DNA from: Lineus longissimus
Taxonomy: Eukaryota; Nemertea; Pilidiophora; Heteronemertea; Lineidae
Direction of reading: 5' to 3'
Length of the DNA stretch: 64,000 bases
Assembly: GCF_910592395.1 (NCBI RefSeq)
Contig: NC_088316.1
Coordinates: 13,516,001-13,580,000, forward strand
Shown: positions 1 through 64,000 of the stretch, piece by piece
Numbering within the stretch: position 1 is the first letter of the stretch
Layout of the letters: each line of letters starts with the position of its first letter
Program-made: the position numbers and the translations under genes
The notes under the pieces: model-generated
The model's input: only the letters and a program-made list of their open reading frames with translations
Told to the model about the DNA's origin: nothing
Databases searched by the model: none

Positions 1-21
1 CCTGTCTACTGGTGAGGGAAA

Positions 22-208
22 GCAGCTTATCTGTGATTAGGAAAAAAAAGCTCAATAGTTATACTTTTTAGAGAACAAAGTTAGTTATTTTAATGATAAC
101 ATAACGTTTGGTGAAGTGGAGCAGCTTATCTGTGATTAGGAAAAAACAGTTAAATAGTTCTATTTTATAGAGAATAAAGTTAGTTATTTTGATAACATAA
201 CGTTTGCA
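22..208. repeat. Tandem duplication, about 99-bp period
   Basis: Two adjacent copies start at 22 and 121 with GCAGCTTATCTGTGATTAGG and both run to AACATAACGTTTG. They differ by small indels in the A-rich part and by scattered substitutions. No coding signal is seen. Confidence 0.85.
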
Positions 209-2346
209 TTTTGTCATTTCTTCCTTCCGTTTCCATTTAACTTGAAAAGATGTACTATCACTGAATCAACTATTTCTTAGTACAATTGAGTTTCGAGCTC
301 TTTTGTGCCCGATTGTTATGACCTGGGAGGCTTCTAATAATTAGGAACAGTCATAACTGACTGGTAGCTAACTGGAGATACAATTTGCTGCAATGCTTAC
401 TTCGATGAAGTGGAGCCACATAGTCTTGTGGTGAAGGCCACTGGCAACCATGCAATAGGACACGAGGTAGAACCCAGAGTTGTATGTCTGGATTAACTGG
501 ACTCTCAACTTGGTAATATCTGTCTGTTCCCCACACACATGATGGGCATCATGACGTTAATTCCTGGTCGGGGAGGGGACTTTGTTCTAGTGGTGAAAAT
601 CCTAACACTTCTTACCACAAATGCGCGAATAAAATTTTGAAATAATTCAGACAAACAAATCAATTACATTAAGAAGCAGAATTTATTGCATTGAAAAATC
701 CATACCATTGTGAAAGAATGTTGTAGAAACTGTCTATGAGGGGTGAAACTTAGGATGAGACTTTCTGTCTAAGTCTTTTGTTGAAGTGCAGTTGGGCTCA
801 AATAAGTCAGTGCTGCAATTTTTAAGACCCTCATTTCTAAGCATCTCATTTTTAGCAAACAAACAAGGCCAGCAAAGGACTCATCCAGACTTGAAGCCTA
901 ATATGGCACAGATCACTACATCTACACTATATAAAGACCCAAACAGCTTATCTTTACAGGAGGGGTCCCTTCCTCCAAATCAAACTGGCAAAAACCTGAC
1001 ACAAATTCATCTCAGAACACGTTCAAGCCCAACCATTTATTCCGCCATATAAAGCAGCTGCTAGATTATTTTATCTATAAAGCATTGTCTATTATGTAAG
1101 ATGTTGTTTTAGCAGTTCTGCTACAAATGTCTAAGAGCGTATAAAATTACAACTTATTTTTGGAAAATTATTTTTTACTGCAGTGGCTAAATAACATCAA
1201 TATAACAGCTTCGATATCAAATAACTAACACCATGAATTAAAGTTACAAAATCAAGAACAAGCATCCCAAAACCAAATTTATGAAGGTAGACATCAATTT
1301 TAGGGAAATCTACACAATATTGATGAGATGAACACTATCACTTTACCTATACTCACATAATGGACCAATCCAGGCATATCAATAGCATCAGGATTAAGGG
1401 TGAGTCTATTTTTTGTAGGGTAGTAAGTTACAGCACTTGAAGCTTGAAGTCATATTTTTTTATAGATCCTTATTGCAAAATCCACACCAAAGAACTAAAC
1501 AGTCAAATATCTTGATTATAAACACTAAACAGGTATGGCAGTACATCTATTTTCCTCCAGGAGTAATCAGGGTTCATAATTTTCACTCCCACAATCATCA
1601 CATGGGCCATTTTAGACAACTCCCTTATCTTAGACACAAATGTCATGAAATTTTCCGGAAATGTGTCAAACCGTCAGTCAATTTTCATTGGTCAATCGTC
1701 ACAGTCATTGTAGTATTGGTAGAAGCAACAACACTCATACCCTGTTTCTGTTTTAGGTGAAAAAATATTTGTAAAAGGGACAATAGGGGACACAGGGGCT
1801 TACATAGGGTTGTCAATATGCCCAAGAACTTTCTCTAACATCTAAAGAAACAGATTTCAAATTATTGGACTTTTCATTTCCGTGTTTTTTCTTCGAAAGG
1901 AAGATTGTGAACGTGTTTATTTGGACTCAGTCATTAAGAAAAGGTGCAAATAAATGGCAAAATATTGGAAATATCTATCATTTGGTCATCAATTCAAATC
2001 ATACGTTTGTGGGACATGTGCTTGGGGAAAGCAAGGTGATCTAGACTACTGGTATACATTTTTATAGTTAACATCAAGTTAACTGTATATACAAGCCTCT
2101 GGAATAACCAGATTTGGAAAAATGTACAATATTTTGAAAAACAGGCAGCTTTGAAATATTGAAAACACTAATGTATACACCTACAAATAAAGTTACAATG
2201 TAACTATCACAATCTGGGGAAGAAGCTAGCCCTTACAAAATAGTGACACAAAATGTTGATGGTTACAGCAATGATGTAATTTCAGAGGAAAACCATCTGA
2301 ATAAGTTAGCAGTTGTCAATTTCTTTGAATATTATACTAAGGCGAG
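209..2346. other. Stretch without a recognised gene
   Basis: No supported gene. A weak minus-strand exon candidate lies at about 1,335-1,384: AG before ACTCACCC, then LNPDAIDMPGLVHY, then a GTGAGT donor. It lacks a pyrimidine tract and its phase does not fit the next candidate exon at 2,838. Text at 471-495 resembles text at 63,539-63,560 (AGAACCCAG...TTGTATGTCT), suggesting a shared dispersed repeat. Confidence 0.4.
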
Positions 2347-2459
2347 TAGGTCTGATCCAAATATGGCATAGGTCTGATCCAAATATGTAATAACAGGTCT
2401 GCTTCAAATATGCCATAGGTCTGATCCAAATATGCCATAGGTCTGATCCAAACATGCCG
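2347..2459. repeat. 22-bp minisatellite, about 5 copies
   Basis: The unit TAGGTCTGATCCAAATATGC is repeated about five times with a 20-27 bp period. One copy carries an insertion (TAATAACA) and another has GCTTC for GATCC. Confidence 0.85.
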
Positions 2460-2837
2460 TACAGAGAAGGGCCAGCTTCAATCCCCTTGAGATGTCACCA
2501 AGAGCATGCGATCACATCGAACCAATCCACAAAATGATGAACAACTTTAGATACATTTTCAACAGCCTGAGATGACGAATGCCAACCACATATCAAGTTA
2601 CATAGGAAATGAAAACATTTGACCCTTGACTCGAGACGTGTCAGCAAAAACAGCCAATACAACTAACGTGGCTCCCCACATTTTGAATTTGGTCAAGATT
2701 TTCTCCATTTTCTACGTCCAAGATCTACTAATGCTGTATCAAAACCCAACAGTATTCAGCATGCTTCAATATAGTACAAGTACAGTGTTATGATGAATAT
2801 GATACCTATACATATAAATACATACACGTGAACACAC

Positions 2838-2909
2838 CTTGGCAGATGAGTCGTCAAAATCTGATCCAGACTCGTCAAGGCCAAAGTTGGTCATTTTCAA
2901 ACCAGCATC
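2838..2909 (-). CDS. Candidate phase 0-0 exon beyond the Jupiter stop exon
   Basis: On the minus strand, GGATCTATCAG precedes a 72-nt open segment of 24 codons (begins DAGLKMTNFGLDESGSDF, ends DDSSAK) that ends at a GTGTGT donor. The peptide is acidic and looks coding. It lies about 1 kb downstream of the Jupiter stop exon. Its phase would allow splicing from the phase-0 end of exon 4,916-4,959, giving an alternative C-terminus. It could equally belong to another minus-strand gene running off the left edge. No terminal exon for it was found. Confidence 0.45.
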
Positions 2910-3950
2910 CTGATAGATCCCTCAAAGAATCGTCAAGGAAATCTATGTGAAAAACAGACTGCTTTATGAGATTTTTTAAAGAAAATGATACTTATCATAA
3001 TATTTTTGACTTGATCATTTTGTTCTTTATACCAAACTTGTTTTTAAAATATAGATTTGACACGACAGGAACAGATGTTGCTCTTCATTCACGATCAGTG
3101 GTATAAATATTCGGATGACATGTCCATCATGATATCAGTTCATGGCAACTAGATAGTAACTCGTTATCTTTCCTTCAAGAAAAGTGCCAACAGAATGATC
3201 AGACAATGTTAGATAAGCCTGTTTCGAATGCCAACACCAACCGCAAAGCTCATAAACAGGAGATCAAAAGATGTCATCTTCATTGTCGCAAGATTAAGTA
3301 CAAAGATTCATCACGGTTGAAGTTATCGTGATCTTTTTAAAACTGTCGTAAATCCAGCAATGCAGTCTTGTGGTCTTGCACAGGTTCAAAGGAGATAGTA
3401 CATCCTCAATATGTTTCATCACAGAACAGATAAATAAATGTAAATGCAACTTATACCCAATAAAGGGCTTACATTGAGATTTTAAGTGGGCCCCTATTTC
3501 ATAAAGAGAACAATACTGTCAACAAATTCAGATCTCGCACTAAACCCAGATGAGAAATTTGTTTGAACTGTGATATTTTCTTTATGAGACAGGGTGCCAA
3601 CATCATGAGTTGAGATTTTTCATGAAACAGAATACAGCTATAAGGCCCGATATAATTGTCGCTTACATTCTTAGAACATACATTTCACTGTTATACAAAG
3701 TTTGAATATTCTGAATTTGAAAAAAATTATATCTGTGAATGTTCATTCATTGCTTGTTAATTCTTGACTTGTTTTCTAATTCGTTATTTTCCATTTTTCA
3801 TCCCTTTGATAGAATCGTTAGGTGTTTCATGCCATAGAATTAATATCACCATGTCCAAGTGCTAAAATAAAAGGTACATTGTTGCCGTGTAGTCCAAAAG
3901 CAGATCTCAGTCGTTCACAGTGTCTATAGTCTCGTGCCTACCAAGCGTGT

Positions 3951-4022
3951 CTATCCGAAGGTGATGTTTGATTTGCCACCAGGGGGAGCGTGAACTCTCG
4001 TTGATGGCCGTCCACCAGTCAC
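3951..4022 (-). CDS. JPT1: Jupiter last coding exon with stop
   Basis: The acceptor CATTTTTCAG is followed by 23 codons and TAG (complement of 3,951-3,953). The end reads RVHAPPGGKSNITFG-stop, the PPGGK C-terminal signature of HN1/Jupiter proteins. It begins in phase 0 and joins the phase-0 donor of exon 4,916-4,959, giving ...GAPP-VTGG... Confidence 0.92.
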   Translation of the reverse strand: MTGGRPSTRVHAPPGGKSNITFG

Positions 4023-7000
4023 CTGAAAAATGGAAGGGAGATTTCAAAATGGTGAAACAGAGAAAAAGAGATACAAGAAAGTAAGTTGCCTCTGAATGAT
4101 TGACCATATCATCCTAAGTATCCACAGTAATGCTATGAAAACTTCAGGATATAAACACTACAGTCTCAGGCTGAATTGGCGAAAAGGACAGGGGCATTTC
4201 ATTGCTTACATGGATCAAGAACACGTTCCCTTTGATCAAATTGCTGTACCAGTTCAACGAAATATGACACAACAAAAGTCTAATATCAAAAACATCGCCA
4301 TGCATAACATGTAACATGTCCCATTGTTACAAGTCTGGACCATGAAGAGAACCTTCAAAAATAACTTTTCAACACTCAGGCACACAAGTATAATGAAGGA
4401 ATAAAATCGAAAAAAGTGCTTTCACACATTTGGTGATAATCAATACCACAAGACTGTGATGTCTTCAAACCACTTTACCTCGTCTCTACTCATAACTGTA
4501 CTATAGAAATAATTAGAATTATAGGAGAAAACTACATATGTGACTCCCAACTTCTGTTAAGGATATCTTGTTGGACATGTAAGAATAGAAGTTACACATT
4601 CTGTATATCAGGGGGGACGGATCTTCTGTGCTATGGGATCAGGTAGGCCTAAAGGTTATGAAGGCCTATCTCGATCTTTGACCTCCCAATAAAAGTGTTG
4701 AATGTGACTTGGCCCATCCAATCAACAAAATGTCCCGGGCATATTCAACTCAAGTAGAACCTTTGGGACCGACAATGCAGTCCTTGGGAGGTCACCTGAT
4801 TTCAGAGGTCAAATTGTTTAGAAGCAACCCATTTGTGAACAAAACCACTGTCCCTGATAGAGGGTGTCCTGCCAAGAGATGCGTCCGCTAAGGAAGCTTC
4901 ACTGAATATACTTACTGGGGGTGCCCCTGGCTGCTGTCCGGTCACAGGGTTGTTGGCCTCTGCAAAACAAATGGAAACAGAATAAACATGGAGGACATGA
5001 CAAACATAGCATAGGAGTTACTTATTGAAAATGTGACGACCCCAAATGTATCGAACCTAAAACTTGCAAATGTCACTTCCTTCCACACAAAACCAGTGTG
5101 ATAACGGGACCCCATGTATGTGATTCCTCAGCAAAAGACAACTTCCACTATCTGATGCAGTTGTGAGCTATACATTCTCAACTTTTCTGTAACCCAACTT
5201 TCACTCATGAAGCCCATGTACACTATGCTTTAGGGTGAATCTAGTCTTGGGGTGGTGACAACAATATGAGTTGGGGGATGGCAAATGATATTGAACACGT
5301 GCAAAACACAACTGCAAATAAAAGGAAGCAGGCAGCGGCCGAGTATTTCGGTCACAATGATGTAATGGCTCGTTCGGTGACTAAAGAAGGACCGAATGTG
5401 ACAAAAAGATTTTTGCTTTCAAAAACTGCAAAAGAACTATCAATCAATAAAAATAAATTAAAGTTTGATGATTATATTGATGAGCTGACCGTGTTTGGCT
5501 GGGAAAAGTCTGATTCAGGGAGGATGTGACAATAATTTACCATCCATCATGTCCATGATTTGTGTGATTGGTACTATGGGATGATGCAGTGGTACGACTG
5601 TGGTACGGCTGCTTTCTGACTGGACAAGACAAGTCTCGACAAATTAGCAATCATTCGGTTCAATTAAGAAATACGACATCACAGGACATTCCCAAATATG
5701 TTCAGCAATACTGCCTATCTGATTCTGCAAAGGCTCTCAAGATCAGCACCTCAACAGACCCCTGTCCATCGGTATTAAGACAATCTTAATACTTAGTGTC
5801 ACATCCCCTTTCCTCAAACTTTGTTCAGTTGGAATCAAGCCAATGATGAGGCCAAGAAAACAGGTATGGTGAGGTATTCAGTGTAAAAAAGCACTCTACC
5901 AAGATGTGTAAATCACAACACTTTTGGTGTTTGAGAGACACTTACAAAAGAGAAGTATTACTGATAGACTGTCGAAGAACAGAACTGCTTCACTTTTGTA
6001 AGGATGAAATGGGTGGTCAAATATAACATCATCAAATTGGTCATCTTGAATAACCGTCATTTTGAAACTCACTTGATGGGCCAACTATTAAATAAACATT
6101 TGAGATGCATCATCGACAACCGTGAAGCCACTCATTGCTCTTTCAACATAATCAAGTTAAAGCGTTATATCAGGTATACTCTCGCCGGAATTTTGAATGG
6201 AAGAGATTCAGATCTTGGTATTAAAATCTACATACTTCTTATCTCAAAACTCTGAAATTTCATGCAGCGATGCCAAAATATCTGTTACGAAGGTACGTAT
6301 GGCATATTTTCAGAAATCACTGGTTACATTATGGCTTTGTTTGATGTCAGCGCCACCTGTGGGCTCCTGCTGACACCTCATTGCAATATGACAAAAGTTG
6401 TGACAATTTGGTTTCATTTAGTAGACTTGATCGACATGATGACGCAAGAGTGTTTTGACATTTTGATCGAAGTTAAAATATGTGAGCTATCCAAGATGAA
6501 ATACCAAATGGACGACCTTGAATTCACGGTCACGTCAATATCATACTACCTCTCTGCCTACGAGTAGGTTTGTGCTCCTCATACTCAATACCTTCACCAG
6601 TTAGTGGGTTACGATAAATTCGCTCTGCCGATGAGAGATGATGGACATGCAGTTACGGGCAAAGCATCATGGGAAGAGAGCATTATGAGATAGTACGAGA
6701 CGGAAAGGTCATGAAGTCATTCCTGACCAAAATTTATGGCTGTGTAAAAGAATTATCAAATGGCTCTATGATTTTAGCAAGCAACATAGACTTTGGGCAT
6801 GAATGAAGCTGGCAGCGATTAAAGAAGCAGAAGTTGTTTCCAGTACCAGATAAAACATTACGAAGACAGAATAGGGTACCGGCAAAACTATGTCTGATGC
6901 CACATGGCACTGGCTGTCACTAGGGTATTGCATTGTTGTGACAAGAGACGTGACGTCAATTTGTTGTGATTTGACGTCACTTCGATGCATACCCTAGTGA

Positions 7001-10000
7001 AATTCAGTGCCACCTATTGAGATGCTGATACCCTATTGATGAGGGCACCATTTTTGACTTGGTCCACAATGAAATGTGAGCTCCACATCACAGAGTTACA
7101 CATTTGAAGATACGACACAAATATCATTGTTATGAAAACAATCAGCGACAACATAACAACAACAATAACAACAAAATCTGGAAAGAAATGAAAAGATGTT
7201 GATTATGACGATATTCATGAACGAGATGATGAATATTCATGAAAATTGCTTAATATCTACAACAGCGTGATGAGGATGAAAAATCTTCCTGAAAATTAAA
7301 AATATTCATTAAGTCGACCGACTAAGCCCAGGTTGTGATAGAAATATTCACAATATTGAGATTTGGAGATTGAAGCCTATGACTGAAGCAGCACTGTGGG
7401 TACAAGGGGAAGAGAGACCCGAAAGTGATTGACTGTTTTCTGCAAAACTGAAAATAACATGTTGAAAGCACCTAATTCCGCACAAACATGGGAAGTCTTA
7501 ACAAACCGACGAGATAATTCCTTGAGATATTATTTTTTAACTTGTTCAAAATTTGAAATAAACGACACTTTGAATGAATTGGCTGTTTTGCAATATCTTT
7601 ACGACTGAAACCTTTTTCTGCCGAAAAAGAAAGTTGTGGACCATCAAAAATTTATTTCTTTATAATCGTTTCCATAACAAAATGTAATTGTTTGTAGTAT
7701 GCAGAACTGAAATTAGTTAAAGTGAAACACAGTTTCCAGCATCTGGCATGACACTTTTTGATATTTTGTAGAACCAATAACATATTTACATATAATAATC
7801 AAAGAAGCTCTATTAAAAAACAGAACACTTGAAATAGCATGGGTATCAATTTACAAATAAACGGATTCACAAAATTTTGGAACAGGAATCATAAGAAGCA
7901 TGCATGATACAAAGGAATAAGATCAACGCAACACAACAACTAAACTACAGGATTAAACAAGTAAAAAGTGCATACACCTACAAAGTTTAAATCTGGGTTT
8001 TTTTCCATCTCGTGAGCCCAGTAGGTTTTTAAGTGTCATCACAATCCAGGAGATAACAAATGTGGCCTACTGATTTCATAAGGACAAAACAAGGAGCAAC
8101 AAAAGATGGGTTGAGGCATTCTACATGCAAACCTATCATAGATAATATTCTTTCACATTAACAACAATCTTTCTATGTACAATCAAAACTTTATAAGGCA
8201 AGCCTGTCTCTAAATTTTTGGTACAATCCAGGAATCATTCAGTTACATTATCAAATTCAAAAGTGATTTTAACAGTAAGTCTCACCAGCTCACAGGGACA
8301 AATCCTTTCACACATTCATCAAATCAACTGATAATACTTTTTGTAAGAATACAATACCTATAAGCTAATTTGAGGAGGACACCATTGAAATGCAAGCCTA
8401 GAGAAATATAAGTGTACAATAAATGTTTTCAAACACCAAAATACTATGTCTAACCAACAAGATGGAAAATAACCTGTCTTCCCAACTTATGAAACCAAAT
8501 ACAAAGGAAGTTTTGACTAGCACCTAAGACATGAGAAGAAGAAACACAATATTTAACTAAACTGTGGCCTACAACAGTTTTACAATATGTCTACACAGCA
8601 AAAGAAAACAAAATCATACAACTGAATAGGGTAGCCAAAGCTAGGCTTGAGCAAAGCAAGAAACGTCCACAACCATGGCAACTGACTGGTTGCCATGGAA
8701 ACACTGTAGTTGCCAAGGTAACCAACCAGCTGCCAGAGTGTTTCATTGGTTGCTATGTTAAAACTAATTTCTAAGGCAACATAAGACACTGCACTACGAC
8801 ATAACTTGCAAATTACTAAGAATTCACTACAGTAGCCGACAATTCTACAATTGACCCGACACCACAAGATATTGAGGTCAAGGTTCAACTGGGTCAAGGT
8901 CATCCAGTGGCTACCGGTACTGACCGGAATCATAGATCACATGGCGGTAAAAGATGAATCATTTTGGTTTCCTGAATAGCCGTTATAGTTATTGTGGTTT
9001 TCTCGGACGAATGGACTATTGTTGGAGACTGAAAAGAGAGAGAGAAATAGTTTAGATGAGAGAAACGGAGAATAGCCAACGTCAAACGCCATTCGATCAA
9101 GTATGGTATGGTTTAGACGGTCAAACCCAGGTATAATGTATCACTAGTTGTTATGTTCCAAGCCCATGGGGAGTGAGTGGGGACCATATGTAACTGGGGT
9201 TATGCAGTGTAAGTTGTACATTGAAAATAAAACAATTGCATACAGGAATCTAAAATTCGGAAGCTTCTCATCTGCAGACCTTGGGAATAAACTTGGGAGC
9301 GAGCTTGCAAATTAGAACTAAGAAACAGGTTTCAGAAGACCACAATATCTCAATGGTAATAATTAGACAGTGTACACAATACAATTTTTGGAGCATAATT
9401 TCGACATCAATGAAAAAGTTTAGCTTTAAAAAGAGGCGAACACTGGCTATCCACAGAACAGTACAGCAAATCATTTGACTTTGGGAACTCGGCACAGGGG
9501 ATGCAAATCGCAGTATAGCAAAACCTCAATGACATGACGATGAATACATCAGCGGCTGGACAAAGTTCACTCGGCACACGACACAACTTACTTCAAATAC
9601 ACGAGGGCCTTTTCGTCTGAAGCTATAGCACATCAGTAGGCCTGCTAAGTAAAAATTCAACCCCATATAGCCAACACTTGTAAATCACAAGTAAAAAAAT
9701 CTTGAAAACATACGTTCACAAAAATTGACAAAACAAATGCAAGTGTTAGCAGTGTTGTCCTCAGTGTGGTTGTGACATTGTCTTCCAAACATGACAGGCT
9801 GTGCTATTGTCCTAAGTACTTTTAAGATTTAAAATTGTACGTGGCAAGTACTGGCGTGGTCTCTGGTCTGGCCAGGTTCTGATACCTTCCCCTAACCTAT
9901 AAAGCAAGTGATGATGTCTGGCTGTGAGATTGTCCCAGGACAGATGTGAGATTGTCCCAGGACAGGTGACAGGTTGTGCTAAAGTTCCATCTCTACTGTA

Positions 10001-13000
10001 CGTGGAATTTGTAGTGCAATACTACGAAAAGAACGGCAGTGCTGATAAATGGCCACATGCTTTGCCCCCCCCCCACGTTATCTCAGATCAATTACAAATC
10101 ATGCCCCCTCCCCCTCCCCAGATACTCCATGCAATCTGTGCACTATGGACTACATGTGTAGCATCAAGATTCAGATACATCATAAACTTCCTACTTTCTG
10201 CTTAACACGGAGCATTTTATCAAGATTGTCAAGTCGGTATGGTTTCTGGGGTCCATAAGCATCAGGCCTGAAGGGTTTTTGGGGTCCGTTAGCATCAAAT
10301 CTGAATGGTTTGTCGGGCCCTTTAGCCCCGGCTGGGGAAACGTACTTGCAGAGAGTAGTGCAAGTATTTGATTCAAGTTTGTTCTCCTGCAAATCTCTTC
10401 CTGAAATATTGAGTGATTGAAATCCCAATACGGAAGCCTCAGATTTGTCCTATATACAGTAAGGGCAAATTAATTTCTTTGTTCCCACCCACACCGATTT
10501 TAGCCGCCGCCCTGAAACAACCTTTTATTTATTTTACATTTTGCCACCAATTCATTACGTTTTACATCAGACCGCATATTCGCAGCCCGTACTGAAAGCA
10601 CTTCCATTATATGAGTGTGATTTCTGATTAAATAAACCAATGTTTTTCTCCCTTTTTGACTGCAAAACTCCACAACACCCATTCATACCTTGGTTCTTCG
10701 CACTTGAAGGCATTCTTGAGCGTTGTTCTAAGCTGATATCAAAACATTTACAGTTGTCACCAGTCAATGGGTTACCAGATTCTGAAAGAGAAGAGGACTG
10801 TTAGATCTTACAGAAAGGCCTTGGAAGCCACAGCAAAGGGCATTATCAACTAATCACAAAGACCAACCACCTAAGTTTGAAACAATAATACATGTACCAA
10901 TCACCAGAATTGAACAGAGCAAAGAAATGTTCAATTTGATACCTCATCATGGTTGAAACTTTCCTGGTGTCACCAAAATATACAAAGGCCCCATTCAGGC
11001 GCGAATCCAATGGGGGGACATGCACCAGACGCACACACTCCCCCCTATTTCATGAAAATTTTGGAATTTAGAACACACCAGGAATTTTTATATTTTTATT
11101 AAAGGATAACCTCATCTGCCAAAGTTTCCTCACAACAAATGGACCTCAACCACATATTTTACCACAAAAGCTGAAATGTGATTAAAGAAAAAGCACCTCT
11201 TCGTCAGATTAAATGATAAGACTTTAAAACACCACCTGAAAATTATGAAATGTTTAGCACCAATGAAAACTAGAGGACCACAAAACACCAAAGCTGTAAC
11301 TCAAAGTAGATCTACCTGGCGGTGTGAGGCTACCGCGTCGGATACGCCGGTAGACCTCCGCTCTACCATTGACACCACTGGGAGGGGTGATGGGGTTATA
11401 AACACTAAGAACTGGATGGAGGAAGGAACAGAGTGGGAACTTTAGTCGTGAAATTGCGGAAGAAACGGATGGGTTGAGCATAGGACATTTTTCTGAGATA
11501 GGTGTGGGCTAGTGGGATGCAACACAAATACTAAACTATGGATACAATACATGTACTGCACCCTTTATCTTATGACCACCAGTCCCCCAACAACATGATT
11601 AGCAGAACACAGCGGAGCTTTACATCATATATCGTGATCAGCATTTTTTCATCTATATATACTTTTTCACACAAACTGTAAACTACTCTAAAATGTCAAT
11701 AATGTATGTTAAATTTGAATAAACTTAGAAAAAGCTACAAAGTACATCAAGCTTGGAACAAGTAAATAAACTGAAATGAACAACTTTACAGCAATTAAGT
11801 TCAGACAGCCCCATTTTAAAAGCGGATACAAACACAATTGAAAAGCCACAACAGAGCGATGAAATGTATCTCAAATAAATGCATATACACATATTTTCAA
11901 ATTCTTCAAATGTTTATAAAAGAATCAAGTCATTTTGTAGCAAAGTTAAATTGGGCACACGTCTGACAATAAAATCACTGGCGATGTGCACTCTTCAAAA
12001 TGCACTCACAATTGACTTTATAACCGAGGTGTGTCCCTATAAGAGTAAGATAATAAGAAAAGAGAATATTTTACATAAGATCAAAGATAAGGCCCTCGCT
12101 TATAAAACTAAAACTGCGCATTGCATGCACCTTAACCCAAAGCAGAAAAGTAGGCCTACCAGGACAGCTGATTCTCCGAAGGGCCAGCGGGGAATGGAGA
12201 GAAGGGCCAGTGATGGGATTCACAGAATCTAACAGAGGGAAGAAAGATGTACCAAATAAGATCTGCGTGATACGTTTATAGTGGTCAAAAGAGTGGCTTA
12301 CAACATTGGCAGGAACAGGTTACAGGAACTGCAGCACTACTGGGTGTCTTTACTTAACGACATAGAAATGTTTACACCGAGTGGTCTAAATCTACTTGAG
12401 ACAGAAACCAGCTTTAGGTAGATAATATTGCAGAGACTGCTGTCTAACGCGAAAGTTTGGGAAAAACTAAAGTGTCCACTGATTTTATTTCTTTCCAATT
12501 TTACTTTGTAAGCACTGAACATGATATTTCGTTAACTTCATTTAATACTACTGTATCCTGAGACAGAAATTTTGGAAAAGTTGAATTTCTCATTGATATT
12601 GCTTGAAGATAAGAAATTGAAGGAAACTTGTGTTTTGGTGGAGCTGGTTAGTGGTTTTACACCGAAAGCTCTTCTACATGTAGCGAATAAATAAAACATG
12701 TTGATATAAACAGCAGCAATCCAAGTTTAAACAACAGGGAGTCAAGAGACTTAGAACAGCCATGATGCACTAATTAGCTTTTCTCAACTAATTAGCTGAC
12801 AAACTGCATCTACCTGCACTGACTTGGAAACTAAAACATCGCGTTGATGACATGGATAGCAAATGAACATTACAATAAGCGGAAGTTAAGGCGATCAGAT
12901 TCAATACCTGATGGTCTAGGTGATCCTTTAAAGGATTTGTGTTGATAATCGGGCCGAAATTCGTACGAATTACAGTTGTATCCCGTCAGAGGATTAGAAA

Positions 13001-16000
13001 CTGATAGAAAGAAAAAACCGACACTTAGCATAATCATCAGCAAAACCACTCGGCAATGGAGGGGCTGCAACTGACAAGGTCATAGGTCTAATGGATTTAT
13101 TAAAGGAAGTCCTAATTGACCATGAGATCATTGCAGCCCCCTTTAAGCATAACCCAGGATGATCACCAAACACGAATAATTACAAGGACAGCCCTATGCC
13201 AAACATACAAACATACATGAAAATTTTCAAACTTTTAAGCACAATTTTTAAGATTGTGAATTCGAACAGGTCTATAGAGCACAAAAGTAATAATTGCAAG
13301 TTCACACTGCCACACATTTTAAGCTGCCAAACCCACACCAACAGCACATTAAAAACCAAGAAACTTGCTTGAAATTGCGGAATACAGAAAAAAATGCCCC
13401 TATGAAATTGCTTCAACACATTACTGAGCACTTATGTGATACCTGAGAAAACCCAGATGACCGAGATGTAGTTTTGCGGGAGAAAAGCAGAGATAGGGAA
13501 AAGAGAAAGTGACTTTTAATTAAAGTTGTACCTGAATGAGGTCTGGGAGTCCTCGGAGTAGCATTTCTTTGAATATCCCAAGATTTTAAGTCCTGTCCCG
13601 TGCCAGTCACAGGATTAGAATCAGCTGTAGGGGAAATAGAGCAGACACATCAACAATTAGGTTTAGATTTTGAGAAAATGGAACCAGAAATTCAGCTGTT
13701 GGTGTAAATTTCTTGTTATGAGTGTTGAGTAAATATCTGAAACGAGAATGCCGCTAACCAACTACGCTCTAGAGAAACAAATCAAAGTGTCACCACCATC
13801 TTTTTAACAAGGTCTCAACCCTTCTCTTATGGGAATGAATTCCAAGATGAAGACAGCTTCTATCACCAAGACAGAGAATGTAGAGGATAGTTGCCAACTT
13901 GGAACTAAACACAACACAAATATCTCGTCCAGATCACCACATCTTTTGGAAGGAAAGTGAACCAGTTTAAAGATGCCACCACAACCATGGAATAGATTTT
14001 AAGACAGATCTACTGGCACAGGAAAAGTGATAAAATCATTTCGGATATTTTCTGTTCCTCAACCAAGTATATATAATAGAGCAGGACATTTCAGAAGACA
14101 AAATCCACTGACAGAATCCCAGTAAAACCTAAAAGGAGTTTTCGTCCACAGACTGCAAGTTCTACACTAGTTCTAAACAGGAGCAGCATGCACAGTCCAA
14201 AACCTTCCAGCCAGGGACAGGACCTCCACAGAAATCCATCAACCATAGAAGAGATATTCGTAGAACAAAGCACTTTACTTAGTGACAACATTGAATACGT
14301 GAGATAGGTCCATAAAATAGTCTGCTTCAGTCGCACATAATAAGCAACTTTCCAGCAGCTCATGTACAGTATATGAAACTGCCCGACACCGAATGACCAG
14401 AAATTCTTTGTACCTCTTTTATATTCATGTCTGCGCTGTGTTGCTGTGCCTAGTGGTGGTGTGTTTTGACTGTTCTCGGTCTCCGTGCCATCACGATTTC
14501 GACCTGTGATGGGATTACGGTTAATAGTCTCTGTGGAAATGACATGAAATGATATGACAGGCTGATTCAGTAGCCATGCAGGGTGATCACTGGTAGAGTA
14601 CCAGCCTAATAATCAGCAGGTTGTGTGTTTGCCTATTGGAAAGAAACCCAAATTGCTTCAACCTTTCAATAAGCTGTAAGATTGAGGTCCTGGTGCCTTG
14701 TGCTCATGCCAGGGCAGGCAAAAGATCCCATCAATGTGGACAGCGGCTTGCTACGGACTACTCTTTCTTGGGTGCAGAATGCAGAGCGAATGTTGAAGAA
14801 GAGGTACCCTTGTATGGGGTAGGAGGCAGAAAGCATGAATCTCTCAGATGCATCAGAGATAATGGGCCCACTTTTCCCATGCAACATCGTAACAGGAACT
14901 GACTGGGCAGTGAAGTAGGGTGCCAGGATAATCGAAAAGGCATTAGCAGAAAAGACTAAACCAAGTTTTCATGGATTTCCCCACTACAACACAAACACTG
15001 GTTACAATATCAAAGAATTACATCAGTAAGTAAATGCTGAGGTCGGATGCTGAGGAACGATATGAAGTTTCGTCACAAAGTCACAGATGGAGGATTTGAG
15101 GCACGATATCAAACGAACAACATCAATTTTAGAACATTATTTCATGATTTCCCTTGGCAGATGAGTCACCAGTGATGGCAGACATTCATCTAAAACATTT
15201 ATTCAGTGTCTTCTTCATACATATGCATGCACTGGTCACAGATCCCGATGGCCCGGTGGTTGAAGTGTCCGCCTCGTGTACGAAGGGTTGAAGGTTAGAG
15301 ACCCTTTGTTAGCTCTTTCTGGTGTGGTCCATTGCTTAGCCCCAGCTTGTTATCAGAGATAGGAGTTTGGGAGTAAAAAATGTCACAAGTCAAATGTCAC
15401 AAGCCAAAATCTGGCTGGCCCTTTCATTAGGGGTGACACTGTAACAAACTTCTTCGTATAGCTTACCTCTAACCCTTCTCGGGCAAGACTTTGATCTCCT
15501 AGGTCGGTTAAATGTGCTCTCGGGACCTAAAGCGCCCTCCCCTACAATACAATTCCTATAGGCACTGGTTGTCATTCTTGTAGGGGTTCTAGCCCGGTCA
15601 CGAGGGGTGTGTGGCCCTGAACCGACATATAGGGGGCGGTCATTGTCCCCACGGTGCCCAATAGGATCCAGAAGGGCATATTCTGAAGAATAGGGTGAAG
15701 AAAGGTTAGGAAGTGAAGAGACAGGCTAACAATGACACAAGCCTGTTGGGCACACATACGTGTAGAGGTTCAACTGTGGTCTAGAGCAGACTGCAGCACG
15801 AGCAACTCACTTGTTTTGGGATCAAAACTGACTTTGGAAAGACCAAAGCAGCAAGTTAAAGGAAAGTGGCCTCATCACTGCTGACCTATTCTAAGTGCCT
15901 GTCGCAGCGTTTTTTGACCTTAACCTAAAGCTCACCTTCATTATCCATCTTCTTCGTGGGTGTCTTTGGTCGTCTCATGGTTCGTTTCTTGTCATCTTCA

Positions 16001-19000
16001 TGGAAGTCGCCTTGGCCGCTTATCGGATTCCTTGTTGCTGAAGAAGAACATGAATGCTATTAGATATGACGTACAGGAATGAAACTGCCCTCAAAGAAGA
16101 AACAGGCATTTCATGCAATACCTAGTCTATGTTGTGTAGGAAATACATGTACATATGTTGAATTATGGAAAATTCGGAATTATGGTACAATTGAAGCTGC
16201 CAAATTACAACATTCATGCTAGATTTAAAGATAACACATCAAGGATATTTCACCAAGTCCTTCAACAGATAACTTTTCCATTACTGATCAACTCTATATC
16301 TTATATGAATATACCTGCAAAACAAAACAAATTGTCTTTGACAAATGGTTGGTCAGGGATATAGGCTATGACTAAATATCACACCCAGAGTCTGAAACGA
16401 AATACTGTAGTCACAAAACACAAAATGTCATCAGCATATTTTGCACGAAAGCCGAGGATACAAAGTAAAATCTGATCAACAAACCTTTTCCTGGGCGTCT
16501 GCAGAATCGACTGCTAGTGCAATGCATATTTACAGAGGTACAGGTCAGAATAGGCAAAACAGCAAATGTTCAATATAAAGTATGTGTGATGCACAGCAGC
16601 TCCATCCCAGGTCCTCTCGGGTTATTTTGTAAAATTAGTCATGAGCTGACGAGGTTCTGTTGCAGTGCAAATTATAGAGGCAACGATGCGTGTATTAACT
16701 CACATACATGTATCAGATTGACTGAGCATACTCCAGACTACTGTAACTAGTCTTGTTGTGCAAGAACTGTTGATAAGACTTGGAAACTATGTAGGTGAGT
16801 AAATTGAAACAAAAGAGCAAGCGACTACACCCTACATCGAAACAATTAGGCTACCAAGACGACAAAACCCTAAAACCCAATAAAAATATACTTCATAACA
16901 TATTCCAGTGACCATCTTCCTAAGTTATCTAAATGATCCAAGACCACCACAAATGTCGACAGGTTCCCGATGAACACACTCCAGTTTCTGATCAGTCATG
17001 CCCGCCATTTTGTGTGACATCACACAACCTTCGCTGGAGGCAAGCTCAGATGTCTCACAAAACAACAGGAACCACTGTCTAACAACCTCTTGCTCAGGAG
17101 CAGTCCCAGCAGGTCACCCATTTTCTTGAATCTTGTCGATCGGGAACCAATCTGACTCTTGAGACTACAGGTGAACCAAGACAACCTCTGCATCAACCAA
17201 GACCACATCTGAATAAGTATAGACCATCCCTGTATCAACCAAGACCCTGTGATGTATACCTGCTTCTTTTTCGACATTGTGTAGTCTGTACATTGGCCTG
17301 GCTTTTTGTTGTGCGAGTTCTTTGCCTAAGATTGGATCCCTTCGATCTGCTGGTAAGTACACAAGTGATTACATTTTAAAGTTTGTTAACCTCTGCATCT
17401 GTCATAACTGACACAAGTTATGTCAGACAGAAATACGATCTAGCAAAGTCAGTTTTATAGACAGCCAGGGATTACATTTTTGGAAGTGGTGGAAATGTGA
17501 AAAGGATATCTTTTATTATCTGTTATAAAATTAAGATTAAAGGTTCACCATTGGCACCACAACTTTGGCAAGAACTTGAAATCCTAAACCAATTAGAACT
17601 CCTTCAAAATGACGTGAATGCATGTCAAGGGTGGGAGTTGATCTGTTCTCTGGAAAAACAAAGCCCGAGTGGCGCACAGATTTTTCAGGCATCTTTTTGA
17701 AAGCGACAGAGAATTCAAAAATCGTTCAAGCAATCACAAGCTACAAGCTATCATAGCTTTTAGAATAGAATCAAATATTTAAAGCGATCACTCCACAAGA
17801 TCAACTCAGGTTTATATTGATAGACGGCATCTACAAGCCAAAAAATACTAACTCTGCATCCCCCAATTAAAATTCACCTCCTTGACTAACTAACTTTGAG
17901 TCATCTGATTTTAGAAGTAGCAGACCTGTGTTTGACAGCCCTAAAGGTTAGGATATTACAGCACTTGATATCAAAGGCTACCGTACATGAAAGGATGAGG
18001 GAGAATTGATATATTGCCTGAATCTGTTCGAGTGGTGATGTTTTAAACCAACAATTACTTTTAGCACGCTATAAAGTACATTACTGATGATAAAGAAATT
18101 ATCTACATTACACTTTTCGTTTGTGTTTGTATACGCCCACACCACATCGCATGTATGTATATATATCGTTTGAAAAACTTATCATTTGATAAAAACCAGA
18201 GATGTGGGATTTTGAGTAACACCTTTCAGGCAGGTTAAATCATGCGTCTGATACGTGTTAGATGTGTAGACAGGAAGTAGGTTACTTCTGACCAGTACTG
18301 CAATGAACATGCTACTTTCGACCAAAAGCAATTAATATTCTCAAAAAATTCAAGAGACTCAGTAACTGTCATAAAATTCCTAGCCCATGAAAAAATTACT
18401 GTTAACTCCATTCGAAATGCCAATAGCAATGAGAGGCTTGCTGAAATGGGCAATCAAAAATATTGGAAATCGAAAACCACAACCAAATGATCAGAAAGAC
18501 AAAGCTATCACAGCAGATGGCTACCTTTCGAATTTAGTTTTGGAGTTGGTGACCTCAGACTTTGTGACCATTTTAATGCGGGTCCTTTCCTGACTGGGTC
18601 GTACTGTTCTATGTTTCCAGACCCCTTGATAGGGTCGCGAACTGGAGCTAGATGGCAATGGAGAAAATAACAGAAATGAAGGAAACTTGAAAATGATTTG
18701 AAATTGGCATTTATTAAGCTATTTGTGTGTCGTCTGCACATCGCAATTGTTACACAACTAGGAATTTTCAAATTGTTTAACGTTCAGAGTCGGCCTTTAA
18801 AACAAGAGACTATAAATCCTTAACAGAAACTACAAAACTGGAAAATAAATGTCATCTGATGATGTCTAATGCCGTAATGGTGAATAATTTCATTCTGTGC
18901 GTGAACTAGTTTGCTGCCTACTCGAGACTGAGAAACTAACAGTCCTAGGGGTCATGATTGGCAACAAAATTTGAGGTTTCCTCTTCAATTTACCTTGATG

Positions 19001-22000
19001 GTGCTTGCGAGCTCCAGGCGAATATGCGTTTTTCCATACTGGGTCATACTCGGAGCCCAAGTCCCCCTCTCCTAACACGGGGTTGCGGACAACTGTCAAC
19101 ATAACGATATCGATTATTACAGGATTCTATCACCACTGCCGCTAACCGATAATTGTAACAGTGAACCAACACCATCACTACAGTGTCGAACTAAAGACAG
19201 AAAAAAACCCCTCCATAATCCCACTTGACAACAATTCTGGTTTGAAACGGTTTTGAATTCGAGGCAGGCGACAAATTTGACTGATCTATCTTGAGGAATA
19301 TCACACCCTTAACCAACTGAAATCCACAAATCCAGGGGTAGGGCCCAACACCACCAAACCAGTTGAAGCTGCAAACCGACCTTCAGGAAATGTCTCCTTA
19401 CCAACAGACATCGACCCTTGGTAGGGCAGATAAAGTAACTCAAATATCTGAGATTGGAAAGAGATAACCCTCGGTTAAGTCTATAATACACTTCAACTAC
19501 AACCAACACCTTTTCCTGAAATTGAACCAAAACCCTGAAAACCTCCGACACCAAAATGACTGTCAGATGTTTACCCTTGTTAGGAGGTGTTGCAGGACGT
19601 TTCGGTACTCTAGGTGACCTCTGAAGAGTGTCCAATTCTTCACCTAAGTCCCCCAGACCTAGGATTGGATCACGTACTGTAATAAGAGCAAGAACTGTTA
19701 CAATCAACCGCAGAGAAACTGGAGGTTGAGTGCTTGGAGGAATCTCTCATTCCGAAGTAACCTTCCAACCTCCTTCTTCCAACCCTGACAACACATCCCA
19801 CACACAAGAACTGTGATATGCTTTCTTGATTTCAAGACAGGAGTCGGCATAAAGTGGTCAACGAAGGATAGGAATCTGTTGCTTCAACATCTCAGGATTC
19901 CTGGCGCTTGTTTTGTCAAGCAGACATTGAAAATTTGATTGAAATTGCTGGGTTCTTCCCCAAAGGAACTGAACAAATGAACAAACGTCCAAGGACTCTT
20001 GCACACCATGGCATATTGATGACATGGTATCTTAAAAGTGCATCTGATCCTTCTTGTTAATGGAAGATTACATGCTGCATCATCCTAGTGATGGTAATCC
20101 CTGGAGTCTTTGACAGCAATGGATACCGATCGAGTCTGTTCCATCATAGATTAGCTTTACGCACTGTGCAGTTTGATGTAGAAAATCTACAGGGCCGAGC
20201 AGCCAACATGATTGTGATTAAAGCTGGGCATCGGCTGCTACTTTTCACCAAACGTACGCCAATCGACCATGCCCATTTTATACAGTCTCATCCAACAGAA
20301 CGATTCCTTCAACGAGGGTTGAAACCGAACAGCGGCACACAGAGGGTATCAAGTTTATAGAGTGACATCGGATGGCTCCAGACTCCAGTGCCGAACAAGG
20401 ATTTGTGCCGGGTGACTCAACCCCATTTGCCTAATCACAGTTCGACTCATTTTTTACCCAATGACAATGATGAAGCATTTTCCTTTGTGATTGCCATTCT
20501 CGACCTGTCAGCTCAAAGATGGATGTCAAAGTTTTGATGTTGTGGAAATACAGTATAGCCCTCTGGTTGACTCATGAGCTTTAGGTCATGGTAGAACAAA
20601 TCTCTGTTTCCAATGGTTCAAGCAATTACAATACATGTAGGGAACCAGAGTGATACTGGGGCCACCAAACCTCATAAGGTCGAATGCTTGCACTGTACCT
20701 TCCTGATCATGCTACAGAATTGTGCCGGTCTACCTCGGGAGAGCTGTATCCACTGGAGTAGGAATCTAAACATAGAATGCTGGTCCCACCTCTGCCCCCT
20801 GCAACCATGACATTTTAAATCACTAACTTTTATACCTAACTTTTAAAGCTAGATAAAAAAGTTTCTTTGCATAATGCTCAAGAGAGCCCAATTAGCAATC
20901 AATCAGGCTAGGTAGTTAATCTAATCTGCTTGAGTTTGATTCCCGACAACTCAGGAAGGAGTTCTTTGAGAGAGGATGCTGGCGTCAAATAGAAACGAAT
21001 GTTTCATATTTTGGCCTGTCCTCGCATCCAAATTCAAGCACATACAATACACCCGTCTTTAGTATCCAATGCCAAAACACTTTCGGGGCTTCATCATATT
21101 CAGGGTCAACTGTATTGGCGCCAGAATGACACAAAAAAGATGGAGACGATCAAATTTCCTGCATGACAAAGAAATCAAGGATGACTATTGTTGAAAAAAA
21201 CGACAGCCTTTTGCTACTCTCACAGCAACATATTCGGATTATGCTGACTCAGCAAATTGCAAGAAAATATGACATGCATGCAGTAAAAGATGACGTTTAT
21301 ATGCAACAACATGTTTGGGAGGTTTTGAGGGAAAGGCTGGTAAGGCACCATACCCGATTTCACATACCACTGCCAATAGTTGAAAAAGAACCATCCCACC
21401 AAGGAGTAATAAATGTGAGTATCCAAGAGAGAAAGTCTAACAGCTCAAGATTCTAGCTAGAGCTCAGTTAGAGCACAGCGTCTCAGAGGTTTTAAATAGC
21501 TTCCATGGACAAAACAGGACATTTGATAAACCTTGGTTGCACGTTGGAAAAGAGAGGGACTTGGAAGTGGGTAGTGAGGTGGCAGGGTAGTTGGGGAACC
21601 AACAGGAAGGACACCCGAAAGAGAACCAGAGACCTTACCTTGGAAGATAGAACCACCAAATTGAGTTTCCAAATCAAGAGTGTCAGCATCACCCATATTT
21701 ATATCCAACCGTAGTCCAAAGCCTCGATGAGCTCTCTAATATAGTATCAGCGTATACGAAATCTATTAAAATGAGATATTCATGCGAGCTTTCTGAAGTG
21801 GGGAATATTAATTCCAAAACACCTGCTACCCGGATAAAGTATGCTAGGGATTTGGAGAGCATGCCATATTCAGCCACGGAATTGTGTGCCCGGAATGTGG
21901 ATTATCAAAGATGTAAATCAACAATCAATGGACAGTTTCAATTAAGTTTTAAAGATGCGTTGCTCGTAATTTAAATCGGGCTGCTATCAGAGTGTATACT

Positions 22001-25000
22001 AGCAGAATGCCGATGCAGCCACATAGAATTAAGCATCAACTTGAAGATATTGACAAACATCAGTTGTCTGGTGCATAACCCCCCCCCCCCCCTCCCGGTT
22101 TTCAACTCCTTTCAATTTGCAACCTTATTTTTTTATCTTCGTTGATGTGGCAAATCTTGCGATTGCGTATTGGACACAGTCCCTTTAACTGAGTGCACTT
22201 AGTGATGCAGACAGGACCTCTTCCCAATGTGTGACTAGGTATCAATATCCTCATTTACTGCACCAACAATAGGATCGGATTATTGATCTCAGTTTAAAAT
22301 ACTCCCAGTAGCCAAGGGGAACATCTCACAATGATTTCCCATTTCAGGGGACCGTTTCATAAAGCACACTTTTAGGACTGCATGACCATACCAGACTGGG
22401 ACCATCAGAGGACCACTTCATGGATGAAGAACAAAACCAACATCAGATAAGCACATCTAGACGCACCACCGAATGGATTTTAAACGGTCCACACCAACTA
22501 AATCTATCCTTGTGATCCACTTTTTGGACCAGACAGGACTACACTCTGTCAGCCACATTTGATGGAAGGGTGGATCAGAATGATATCTATGATCCATCTG
22601 TTCATTTACATACTTTGAAACAGACCCAATTAATCCCCCAGTTGCACTGACAGTCACTTTCTTTATTTTGAGGGTTAACTTCTTATTTTTGTTTACCATC
22701 TCCATTGTTGTTTACAGGTGGCAGAAGATGAAGAATAGTAAAAAAATATGCAGTTACAACCAGAGTAAAACACCTTGAGGCTGAGAAGCATGAGATAAGA
22801 ATAATATCAGATGAACACCAACAAAGAATAGCTCAACAGGAAGTCAAAGAAGGTGTAGATGATCTGATGTAGTTCCAAGCCTTCTGTGTAAACTTCCTGC
22901 GCTTCATGGGTCTGCATCCACAAAACTACAGCTTTAAGAGAATGCAAAAGAAGTAGATTACCACCAACCGCTGGGAAAGAGCAGAAAACGGTTGATGAAT
23001 CGTGTCCGTCTGCATGTTGAATTCTCTAGAGGTGTGTACAGTGGAACCTCCCTTATTTTGGCAACCACTTCTGTCAGGACACACTCTACCCTCAAGAGAA
23101 ACTGCTTTTGTTCCAAATTGATGATTTCTGTTAAACTTGACCCCTCTAATCAGGACATCTCTCCATCTAAGATAGCATTTGTCAGTGACGAGGGTGTCCT
23201 CATGAGAGGTTCTACTGTACATGTGTAACAAAGGAAAACCGACACCTTGCCAAGAATAATCTTTGCACCGGAACTTCCAATCCCAAAACACCAAAGCTTA
23301 TTGGGCTTAAATCTCACTCATACCTCTGGTCGTGTCAGAGTCTGGTGTCTTTGGACGTCGAATGCCTGTTGACAGGAGATCTAACTCCTCTCCGAAATCG
23401 CCATGGCCTAGTATAGGATCCCTATTTTCTGCTCAAAATTAAAATAAAACAATAGAGCAACTGTTAAATGCCAGAATTGCGAAACTTGACCTTGGTTTGT
23501 GTATTTCATTGAAACGAACATCTAAATACCAACAGAATCTATCTATAAGAAGCCTGCTCCAAACTATATTATGAAAAGGAAGACCAAGTACTCTAAACAG
23601 TAGCAAAAAGAATCGTCTTTTTTCTTAATGAGTTGGCAAAGCATATTTTCTAAAGAGCATGTCTGCTTCTAAACGCAGCATTCAGATATCGTGTGAAGGG
23701 TGGATCACCAACTCATTACACAGCCCACTTTACTTCAATCTTCAGTGAGAGTAATTAAAACCACTAGTATGAGGTTTCTTGGCCAGTACCTCCATCAAAC
23801 ACCTAGACAACTCACCAACACCAAAAAAATCTAACAAAAGTAGGTTTTCTGATATCAGTAAAGCAATAGACATGAGACATGTAGATGAGGTCCCAAGATT
23901 CATCGGAAAATGTTCATGAGGACAGTTCACAACCACAGAGGTTCTGTTGGAGTCGCCCAAATGCTCCTCCAACTGACAGAATAGGGTAGGATGTTTTAGG
24001 CCCCGAGTTCCGATCTGATCTGTTGGTGCAGTTGTCATCTTTCTGATGCTGCAAGAGGAACAGCAAGAAGACTCACCAATCACACAAACGAAATAGATGT
24101 TTTTTGTCGTCAAACCCACGAGATGAGACACTTCTCTGATTTATTACCAATGTCTATGAGTGCAACGATGAGACACTCCTCATTTTTTATCTCCGACTCA
24201 ATTTGTTTTTTTCGTGGCAAGTGTCACTTGGTCAAACCACAAAGCAGCCATTAAGACAATGATACTGATGATCATGCATGCGCAAACTGACTCATCTTAT
24301 GCTACTTAATCATTTCTCTAATTCAGATTGATTTTAATTTCCCTCGTATAGTCTGACTAGTTTGCCCAAAATTTGCATTTGTCAGCCAAAGTTTTTGAGT
24401 TGCTGCAGAGAAGTTTGTCTCATACCTTTTACATTATTTCGATCAGAATCAAATCTGCAACATATAATGCCACCACCACAACTCAAAATACAAAGCATCT
24501 AATCAATGAACATATTATTTCAACTCAGAAAGTTTCAAGTTTCATCCTAGGAACGAGAACAAGAAGATCTTTGACTGAAGCGTGAGCCCACAATCCTTGA
24601 GAAAATATGTGAATAGGATTTAGTTTACACAGCAACCAACAAAAGAAACAGATTCATAGATAACCAAAGATCACCCTATTCAAGAAATTACTAATGGGAT
24701 GACCCACCACTAGATAACAGATTCACCATGAAAAATTAATAAAGATTTACCAGCGCTCGACTTTAATTTTTCTCTATCAATCACTCTGATGGGGTGTGCT
24801 GTCATGGGATCCATATTGGCTATCTGCGGATTGTAATACGACTTTGTGGGAGTCATGACCGGCGCCCCCCATGCTAGAAAGCAGAATTGTATTAAAACTC
24901 TGAGTGAGCTTCACTGAGATTGAACATCAAAGTATGTTGCCTAGTAGTAGTATAATTTCATGCTGATGACACTTTATCAACCCAAAAGAAAGTTTTCAAC

Positions 25001-28000
25001 ACAATTTAACGATTCTTATTAGAATTTGTTTTATTCAAAATTGAATGAAACAGAGAAATGCACAAACCTGACCAAACATTTGCAAAGCAACACTAAACTT
25101 TGCCTCGCTTCAAGCCTGCCAAAGTCACTGGCATATACATCTCCATACGCATGGTTTTCAATTCTAAGAATGATATTCACAACTGATATAACCGTGCCAA
25201 ATTCGGCTCTTTTAGTATCAGTCGCCACATTGCCAGACTTTTTGGCAAACTCGAAGGAAACAAAATCTATACAGTACACTTGACTCACCTTGTTGAGGAC
25301 GGCGACCCCGTCCCGTTCGTCTCTGGACGGCTTTATTATCCCCCGAAGATTGGCCAGCTTCGTTCACCATCTTGACAGCTTTCTGCCCGCCTTGTTGTTG
25401 TGAGCTCTCTGCCTTGTTGTTGCTGTGAGCTTTCTGCCCACCTTGTTGTTGTTGCGAGCAAGCTCTACACGTTTGGTTAGAAGTACAAAAGCAAGAGCCA
25501 CTACTAGTCGCTGGACGTGAATGTTCCTTCTCTGACGGAGCGGTTCCGTTCTCTCGTGGCGTATGGACGTGATTCACGTATCTCGATTTGGTCAAGAACG
25601 ATATTGTTGGCTCAAGATAACCTGCTGTTAATTGTCCGTTACTTGTGCCAGTGGACGAAATGTTCTTTTTTACACCTAGTTTTCAATCACACGGAAATCA
25701 TGACACCAAATTTTATGATTAGACCGGGGAGTTAAGACAAAAGAACTGATCATGTTTGACGAGAAGACATGCAAGGTGGGGTGTTCACTGATAAAAGATT
25801 GTGCAGCCAAGAAAACGCAGTTTCAAAATTCACAAACTAGAGAAATAAGGAATGAAGCACACTTCAAAAATATTCATCCGAAATGACATTTTCTGTGCCA
25901 AATAAATTTGTATCCATAGTTTCGAGGACGTCCTTTGTTTTTTCTGCAAACTGTGTTATCAATTTTAGAAGTATTATTCCAACAATCAAACATTTAACAC
26001 CAAAATTTGGAGTTTCAGGAGGCTAGTTCAGTCTAATGCTTCAACCCTGAACAAGATTTTAAGCAAAAAAGCTTTACAAAAAACTGCCTATTAGTATTTG
26101 GCATAAAAGGCTCCAAAATTTCAACTGGCACTCAATCTTGCGATATCCGTCCTGCAGAAAACAAATCCTAAACGTTTCGACCTCAATTTATGGCAGTCCA
26201 AGATATCACCTAGGAAGTCCAAAATCGGGATCCAGGAAATCTTGAACAAGATTACCACCTCTTCTTCACAGTGCAGCTGAACAGTCAATCACGAAATACT
26301 TGCCAGATAATTCTACATTTGCATGTTATTGTTGAACGAAGCAAAATAGCAAGAATTGAAAAAGATTCCTGATCACAACCTGGGCTCAGTGGTCGAAGAC
26401 ACATAAACCTATCCTAAAATCTGAAAACTTGTGTTAGGAGTGTCAATGATGCTACAAATCAAGCGAAGATGAATATGAGATAGACCGGACACCTCTTCAA
26501 GTGCCAGGTTATTCCGCCAAATAGATCGGTTTAATCACAAAATTAGACGCAATGGGCATAATGGATCAAGCTAATTACTGGCTACAGACATCCGATGTGG
26601 GTTAGGCAATCAAGCTAAGTAGACACCAGAAGTGCCAGGAAGTTATCAGATTATGATATTCCACTTGATTTTGATTGATATGAATGATATTTGATTTGAG
26701 TGATGTTTGGTTGCAAGTTTAGCGTTCAGATAGATGGAGCCCACGAGAGTATTTTGAGTCTGACTCATCGAGATATAACTGTAGTGGAAGCTTATTTTTT
26801 TCATGAAAACGCAACCATTTTTTACAGCAGCAATCTATATTAGCATGGCAAAATGTAACTAGTCACACTTGCACTTTTGAAATATCAAATGAATTTTTAT
26901 GTGTAAATGGAACAGTTTTTTAAATTTTGGCCTCACACAAAATGTCTTGTAGTATTTGTATTTGGTCTTTCGAAACCGGATACTGGCACAAAGACTGAAG
27001 TTAGATGTCTGGTGCAGTTAGGTATGAAGTATTTATTTTACAATACATGTACTAAGGATCATGTAACTGATAAAGCAAATATCCCAGAAGTGACTTTCCC
27101 AAGGGCACAGACACAAAGATTTAACCGATTCCTGGCAGAATAACTTGACACTTTGAGGCCCACAACAAAATATGACAATATCCTGCTCCGTCACGGACTA
27201 AGTCACTTACTCTGCTGACTTTGTGATGGTCTAGTTTCTGGTTGTTGCGGCCGAATAGGGTCAGACTGGCGTGGCTGCTGGGCGGCTCTTGGAGGCGTTA
27301 ATGGCTTGTTACTCGTACCGGGTTGGTCGAAAAAGTTTTCTTTTGATGTGGAGTTTTTTGGATTGCATCTCACATGTGAGGGTTGTGGCGCTGGCTCGCC
27401 CCCACCGAAAAGATTAATGGACACCCGACCACCTGGAGGATTTAACACCCTGGAAAGAGAAAGATGTATTTGGTTGTAAGAAATAGTTTGCATGGGGGGG
27501 GGGGGGGGAGGGCATAGTAGTTTAAGCACCAGGCTCATATCAGGAGAGCATGGGTTTGACTCTCTCTCTCAGAAGGAGAACTACTGGAGATGTAGGAAGT
27601 CGAGGTCCCTCGTCCCTGGTGCCATGGCAAGCCAAGGACTCCATCCAAACAGACACTGGCGAGTGATGGCCTCTTCCTATGCCCTCAGACAAAAGCAACA
27701 GTCGAGAGTCGATCGAACAATCCCCACTCGTGCATAACTGTAGTGGCACACAAAATTGCTGACTCATCCGTAACTGGATGGTCTCTACTAGGGAATAACT
27801 CAAGCAAGCAAACGCTGAAAAAAACACATGCAAAATTCTTTTTATGAAACTGCCATTGGATATTTTCTGAGTTACATCAGATAGCTGTCATCCCAGTTTG
27901 GTTTGCATGAGTCATCCATCTGAATAATTCACACTGGGGATCAATCTTCACACATTTCATAGCGTATAAAGTCTACAATTGCTGTACTGGTATGTATGTG

Positions 28001-31000
28001 ATATGCTGCCAAAGATTTCCGAATCAAGACACACAGGATATGAGAACACAGAGAATGAATGGTGCACAAGATCTGCAGTGCGGGTACTTTTGGAGGGGAA
28101 ACAGTATTTTTCAAGACACAGGGATGGGCCAGATATCCATCGCTGTCTGGATTTGTGATAGACACCCGGGGAGGGGGGGGGGGGGGGGGGGAGACATTCA
28201 TCTGAAATAACATTATTTTTTTGATAAGCACGTGAAGCTGTTGAAACCGGAGACGTAAAAAGCACCATACCAACATCTGCTGACCGACATCACAGTTCAT
28301 TTTATGATCATGCCAGTTGGACATACACATCTGAACCAATCGATGATATGACTACCAGTTTAGAAAATGTCTATTGATTATCAGGTAGAAGTCGAGACCA
28401 GCCCTAATCAACCTGTGACTCAGTTGGATGAAGGTCAATAACATATGCCATTGATCAGTAAATGAAACGGCTTATTGGGAAATGCCCTGTAAAACAAGCC
28501 ATTCTCATGTCATGCGACAAAAATCGCTGGTCATATACGCATGGTTCATCACAGCAGCTTGTGACAAGAATCAAGTCATTGCTGCAACCTTCAATACGTG
28601 TATCTCTGACTTGCTCAAGAACACAAGCACTGTATTAGCCAGTGTGGAGTATCAAACTCACGATGCTAGAATAAAAGGGGGACAGGGAAACATACTATGC
28701 AATGTGACGGGCAATCTTCCTGCCTGAAACTCTCAATCTAACTCTGCCTCCTAAGATCCAATCACCGCCCCCTGTCCTCAGTAGGGCAACTCCCCAGAAG
28801 ATGTGCAAAGTACAATAACTGTGCCATAACCGAGTTGAGTTGAGAGCAGAACACTTTTTCTGTTGACAACCCTTGAAAAAATACTGAGGGTGCATATGTA
28901 TCTTACCCGAATGCAATTACTAGGAATTAGATAACAATAGGCACAAGGGCCAACAACTCCATGCAAAGTCCACATCTCGACAGGACCTCATCAAATGGAA
29001 ATGCCAAGTAGACTATGAAGTGTCTCAAAGACATCAACACAAACAACAATGTATGTACATGAATAGCAGTACTCACCAATTGCCACCAAGACACAGTATC
29101 CCATACAACGCACTACAAGACAGCGCCCTCACAAAAACAGCGACACTGAGCCAGATTCTGCACTACACATCGGCTGCAACAACGCTAACACCCATTATGA
29201 CTAGACAGTATCAAGACCGTACGCAGGCAGCGTGATATCGGGTAATTCACAGCCCAGTACGCGCAGCGACCAATCAATTTTCGCTATTGATCCTCGAGGG
29301 TAGTGATTGTTTCAGGCGCAGCACATGTGCCAGCCCACGACGTACACGCACAGTTTCAATATCATGCGGACCGTATAATTGAGCAGGATGTAGGCCTAGG
29401 ACTCGGAGGGTGTATAACACACATATGGGACTTATACAAATAGACTATTGAATGCTGCAGCACAGATGGTCCAGCAGGATTATTAATCATACTGTATATT
29501 TGCGGGCGGGCAATGTGCAAAATGACTTTCCGCAACTGGAATTGAATGGACATTTTGCAGCATTCTCTGAAATAGCTTACTGACTGTTAGCTCTGTGGTT
29601 ATACAGTGGTTAGACCCTGATGAGACCCATTTCATTGCTTTAATGTCTGTAAAAGAAATGGTGACACGGCAAGAGATAACTTCATGCATTTGTGGTCAGA
29701 GGATTAGATCAAGAATGACTGCAAAACAAATTTACATTATTTCCAAATCATTTGAGATTTTTACCAGTTCACTGCCCTTTTATTATGTTTTTTACGCCAC
29801 TAGGACATGAAAGTTAATATCCCATAAAGAACCATTAGCCAAGTCTAATGCAAAAATCTTTCTTCTGTGTTTTTTCGAAGTGAATTGCGGTCAAGTGCCA
29901 TGTTTGGCAAAAAATGACTGTCCCAAGTCACCACTGGCCTGTCTGGTATCAAACATATGTTTGCATCAAGAAACTCGACCTTGCCACCTCTCATGTCATA
30001 GAGAAAGGTTCAAAATCATTTGCAGTAGTATCTGCAGTTGTTTTTTAAAAGTTGCGTGCTTTAAAATTGTAAAACATTGACTAAAAGGAACTTTACCTAA
30101 TTGGCACAACTCTCAGTATCAATGCAACACTATTGTGGACTACTTCCTCTTTCTTCGGAGATAGCCTTGCATGCAAACAGAAAGAATTAGTCACTCACCT
30201 GGCTGCGACTTCGAGATTATTTTCCCCACCAGCACCCTTGCAGAGGAACATGAAGACCAAGTACAGGATCAAACCCAAAACCGCCGAAAACAACTCGTAC
30301 CACATAACATCACAAACTAAAGAGAAGACCGAAAAAGGGGCAATGAAATCTGAAAGTAGGCCTAAAAGAAAAACACCCCTTGTCCGAGACAGAACCAAGA
30401 ACTTTCTACATCTTTTTGCAAGAAAGATTCAAGGCAATTTCGCAATGTCCTAGCCAGGTATCAGGTAAGGTCAAAGAGTGTTCAGCACTTTTTCTCCATC
30501 AGGTCGACTTTGGAGGTATACAGGTGCCCAATGGGATCGAAGTTTAAAATAAGAATGCACCGCTACAAAATTATCTGATAATTTACGCTTCTATCGTTGG
30601 CGCATTGGTACTTGTATAGTGGTAGTTAAGCTAGACAGCGCAGGATTCAGATAAAAACTTGATCATCATCCGGTACACTTTTAAACTGTATACACATGTA
30701 AGTCAAACAAGGATTCTTTATGAGGATCTGTAATCTTGCTTGGCGGTTTTTCGCTGCGGGAAGGCACCCACCAGATAAAATATCATCTTATCCTAAAGAT
30801 ACTCTTGGGGTTTATGAGAGAAATGAAAATGGATATGTAGGAAAAGAGCCGATTGGGACAGGATAAAATCGTTTTCCTGGTTCTTAAGTTAGTTTATTGT
30901 GTCTGCAGATTTGAAACTGTTTGATCAAGATAGCATGAATGATCTACCACCACTTTTGGCAAAAAGTCATTTCCTAAATCTGAGTCTCACTCAGACTCAC

Positions 31001-34000
31001 AATGGCTGCCCTAGATTCTTCCAAGCAAAATCCTTCTGTTGACCAATGCTTTATCCTCTCTCTCATCAGCCAATGACCGAAGGGGCCGAAAAGAACCATG
31101 GCTGATGCCAAGAGAGACTTCACAAGCAATCCCCTCATTGTAACAAAAAGCATAATTACCTTTTTAAGAAGCAGTTGGACTTACCCACAGAGCAACCACA
31201 AACTGAAACATATCCACCTGACAGTGACACTTGAAATGGAGCTGTCCGACGCAACCAGTTGGAAAATTGAACACTGCCACTACCCTAGGCTCTGTCCAAG
31301 GCTCAAGAATAGACACAATCGGAGAGGTCAGGAGCAGGGACAGGTCCAAGAAAACAAGTTACCACAGTAAATGACATAACTAGACTAAGGAACTACAAGA
31401 GTCTTGGGAAGAAAAGAAACATATATTCAAGAGTATACCCACTCTGGAGCATAAGTGACTCTCTTCTTGATGCCTCGAATGCCCACCATGTTTCAACCTG
31501 GAACAAACCGCATGGCCACACGTCACGTCACACTGCTGCCAAGTTTTCCGAATCCTGCCGATTCCAAATGAATTGCACAGCAACTGACGAGTACACGCAC
31601 AGAATGCAGACAGAATTGGTCGATACAACAAAACAATTGAAAGCATCAATGACAAACACCGCCTTAATAATTAATTATTCTAAAATTGATTTTGACACTA
31701 TGCTAAAGTCAAATGCAAAAAGTGATAGCATGCATTTACTGACGTTTTTTATTAATGAGCTGATTTCAACAACAGATGGAAGATATTAAATGACAAGAAA
31801 TATGGAAATTTTGTAATTTGATCGATGCATGTACCGGTACTGCATCCCTCGACTGTCAATACGATTGATTGACATACGATTGATTGAAACACAGAAAGAC
31901 CAGGTCCCAGTACACAGTCGAAGCACAGCTGATCCCACCGTGCAGAATTACTGGACAGTATACCGAATACCTTGGCAACACAATGAGGCCACTATGCAGC
32001 AACTGCTGGGCAGAAAATCAATGAGTTGAGCTGGTATTTTCTATATGAAAGTCTTCATGTTCCTATTTTAGAAGTACAGGCAACAGATTGATGTAAATTA
32101 TGATCGATTTGACATTGAGATGGTACTCAGCGTCATCATTTCGCACAGTTCCTGTCAATCACTTGTAGAGCCATATGGACGGAGAGATTGACAGCTGGTA
32201 TATTGACATTGACAAGTGTGGTGCACATTCAGGTTACACTCGGGACCCACTTGCAACTGGATCGATTTGCACTGGCCAACCCAAATGAACCCCTTTATTG
32301 CACCCCCTCTTCGTTACACCAACCCTTGACGAAGAAAACAGCACGCATCGGCTATATATCGGAAGGAATACCCTGGAAGTATAGAATGACATCCCAGTGC
32401 CAGTGGTTGATGGTAATTGTAATCAACTGCAGTGGTGCCATCTGACTGCAGTGCACAGGTGCCACATGATGAACTTCATCATGACCATGGGGTTTCATTC
32501 AATATCCCTAAGTCTAGAGGCGCAGATCAAATGAAAAGAAAACACCCGAGAATATATGCCAGGCCACTGCAAGAAGCACGCATCAAAATCATAGCAACTG
32601 TCCAACATCAAGCTTGTGGCATCACATCTTTTCATCTATGGCAATCAAGATGACTAAGTCAAGTGGCCGGTTAAGGCTGCAGTGGTCAAGAGTCAACGTG
32701 GCACACTGTCATTTTTTAAAGCGCAAGTGCAGCGCCAACATGTCTTATTAGTATGACCGCGAACATAAACTTTGGTTGCACGCTTTCTTACTTTGCAGAA
32801 AGATTGACACCAAGGACAGGACCTTCATGAAGCAGCTGGGAATCAATCTTTCAATAGGATTATCCCCACGAGAGGGTCATACATTGTTCATCATCGTTTC
32901 AATGTGTGACCATAGTGATGTACTGTGTATGTGCACGCCATATAAAGACAATTCGCATTGTCTTCCCAACATTTCCTTTGAAAACTGGACGACAAAATCT
33001 TTCCAGGGGGTCAGTTTTCATCTGAAGAATATTCTACTAGTTCTATCATAACGTGTATACACAGCAGATGACAATCACAGAGTTTTGCATGAAAACATAT
33101 TCTGTGATTTGATTGAAATTGTATAAAAAGATTTTGAAATAAATCATAGGCCCATCCAGGCTGAACCGAGTATCCTGGCAGACCAGACTTGGGTGGGACA
33201 ATGCTAGTACTATTAATAACAGCTGTCACACAAGTCTTCACAGAATTAACTGCAAATAAAAGAGTTTTTTTGTAATTGCGGTAATGTTATGTTGACTCAC
33301 TAGGTGAACAGGTTTGTACATTACAAACATTGATGTCGCCACGGATAGTTGGACATCCAGCAATCTGGCAGGGCAAACGGTTGACGATCACATCATGTAT
33401 AGATGGCAGGTTTGGGATACATCACGTAATGTACACAAACCAACTAACATACTGGCATACTGGGATGGTCTTTATACCCCACTTTTAAGCACAGGCTCCT
33501 TTTAAAGCATTCTTGCCATGTCAAAGATTGGGGAGGTCAAGATGTACTTCTACTAAGAGTACTGGCATAAAATTCGCAACAGGCACAGCAGTTTTAAAGG
33601 CATTCTTGACAGTTTTGAGAAAAATGGCACACTTCAAACAGAAATTATTGAAAAATTCAAGTTGCATATGCATGCTTCTCGCTCAGATATCTATGTGCTG
33701 TCGACCTAAACAAATATTAAAAGAGTGCACCTGCCAGCCTGATCAGTTTCCTCACCACACAACGTCACCAAGTTTGGTTTCCCAGGCAATGAAATCAACA
33801 ACAAGAAGGACATCTGGTGGGAAAGAGATGAACTATGATGGAAATGCCCTAGACATGACTGAGCATTTATTTTAGAATTCGTGTGTACAAATGTACTTTA
33901 TTGATCAGGTTCAGAAAGTCTACGACCAGTAAGATTTATATCATGTAAATCACCTCCCCATTCCTGAGAGCTCTACTGATTGATGATATTTACAGAACCA

Positions 34001-37000
34001 GTTATCAACTATTTCCTGATGGAGCATGAAGGATTTAAAACAAACTGATAGCAGTAGCAGTACACCAGCGTCATATTTTATAATATGGATTGCTTCATCG
34101 GTCCAATGGGGATTAGGATTGCACACATTAGATCTTATCATTTTTATCAAGCAAAGATCTTCAATCCACTGGAATGAAAGCCAGGACGTGCGCAGCCTGG
34201 TGGTGTATTGGTAATTTAAGGACATCCCATTCTCAACCCAGGGGCCATGGATACAAACAAGTTGACATGGTTACTCTGCCTTGACTACCACTGAAAAATT
34301 GAACGGGAGGAGGTTGGAAGCATGAACTGAATTTACTTTCAACACCTACACATGATATTCAGAATCTTTGGTGACGGAATCTACACCACACCACAGTCAG
34401 CAGAAGTCGAATTTGTTTTCCAGATTTCGTATTTGGTTACAGATATGCATTGACAGGTAACTAAGCAATAACCAAGGTATATTTATTCATGCACATGTGT
34501 AACCTAATACTAAATCTGGAGAAAATTAAAATTTCTACTGTAACCAAATACTAAATCTGGAGAAAATTAAAATTTCTACTGTAACCAAATACTAAATCTG
34601 GAGAAAATTAAAATTTCTACTGACTACAGCACTGATTCAGAAGTCCTCAAGGGGTCAAAAGAGTATTCCATGATTGAACCCAATGACAGCCTAAAGAAGA
34701 CCATCATTCATAAAAACCAACCAGCACGTGGAATAGTTTAAACCAATAGTTTACCTGTAAAAATTTATTCATCCCCTGTCATCACCGTTCATTGATTCAA
34801 CAAAGTTTAAAGTCTCAAGTCAGATTGGAAACATGTAACATCACTGAATTCAGACTTTAGATCAACTTTTGATTACCTGCAGGTCCTGGATTGGTAGCCT
34901 ACCCTGTTACATTTGACACCATGGCAGAAAACATCCCAACCCCGCCATCTGCTCACAGGCCAACAGCAGTCAAAAATATGACAACAGTCAGAACATCAAA
35001 TATCAAGTTCTCTATCAGGATTCAAGAATTGAGATAAAGATAAAGCACTGGCTGGATCAGAAAACTGGTCCAATCGGCCAGGTAAAAAAACATCTTCTTG
35101 CCAACATCCGCTTAAACATTACTCATGCTTTACCAACAGATTTCAGAGATCAACACTGTAAACACTGTATGCAAGGTTAATGCACACATTGTGTGTAGAT
35201 TTATCACACAAATTAGAGTTGATTAGTGGAGACCAATTTTCATGTGGAACTTTAAGACACAACATACATGCACCAGTTACAGTCAGTCGTTAGTTGTATT
35301 GTTCTGTTATTATGACTGATGGAATTGTTTTTCTACTTCTCCATTCACACTGTAACAAACAGGCATAAAAATAAAGCATGGTACAGTTACTACTTTACAA
35401 GTATCAAGAGTTAAATAAAGACTTTTTTGTACACCACATATCAAAACTCAAGACTGATAGGCCTATTGGGAGGAAAGACATCGGAATGAAAATAAAAACC
35501 TCTTTTGATTCTTCTATTGATTCCAGAGAAAGTTCCTGCCATGCCCGCTTTATATTGAAGAAGATAACAGTGGGAGGTAGAGGTTTATTTATAAGCTTTT
35601 TTAGAGGAACATTCAGGCCTACATTATGGTACATGCAGCACACAACACCTCGGCCCAATAGAAAATTGCGTGATGGACTATTATAGTATGATTATTACGA
35701 ATGTAGTTATGCCTGGGAGTAAATTAGTAAACAAAAATCAATTCATTGTGTCATACATCTCCAAGGGTGATAAGCAGCCACAACAGTTGGCAAGTGGTGC
35801 AGAAGTGAAAATTGATTTTGATTCAACAATGTGATATGGCATCTGGAATGTGTCGAGTTCCAATCAAGCGGGTACCTACAGGTCGGCTGATCAGAGTTCT
35901 CCACGAGGCCATTTGTCAGGGTGGCCCACTCTACCGTGCTTACTTGCTAACTTACCACCCTACCTTGGAAGAGCCACCCTACCTTGCTCTAGAATTTGAA
36001 AGGGTTTCTAGAAGGCCAAAAAATCATCTGAAAGGCTTAGCATTGGTAGGATCAGAATGAAATATAGATGTAACTCAAAACCTGCATTACCATGTCTTCC
36101 ATACTAGACAGTTTGGCTAGCTTCCATATTTTTTCAACAATTTCAAATGGAAGACAAGAGCCAGCTTAGAATGTATTGGACCTGAAGGCCACTTGTACTC
36201 AATTTCAAAGTACTGCAAAACAATATAACAATACCACAATACATGTGATGAATATGATCATGCTGTATGGTCCACACTCCATAACAATCAATGAACAATA
36301 CATGTATGTCGTTAACGTACTACTGCTACAGTACCTCTTTCAAAAGTCAGAGGCCTAACATAAAAGTATGATGGACAAGCTTACATACAAGTCAGCAGTC
36401 AAGATTCTGGAAAATGGTCAACCTGTCCTTAAGTTAAAAATAGGTCAGGAATTTTGTGAAGGAGACAGTGCGTTGACAACCGCTGTCTTTGGAAATGGCA
36501 TCATAAACTACATAATGCCAAAAATAACAGGATCGATTGATCTGTCACTCCACTGTCAGTGCACAGGCCACTGAATCAAGGGGGTCAGTAGTGAGTAAGG
36601 CCAAGGGGTTAAAGGATTGTAAAATGTCCATGAAGGGTTTAGGAAGAGGGAGAAGGCATCTGCAGAGGTCCCGCAAGGGACTCTTTGACACCTCTTAGGG
36701 ATTTCTTGATCCCTCTTCTACCTGAACCCTTTTTACAATGATTTGACCCCCTAGAATAGTGGCCTTACGGTACTGATTCAGTTGCCTGTGCCTAGCTCTA
36801 GGCCTGCCCCAGCTTAGCAAGCCTTGCCGCACGTGGTCAATCACATTAGACTAATCAGTGACACTGATGACTGACAGTCTCACTGTCAGTCACTGACACA
36901 CACACAGTGTTGTCAAAGTGCATGGACATGGAGATCATGGAGATAGATGGATCATGGACAGGATTGGATAATTTCTTTCTCAACTTTCTTTGTTTAACGA

Positions 37001-37298
37001 ATCAAAAACAGTGACGATGTTACAAGAGGGGGCTAACCGTTTCGTTAACCTACACCATGTCCATAAACTTACAATAATACATGTCATGTACACCATTTTA
37101 TGTACACTGTCGACTATGTATTTTTCCTGTACAAAATGTACACAGAGGGAGCAAACAACAAACAAAAAAAGTTTCCCCTTAAATATCTAACAATTCTGTC
37201 ATCAATACGGTAAACTGGCACATAGTTACGGGCTTAACTCACCTCGAGGAGTTTCTGGAATCAGGGTTCAAACCAATTGAATTTGTTGTGGACGTCAT
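3951..37298 (-). CDS. JPT1: Jupiter/HN1 family microtubule-associated protein gene, many cassette exons
   Basis: Coding exons, 5' to 3': 37,298-37,243; 27,449-27,211; 25,624-25,289; 24,873-24,751; 23,428-23,324; 21,722-21,639 (weak); 19,676-19,575; 19,092-18,994; 18,641-18,525; 17,349-17,260; 16,037-15,936; 15,682-15,467; 14,530-14,414; 13,624-13,532; 13,000-12,908; 11,411-11,316; 10,781-10,689; 6,624-6,550; 4,959-4,916; 4,022-3,951. Two further exons contain stops (10,331-10,180 and 9,028-8,937). The N-terminus reads MTSTTNSIGLNPDSRNSSR then VLNPPGG, and the C-terminus APPGGKSNITFG. Both match the HN1/Jupiter family, whose fly member binds microtubules and whose vertebrate members are small disordered proteins. 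The 16 internal exons are phase 1-1, so any subset keeps frame: 136 residues when all are skipped, about 783 with all. Most carry an [N/D]-P-x-[T/L/S]-G motif. Family assignment is firm; the splice combinations and function of the modules are inference. No AATAAA was found within 1 kb after the stop. Confidence 0.9.
4916..4959 (-). CDS. JPT1: Jupiter penultimate exon, NPVTG
   Basis: 44 nt between TTGTTTTGCAG and a strong GTAAGT donor. It encodes ANNPVTGQQPGAPP. It starts in phase 1 and ends in phase 0, so it converts the phase-1 cassette series to the phase-0 last exon and is therefore needed in isoforms that end in PPGGK. Confidence 0.88.
5266..5789 (+). other. Open frames of unknown status within a Jupiter intron
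   Basis: Two short plus-strand frames (5,266-5,529 and 5,568-5,789) occur here. The first is Lys/Asn-rich (ANKRKQAAAEYFGHNDVMAR). No family is recognised, and no splice context or homology supports a gene. They may be transposon remnants or chance. Confidence 0.12.
6550..6624 (-). CDS. JPT1: Jupiter cassette exon, RNPLTGEG module
   Basis: Acceptor ATCTCTCATCGGCAG, 75 nt, phase 1-1. Encodes ERIYRNPLTGEGIEYEEHKP and then a basic tail TRRQRG. The donor is GTAGTA, lacking G at +5. It is the shortest module and the 3'-most of the series. Confidence 0.85.
6868..7040. mobile_element. Fold-back (MITE-like) element with two CRE palindromes
   Basis: The arms are imperfect inverted repeats. AATAGGGTACCGG at the left mirrors GATACCCTATTG at the right; TGGCACTGG mirrors CAGTGCCA; CACTAGGGTAT mirrors ATACCCTAGTG. 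Near the centre, TGACGTCA occurs at 6,951-6,958 and 6,972-6,979, one per arm. No transposase frame is present. Confidence 0.6.
8671..8766. promoter_or_regulatory. Cluster of RFX X-box-like palindromes
   Basis: GTTGCCATGGAAAC (8,689-8,702) and GTTGCCAAGGTAAC (8,709-8,722) both fit the RFX X-box consensus. A half site CCATGGCAAC (8,673-8,682) and a degenerate GTTGCTATGTTAAAAC (8,749-8,764) flank them. They lie in an intron of the Jupiter gene. Binding is inferred from motif only. Confidence 0.35.
8937..9028 (-). CDS. JPT1: Candidate alternative terminal exon of Jupiter
   Basis: A strong acceptor (CTCTCTTTTCAG) leads into a phase-1 frame that starts VSNNSPFVRENHNN, resembling the VSNPLTG start of exon 12,908-13,000, and ends SSFTAM then TGA after 29 codons. 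No in-frame donor precedes the stop. If used, it would end the protein without the PPGGK tail. The peptide is Asn-rich. The NP-x-TG motif is degraded to NNSPF, so it could also be a decayed module. Confidence 0.5.
9923..9966. repeat. 22-bp direct duplication
   Basis: Two adjacent copies of TGTGAGATTGTCCCAGGACA, each plus two bases, in an intron. Nothing else is seen nearby except a C-rich tract at 10,065-10,120. Confidence 0.75.
10180..10331 (-). CDS. JPT1: Jupiter exon with three 11-residue repeats, ends in a stop
   Basis: Acceptor TACGTTTCCCCAG, phase 1. The peptide AGAKGPDKPFRFDAN continues with GPQKPFRPDAY and GPQKPYRLDNL: three tandem 33-bp/11-residue repeats of G-P-x-K-P-[F/Y]-R-x-D. 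The frame runs to TGA at 10,180. Two possible internal donors (GTTAAG after MLR, GTAGGA after KQK) are both in phase 0. Either could splice straight to the phase-0 last exon (3,951-4,022). It is otherwise an alternative last exon ending KVGSL. The PFR/PYR repeats are distinct from the NPxTG modules. Confidence 0.65.
10689..10781 (-). CDS. JPT1: Jupiter cassette exon, GNPLTG module
   Basis: Acceptor CTTCTCTTTCAG, 93 nt, phase 1-1, donor GTATGA. Peptide starts ESGNPLTGDNCKCFDISLEQ and ends SSAKNQG. GNPLTGDNCKC parallels SNPLTGYNCNS of the 12.9-kb exon, so the two are recent duplicates in family terms. Confidence 0.88.
11316..11411 (-). CDS. JPT1: Jupiter cassette exon, YNPITPPSG module
   Basis: A long pyrimidine tract (CTGTTCCTTCCTCCATCCAG) precedes a 96-nt phase 1-1 exon with donor GTAGAT. 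Peptide starts VLSVYNPITPPSGVNGRAEV and ends RRGSLTPPG. The motif is split by an inserted PPS. The C-terminus is basic with a TP site. Confidence 0.85.
12908..13000 (-). CDS. JPT1: Jupiter cassette exon, SNPLTG module
   Basis: Acceptor TTTCTATCAG, 93 nt, phase 1-1, donor GTATTG (no G at +5). Peptide starts VSNPLTGYNCNSYEFRPDYQ and ends KGSPRPSG, with one SP site. Confidence 0.88.
13532..13624 (-). CDS. JPT1: Jupiter cassette exon, SNPVTGTG module
   Basis: Acceptor ATTTCCCCTACAG, 93 nt, phase 1-1, donor GTACAA. Peptide starts ADSNPVTGTGQDLKSWDIQR and ends ATPRTPRPHSG with two TPR sites. Confidence 0.88.
14414..14530 (-). CDS. JPT1: Jupiter cassette exon, RNPITG module
   Basis: Acceptor TCATTTCCACAG, 117 nt, phase 1-1, donor GTACAA. 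Peptide starts ETINRNPITGRNRDGTETEN, then QNTPPLGTAT and a basic end RRHEYKRG. Confidence 0.88.
14575..14940 (+). mobile_element. Possible tRNA-derived SINE-like sequence
   Basis: CACTGGTAGAGTACCAGCC and AATCAGCAGGTTGTGTGTTTG resemble the A-box/B-box spacing of a tRNA head. About 300 bp of non-coding body follows. No clear tail or target-site duplication was identified. Confidence 0.3.
15241..15360 (+). mobile_element. Possible tRNA-derived SINE-like sequence
   Basis: GATGGCCCGGTGGTTGAAGT followed 30 bp later by AAGGTTAGAGACCC looks like a degenerate tRNA head (A-box TGGCCCGGTGG, B-box GGTTAGAGACC). It abuts the 3' side of the 15.5-kb Jupiter exon. Confidence 0.35.
15467..15682 (-). CDS. JPT1: Jupiter cassette exon, double module
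   Basis: Acceptor ACCCTATTCTTCAG, 216 nt (72 codons), phase 1-1, strong GTAAGC donor. It holds two modules in one exon. The first begins EYALLDPIGHRGDNDRPLYV and runs to a TPRDRARTPTR segment. The second begins RNCIVGEGALGPESTF and ends with an Arg-rich RRSKSCPRRVRG. It looks like fusion of two ancestral 36-codon exons by loss of the intron between them. Confidence 0.85.
15936..16037 (-). CDS. JPT1: Jupiter cassette exon, RNPISGQGD module
   Basis: Acceptor ATGTTCTTCTTCAG, 102 nt, phase 1-1, donor GTGAGC. Peptide starts ATRNPISGQGDFHEDDKKRT, then RRPKTPTKK, and ends MDNEG. RRPKTP recurs in the 23.3-kb exon. Confidence 0.88.
17260..17349 (-). CDS. JPT1: Jupiter cassette exon, RDPILG module
   Basis: 90 nt, phase 1-1, donor GTATAC. 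Peptide starts ADRRDPILGKELAQQKARPM and ends VEKEAG. The acceptor is a tandem CAGCAG (NAGNAG), so inclusion or loss of one alanine codon is expected (alternative right boundary 17,346). Confidence 0.85.
18525..18641 (-). CDS. JPT1: Jupiter cassette exon, RDPIKGSG module
   Basis: Acceptor CATCTAGCTCCAG, 117 nt, phase 1-1, donor GTAGCC (weak). Peptide starts VRDPIKGSGNIEQYDPVRKG and ends RSPTPKLNSKG. YDPVRK parallels YDPVWK in the 19.0-kb exon. Confidence 0.87.
18994..19092 (-). CDS. JPT1: Jupiter cassette exon, RNPVLGEGD module
   Basis: Acceptor ATGTTGACAG, 99 nt, phase 1-1, donor GTAAAT. Peptide starts VVRNPVLGEGDLGSEYDPVW and ends ARKHHQG. Confidence 0.87.
19575..19676 (-). CDS. JPT1: Jupiter cassette exon, RDPILGLGD module
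   Basis: Acceptor CTCTTATTACAG, 102 nt, phase 1-1, donor GTAAAC. Peptide starts VRDPILGLGDLGEELDTLQR, then SPRVPKRPATPPNKG with SP and TP sites. GDLGEELD is nearly identical to GDFGEELD of the 23.3-kb exon. Confidence 0.88.
21639..21722 (-). CDS. JPT1: Possible Jupiter cassette exon without the NP motif
   Basis: An excellent donor (CCAAG then GTAAGG) closes an 84-nt frame in phase 1-1. It begins GFGLRLDINMGDADTLDLET and ends FGGSIFQG. The acceptor (CTCATCGAG) is poor. The phase match and the acidic coding-like peptide favour an exon; absence of the [N/D]P motif and the weak acceptor argue for caution. Confidence 0.45.
23039..23217. mobile_element. pogo/Tigger-type MITE
   Basis: Terminal inverted repeats CAGTGGAACCTC (23,039-23,050) and GAGGTTCTACTG (23,206-23,217) are flanked by TA on both sides, the target duplication of the Tc1/mariner-pogo superfamily. 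At 179 bp it is too short to code for transposase. It lies in a Jupiter intron. Confidence 0.7.
23324..23428 (-). CDS. JPT1: Jupiter cassette exon, RDPILGHGD module
   Basis: Acceptor ATTTTGAGCAG, 105 nt, phase 1-1, donor GTATGA. Peptide starts ENRDPILGHGDFGEELDLLS, then RRPKTPDSD, and ends TTRG. Confidence 0.88.
24751..24873 (-). CDS. JPT1: Jupiter cassette exon, NMDPMT module
   Basis: Acceptor CTGCTTTCTAG, 123 nt, phase 1-1, donor GTAAAT. Peptide starts AWGAPVMTPTKSYYNPQIAN, then MDPMTAHPIRV, and ends KLKSSAG. The motif is diverged (DPMT without Gly). It is the most 5' of the small modules. Confidence 0.82.
25289..25624 (-). CDS. JPT1: Jupiter exon 3, Gln/Gly-rich with a Cys cluster
   Basis: Strong GTGAGT donor at the 3' end, phase 1. 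The 5' end is uncertain: AACAGCAG gives a NAGNAG acceptor in phase 1 (boundary 25,624 or 25,621) but with little pyrimidine tract; an acceptor near 25,555 is an alternative. The open frame includes SCFCTSNQTCRAC (C-x-C-x5-C-x2-C), two copies of SQQQGGQKA-like sequence, and a basic end RRTGRGRRPQQG. 336 nt, phase 1-1, so skippable. No domain is recognised. Confidence 0.6.
27211..27449 (-). CDS. JPT1: Jupiter exon 2, LNPPGG
   Basis: Acceptor TTTCTCTTTCCAG, 239 nt, strong GTAAGT donor, ending phase 1 with A. It opens with (R)VLNPPGGRVSINLFGGG, the conserved N-terminal block of HN1/Jupiter proteins. It continues as a Pro/Gln/Ser-rich disordered stretch (SNKPLTPPRAAQQPRQ...SQSQQ). It is expected in all isoforms. 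Confidence 0.93.
27495..27740 (+). mobile_element. Possible tRNA-derived SINE-like sequence after a poly-G tract
   Basis: A run of G (27,494-27,508) precedes CATAGTAGTTTAAGCACCAG and CATGGGTTTGACTCTC, spaced like a tRNA A-box and B-box. A non-coding body follows to about 27,740. No target duplication was identified. Confidence 0.3.
34418..34621. repeat. 41-bp tandem repeat with an inverted copy
   Basis: Three near-perfect direct units at 34,499, 34,540 and 34,581 begin GTAAC[C/T]AAATACTAAATCTG (the first has T). An inverted partial copy (CCAGATTTCGTATTTGGTTAC) lies at about 34,420-34,441, 60 bp before them. Confidence 0.85.
37243..37298 (-). CDS. JPT1: Jupiter exon 1 with start codon
   Basis: ATG is the complement of 37,296-37,298. 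The exon encodes MTSTTNSIGLNPDSRNSS plus AG and ends at a GTGAGT donor. The segment NPDSRNSSR joining VLNPPGG is a close match to the N-terminus of vertebrate JPT1, which supports both the start and the exon 1-2 junction. Confidence 0.92.
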
Positions 37299-39073
37299 AT
37301 TCGTATTTTGTCGCTTTTTAATAGGGTGCCAAAGAAAACTCCCAACCCTTTCGAATTCTCGCACCGAATGATGTCACGTTGACCTGATTTTCCTTACTTG
37401 GGAGCAACAAGAGTTTTGATTGGCTTAAATATTTTAAGTAGTCTGCGTATATATTTGAGATTAAGTCAAGTTTACCTGATTATTAAGCTTTCATTAGACA
37501 AACATTAGTGGCTGTGGTGTCAGACTAACATGTTTGATGACAATATTTGTTTAATTACACCTCAGTTAATTACGCAGGGCGAGAAATATGGAATTCATAA
37601 ATTTATGACTGACCAATCAAAATTTGGTTTATATCGATATGGTGAGATAATGTAGATACTAGAGTGGGCCTTCGATATTGCAAGTGCTCTATTCAAAGCA
37701 AACTGGATATTTTGTTCAGCGAGTTTTATATATGAACTCTGCTGTCTGTATCATCACTCTTTATGTAATTCATATTGCCTTGTAATGTAAATCCTTTTCT
37801 CTGTCATTACGGTATTTGGCCTCAGTAATCATCGGCTAAGATCATTGAGTTCGTCATGATATTGCTGGCCAATCAAAGCTGGGATACCCGATCGGGGTTT
37901 ACCCAAAGGTTCCCGCCAAATTAAATGGGTGTTCCCCAAACGTCAAATCAGTAACAATGTTGCCACCGCATGGCTTGATTATGTTTTTCAACTGTTTAAG
38001 CGAATCCTGGGGATATGAAATAGTTTGGTGGCAGGAACATTTTTTTTCCTTATGAGCGATCTTGGTTGACAGAAAAATAACTTTCTGGATAGGTTATTTT
38101 ACACATTTATTTGAACATTCAGAACAAAGTGCATGATCTCTGTCTTGGGAGGGGTTATTACTAATAGTAGCTTATATAATGCCAAATCATGTCGCGGGCT
38201 TCTTTGATGATCTTGGCATGAATAAAAAAAGATTACTCTCATAAGCTAACCTTATTTTGAATAACATGTGGGCTTTGTTCCACCTTTGTTTATCAGAACA
38301 GGAAGATATAAGAAAACGCATTTCGGAAATGAGAGCCCAAAGGACTTGATGATACAGTGATCAGTGATAATTAGTCCAAATGTCTATCCCAATAATCAAT
38401 GATTAACAATTCTTACGCCGGTGTTTATGTTTTTGAAAGTAAAGTAAAGTTATGCCAATAAGTTGTAAAAATCACCAAGTTTTGAATAGTGAATGTTTTT
38501 GTGATAATGGACTAAGCAAATTTGATGCAAGTGAAAACTAACACCTATACTTTCACTATCAGAAAAATGCAATCAGGTTTGACAGGGTTCTCGGGATAAT
38601 TAACCAACGTGGAACATGCCAGTCACAAGATATTTCAAGATGTTCTTCTGTCATTGTTTTTTTTAAGAATCAAGAGAAATGATTCTGGTGAAAATCCTGT
38701 CATCTCAAAATGCTGAGTGGTTCACAAAACCAGTCACATGACCTTCTCCTGGAAACACATGAATGATGCGTTTTTTGCTATATAAATTGGTTTGAATTGT
38801 TCAATATTGGTTTTTGGGGGATCAAGTTGTCTATTATGTGTTCGTCTATATGGGATTCTAAAGAAAAAGTTGACATTTTGGCCAGAAACAACAATTATTT
38901 TGGTTGCGTTTTGTCTTGTCACAACATCAATCTTGTTGAAACTGTTTCGTGTCAGAGCGTTCATTCGTCACCGAAGCGAGAGGAGTTCCGTGATAGGCTC
39001 TATGTTCAGTCGTGAATTATGTAATATTTACTGCAAGATCTGCTAATCTGACACGTCCTACCCATCAGTTGAG
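37299..39073. promoter_or_regulatory. Shared 5' region between Jupiter and CRAMP1
   Basis: The two start codons face away from each other across 1,775 bp, so both promoters and 5' UTRs must lie here or start from it. A GACGTCA half-palindrome overlaps the Jupiter start. CTATATAAATT at about 38,779 is the clearest TATA-like string on the CRAMP1 side. No CpG-rich island is evident by eye. Transcription starts cannot be placed. Confidence 0.5.
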
Positions 39074-39135
39074 ATGGCTAGAAAACGTAAGATTGTTTTT
39101 GGGAAGAAAAAAGACTCGAATGCGAGTAAAAAGGG
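39074..39135 (+). CDS. CRAMP1: CRAMP1 exon 1
   Basis: The start context GAGATGG is followed by MARKRKIVFGKKKDSNASKK, a lysine-rich nuclear-localisation-like N-terminus. Donor GTAAGA, phase 2. Confidence 0.82.
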
Positions 39136-42100
39136 GTAAGAAAGTTTGGTTGCTGAAATTTCGATCCGCGCCATTTTGTTTTGAGCGAAAATTTTACGCT
39201 GGAAATTTAGGCCGTATTTGTGTTGATTTCTGTCATTTTCGTGCGTCAAATTGCATGATGCATGTCACCATTAATCTCTATGAGGTACATTTTAATTAAT
39301 AGAAGTATGTTTTTATTTGTCCGATGCGTTATTTTATTACAAAACGGTGTTTTTATATGGACCTCAACAAAACTGTCATGGCTGCCGTGTTTTGAGATAT
39401 TCCTGTGTTGATAGAAGAAGCATAGACAATGATGATTTTGGATATTTTGGATTATTTCTTAATTTTCTCTTTACCAAAGCAGGACAGCTGAAGCAGGATC
39501 ATCTGACGATAAAGATGGACCACCACCAGCAATGTCAAGCTCGGAAAACAAGCCTCCAGGACCAGTGAAAAGAAAAACAAAGCGCGAAGACCAAGCCCCT
39601 CTGTTGCCAACCAGGACAAGTTCCAGAGTTCCAAAAAGGATCAGGAGGGACATTAGTCCTCCTAACTCTCCATGTCCTCCTAAAAAGCCAGGTATATTGC
39701 CTGTCTGAATATCAAATAGAAATACTTCTGGTATTTTGTAAAGAAAACCTAGTGTTAATTGACAGTTAATGCAGAGATTTAGAGTGAGCTTACTGAACTG
39801 ATTGGCTATTGGAATACATTGTTAGGTACATTAACAATTTTAACATTATTACCCTTTTGGCATTGAAAACTATTGGACCCAATAAATTGAACCATCAAAA
39901 AATTATACTATCAATATCATATTTGCTTGGACTTTTTATAACTGAAAAATTGATACTTTGTTTTAACTTATGAACTTATGACCATGATGTTGACAGACCT
40001 TTTTTGATTTGGATGCTGGGTTGTAATTTTTCAGTCATTTAATTCATTTGATTTATAGTGTTTTGGGACATCAACTCTCAAAACAAATTTATTATTTCCT
40101 TTGCAAATTACATAAGTTTTGATTGATTCTTTTTCAGCAAGAGAACATCATCCCAAAGCATCAACTTCAACACCTGAGGCGAAGAAGGCCAAACAGCCGC
40201 CTAGACAGAGGCGGGCTTGGGAACAGTGGAGTTGCGCTGACAAGTCCTTGTTTTTTGAAGGCCTACTTGAGGTATAAATATAATCGACTAATATATGGGG
40301 TATTTCCAAAAAGACCTGAGATCAGAAGCACAGGCTCTCCTCATTGAACCATGGTTCAACACTGATAAGTTTGGAGGCCGAGCTTTCTCCAGGAGTGCCC
40401 CTAGGCTATGGAATAGCCTAAACAGTAACATTAGAAACAATACTTCCAATGCATTCAGGGGACAGATAAAAATAAAACTCTATAGTCAATACTACAACTC
40501 GACGGGAGGGCGCACTTGAACAGGACTAATTCTGGAAAGTTGCGCCATATAAATAACAATTTTATTATTATTATTTTATTAGGGAGCAGAATAATGCTCC
40601 CCTTTTGACTGCAAAAGTGTGGATGTCCTTTCTGTTATGAGCTGAAGAATCGTCTATTTGATAATTAATGACAGACACTGATCTTTGTGGTTCATTTCAT
40701 AAATCTGTTGTTTTTCCTCTACTTTACCAATTGTAAACAATATAACTTTTTTCTAATTTCCCAATTTTTGCATTTCCAGTTTGGAAAGGATTTCGATCCT
40801 TTGACCAACTATGTTGCCGTTCGTCAGAAGAAGCGTCTTGGACTTCCGCCCACCATGATAAAAAATAAGGAACAGATTCGCCATTTTTACTACCGGACGT
40901 GGCACAAGATATCAAAGTGGATTGAAGTGCTGCCTGATATCAAGAAGCAGACGCAAGAGTTGTATGGCTTGATCAATTATAATGAGTTGAGAAAACATCT
41001 GGGCAGCAGTAAGTGTCAATTTGAATCAAACTGTTTGAGTTTTATTTGTGCTATCATGCATTTTGCTAAGAAAGACGTGTCTTATCTTAATTCCAGGAAT
41101 TGATGACAAAATTGGTGCCCAGTTGAATGAGCTGGTCCATAAGGGATCCACCCAGATCAAGGTTCGAGGAAAGTTGCATAGACTGAAGACTCCTATGTGC
41201 AGGGCATTGAAAAGGCTGAATGGAATTGAAGGTTAGTACAATATTTGGTGTCCTTTGGAGATAGCTGTAGACCAATCTGGTCTTGGGTGTCTCCACTTAG
41301 GAGTATTAAAGGCAGCTGCTTTCATGAACTCTTAGTAAAGGGTTAATCAAACAAAAACATAAATAATTGTCACTAAAATCAGTTGATTGGTTAGCCTCGA
41401 ATTACTATAGATTTAAGAACTAATCGACATTTTAATCTATCAGATCCGAAAGATGATGCTGCGACAAAGCTGCCGCAAAAGATTGCCTTGGAGCTTCGGC
41501 CGAGGACGAATGGCTCGTGGGCGTACGTTCAATCCCTGTCCCAGAACCCTCGTGTGCGGATGACCCTCCGGCTTGACCGACGTCTCTCTAATGTCATCGG
41601 CTACTTGGAGAAAAAGTGGACGCCTCGTCGGTTAAAAATTGTATCCTTAGAAGGTTTTTGATATGTAATTTGATCTGTGGTATTCCTGTCATTATGTTAT
41701 TTATCTGATGACAAGTTTTATTTTGTAAAACAAGGGTAAAACATATCATTGAGAGATTTTCAGCACTGGAACAAATTTACTCAAGGTTTGGTATCTAATT
41801 GTTTATAATCCTTGACAACTTCTCAGCGCGAGAAGCTGAAATTACCTTGCGAGCCTGATAAATACATAAAAGTCTTGCCACCCAGCGGTTGCACAGTTGT
41901 ACAAGCTTCTCTGAAAAGTAAACCCCCAGCGAAGAAAATTGACATCGCCTTAAATTGTCACGTACAAAACCTTATTGCAATTGGATGTGGTATGTATAAT
42001 TGTTGTTTTTATCCAACTGTGTATAGTTAAGTAGTTGGTGTCCATCATGTCCTTGAAGAAATTTCCAGCAAGTTTATTGGCTCTTTTGTTAAGAGTTGTG

Positions 42101-45100
42101 CCTGAGTGGCCCAGAATGTAGGTCGCTGTGATGACAGTTTTATTAATAAAACCTACATGTACCTCAATGTCACATCCGCCTTTTCAGATCCTGCAGCTGC
42201 TGCTACAACTAAGAAGATGTCTCGTGGGAAGAATCAAGCTAGTGCCAAAAATCAAAGTGCCATCAGTGCAATAACAGCTGTGAAAGACATTCAAGAGAAT
42301 GCAGTGTTTCCATCAGCCTCGTCAATTGGCGCTAAAAACCTTGTTCCTAGCACATCTGCTAACAATGATGAGGGATCTACGTCAGGGCGGCTTGATTTCA
42401 GTAATACTGTCACGTTCAGTGGCGGAGTTATGGAGTTTACTTTAGATGGGGTTAGTGGTGTTGACAAACTGATGACCGAGGAAAGGGTTGATGTTGACAA
42501 AATTTGTCCTATTGTGAGTGACGTTTCTAAGGATTGTGCCAAAAGTTCTGTGCCCGGTGTTGATGCTAAGAAGGAGGCAAAGACGTCTGCTGTTGAGAAG
42601 CGTGCTGTTGAAAAAACAGCTACAACGTCCAGTGAGAAACCTGGGAATTCATATGGTGCTGAGCAGTTGAACATTGGTGGGCTAGTTGAGTACGCTGCTG
42701 ATAAAGTCGATGTTGTGACATTTGAGCAGAAATTTCGTGCAGGCTGGACGCTGGACGATGCAAAGTGTGTCACGCTGGCGGAAATTTATCTCGCTCTTGG
42801 GAGTCCTGAGACAGTCGTGTTGGAATATGAATTTCACGATATCGCGCCTCCGAAGAAGGAAATTCCTCCCGAAGTTTTTGGTCATTCTAGTTCTAGCGCT
42901 GTAGGCTGTGATGTTTCCACTCAGAGGGACAATTTAGCGGGACTTTTGCGGAAACTGGTCCAACTCGCTACAACAGAGTTTGTCGATCTGTCAAAAACAA
43001 AACAATCGGTGTCCTCGTCACCTCCCAGTCGTTGTACATGTGGTGCTATGTTGAAAAATTCACCTGGGAAATCTAGTAGTCGGAGTCCCGGGAACCGGAG
43101 TCCGTCAGTATCTGGCCAGGGAAAGAGTCCAGCGACACCAAAAGGTCAAGGAAGAAGAGGGTCAAGGTCAAAGGTGAGAACAGGTTGAGACATCATGGCA
43201 CTGATGGCTTGCTATGAATAGGAGTGGTAACTTGGACTTGGTGTTGCATACTTGGACTCCTCTGGGTCTACATTGAAGTCCTTACTCAGTGTCATTTATG
43301 CTATACGGCAAAGCAATTATTGCCCTGCAATAATGGGAAGAGGCTAGAGAAGCAGGTCCAGGACAGATTGCCGCGAAAATTTATAAATAGTTTGGGAAGC
43401 TGGCTTGACATCCTGACAAATCCGGCCATCGATCACTCGATATGTGGCCTCGATATGTTTACTCCCTCAATCAGAAAGATGCGTAAGGAGTAGGCCCTGT
43501 TTGCAAGAGGATGCTGCAAGAGGATGTTATAAGTTTCCCGAACTATTTATAAATTTTCGCGGCAATCTGTCCTGGACCTGCTTCTCTAGTCTCTTCCGCA
43601 ATAATGTGGTCAATTTTCAAATTCAATTTCTAAAGTCTTTTTTTGCCTTTCATATTGATGTCCTCTACATTTCAGAAAGACAAAGAAACCCTCCCTAAAG
43701 AACAACAACCTCCTCAGCCGTCTGCAGCTCGAGGTTCAGCGTCGGATAGACCCACCGATCAAGACACCGCTAAGTTTAACGATTCTGTGTTCCGGGTGCC
43801 CCTCTCCATCCCAGCCAAGGCAGCTACATATAACAGTCAACAGACATATAACGGCCAACAGATTTATAACAGTCAACAGACATATAACAGTCAACAAACA
43901 TATAACAGTCAACAGGCAATGATCAATCAAAACAATAAGGCAGTCCTGGCAAATGCAGCAGAGGAGACGAGAGCTCGCCAATTCATTCAACAGCTGGATT
44001 CTCTGTCGGTAGGTTTCTCTTTCTCAAAATAATTGCAGCTTTTATACAGATGTTGGTCGGTTTTTAGGTGCCAAACAACAGTATCTGCTCATATATAGAC
44101 CAGGGAGGTTTTAACGCAGACCTCCCTGTGTAGACGGAGACAGGACCTCTTGGTACCTAACTGTCAAACTTGCCCTCTTTTTGTCTTTTCAGAAACGAAA
44201 TGGTGAGGGTATGATGAAACGATGTCGGATGCGAATGCGAACTGTGCGAAAACCGATGCTAGTCCAACGTGCTATTTTACCAAAAGCCCAGATGCCAGGT
44301 CGGACTGGTCTGGTACCACTTCTACCCCAGGGTCAGACAATGGACGGCAACACGGGACAATTTGTGCCGATTATGACGAATGATCCACTCACAGGACAGA
44401 CGATTGGATCAATGCCTCCGAATACAATCGTTGCACAACCCCTAGTCTCTCATTCACAGATGATATCAGGTCCACACCACATGAGCAGACGACCGGTCCT
44501 GAGAAAAATTGCCCCATGTCAAACAGGTGAGATGTTTAAATATTTTTGCTGTAAAATGTTTGAAATCAATATTTGTTATCGAAGAGCTTTCGAACAGACT
44601 TTATTCTTGTCTCGCGCTAGCCTCAAGTGTCTTTTTATTCCTTTTCAGTAACCACTGCCAGTCAAAGTTTTAATTCCACTTTCTCTATGCCAAACAATAG
44701 TCAACATGCTGTTGCCCGCTCAATCGCATCAACAACAGTAAATCCACAGTCCCAAACCTCTGGTGAGTATTCCTAATTCCTATTGGAGATTTTATCAATC
44801 TTGCTACCATTGCAATTATCCAGTTAGTGCTGAATGCACTCCACTGTTAGAGATGATGCCTAGCATGCTTGGAATCCCCTCTAAAAATTCCCCTCCAACA
44901 AAATCCAAGGATAAATTTAGGGAATCACTCCAGCGCAGTGAAGCAGCACCTGTTATCAAGCACTTGCACCTTGGCTGGCCTTACCAGTTATATTTTGAAA
45001 TGCTGTGATGATCCAATGCATTGATTGAACTGCCAGATTCATAGTAATTTTAATGAGATGTCCTCTATGTAACTGGTGATTTCTTTTGCAGTTATGACTC

Positions 45101-46928
45101 CTCTCTCTGTTGAAGTGCCAAAGGCCGCAGACCGCATCACATCGGTGACGTCTGCCCCACCTACCACCAAGTCAGACTCTCAGTCTCTTGTAAGTTTTCT
45201 TCGATACAATTACCCATAAAAAAACTATTGATAAAGGTGGTAATTAAGTGCAAACCAAACACTGAAGGGGAATTTCACTTGCTGTATCAGTCCAAGCGAA
45301 CAATAAAATAAAATTTCAAGAAGTAATTTTCGGAAAAATTCGTTATAATTTTAATTTATTTCGGTTTCTTTCCAGATTTTATCGGCAGCTATGGCATCGT
45401 CGCTGGACATATCGACACCGAGTATCTCATCACTATTGGATATATCCATGCCTGGTCCAGAAGCTGGTGAAAGTCAGGATGGTGAGTAGAAACTAACAAA
45501 ATATGCCGTTTTAAAATTGAAATTTTTTTACTGAATGAGAGTATTTTGCCTTGTTTGTACCTTTGATTGAACGATGCAACATGACTATAATCGTAATATT
45601 TGCAATAATTCAGAAACTAGTCAATGTTTTCAATACTATTTATTCTTGTGTGGGCCTTGGTGATAATATTTTTATTCTCTACCAGTTACAGCCATGCCTG
45701 ACTCAACTGACAAGCTGATTGACCTGGCGTTGGATAATTCATCATCATTTTCCGACTTCCTGAATAATGCGGAGAAAATCTGCCCACCAGGTTTATCATC
45801 ACCGTCATTACGAACGGAGGGAAGTAACGAGATGTCGATCAGTATGGTTGGCCAGTCTCCATTCAAGGTGGACATGTCTAATTGGTTACAAGGCGAGGTA
45901 GGTTTTCATTTTGTTACAAGATATGTCTTGCCATGGTTGGTTGGGTTCTTATTCAAAGTTGACAACATCTGATGAATCACTGATTTTGGAGATGTGATGA
46001 TATGTCTTGATAGTACATGTAATAGCATTTCGCGAAGATGACGTCACTGCAGCTGCTGCCCTCTGTTTCCCCATCGCTGAATTACAGGCAATGTCGGACA
46101 AACATGCGGTTTCGTAATGGATTCAGGCTTTCTAACTAGGGCAGTTAGATTCAATCTGGCACATGTCCGAGTGTTGGAAATACTACATAATTGTTCTGAA
46201 TATTTCTCTCTCTGACTCTATGGTATCATTCAAAGATAATTGACTTTGAAAAAAGCTCAAATGCGTAGAAATAAGTGTCGATGTCCGACTGTCACGTGAC
46301 TAAAACGTCATCAATATCTTATTCAAATGACCTTGTGAGCTATAAATAGTAACTTCGCGGAATGCTCTTCAAATTCTTTCGAAAACATCATGTAATGGTT
46401 CTATTTGCAGGCGTCCTGTGATGTGTCATTGAGCAGCTTCTTGGACTCGCCAGTGAAGAGAGTTGATCCTACCTCAGTCTCCTCTCAGTCGACGCCATTC
46501 TTCTGTGAAAATTCCAGGGATTCTATCACGTCCAAATTCGATGTAAGTTTAGACTTAACTTTTATTTGCCTGAAGAAAAAGGACAGAAACTCGGCCAGTG
46601 CTGAAGCAAGCATTTAATCTCTTAAAAAGTTCTTATATAATGTCAACAAATATTTATGTAAAAACTTTTCATTGCAATTAACACAAAGAGATGTAAATTT
46701 ACTCCTTTTCTCTCAGAAGTGGTTCAGGCTTTAGGTAAACATATTGATGTCTTTTTATAATCAATAAACTCACAAAAAAATGATTTTCATCTTCTTCAGA
46801 GCTTTCAGGTCGATTCCATGCTTCAGTGTATGATGAATGAGAGCAGTGTCGACTACGGATCGAAATTCGCCGACCTTGCGGCACAGTTCGCAGCTGTCCC
46901 AGACAACCAATCAGACGCAAAGAAATAA
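39074..46928 (+). CDS. CRAMP1: Cramped chromatin regulator homologue
   Basis: Sixteen coding exons: 39,074-39,135; 39,483-39,691; 40,138-40,271; 40,780-41,008; 41,097-41,231; 41,444-41,640; 41,827-41,989; 42,188-43,173; 43,676-44,008; 44,193-44,526; 44,649-44,762; 45,092-45,189; 45,376-45,481; 45,686-45,897; 46,411-46,542; 46,800-46,928. Phases agree at every junction, giving 1,190 residues, near the length of human CRAMP1. Residues about 115-190 form the SANT-type domain (WEQWSCADKSLFFEGLLE then FGKDF and HFYYRTWHKISKW). Next comes the conserved ELYGLINYNELRKHL block. GWTLDD...TLAEIYLALGSP near residue 556 is another conserved block. The C-terminal half is Ser/Thr-rich. Cramped is a nuclear chromatin protein of the Polycomb group in fly, linked to linker histone gene expression; that role is inherited from the family, not visible here. 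The least certain boundary is the exon 6 donor (GTATCC). Confidence 0.95.
39483..39691 (+). CDS. CRAMP1: CRAMP1 exon 2
   Basis: Acceptor CCAAAGCAG, donor GTATAT. Encodes a disordered Pro/Lys-rich segment (starts TAEAGSSDDKDG; includes PVKRKTKRED and SPPNSPCPPKKP). Confidence 0.85.
40138..40271 (+). CDS. CRAMP1: CRAMP1 exon 3, start of SANT domain
   Basis: Acceptor TTCTTTTTCAG. Ends RRAWEQWSCADKSLFFEGLLE with donor GTATAA in phase 0. The spaced tryptophans are the first SANT helix. Confidence 0.92.
40290..40575 (+). mobile_element. 3' fragment of a CR1/L2-type LINE in CRAMP1 intron 3
   Basis: A plus-strand frame reads FGGRAFSRSAPRLWNSLNSN followed by IRNNTSNAFRGQIKIKLYSQ, the C-terminal end of CR1/L2-like reverse-transcriptase ORF2 (pattern GxRAFSxxAPxLWNSLP..IR). 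It is followed by GCGCCATATAAATAACAATT and a TTATTATTATT tail, typical of such 3' ends. Strongly 5' truncated. Confidence 0.8.
40780..41008 (+). CDS. CRAMP1: CRAMP1 exon 4, rest of SANT domain
   Basis: Acceptor GCATTTCCAG, donor GTAAGT. Encodes FGKDFDPLTNYVAVRQKKRL, then KNKEQIRHFYYRTWHKISKW and ELYGLINYNELRKHLGS. This is the most conserved part of cramped proteins. Confidence 0.95.
41097..41231 (+). CDS. CRAMP1: CRAMP1 exon 5
   Basis: Acceptor TTAATTCCAG, donor GTTAGT. Encodes DDKIGAQLNELVHKGSTQIK and LKTPMCRALKRLNG, continuing the conserved core. Confidence 0.93.
41444..41640 (+). CDS. CRAMP1: CRAMP1 exon 6
   Basis: Acceptor TTTTAATCTATCAG. Encodes LPQKIALELRPRTNGSWAYV and VRMTLRLDRRLSNVIGYLEK. 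The donor GTATCC is weak but is the only nearby choice that keeps exon 7 in frame. A GTTTTT 17 nt later would give an early stop. Confidence 0.85.
41827..41989 (+). CDS. CRAMP1: CRAMP1 exon 7
   Basis: Acceptor AACTTCTCAG, donor GTATGT. Encodes REKLKLPCEPDKYIKVLPPS and a segment ending LNCHVQNLIAIGC. Confidence 0.92.
42188..43173 (+). CDS. CRAMP1: CRAMP1 exon 8 (large exon)
   Basis: Acceptor CGCCTTTTCAG, 986 nt, donor GTGAGA. A Ser/Thr/Ala-rich disordered first half is followed by FEQKFRAGWTLDDAKCVTLA and EIYLALGSPETVVLEYEF (about residues 550-590), a block shared with vertebrate CRAMP1. The end is Ser/Arg/Lys-rich (KGQGRRGSRSK). Confidence 0.93.
43334..43606. mobile_element. MITE with about 65-bp terminal inverted repeats in CRAMP1 intron 8
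   Basis: The left arm contains CTAGAGAAGCAGGTCCAGGA and GATTGCCGCGAAAATTTATA. The right arm (about 43,533-43,599) is its near-perfect reverse complement. The central 130 bp is unrelated and non-coding. Confidence 0.8.
43676..44008 (+). CDS. CRAMP1: CRAMP1 exon 9 with YNSQQ repeats
   Basis: Acceptor TCCTCTACATTTCAG, 333 nt, phase 0-0, donor GTAGGT. It contains five tandem [T/I]-Y-N-[S/G]-Q-Q hexapeptides (18-bp units) at 43,826-43,915 and ends ARQFIQQLDSLS, a conserved-looking helix. Confidence 0.9.
44193..44526 (+). CDS. CRAMP1: CRAMP1 exon 10
   Basis: Acceptor TTGTCTTTTCAG, donor GTGAGA. Basic start KRNGEGMMKRCRMRMRTVRK, then a Pro/Gln-rich stretch and HHMSRRPVLRKIAPCQT. Confidence 0.9.
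44649..44762 (+). CDS. CRAMP1: CRAMP1 exon 11
   Basis: Acceptor TATTCCTTTTCAG, donor GTGAGT, phase 1-1. Encodes a Ser/Thr/Asn-rich linker (TTASQSFNSTFSMPNNSQHA). Confidence 0.87.
45092..45189 (+). CDS. CRAMP1: CRAMP1 exon 12
   Basis: Acceptor TTTCTTTTGCAG, donor GTAAGT. Encodes MTPLSVEVPKAADRITSVTS and a Ser/Thr-rich end. Confidence 0.88.
45376..45481 (+). CDS. CRAMP1: CRAMP1 exon 13
   Basis: Acceptor CGGTTTCTTTCCAG, donor GTGAGT. Encodes ILSAAMASSLDISTPSISSL and LDISMPGPEAGESQD. Confidence 0.88.
45686..45897 (+). CDS. CRAMP1: CRAMP1 exon 14
   Basis: Acceptor TTATTCTCTACCAG, donor GTAGGT. Encodes DSTDKLIDLALDNSSSFSDF and a segment ending DMSNWLQGE, a likely conserved short helical motif. 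Confidence 0.9.
46411..46542 (+). CDS. CRAMP1: CRAMP1 exon 15
   Basis: Acceptor TTCTATTTGCAG, 132 nt, donor GTAAGT. Encodes ASCDVSLSSFLDSPVKRVDP and FCENSRDSITSKFD. Confidence 0.9.
46800..46928 (+). CDS. CRAMP1: CRAMP1 exon 16 with stop
   Basis: Acceptor TTCATCTTCTTC-AG, then SFQVDSMLQCMMNESSVDYG, a segment including KFADLAAQFA, and DAKK followed by TAA at 46,926-46,928. Confidence 0.92.
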   Translation, partial: SFQVDSMLQCMMNESSVDYGSKFADLAAQFAAVPDNQSDAKK

Positions 46929-47280
46929 GACAATATTTCATGACATTCTACGATTTTCAAGATGTGCAATATAGTCCATGGCAAGGAAAAACACTCAGAG
47001 GTTATCCATGTCATAGTGTGATGCTTGTCATACATGTAGTTTGGTGTGCAATGCAGTCCTCTCTTAATCTTTTAAAGTAAAGAGTAAAGGTCCAACCCAA
47101 CCCATAAACAACTTAATTATGTTGCCTTTATAATGAACCGATGTGACAAAAACAAAATCTCTCCACCTAAATTAGTGATTTTTCAGTATTCTGATGTTAT
47201 TGTTTGCTGAAAGTTTTAGTTCTATAAAACCTCGATCATTTATGTTATCACTGTCGTCATCTAGTCTTGTCTGTCATGTG

Positions 47281-47585
47281 ACGGTCTCTCCACTTGATAT
47301 GTGAACAAAACTTGTGTTCTTAGTATGTTTACTGTAGATATGTGAACAAAACTTGTGTCCTCGGTATGTGTACTTTAGCAGTCTCTCCAGTTAAAACACG
47401 TGAACAAAATGTGTGTTCTCAGTATGTGGACATTGGAGGTCTCTGCAGTAAATATGTGAACAAAACTTGTGTTCTCGGTATGTGTACTTTGGGACATGTA
47501 GTCTCTATGTTAGGTGTGTGATCAAAGCTTGTGGTCTCAGTATGTGTAATCTTCACTTAGGCAGTCTCTCCACTCGGGATGTGAT
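47281..47585. repeat. Degenerate tandem repeat of about 60 bp in the CRAMP1 3' UTR
   Basis: Five diverged copies of a unit containing AGTCTCTCCA, then ATGTGAACAAAACTTGTGTT, then CTCAGTATGTGTACTTT. Spacing varies from about 55 to 75 bp. Confidence 0.75.
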
Positions 47586-48019
47586 TTAAAAATACCTTGG
47601 TAATTGCGCGACCTGTCACAATGGCATTAGAAGGACTACATCCCCAAATCTCATCCCCAGGTGGACCCTAGGTTAGAGTGAATGTCCAAATCTGTATTGT
47701 CCCGTTTTTTGGGATTGCCTTTTTGACAAAGCAAGCAAGACCCATGACGTTAACGCTAAAAATTGTAAGTGCATATACAACTGGGTGAAACAAGTGAAAC
47801 TTTTGACAATAATCTCGATTTGATATTGTCATGTTCGATTCCTTAAAAAAGAAAACATATCATAATATTTATTTCATTCATTTGTATAGAAGTTTGATTC
47901 AGTTTAATTTGCTAATGCTTGATATCATTTTTGGCATGGTTTGTATTTCTCAGTATTCAACCCACTCCTTGTCTGGTTATGAAGTAATTTTACAGCTGCT
48001 GCCTTTTGTTGAACTAGTC

Positions 48020-48025
48020 AATAAA
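48020..48025 (+). promoter_or_regulatory. CRAMP1: Candidate CRAMP1 polyadenylation signal
   Basis: AATAAA, the first on the plus strand after the stop codon that is followed by a T-rich stretch. Confidence 0.45.
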
Positions 48026-48600
48026 CAACTATTAGTAATTAAATTTGTATAAATCTCAAGGATCTGAGAGAAATTGTGCTTTGCTTTAGACAAGTGTTTG
48101 AATTTTAAAAAAGGTCCTGATTCATCAGTTTAAGAGAAATTATTTTCTGTTTTATACCAGTTTCGAGGCTTTAACCTTAAATTTCTGCTGACTGTGCAGA
48201 TTTGGATATGTTTTCGATGAACAAAATTCTTATGTTGTGAACTAAAATTTCACTTGGATACAAGTTGCCGGCATAATCTTGCACAAATACAAAATGTGAT
48301 TTGTAAAGTTTTGATATCAGAAATGATACATTTATTTTTAGGTTGCGATACATGAGGAACTAATAAAACAAGTAAAATTCTATATATGTCTTTTTTTGGT
48401 CCTCTGTCTGGTTGTTACATTCTGGATGTGACAACACGACTCCCACGTCATCAGGTCTGGTCTATACTCGATAACCTGAGTATCCATGCTTTCTCAAGTA
48501 TCCGATCTTGCATTGCATCCAAACTTGATAAATCAGTAATACCCTGTTTATTGAGTATATGCCATCACATGACGCCACCTAATCACACTCTACATGTATG

Positions 48601-51600
48601 AGACAGGATGTCATATTGATGCACCTCCAAGGGGCAGTCTACAGCTAGCTGTGCATGTTGTGACATATGAATAAAGCATTAATACACCTCCAAATTGCTA
48701 ATCAGGTTGTACCTCAAAGATACAGCATCTCTATGAGATCAGACGGTGTCACACTGATCAAAGGGACAGTCTAAAGCTGTACAGATTGTGACTCACAAAT
48801 AAAGCGTCTCTATGAGATGAGACAAGGTGTCTCATTAGAACACATCCAAGGGACAGTCTTTAGCTGAACAGGTAAAGCGTCTCTATGAGATGAAACAAGG
48901 TGTCACACTAGTACACATCAAAGGGACAGTCTACAGCTATACAGATTGTGACTCACAAATAAAGTGTCTCTATGAGATGAGACAAGGTGTCACACTAGTA
49001 CACATCAAAGGGACAGTCTACAGCTATACAGATTGTGACTCACAAATAAAGTGTCTCTATGAGATGAAACAAGGTGTCACACTAGTACACATCAAAGGGA
49101 CAGTCTACAGCTATACAGATTGTGACTCACAAATAAAGTGTCTCTATGAGATGAAACAAGGTGTCACACTAGTACACATCAAAGGGACAGTCTACAGCTA
49201 TACAGATTGTGACTCACAAATAAAGTGTCTCTATGAGATGAGACAAGGTGTCACACTAGTACACATCCAAGTGACAGTCTTTAGCTGAACAGTTAAAGTG
49301 TATCTTTGAGATGAGACAAGGTGTCACACTAGTACACATCAAATGGAAAGTCAGCAGCTATACAGATTGTGACTCACAAATAAATAAAGTATCTCTATGA
49401 GTTGAGACCAGGTGTCACACTAGTACACATCCAAGTGACAGTCTTCAGCTGAACAGGTAAAGCGTCTCTATGAGATCAGACAATGTGTCACACTAGTACA
49501 CATCAAAGGAACAGTCTACAGCTATACAAATTGTGACTCACAAATCAAGTGTCTCTATGAGATGAGACAAGGTGTCTCATTAGAACACATCCGAGGGACA
49601 GTCTTTAGCTGAACAGGTTAAGCGTCTCCATGAGATGAGACAAGGTGTCACACTAGTACACATCCAAGTGACAGTCTTTAGCTGAACAGTTAAAGCGTCT
49701 CTATGAGACAAGGTGTCACACTAGTACACATCAACGGGACAGTCTATAGCTGTACAGATTGTGATTCACAAATAAAGTGTCTCTATGAGATGAAACAAGG
49801 TGTCTCATTAGTACACATCCAAGTGACAGTCTTCAGCTGAACAGGTAAAGCGTATCTTTGAGATGAGACAAGGTGTCACACTAGTACACATCCAAGTGAC
49901 AGTCTTTAGCTGAACAGGTAAAGCGTATCTTTGAGATGAGACAAGGTGTCACACTAGTACACATCAAAGGGACAGTCTACAGCTGTACAGATTGTGACTC
50001 ACAAATAAAGCGTCTCTATGAGATGAGACAAGGTGTCTTATTAGTAGGCTACAGCTGTACAGATTGTGATATTAGATGAGACAAGATGTCACATTGACAC
50101 ACCTCCACAGGACAGCTTATATATGTACAGGTTCAGCCATACAAATAAAGCATCTCTATGAGAGGAAGAAGTGTGTGAAAGTGATGCAGATCCACGTGAG
50201 AGTCTACAGATCTTCAGGTTGTGCCTCACAAACAGAGCATCTCTATGAGTTGAGACCAGGTGTCACATGTAAACACCTCCAAGGGACAGTCTACAGCTGT
50301 AGAGGGTGATATGCCTCCAAGGGACAGTTTACAGCTATACAGGTTGTGACTTGCAGATAAGCATCTCTATTAGAGGAGACAAAGGGTCGCACTTATACAC
50401 CTCCAAGGGACAGTCTACAGCTGTACAGGTTGTGACTTACAGATAAGCATCTCTATTAGAGGAGACAAAGTGTCGCACTGATACACCTCCAAGGGACAGT
50501 CTACAGCTGTACAGGTTGTGACTTACAGATAAACATCTCTATTAGAGGAGACAAAGGGTCGCACTGATACACCTCCAAGGGACAGTCTACAGCTGTACAG
50601 GTTGTGACTTACAGATAAGCATCTCTATTAGAGGAGACAAAGTGTCGCACTGATACACCTCCAAGGGACAGTCTACAGCTGTACAGGTTGTGACTTACAG
50701 ATAAACATCTCTATTAGAGGAGACAAAGGGTCGCACTGATACACCTCCAAGGGACAGTCTACAGCTGTACAGGTTGTGACTTACAGATAAACATCTCTAT
50801 TAGAGGAGACAAAGGGTCGCACTGATACACCTCCAAGGGACAGTCTACAGCTGTACAGGTTGTGACTTACAGATAAGCATCTCTATTAGAGGAGACAAAG
50901 GGTCGCACTGATACACCTCCAAGGGACAGTCTACAGCTGTGCAGGTTGTGACTTACAGATAAGCATCTCTATTAGAGGAGACAAAGTGTCGCACTGATAC
51001 ACCTCCAAGGGACAGCCTACATCTGTACAGTTTGTGACATATAAAGCATCTCCACCAGATATGAATAAAGACTAGCAAATGCTTTTTAATACTTCAGTTT
51101 TGAACAGAAAGGCCCAGTGTAAATTTGGAGATTTAGATAAAACCATTTGCTAGTCTTTATTCATGTCACCCAATGTGTCACAATTTACCTCATAGGGACA
51201 GTTAACATACATCTTTACATGTTCAGCCATACAAATAAAGCATCTCCATGAGATGAAGCAATGTGTCAAACTGATGCAGATCCACGTGAGAGGCTACAGA
51301 TGTTCAGGTTGTGCCAAATACAAATACAAAACTGCTCTGAGATGAGACAAGATGTCTCATTGATACACCTCAACCGGACGTTCTACATCTGTAGGGGTTG
51401 TGCCAGACAAAGAAATCAGCTCTATGAGAGGCGACAAGGTGTCTTATCAATACTTCTTCAAGGGACAGTCTACAGCAGTACAAGTTGTGCCTCACCAACA
51501 AACCATCTCTATTGGATGAGACAGAGTGTCTCAATACACCTCCAAGGAACAGTCCACATCTGTACCGGGTTTGCCTTGCAAGGAAAGCAGCAAGGTGTCA

Positions 51601-51705
51601 ATTGATACACCTCCAAGTGACAGTCTCCTGCTGTACAGACTGTGCCCTACAAATAAAGCATTTCTGGGAGGTGAGACAAGGTGTTATCTCATACCTCAAG
51701 TGAGA
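48601..51705. repeat. 86/87-bp tandem array (about 3.1 kb)
   Basis: Units share CTCTATGAGATGAGACAAGG, then GTGTCACACTAGTACACATC, AGGGACAGTCTACAGCT and ACAGATTGTGACTCACAAAT. The most homogeneous part (48,890-49,288) has an 87-bp period and keeps one frame open. A second homogeneous block (50,310-51,030) has eight units of 86 bp marked by CTCTATTAGAGGAGACAAA. Between and after these, copies are diverged or truncated. Remnants reappear at about 54,120-54,180, beyond an inserted element cluster. Confidence 0.92.
51061..51164. mobile_element. 104-bp insertion with perfect 21-bp inverted ends inside the array
   Basis: ATGAATAAAGACTAGCAAAT(G) at 51,061-51,081 is exactly inverted at 51,144-51,164. 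The array sequence resumes after it with GTCACCCAATGTGTCAC, so it is an insertion. The ends contain no obvious target duplication longer than 2-3 bp. Confidence 0.7.
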
Positions 51706-51756
51706 TTCCGTGAAGATGATTGGCTGGTACACGTCACGTGACCCTGTGGTATTTAC

Positions 51757-51789
51757 AATGTTGCCCGCGCGCTCCAGCCGGGCAACATT
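51757..51789. other. Perfect 11-bp hairpin
   Basis: AATGTTGCCCG (51,757-51,767) and CGGGCAACATT (51,779-51,789) around an 11-base loop. It ends 8 bp before the left inverted end of the neighbouring element. Confidence 0.7.
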
Positions 51790-51797
51790 ATATAAAT

Positions 51798-52100
51798 ACT
51801 AGCATTATACCCGTGGCGCAGGGTAGACGGTAATAAAGGCACTGGAAAAAAAGGCACTGAAAAAAAAGGTACGGGAAAAAAGGTACTAGGTAAAAAAGGC
51901 ACTGGAAAAAAGGCACAAGGTAAAAAAGGCACTGGGAAAAAAGGCACGCCACAGCTATGTCCGAGTCTGTGGACAAATGGTTGGTTTAATTTGTCTCTTC
52001 GATATGGCTCCTTTGATATTGCATTAAATTTTCATTGCAATTCAATCTATTCAAGGTATAGCCCATTTGAACCTGCCTGCGCCACGGGTACAATGCTAGC
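51798..52100. mobile_element. About 300-bp element with 24-bp terminal inverted repeats
   Basis: The left end ACTAGCATTATACCCGTGGC(GCAGG) is inverted at 52,076-52,100 with one mismatch. Inside (51,834-51,948) is an A-rich tandem repeat with unit close to GGCACTGGAAAAAA, about seven copies. There is no transposase frame. An extra copy of its right end lies at 53,957-54,041. Confidence 0.7.
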
Positions 52101-52708
52101 AACTCAATATTTCTATAGATATTTCTTAATATATCGTATAGCTCGGTGATTTTATTGAAAATGTTTGCAGTTGATTTAAATGTTTGAATGGTTTAAAAAC
52201 AAAATTTTTAGAAGCGAGGTCAACAGGGTCAAAAGAAATAGTTTTTGGCGCCAATGATGTCGGCAATGGCAGATTTGAATTAAGATTCGAGTCGATTCTT
52301 TTGGAAGCCGAAAGTGCGGATGCACAGGGCAATTGCATTTAGAAAGCTCCACCGACTGATAGTCAAACCATTCCCTGGAGTGCTCGAAAACCTGGAATCA
52401 GTGTGTACTTCAGCTTGAAAAGTTCGTGGGTGAAGGGTTTTTTTTCATGATAATATTGATAATGATAATAATGATGATGGTTTAAGAGCGCTGGCGGATC
52501 CAGGAACTGGAAGAAGAGGGAGCGTGCACTGCATTTCTCATCAAAATTGCTGCACTACAGGTGTGTTCCAAAATTTCATGGTCAATTTCAAAGATTCTAT
52601 AACAATCAGGGGGCGTGCCTCTGGTGCACCCCCTTGGATACGCGCCTGATAAACGTTCATGGATGAAAAATGGAAAGAAGACCTTTTAAAAAAACGAAAA
52701 AATACATT

Positions 52709-52776
52709 CGCCGGGCTTCGAACCCGTGACCACCCACTCTAAAGCGCAGCACTCTAACCGCTGAGCTATTAGGGCG
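52709..52776 (-). other. tRNA-like sequence (SINE head or tRNA pseudogene), copy 1
   Basis: On the minus strand, TAGCTCAGCGGTTAGAGTGC (A-box) and CACGGGTTCGAAGCCCGGCG (B-box and T-arm) have tRNA spacing. The sequence between (TGCGCTTTAGAGTGGG) cannot form a proper anticodon stem and the acceptor stem does not close, so a functional tRNA is unlikely. Confidence 0.5.
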
Positions 52777-53607
52777 TTCATGTTTTACTCGTGAGATATT
52801 CGGCAATCTGAAGATAGGCCTTAGGGTACGCGCCATGATTGTGGCTAGGTCACGCTGGCGGAAGAGTAATTGGGTGCAAATAGTTCCAAGGTAACCGTAT
52901 AACTCAATATTACTATAGATATTTCTTAATAGATCGTATATATATAGCTCGGTGATTTTATTGAAATGTTTGCAGTTGATTTAAATGTTTGAATGGTTTA
53001 AAAACAAAATTTTTAGAAGCGAGGTCAACAGGGTCAAAAGAAATAGTTTTTGGCGCTAATGATGTCGGCAATGGCAGATTTGAATTAAGATTCGAGTCGA
53101 TTCTTTTGGAAGCCGAAAGTGCGGATGCACAGGGCAATTGCATTTAGAAAGCTCCGCCGACTGATAGTCAAACCATTCCCTGGAGTGCTCGAAAACCTGG
53201 AATCAGTGTGTACTTCAGCTTGAAAAGTTCGCGGGTGAAGGGGTTTTCTTCATGATAATATTGATAATGATAATAATGATGATGGTTTAAGTGAGCGCTG
53301 GCGGATCCAGGAACTGGAAGAAGAGGGAGCGTGCACTGCATTTCTCATCAAAATTGCTGCACTACAGGTGTGTTCCAAAATTTCATGGTCAATTTCAAAG
53401 ATTCTATAACAATCAGGAGGCGTACCTCTTGTGCAACCCCTTGGATACGCGCCCGATAAACGTTCATGGATGAAAGTAGAAAGAAAGCTTTTAAAAAAAA
53501 ACGATATAAGATTCGCCAGGGTTTGAATCTAATTCGAATCCGCGCCTGATAAACGTTCATGGATAAAAATGGAAAGAAGACCTTTTAAAAAAACGAAAAA
53601 ATACACT

Positions 53608-53675
53608 CGCCGGTGTTCGAACCCGTGACCACCCAATCTAAAGCGCAGCACTCTAACCGCTGAGCTATCAGGGCG
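53608..53675 (-). other. tRNA-like sequence, copy 2
   Basis: The second copy of the segment at 52,709-52,776, carried by the 800-bp duplication. The T-arm is further degraded (TTCGAACACCGG). Confidence 0.45.
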
Positions 53676-53956
53676 TTCATGTTTGAAGTGAGATATTCGG
53701 CAATCTGAAGACAGGCTTTAGGGTACGCGCCATGATTGTGGCTAGGTCACGCTGGGTCAATACTATGGGGCGGCTCGATAAAGTGCCATTTGGGGGTATT
53801 GTTTCGTCTCGAAATTTTGCACGTTTGCAGGTGATATGTTATCCTGATGCAATGTTATGTTTATTTTCGGAAATTTTCTTCAGCGGAGCAGTAATGAGGA
53901 TTTTTAATCGGACACTGTCAATTCTCCTTACCACTCACAGTCACAGAAGCCAAGTG

Positions 53957-54041
53957 ATATTGCATTAGATTTTCATTGCAATTCAATCTATTCAAGGTAT
54001 AGCCCATTTGAACCTGCCTGCGCCACGGGTACAATGCTAGT
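53957..54041. mobile_element. Second copy of the right end of the 51.8-kb element
   Basis: Repeats the 52,016-52,100 sequence almost exactly (GCAATTCAATCTATTCAAGG ... CCTGCGCCACGGGTACAATG). Together with the left end at 51,798 it could delimit a 2.2-kb composite element. Confidence 0.65.
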
Positions 54042-54485
54042 AATAAATATTAAGCCTCGGGAGACATTGCATCCTGACGGGGCGACATTCGGCATGTTAT
54101 CCCCGGTGGCGGACAATATTTATATACCAAGGGAAAGCCTACAGCTGTACAGGCTGTGCCTCACAAGTAAAGCAAATTGATGCAACTGCTAGTGACAATA
54201 AATTACAAAACAAATTGTGCCTCCCATACCAATCTGTTTGTTAAGACAAGCTATCAAATCGCCACAACAACATAGGGCAGCCTTGGTTGAGACTGGCGGC
54301 CAACATCTCTCTTAGTTGAAACTTTCGCATTGGGTCAGCACTGTGGCAGTATATGACAGAACAGATTGTGCTTCCCATACCACGCATATCTGTCAGATAG
54401 GTCAAATGGTCGAATCAATGCAACTCCACAGTGCAGCATATGGCAGAACTGTTTGTGACTATCAGAAAAAATTGATGCACGGATT

Positions 54486-55817
54486 AAACCCAGGAACTGG
54501 GAAGATTGTACTGATAAACCCCAGGGACAGCAAAGGACTGGGCAGTCGTCCCAATGAACTCCAGGGACAGCTTAGGACTGGTCAGATTGTGCCAATGAAC
54601 TCCAGGGATAGCATAGGACTGGGTAGATTGTGCCAATGAACTCCAGGGACAGCATAGGACTGGGTAGATTGTGCCAATGAACTCCAGGGACAGCATAGGA
54701 CTGGGTAGATTGTGCCAATGAACACCAGGGACAGCATAGAACTGGGAAGATTGTGCTAATAACACCAGGGACAGCATAGGACTGGGAAGATTGTGCCAAT
54801 GAACTCCAGGGACAGCATAGGACTGGGTAGATTGTGCCAATGAACTCCAGGGACAGCATAGGACTGGGTAGATTGTGCCAATGAACACCAGGGACAGCAT
54901 AGGGCGGGGTAGATTGTGCCGATGAACTCCAGGGACAGCATAGGATTGGGAAGATTGTGCCTATGAATTCCAGGGATAGCATAGGACTGGGTAGATTGTG
55001 CCAATGAACTCCAGGGACAGCATAGGACTGGGTAGATTGTGCCAATGAACTCCAGGGACAGCATAGGACTGGGTAGATTGTGCCAATGAACACCAGGGAC
55101 AGCATAGGATTGGGAAGATTGTGCTAATAACACCAGGGACAGCATAGAACTGGGAAGATTGTGCTAATAACACCAGGGACAGCATAGGACTGGGAAGATT
55201 GTGCCAATGAACTCCAGGGACAGCATAGGACTGGGTAGATTGTGCCAATGAACTCCAGGGACAGCATAGGACTGGGTAGATTGTGCCAATGAACACCAGG
55301 GACAGCATAGGGCGGGGTAGATTGTGCCGATGAACTCCAGGGACAGCATAGGATTGGGAAGATTGTGCCTATGAATTCCAGGGATAGCATAGGACTGGGT
55401 AGATTGTGCCAATGAACTCCAGGGACAGCATAGGACTGGGTAGATTGTGCCAATGAACTCCAGGGACAGCATAGGATTGGGAAGATTGTGCCAATGAACT
55501 CCAGGGACAGCTTAGGGCGGGGTAGATTGTGCCGCTGAACTCCAGGGACAGCATAGGGCTGGGTAGATTGTGCCGATGAACTCCAGGGACAGCATAGGGC
55601 TGGGTAGATTGTGCCAATGAACTCCAGGGACAGCTTAGGGTGGGGTAGATTGTGCCAATGAACTCCAGGGTCAGCATAGGATTGGGAAGATTGTGCTAAT
55701 AACACCAGGGACAGCATAGGACTGGGAAGATTGTGCCAATGAACTCCAGGGTCAGCATAGGATTGGGAAGATTGTGCTAATAACACCAGGGACAGCATAG
55801 GACTTGGAAGATTGTGC
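54486..55817. repeat. 41-bp minisatellite, about 32 copies
   Basis: The unit is GACTGGGTAGATTGTGCCAA plus TGAACTCCAGGGACAGCATAG (41 bp), with 40-bp variants lacking one base (GCTAATAACACC). A higher-order block repeats: GGCGGGGTAGATTGTGCCGA at 54,903 recurs at 55,311, 408 bp later. Because 41 is not a multiple of 3 and the minus strand of the unit has no stop, long minus-strand frames arise; they are not evidence of a gene. Confidence 0.93.
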
Positions 55818-55829
55818 TTGATATCCAAA

Positions 55830-58800
55830 ATCTACCCGTAAGTTAAGACAAAGTGGCTCACAGGTATGACTCCATGGGATTATAATGGAAGGGACAACAT
55901 GCCTTACAAAGCACTTCTTCTTGATAATGAACGAGACAAAAGTACATAGTTTGCACTAGTATATCAGCATTTTATTTCAAATCATTTCTTATAGGAAGAT
56001 ACCGAGACGGAGATGTCCTGTACAATAACATACATCATCGTACATAAGATGCACATAGCAACAGTGTATTATACTTACATGTATACACAAATTACCTACT
56101 GTGAGAGCTGCTGGACCAAGGCAATGCCCATGACACTATCACTTTCATCATGACTAACATTTTTGTTGGGCTTCATGGCACACATTTGAGCCATCGCCTT
56201 GAATTTGCAAGGCTTGCCACATTTTATTCAGAAGTCGGAAAACCACACCAAAAATGCCAAAAATGTATACCTGGTGTTTGATGTCACTCGAACAAAGTCC
56301 AAATAAAAGGGTAGGGGTTTATTTGATGAGCCATTTTTCAGCATAACCCAGTGACACAGGCATTGGGGAGGTCCATGATAACAGTATATCGTAGTACAAA
56401 GATGCACATGTCAACAGTGTATTATACACAAACGTATATCGGAGTACATGAAATGTACATTATAACAGTATATCATACAAGAGGCACTCTACTTGTCTAC
56501 AAACTTTTATCTGATTACAAATTTACTCATCAAATGACTGACAAGACTAAGAAAATCTACGTAATAACAATATCAAAGAATTAAAGTGGTGTGGAACTAA
56601 ACAGATCTGTACAGTGCGTTTGAATATATACAGCTACTAGAAATTCAGATAATTCTTTTTCAGGTAAACACTTCTCTTCTTTCAATTATTGCGCAAGTGT
56701 GACAAAGGACAGCAACATGAGTCATACTTACATGAAAATAACCTAAAAATGGAAACTGAGTTAGTTTCTTGTCTAGATCTCCATTTCATATGAAGATACT
56801 CCCAATAGCTTTAAATCGTGACAGCAAGAAGAATGGCGCACAGAGTTACGCCCGTCTCATTTGCGCTTACAATTTACGAACACGTTTTTGCAACACGACA
56901 TGACTGATTTTGCTATCCTGGGTCACAAGTGTTAGTGATGACCTGTTCGTAAGGATATGATTAAAGGGTTGGTCATACATGTAGGCGCCAATATTTTGGC
57001 TAGAGCTTGAAATCCAAAAGCAATTAGAACTCTTTCAAAACAAAGTGAATGTCGATTTCAAGGGTGTGAGTCTGTTCTTTGTGTTCCAGAGAAAAACAAG
57101 AAATACTTGATAGGCTGGGGTATACACACCGTGTAAATGAAATTGACAAGCTTTGCCTAATTCCAAACGACTGGCAAATGAGCCTCATTCCCTAGATATA
57201 TATAACCAAATACATAGTAAGAAACAACAACAGATTATACTGAATATTTCAAAGGACTATGATTATAATTATCTATACAAAACAATTTCTTTAGAAACGT
57301 ATGGAGAGGGTTAAATTTGATAGATATTATTTAGTCTCCAGCTGGCGAGAAATTTGAGGTAAAAGAACACATCCATATAGCAACAACAATCTCTACTGCC
57401 TGCAGTGCCAAAAATTCCATTTGAGGGGCCAGAAATAAAAGAGCAATAGATGTCATATCTAAATTGCTCATTTTACAGTTCAAATTATTTCACTGCCACA
57501 GTTAACCAAACTCCACAAAAAGGTATTCCCAGAGAGTGAAGTAACTTGGGTCACAAGTGTGTTACATGTACGGTAAGTTGATTATAGCGCACTGGAGCCT
57601 CTTTTAATTTGTTTGAAACATATCTTTTGGTTGAAGTTGCATGCAGAGTGAAAAATCTGCAGACCACAGTCACCCAATCATGGGCCAGTTACTCCATTTA
57701 CATTCCCTATGGCTGTTTTCTAAACTACATTAGGAGATTCTTTTCGTTTTTGATTTCTACAAATCACAGAAAATAAAATGCAAAGCAAATATACATGAAG
57801 TGTTGAAGGCATACCCTCCGGCCGCAAAGACCAAGCAAAATGCAAAGGAAAACCCACTTAACTGTTAGATAATTTGACTAAGTTTTATCAGCTCACAAGT
57901 TAGCAGCTTAAATTTATTGAGCGAGATATTGCCCTCTTTCGAGGAAAGAAACCATCGTTTAAATCCTAACTGAGATATCAGAATGAGCAACAACATCACA
58001 TAGTGCACATGACGCTTTTTACAACCAACCTTGCACACGTACATGACAACAGTTGCTAGGAAGGAGAGCTGAAGATCTACTTGACTAAAGATTGCTAATA
58101 ACAGAGAAATCTACATTCTCATGAAAGAGAAAACCCGTGCACATTGCATTGGATGGCTTGTATTAGATTATTTGTTCTAAGCTCATATCACATCTCAGAC
58201 TTTCCGATCTGATCAGCCAAAATTAAGAATTAGCAACTTGGCGAAGAAGACAGAACTTGTTGACCTCTCTAGTGAAAATTGCGGACCATTCACCTCTTTC
58301 CAAAAGAGTGCCTTTCGTGTTGGAGTTGCCAAACTTTGCTAATTCTTGGGGTCAGCCTTTGTTGATTTCTACATCGCAAAAAACGTCATGTTGAAAACAA
58401 CAAAATGGCTGACCCCATACGTCGGCCATTTTGTTTTTGCACAAAGACGCTCCACCACTTGGGGCCCTGATCAGGAAAGAGGTGAATTGTCCTTTGTGAC
58501 CAAGGATTTTAAGATTTATGCCGCTAAATCAAAGTTGAGTTTGCAAAATCACACAATTGAAAAGTTTATTCCAAGGTTCCAGGTGCCACTGCCATGTCTC
58601 ATCAATTGTTACCCAAGTCAAATAGCTGACATCTAGCAGTTGATACTTCTTTCCATGTCATAGTCGATAGCTGATGGCCAATTCGTGTCGCAGGCACCAA
58701 AAACGACCACAGCAAACAAGGAATTTCCTTACCAGTTCATGATTATCGAAAATGAAGAATAACGCAAACAAAAAAACCGAGCACATTTGAAACAAATCAG

Positions 58801-60350
58801 ACAAAATAACCAAAAAGAATTCTCAATTCACCACAGTAGTACCAGCTAAAGTGCATGTACGTGTAACTCTGCTTAGAGAAGACAACCTGAAAACATATTC
58901 GAAAGCATGCAAATATTATAAAGATGTGACAGATAATGTACAATTTTTTCAATACGGTTTTCGTGAAATTTTGCTTATTACACTACAGAGGAACCGCCCT
59001 TAGCAGGACAACCTCTACGATAAAGGACAATTTTATAATGAAATCAAAGTTACATCAAGAGTGTTAAAATGAGCGTACCCAGAATATATTAACAAATATC
59101 AACAACACTTGATTAGTAATACATCTTTGCCCAGGGCAATTAGTACGTGTGTAAACATGATCAGGACTACACTCAATGCCGCTACGGACGGACATTGGGG
59201 CCGCGCCCCAAGCAGGAATCAGACTAGGTTTCCTTATTTACACAATAGTGGAAAGACTGCAGAGGCCCTTGTAAGGATCTAACTACTGTTCTTATTGTAA
59301 TAGCTCCTACTAGATGCTTCTTTATACACTTTTAAAGCTTTAAAACACACTTAACTGTTACTCGTATTCAGGGATTTCCCATAAGCAGAATGTAGGGTTA
59401 GTTCCTGTCATATTATCCAATTAAGCGTCTCAAGTTCTGTGGGCCCATTCAAAGGAGCCAATCAAGAGGCCCTATTTTGGCTTTTTTAAATATACTATGT
59501 TTTGCTGATTTTTTGGGAATCGGATAAATGCAAAATTGGGTAAATCTTATTCATTCGTGAGTCCAATGAACTGAAAGGGGACAGGCACTGAGAAGATTTT
59601 ACCAAGACCACATGGTCATTTTTCATTACAAATGTACAGTACTGTATGTTTTGTCATTTTCATTACCAAATCTTTGGGAGTGGTGGCTGAACAACATTGG
59701 GTCCCCAATCACATTCGAAAGGTAGATTTCGTTTTATGGGGTCACCACAATCTGAATGAAATCTGAATGAAATAAGTTTTTTTCTGTCCCATTGTTTGGC
59801 AAAGTAAACTTCCAGCTTGAAAAGTCGACATGTCTTCCATTATATACAAATCATTTTCATCACTGCAGGGGTGATATGGTTAATACATTTGTATTATTAA
59901 GATATAGGTACTGATAATTAATACAGCTAGGCTATATCAACAAGAACAAAATTCTACAAAATTTACAACTTGGAGGAAACTGATATTGAAAAGACCTTAA
60001 TGTAACAACATCAGTGCAAATTCATAGACAATTTAGACGCAATGCAAAGTACCGGTCTTTAAATGCAATTACCAATTACTCAACATAACCAGTACTTGCA
60101 GAGTTGCATACAAAATGGGACTCCAAAAACACCTTCCAGGAGCACTTTTTTTCCAATATATGAGAGAACAAGGTACAACGTTATTTACCGCTTTTCAACC
60201 CTAAAGGCAACTTGGAATCAGGATTGGAACAAGAAACTTTCAGTTATTACTCACATTTTTTCTCCTCTTTTTGCCCCATTGTTTGAGGAAGACCCCAAAG
60301 CAGTTTTCAGGGCAACAAGATGAAAGTACATGTACTAGTGTTTTCCATTC
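55830..60350. other. Intergenic stretch without a recognised gene
   Basis: No exon with splice sites and a recognisable product was found. It contains a fold-back sequence (58.3 kb) and a remnant of a pogo-like end near 58,988 (CAGAGGAACCGCCCTTAGCA). A plus-strand frame at 58,346-58,636 overlaps the fold-back and resembles no family known to me. Confidence 0.5.
58303..58495. mobile_element. Imperfect fold-back sequence
   Basis: ATTCACCTCTTTCC on the left is mirrored by GGAAAGAGGTGAAT on the right. TTGGGGTCAGCC mirrors GGCTGACCCCA nearer the centre. The arms are about 80-90 bp with many mismatches. Confidence 0.5.
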
Positions 60351-60352
60351 CG

Positions 60353-60358
60353 TTTATT
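60353..60358 (-). promoter_or_regulatory. TDRD3: Candidate TDRD3 polyadenylation signal
   Basis: AATAAA on the minus strand, 377-382 nt after the stop of the distal last exon. Confidence 0.4.
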
Positions 60359-60734
60359 AACTCTCCATTATTCCTACCATGCTATGTTTAAACTATTAAA
60401 AATAGCACAGTCAGCGATGAACCGAGTCATCGCGAGCATCATCTCTTAATAGCTTGGTATAGCGGGAAATTTGAAAGCATTTCAAGAGAGGAACGATGTA
60501 AAAAGCAATGTTAACTTATGTCAAAGTTCCACAGAGGACAAAATATCTGTGACAGAGATTAATGTCGGTACTCCGTGAAGGTGTTTTAATCAAACCGCCC
60601 TACAATTCTTAAAGAAGTGGTATCATGGTCTAGTCAAATTCCCTTTATGGACAAACGAGGTCTGAACGAATTATCTAATAATAAAATCCACTGCCAAATG
60701 TCTCGGGGACAGAAGAACAGGGATAGAGCATTTG

Positions 60735-60950
60735 TCAATTGATCCTGGCGGGCGGCGGCTGGTACAGTTGCTGACTTGGTTTCTGTGTTCGTTTTTCGTA
60801 GCTAAGATCGGCGCGTCTGAATTCCAATGTCGGCGGCATTTGTCCTGCGTACTGAATCATAGTAATGGGTGGAGGTGGTATAGAAAAGTTTGCAGCATGG
60901 ATTGGTACAACCTGCGGTATGAACTGGTTGTGTATTGGGGGCGGATCGGC
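60735..60950 (-). CDS. TDRD3: TDRD3 distal last exon
   Basis: Acceptor TGAATAATTTCAG, phase 0, 71 codons and TGA. Contains ANFSIPPPPITMIQYAGQMP, then TLEFRRADLSYEKR, and ends QQLYQPPPARIN. The ending closely resembles the C-terminus of vertebrate TDRD3, so this is the ancestral-type end. Confidence 0.88.
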   Translation of the reverse strand, partial: ADPPPIHNQFIPQVVPIHAANFSIPPPPITMIQYAGQMPPTLEFRRADLSYEKRTQKPSQQLYQPPPARIN

Positions 60951-63900
60951 CTGAAATTATTCAAAAATATTTTTTCTCTGTAAGGATTTGAAAATTACGT
61001 CGTCTTCTGGTACCCTTGCTGGTATTGGTGTCCTTGCCCACCACGTCTGTACTCCACTGGACCTTGCATTTGATTCGTGTACATCTCGGCTGGTAAAGGT
61101 GGTGGAGGCACGCTGAAATCTATTGCCTTGAATGAGAGTGGCATCTGCTGGACGTACTGCGGCTGCGGAGGGTACTGGACGGCCTGCTGTGAAGTGAGTT
61201 CTGCCTGCAAAAGATTAAGAGCCCCAACGAATCAGTCACACAGAAAGCTACAGCTAACAAACATGCAGGGAGTGGTTTTGAATCAAAAATGAGAGTAACT
61301 TCAGATTTTAGGAGGTAAAAAATAAGCTGAGAATGCCCCGCTTACTCTAAATGCCTTTATCTTGTGCATTCAACGTTTCACCCGTGGTTAAATTTCTTTG
61401 TAATTGAATTAAATTTTCATGTCAACAGAAAATATCCAATATTTTCATGTCACCACTCTCAATCTACTTGGAGAAAAACATGTTTCACAGTACAAGTCAT
61501 TAACTTACTTCATTAGTTAATAGTTATTTGTCAGTTTGAAAAAATTTCCAACAGGACAGAGGGGAAGAGTTACATTTTTTTGCGTTGAGACGATTGAAAG
61601 TGTGGGTGAAATGTGATAAAAGATATGTATTTTGGGATAAATTGATGTATAATTTTGAAATAGGTGTGGGCTGCAGTATCGAGCTGAGTGTACTTGAAGT
61701 ACATGAAGTGGTTATAAATTGTAGTTGCCCTAGCATGTACCGGAAATGTTTATGTGTGTGTTCTGTTTAGAAAGATGTAAGTGGACTTGTTTTTCCCATG
61801 ATATCTCATTCCCTAAGAAACAGTATCTGTTAATTTCAGTATGAATTTTTCAGACAAAATTATTGATGGTTGAGGTTAAATTTTAGAACAATCAAACCAA
61901 AGTAAACATTTTGAATCAAAGATTTGATTGGTTATGTCTCCAAAACCACACCCACACGTATGAAAAGAAATACAAAACAACAAAGGCAAGACCGATATTC
62001 AAAATTACCCTAGCACCCCTTAAATCCAGAGTGAACTGATCCAACGTCCAATGGAAGATTCCACTACAGCCATGCAGGGGGTTTGACACAGTCTGAATTA
62101 GCTCAGAAGTAAAGTTAGGCAAATCTAAGATAATTATTAATATCTGAAACAAGACTCTGAGAATTTGTTTAGAATTAGTGACCACTTTGATCCACAACAT
62201 CTAGACTAGAATCGACTGCGACAACACTCAGAGTTAGACTAAAATTACAACACCAATTAAAATACTGGTACGCAGGTAATCAATATATATACAGGTAACA
62301 AACAATTGATACTATTCGCAAACTTCAGTTATGGGCAAAAATTATTTTAGGATAATATAGCACACCAACAGAAACAAAGGCTTTTGTTTGAGGAAGATAG
62401 TCTTCAAATCTGGAGTGGAAATTGCAAGTAAAAACTTGACTTCATGACGTCAACCAGAAAAAAAAATCCTCATCATCATTCTCTGATCAAAATCTGAACC
62501 TCTCTACGTAGGCTAACGTGAGAATGGCAATTCACTGCCAATTAGTTGCTACTTGATTAAGGCACATTACGTGCCGAAAGCTAATTGAGTTTTTGGACCA
62601 AATTATATACAGCCTATCATGAAAACAGTGTTACTTCAGTTTTCTTTGCCATTCAGGCAAATCTTTTGACTTTCTACTTACCAGCAGAGCCTTGGGTATC
62701 ATCTTGATTTCAGCGAGGAGAACTTCTTCTGTGTTGCCATAGTCAGTGAATGTGACCACGCAGGTTTCGACATTGTCACTTACACCAACGATTGTAGCCC
62801 GATAAAACTGAAACAGGAACCAGATTAGTTTAAACAAATAAGTAAGGGAAATTGTAACTGCATCAAACCACATCCAGGGATAGAACGGTGCTCACAACAA
62901 AGCAACGAAAAAAAACATCCATGTGAAAATGATGTCCGTTAATAGAACTGCCCTCGTTTGAAAAAATGTGCCTCCAAAATGCTCATTTTTGTTCGATTTA
63001 GAAAATTCGAAGTGCTACAGAGTGCTGAGGCATGGCTCTTTTTCTATGTTGTCAAATCCAACCCATTCTTAAAGGGGGAAAAACACAAATCCTTCAATAA
63101 TGTTACAACCCTACACATCTAGAGGTATGCTTAACGCTGCAACTCTACATTTCATGAGAGAATTTCGGACAGTGTAGTCAGAAGGAGTTTCGATGTCAAA
63201 ATCTCTAGGGTCAAGATTGGAAAGTCCAAGATTTCCGACTGGAAGACACCACACCAGAAACCATGCACACGCTATTGCTGAAGAACGTGGTAGAAGAGAA
63301 CAGGTTGACATTTCCCCTCCAAGGGAATCACTAAATCGTACCGCAAAATAAGATGCAGTTACTAACCTCTTTGTCTTCCCAGTACTGAGCCAAACAATAG
63401 TCGCCAACTTTCCACTTTCTTGGGTAAGGTTGCGAGTGATCCTGGATCAAGAAAACTACAGTTACCCAATAGGAAAATGTGTGGGGAAAATATCAGTTCC
63501 AGTCAGAGGAGCCTCCTGGCCCGGGTTCGATCCCGGGGAGAACCCAGATTGTATGTCTCACCGGATGAACAGGCATGGCTTTCAAGGAACTAAAAACCCC
63601 TGGCTCTTCTCAACTCTGTCAACATATGAATTTTCAAAGTTCTGCCAGATGAGACTGAAATCTGTGGTCCCTTTTATCATGGAGAGTAAAAGATAACAGA
63701 AAACACACAGGTCATGTTGGTGGACTGAAGCCCATAGTAAAAATATTTTGCCAAGTGTACCAACCTGATAATATTCGACATGCTGGACGTGATTGTGATT
63801 CATCTGCGATGCGCCATCCTCCCATCCTTGGTTATACTGGCCGTTATAATGGTTGGACTGCGGAACATACGTCGAATATTCGGCAAGTCGTGTATCAGCA

Positions 63901-64000
63901 CCATTACTTGTGGAATAAGTCACTGCCTGCTCGAGACTCTGAACAGGTATGGCCTGCGGGGCGGCCGACGTTGACGTTTCCTGCTCATAATAGTTAGTCT
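60735..64000 (-). CDS. TDRD3: Tudor domain-containing protein 3, C-terminal part (5' end outside window)
   Basis: Visible exons in transcript order: 64,000-63,765 (continues past the edge), 63,441-63,367, 62,807-62,682, then two alternative last exons, 61,204-60,995 and 60,950-60,735. The second and third visible exons make a Tudor domain: KWKVGDYCLAQYWEDKE then FYRATIVGVSDNVETCVVTF and TDYGNTEEVLLAEI. The aromatic-cage type residues (W, Y, Y of DYGN) are present. The KWKxGDxCxAxYWED start and the C-terminal E-[F/Y]-R-R and QQLYQPPPARIN match TDRD3 better than SMN or SPF30. TDRD3 reads methylarginine marks and works with topoisomerase 3B. The N-terminal OB-fold and UBA parts would lie beyond the right edge. 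All visible internal junctions are phase 0. Confidence 0.9.
60995..61204 (-). CDS. TDRD3: TDRD3 proximal last exon, paralogous to the distal one
   Basis: Acceptor CTTAATCTTTTGCAG, phase 0, 69 codons and TAA. Contains IDFSVPPPPLPAEMYTNQMQ, then GPVEYRRGGQGHQYQQ, and ends GYQKTT. It aligns with the distal exon (FS[I/V]PPPP..QM...E[F/Y]RR) but lacks the QLYQPPPARIN tail. No phase-0 donor was found that would join it to the distal exon. Confidence 0.82.
   Translation of the reverse strand, partial: AELTSQQAVQYPPQPQYVQQMPLSFKAIDFSVPPPPLPAEMYTNQMQGPVEYRRGGQGHQYQQGYQKTT
62682..62807 (-). CDS. TDRD3: TDRD3 exon, second half of Tudor domain
   Basis: Acceptor GGTTCCTGTTTCAG, 126 nt, phase 0-0, donor GTAAGT. 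Encodes FYRATIVGVSDNVETCVVTF, TDYGNTEEVLLAEI and KMIPKALL. Confidence 0.93.
63367..63441 (-). CDS. TDRD3: TDRD3 exon, first half of Tudor domain
   Basis: Acceptor TTTTCTTGATCCAG, 75 nt, phase 0-0, donor GTTAGT. Encodes DHSQPYPRKWKVGDYCLAQY and WEDKE. Confidence 0.92.
63495..63560. repeat. tRNA-like/SINE fragment in TDRD3 intron
   Basis: CCCGGGTTCGATCCCGGG is a perfect T-arm with B-box. The downstream AGAACCCAGATTGTATGTCT resembles text at 471-495. Only the 3' half of a tRNA-like head is evident. Confidence 0.4.
63765..64000 (-). CDS. TDRD3: TDRD3 exon upstream of the Tudor domain, cut by the window edge
   Basis: 236 nt visible, ending CAG then donor GTTGGT, phase 0. The peptide is low-complexity, Gln/Asn/Tyr-rich (includes YSTSNGADTRLAEYSTYVPQ and NHYNGQYNQGWEDG), as expected for the disordered linker before the Tudor domain. 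Confidence 0.8.

Follow-up and report, generated by a model that had tools for sequence, protein, structure and literature searches.

How does a gene whose ends resemble those of the Jupiter/JPT proteins come to hold about 15 small exons between them, most with one copy of a short repeat, and how many of those copies enter a given protein? We examine this question in a window of 64,000 nucleotides on chromosome 9 of the bootlace worm Lineus longissimus, a nemertean, where the gene lies on the minus strand. The answer that we favor, and consider probable, is that a Jupiter/JPT-type gene carries an old array of NPxTG modules, mostly one per phase 1-1 exon and spliced as whole units, which would encode a disordered, multivalent microtubule binder.

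Exon layout of the locus

On the minus strand, 20 exons running from 37298 to 3951 can be joined without breaking the reading frame. Joining all of them gives an everything-in form of 781 residues, slightly below the roughly 783 of a preliminary description of this DNA, while leaving out all 16 cassettes gives 411 nt and the 136 residues that it had named as the lower end. That description had placed 15 small exons and one longer exon, all phase 1-1, between conserved ends, and we find phase 1-1 for all 16 internal cassettes. The RefSeq isoform LOC135494118 X3 corresponds to 16 joined exons of the window, letter-for-letter identical. Like all X isoforms, it is a computed gene model. X3 places the acceptor of the longer exon at 25675 and not, as first proposed, at 25624; it also includes a transmembrane first exon (30199-30305) and a last exon (8937-9028) that the first reading had missed, as it had the tandem acceptor 23431/23428 of the exon at 23324, where X3 uses 23428. 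The exons are listed below; unless bracketed otherwise, each rests on exon joining and X3.

37243..37298, minus: exon 1, MTSTTNSIGLNPDSRNSS(R), Jupiter/JPT-type start (exon joining, alignment with JPT relatives)
30199..30305, minus: alternative first coding exon, transmembrane helix MWYELFSAVLGLILYLVFMFLCKG (RefSeq X3, hydropathy, AlphaFold)
27211..27449, minus: exon 2, RVLNPPGGRVSINLFGG, N-terminal PPGG (also JPT alignment)
25289..25675, minus: long internal exon, acceptor 25675 (X3) or 25624 (first reading)
24751..24873, minus: cassette, divergent module
23324..23431, minus: cassette module ENRDPILGHGDFGEELD, tandem acceptor 23431/23428, X3 from 23428
19575..19676, minus: cassette module VRDPILGLGDLGEELD, best match Tubulanus t3 (also module comparison)
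18994..19092, minus: cassette module VVRNPVLGEGDLGSEYDP
18525..18647, minus: cassette module APVRDPIKGSGN
17260..17349, minus: cassette module ADRRDPILGKELA
15936..16037, minus: cassette module ATRNPISGQGDF, best match Tubulanus t6 (also module comparison)
15467..15682, minus: double-module cassette, 72 residues (LLDPIGHRGD and YRNCIVGEGALG)
14414..14530, minus: cassette module ETINRNPITGRN, best match Tubulanus t9 (also module comparison)
13532..13624, minus: cassette module ADSNPVTGTG, best match Tubulanus t10 (also module comparison)
12908..13000, minus: cassette module VSNPLTGYNC, best match Tubulanus t11, absent from X3 (exon joining, module comparison)
12160..12228, minus: cassette module DSVNPITG, absent from X3 (exon joining)
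11316..11411, minus: cassette module VLSVYNPITPPSG
10689..10781, minus: cassette module ESGNPLTGDNCKCFDIS, best match Tubulanus t12 (also module comparison)
8937..9028, minus: alternative last exon VSNNSPFVRENHNNYNGYSGNQNDSSFTAM*, AATAAA at 7656 (X3)
6550..6624, minus: cassette module ERIYRNPLTGEGIEY, the one matched by the chromosome 5 copies (exon joining, DNA comparison)
4916..4959, minus: exon EANNPVTGQQPGAPP, phase 1 in and 0 out (exon joining)
3951..4022, minus: last exon VTGGRPSTRVHAPPGGKSNITFG*, C-terminal PPGG (exon joining, JPT alignment)

A repeated module

When the double exon is split into two, the 15 small exons yield 16 module units of 23-41 residues, a slightly wider span than the 25-40 proposed before, with the exon at 15467-15682 standing apart as a double. 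Of these 16, 11 carry the strict motif [ND]P.[TLS]G, a majority, whereas the preliminary description had it in nearly all. The N-half of a module is acidic and holds the NPxTG, the C-half is basic and rich in proline, and the summed charge over the 16 units is -21 for the N-halves and +49 for the C-halves. The rule that every module begins with E, A, V or G has exceptions: module 12160-12228 begins with D, and because exon 2 ends on A, the cassette spliced next to it begins with a different residue (S in X3).

The units resemble one another, with a mean pair score of 21.2 among the 15 units compared out of 17, against 3.6 ± 0.7 when shuffled 200 times. An exon scan that combined motif, pyrimidine tract, phase and final G returned 13 exons on the gene strand, namely 12 of the 16 cassettes and exon 4916-4959 (its end misplaced). 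It returned none on the opposite strand and none in three scans of the flanks (37301-64000 on both strands, 1-3950 on the plus strand), and 100 first-order Markov sequences each gave none as well. We therefore reject chance or artefact as the source of the array. Searching the genome with the modules gave 14 matches, all inside the window; the same search missed the chromosome 5 copies described below.

Relation to Jupiter and JPT proteins

The gene encodes SSRVLxPPGG at the N-terminus and PPGG at the C-terminus, and in an alignment with four relatives PPGG is invariant at both ends. Jupiter, JPT1 (HN1) and JPT2 (HN1L) share with it the SSRVLxPPGG start, a PPGGK/R C-terminus and a CRAMP1 neighbor. 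The CRAMP1-like neighbor in the window was recognized with pieces of human CRAMP1: identity is 54% across 82 residues at 40672-41100, and at 42106-43185 it is 35% across 49; in chicken, JPT2 and CRAMP1 lie within one 40 kb window. Judged from sequence, the matching ends and this neighbor support the kinship to Jupiter/HN1 that was first put forward. The Pfam family JUPITER (PF17054, curated score 27 bits) is passed by the relatives P0007, P0008 and P0009, whereas no family was assigned to the full or the skip-all form at E <= 0.1, nor to the Lineus protein P0001 at E <= 1. Because the gene falls short of the PF17054 cut-off, we call it Jupiter-related and not a Pfam member.

The array sets it apart. 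The Jupiter relatives compared here that carry the Pfam domain have 123-207 residues and no module array, and the Jupiter protein of the mollusc Solemya has one NPITG where Lineus has a series. Neither the Solemya protein nor PF17054 found another Jupiter gene in the Lineus genome, in searches that did not recover the window gene either.

Age of the array

Comparison with another nemertean, Tubulanus (17 by 12 units), gives six reciprocal best module pairs, all of them colinear, and only 1 of 5000 order permutations matched the observed chain score. The same modules occur in proteins of the flatworms Hymenolepis, Mesocestoides, Spirometra, Paragonimus, Dicrocoelium and Opisthorchis. These uncharacterized Tubulanus and flatworm proteins have modules like those of Lineus but, in the ten scanned (Tubulanus P0002 and nine flatworm proteins), no PPGG. 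Since the array is colinear with Tubulanus and present in flatworm proteins that lack the Jupiter ends, it is older than the nemerteans, and the earlier view of exon duplication as a local event in the Lineus gene is not supported in that form. Pfam matches to TagH_SH3-like on four flatworm proteins cover 16-18 repeat residues and were set aside as spurious.

Probable long and compact products

X3 includes 13 of the 16 cassettes, skips two (12908-13000 and 12160-12228), and ends before 6550-6624. At the level of gene models, then, the cassettes are not always all included. In Tubulanus, models X6, X9 and X10 of LOC141906064 each lack a whole module run that is present in X2, with deletion borders on V, A or D (codons beginning with G; X9 is ambiguous by up to three residues). 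Together with the genomic copy on chromosome 5, these models suggest that whole cassettes can be left out in frame, in agreement with the preliminary description.

Its further proposal of free combination, up to 2^16 forms, is not supported. Among the protein matches listed, which are cluster representatives, the Lineus forms fall into one 90% cluster of 14 member sequences. The candidates listed at 75-240 residues include no Lineus form, which leaves the compact product unobserved in the protein database searched. A reading with two classes of product, a compact Jupiter and a long module protein, fits these data as well or better. The compact product, some 161 residues long, would be a Jupiter built from exons 1 and 2, 6550-6624, 4916-4959 and 3951-4022. 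The long products would be module arrays that begin with the transmembrane exon or another first exon, take in most of the cassettes and close with the last exon 8937-9028.

Two classes could also mean two transcription units. The large intron of a compact Jupiter may enclose a module-array gene that has promoters and a last exon of its own and shares only exon 2, with no module except 6550 ever joined to the Jupiter C-terminus. We regard this as a serious possibility, if somewhat short of an even chance. X3 spans just 30305 to 8937, the chromosome 5 copies fit Jupiter exons plus 6550, the scanned Tubulanus isoform and flatworm proteins have modules without PPGG, and no protein with several modules and a PPGG C-terminus is among the matches listed. 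However, X3 splices exon 2, the Jupiter PPGG exon, to modules, the phases are all compatible so that both classes could mix, and the sequences compared are representatives of clusters only.

What the modules may bind

Returning to the single Jupiter-type gene with spliced modules, AlphaFold predicts one confident helix at 2-24, the transmembrane one (pLDDT 92 and 95 in the first two ten-residue blocks), a second short helix and disorder in the remainder, with pLDDT < 50 in 667 of 727 residues. Drosophila Jupiter is reported to bind microtubules and Jupiter serves as a marker for stable ones, while overexpression of newt HN1 reportedly left microtubules unchanged; by analogy with these relatives, the Lineus protein may associate with microtubules. 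Each module of the disordered protein could then act as a weak tubulin contact, so that exon choice would set valency, much as tau does through its number of repeats. Tau (MAPT) is described as altering its number of microtubule-binding repeats by splicing, but it switches a single repeat exon to give three or four, unlike the long row in Lineus, where in-frame cassettes would clearly illustrate, in an animal, how splicing can set repeat valency. The luminal proteins SPM1/SAXO/MAP6, with Mn repeats, offer a second working parallel: their repeats (32 residues in SPM1, against Lineus units of 23-41) are reported to run with an 8 nm period along the lumen, although their motif differs and the sources consulted do not speak of exon cassettes for them.

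The most specific version of this mechanism would place the contact in the luminal taxane pocket of beta-tubulin. In CFAP213 (FAP213), a loop GYNPITGEY is reported to be seated in that pocket; its authors are cited as finding no homologs in higher eukaryotes and asking whether alternative motifs serve there. By eye, against the printed motif, module cores are akin to it, for example IYRNPLTGEGIEY at 6550-6624, though CFAP213 has two loops and not an array, and the likeness is one of motif. JPT2 itself is, in a recent account known via a review, luminal and taxane-sensitive, with a predicted link to the luminal pocket. In the PDB, a module profile of 41 hand-chosen sequences from 64 core windows (the 23 omitted being near-duplicates and several odd modules) found no tubulin-binding chain; the two-species array, cassette 6550 and the CFAP213 motif found no tubulin-related chain, and neither motif nor profile found a CFAP213 chain, queries this short being weak. 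Bacterial surface proteins, too, contain NPxTG.

Taken furthest, the gene would encode a splice-tunable ruler of the lumen, with one cassette per taxane pocket, units of 25-40 residues stepping between dimers or protofilaments, the PPGG of JPT and the NPxTG of CFAP213 and the modules as one ancient pocket motif (N-P-[PIV]-[GT]-G), and the transmembrane isoform tethering the chain to a membrane. We think this rather unlikely as a whole; if true, exon choice would fix the pockets filled per molecule, microtubule stability and taxane response. Nature has in any case supplied a series of about 15 divergent module variants, common to ribbon worms and flatworms and apparently altered in number by splicing, and endogenous use of the taxane pocket is thus testable with short synthetic modules.

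The main site of action could instead be another: the outer face of the microtubule, as for tau, or calcium signaling, with the protein as an NAADP-binding adaptor in the manner of JPT2; the modules would then be spacers. The basic, Pro-rich module tails are presumably akin to the repeats of outer-surface MAPs, and organelles could be where a transmembrane form resides. JPT2 is also reported to bind NAADP and RYR/TPC1. The likeness of the module core to the CFAP213 pocket loop, the reported luminal position and taxane sensitivity of JPT2, and the use of Jupiter as a stable-microtubule marker all pull the other way, and we hold this reading to be possible but on the doubtful side.

Intronless copies on chromosome 5

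On chromosome 5 there are copies in which exon 2 runs on, with no introns, into cassette 6550-6624 and the last exon, which implies that a spliced short transcript once existed. Among 17 parent models, each with no cassette or one, the top score goes to exons 1 and 2 followed by 6550, 4916 and 3951 (254.5; runner-up 214). By blastn the copies match 6623-6580 at 88.6% over 44 bp and 3986-3943 at about 82% over 41-44 bp, extending beyond the stop, and the exon 2 pieces match weakly (71.7% over 53 bp, E 0.63). Their dS is about 0.63 over 70 hand-picked codons and is unsaturated.

The copies would be uninformative on skipping here if they came from another, ordinary single-module Jupiter gene. The mollusc Jupiter has one NPITG, and the searches for a second gene were insensitive, having missed even that in the window; but the copies match the 6550 cassette and the last exon of the window gene at the DNA level, and with dS unsaturated we judge such an origin unlikely. 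Least probable of all is that the long protein is essentially constitutive, its isoform models annotation noise and its cassettes ordinary repeat-protein exons: the single Lineus cluster among the matches listed and the flatworm relatives, which resemble fixed repeat proteins, would suit this, but X3 skips two exons, the Tubulanus models drop whole module runs, and the parent model that suits the genomic copies lacks 15 of the 16 cassettes.

Among intronic motifs near the cassettes, TGCATG occurs 10 times against 7.1 expected and GTGTGT 7 times against 2.8, with four others at about their expected number.

An exon-module array in a Jupiter-type gene

The window lies on chromosome 9 of the bootlace worm Lineus longissimus, phylum Nemertea (C9:13516001-13580000). 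Its translation joins 20 minus-strand exons in a single frame, from exon 1 (37243-37298) to the last exon (3951-4022). Between exon 2 (27211-27449), which encodes the N-terminal PPGG, and exon 4916-4959 lie 16 cassettes, every one in phase 1-1; 15 measure 69-216 nt and one is long. With every cassette included the protein has 781 residues, and with every one skipped 136. A scan that required the motif, a pyrimidine tract at the acceptor, the right phase and a G at the end found 13 exons on the gene strand (12 of the 16 cassettes plus 4916-4959), while all controls were empty (the opposite strand, three flanking scans and 100 Markov sequences). Of the 16 module units, 11 carry the motif in its strict form, [ND]P.[TLS]G, and the pairwise score of 15 modules is 21.2, against 3.6 +/- 0.7 after shuffling. 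The array is real and conserved, and the preliminary description of it was borne out on all its main points (20-exon frame, phase 1-1, control scans), with small corrections. Its cassette series stands, but the long exon starts at 25675 in the isoform model discussed below rather than at 25624. Among the matches listed for the open-licence PMC literature, judged by title and the start of the abstract, we found no description of a module or cassette array in Jupiter/JPT.

The ends of the gene align with those of Jupiter/JPT proteins. Because the Lineus protein does not reach the cut-off of the Pfam JUPITER model, we file the gene, on its sequence, as Jupiter-related.

Alternative ends and module skipping

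Sixteen exons of the window, joined and translated, reproduce to the letter the best protein relative, X3 (a RefSeq isoform model of L. longissimus LOC135494118; 727 residues). Two of these exons, at 30199-30305 and 8937-9028, were missing from the exon set first proposed.

Alternative end exons and the long exon
30199-30305, minus strand: alternative first exon of X3, codes MWYELFSAVLGLILYLVFMFLCKG
starts 25675, minus strand: long exon of X3
21639-21696, minus strand: candidate alternative first exon, MGDADTLDLETQFGGSIFQ, ends in phase 1 on G ahead of gtaagg
10180-10400, minus strand: candidate alternative last exon, repeats GPQKPFRPDAYGPQKPYRLDNLDK
8937-9028, minus strand: last exon of X3, used instead of the end at 3951

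Hydropathy of the 30199-30305 product peaks at 2.33 (19-residue span), and AlphaFold places a confident helix at residues 2-24 of X3, from this exon; pLDDT is below 50 at 667/727 residues.

There is good but indirect evidence that whole modules are skipped. X3 contains 13/16 cassettes, being without 12908-13000 and 12160-12228 and terminating ahead of cassette 6550-6624. In the annotated models of Tubulanus LOC141906064, with module limits drawn by hand, whole modules present in X2 are missing from X6 (two), X9 (two) and X10 (three), and these three models also begin differently from X2. Finally, an intronless frame occurs at four chromosome 5 loci within about 23 kb (C5:21854930-21877410); the whole 156-residue frame is intact in three, two of them identical, and the fourth is open only from further in. 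Two of the loci, L004 and L005, differ by dN 0.009 and dS 0.026. When 17 parent models were compared, each with zero or one cassette, the best was exon 1 + exon 2 + 6550-6624 + 4916-4959 + 3951-4022. At the DNA level the copy matches cassette 6550-6624 at 88.6% over 44 bp, from the exon's second base, and the last exon at about 82%, stop included; its match to exon 2 is weak. The copies are best read as remains of a short transcript that had been spliced with 15 of the 16 cassettes left out. The weak point of this reading is a possible, though less likely, descent from a second, single-module Jupiter parent. A dS of about 0.63 (70 codons chosen by hand) suggests that the copy postdates the array. 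X3, the Tubulanus gene models and these copies together support the in-frame skipping initially proposed.

The 2^16 combinations also proposed are arithmetic only. Among the matches listed in three protein searches, two of which scored no more than about 8000 candidates, Lineus proteins form one cluster of 14 member sequences, in which the same isoform is perhaps counted repeatedly and of which the representative alone was read, and no protein combines several modules with a PPGG C-terminus. Lineus proteins of 75-240 residues were absent from the candidates listed in a protein search. The gene could instead make two classes of product, a compact Jupiter and a long module protein with exon 2 common to both, a reading that fits the findings and to which we give somewhat less than even weight.

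Age and spread of the modules

Comparison of 17 Lineus with 12 Tubulanus units gives six reciprocal best pairs in identical order, a colinear chain score equalled in 1/5000 order permutations. A profile search, whose reach depends on five-residue words common to query and target, matched at least 10 flatworm proteins (E 1.7e-19 to 6.6e-6); the nine of them that were scanned carry four to nine module-pattern matches each, and PPGG was found in none of these nine. The colinearity and the flatworm modules without PPGG argue that the array is older than Nemertea and able to exist without Jupiter ends. Within the Lineus genome, a non-exhaustive module search, which missed the chromosome 5 copies, gave 14 matches, all of them in the window.

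A possible role in the microtubule lumen

What the protein does we infer from better-known systems. Drosophila Jupiter binds microtubules (PMC3375142, PMC8572007); overexpressed newt HN1 left the microtubule network unchanged. JPT2 is reported to be luminal and taxane-sensitive. Two loops of CFAP213 with the motif GYNPITGEY, which the Lineus module core resembles (e.g. IYRNPLTGEGIEY), sit in the beta-tubulin taxane pocket according to a cryo-EM preprint that reports higher eukaryotes to be without homologues (PMC11642885). Toxoplasma SPM1 illustrates how repeats, there of 32 residues, can step along the microtubule lumen (PMC8144581). On our boldest reading, a chain of modules may bind the lumen, and splicing would set its valency. 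However, five-residue motifs are common, structure searches with short queries gave no link between the modules and the CFAP213 motif, and JPT2 has an additional NAADP and calcium-channel role (PMC8452981). By sequence reading, NPxTG and PPGG co-occur in Solemya Jupiter and in a chytrid protein; neither of the two fish JPT sequences examined has both. The chytrid protein (Thoreauomyces humboldtii, P0005) has NPVTGGRQSVRLFAPPGG twice plus a third PPGG unit, with both motifs in one unit.

Genomic neighbourhood

CRAMP1-like coding pieces (40672-43185, plus strand) lie head to head with the Jupiter gene; 40672-41100 matches a piece of human CRAMP1 at 54% across 82 residues, and 42106-43185 another at 35% across 49. 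Chicken JPT2 and CRAMP1 fall within one 40 kb window (PMC6508745), and CRAMP1L and HN1L stand together in a gene list for human chromosome 16 (PMC11867066). Elsewhere in the window, tandem arrays at 48757-51038 and 54496-55817 have units of 73-87 bp and one of 41 bp that is repeated 32 times, with some frames open over long stretches.
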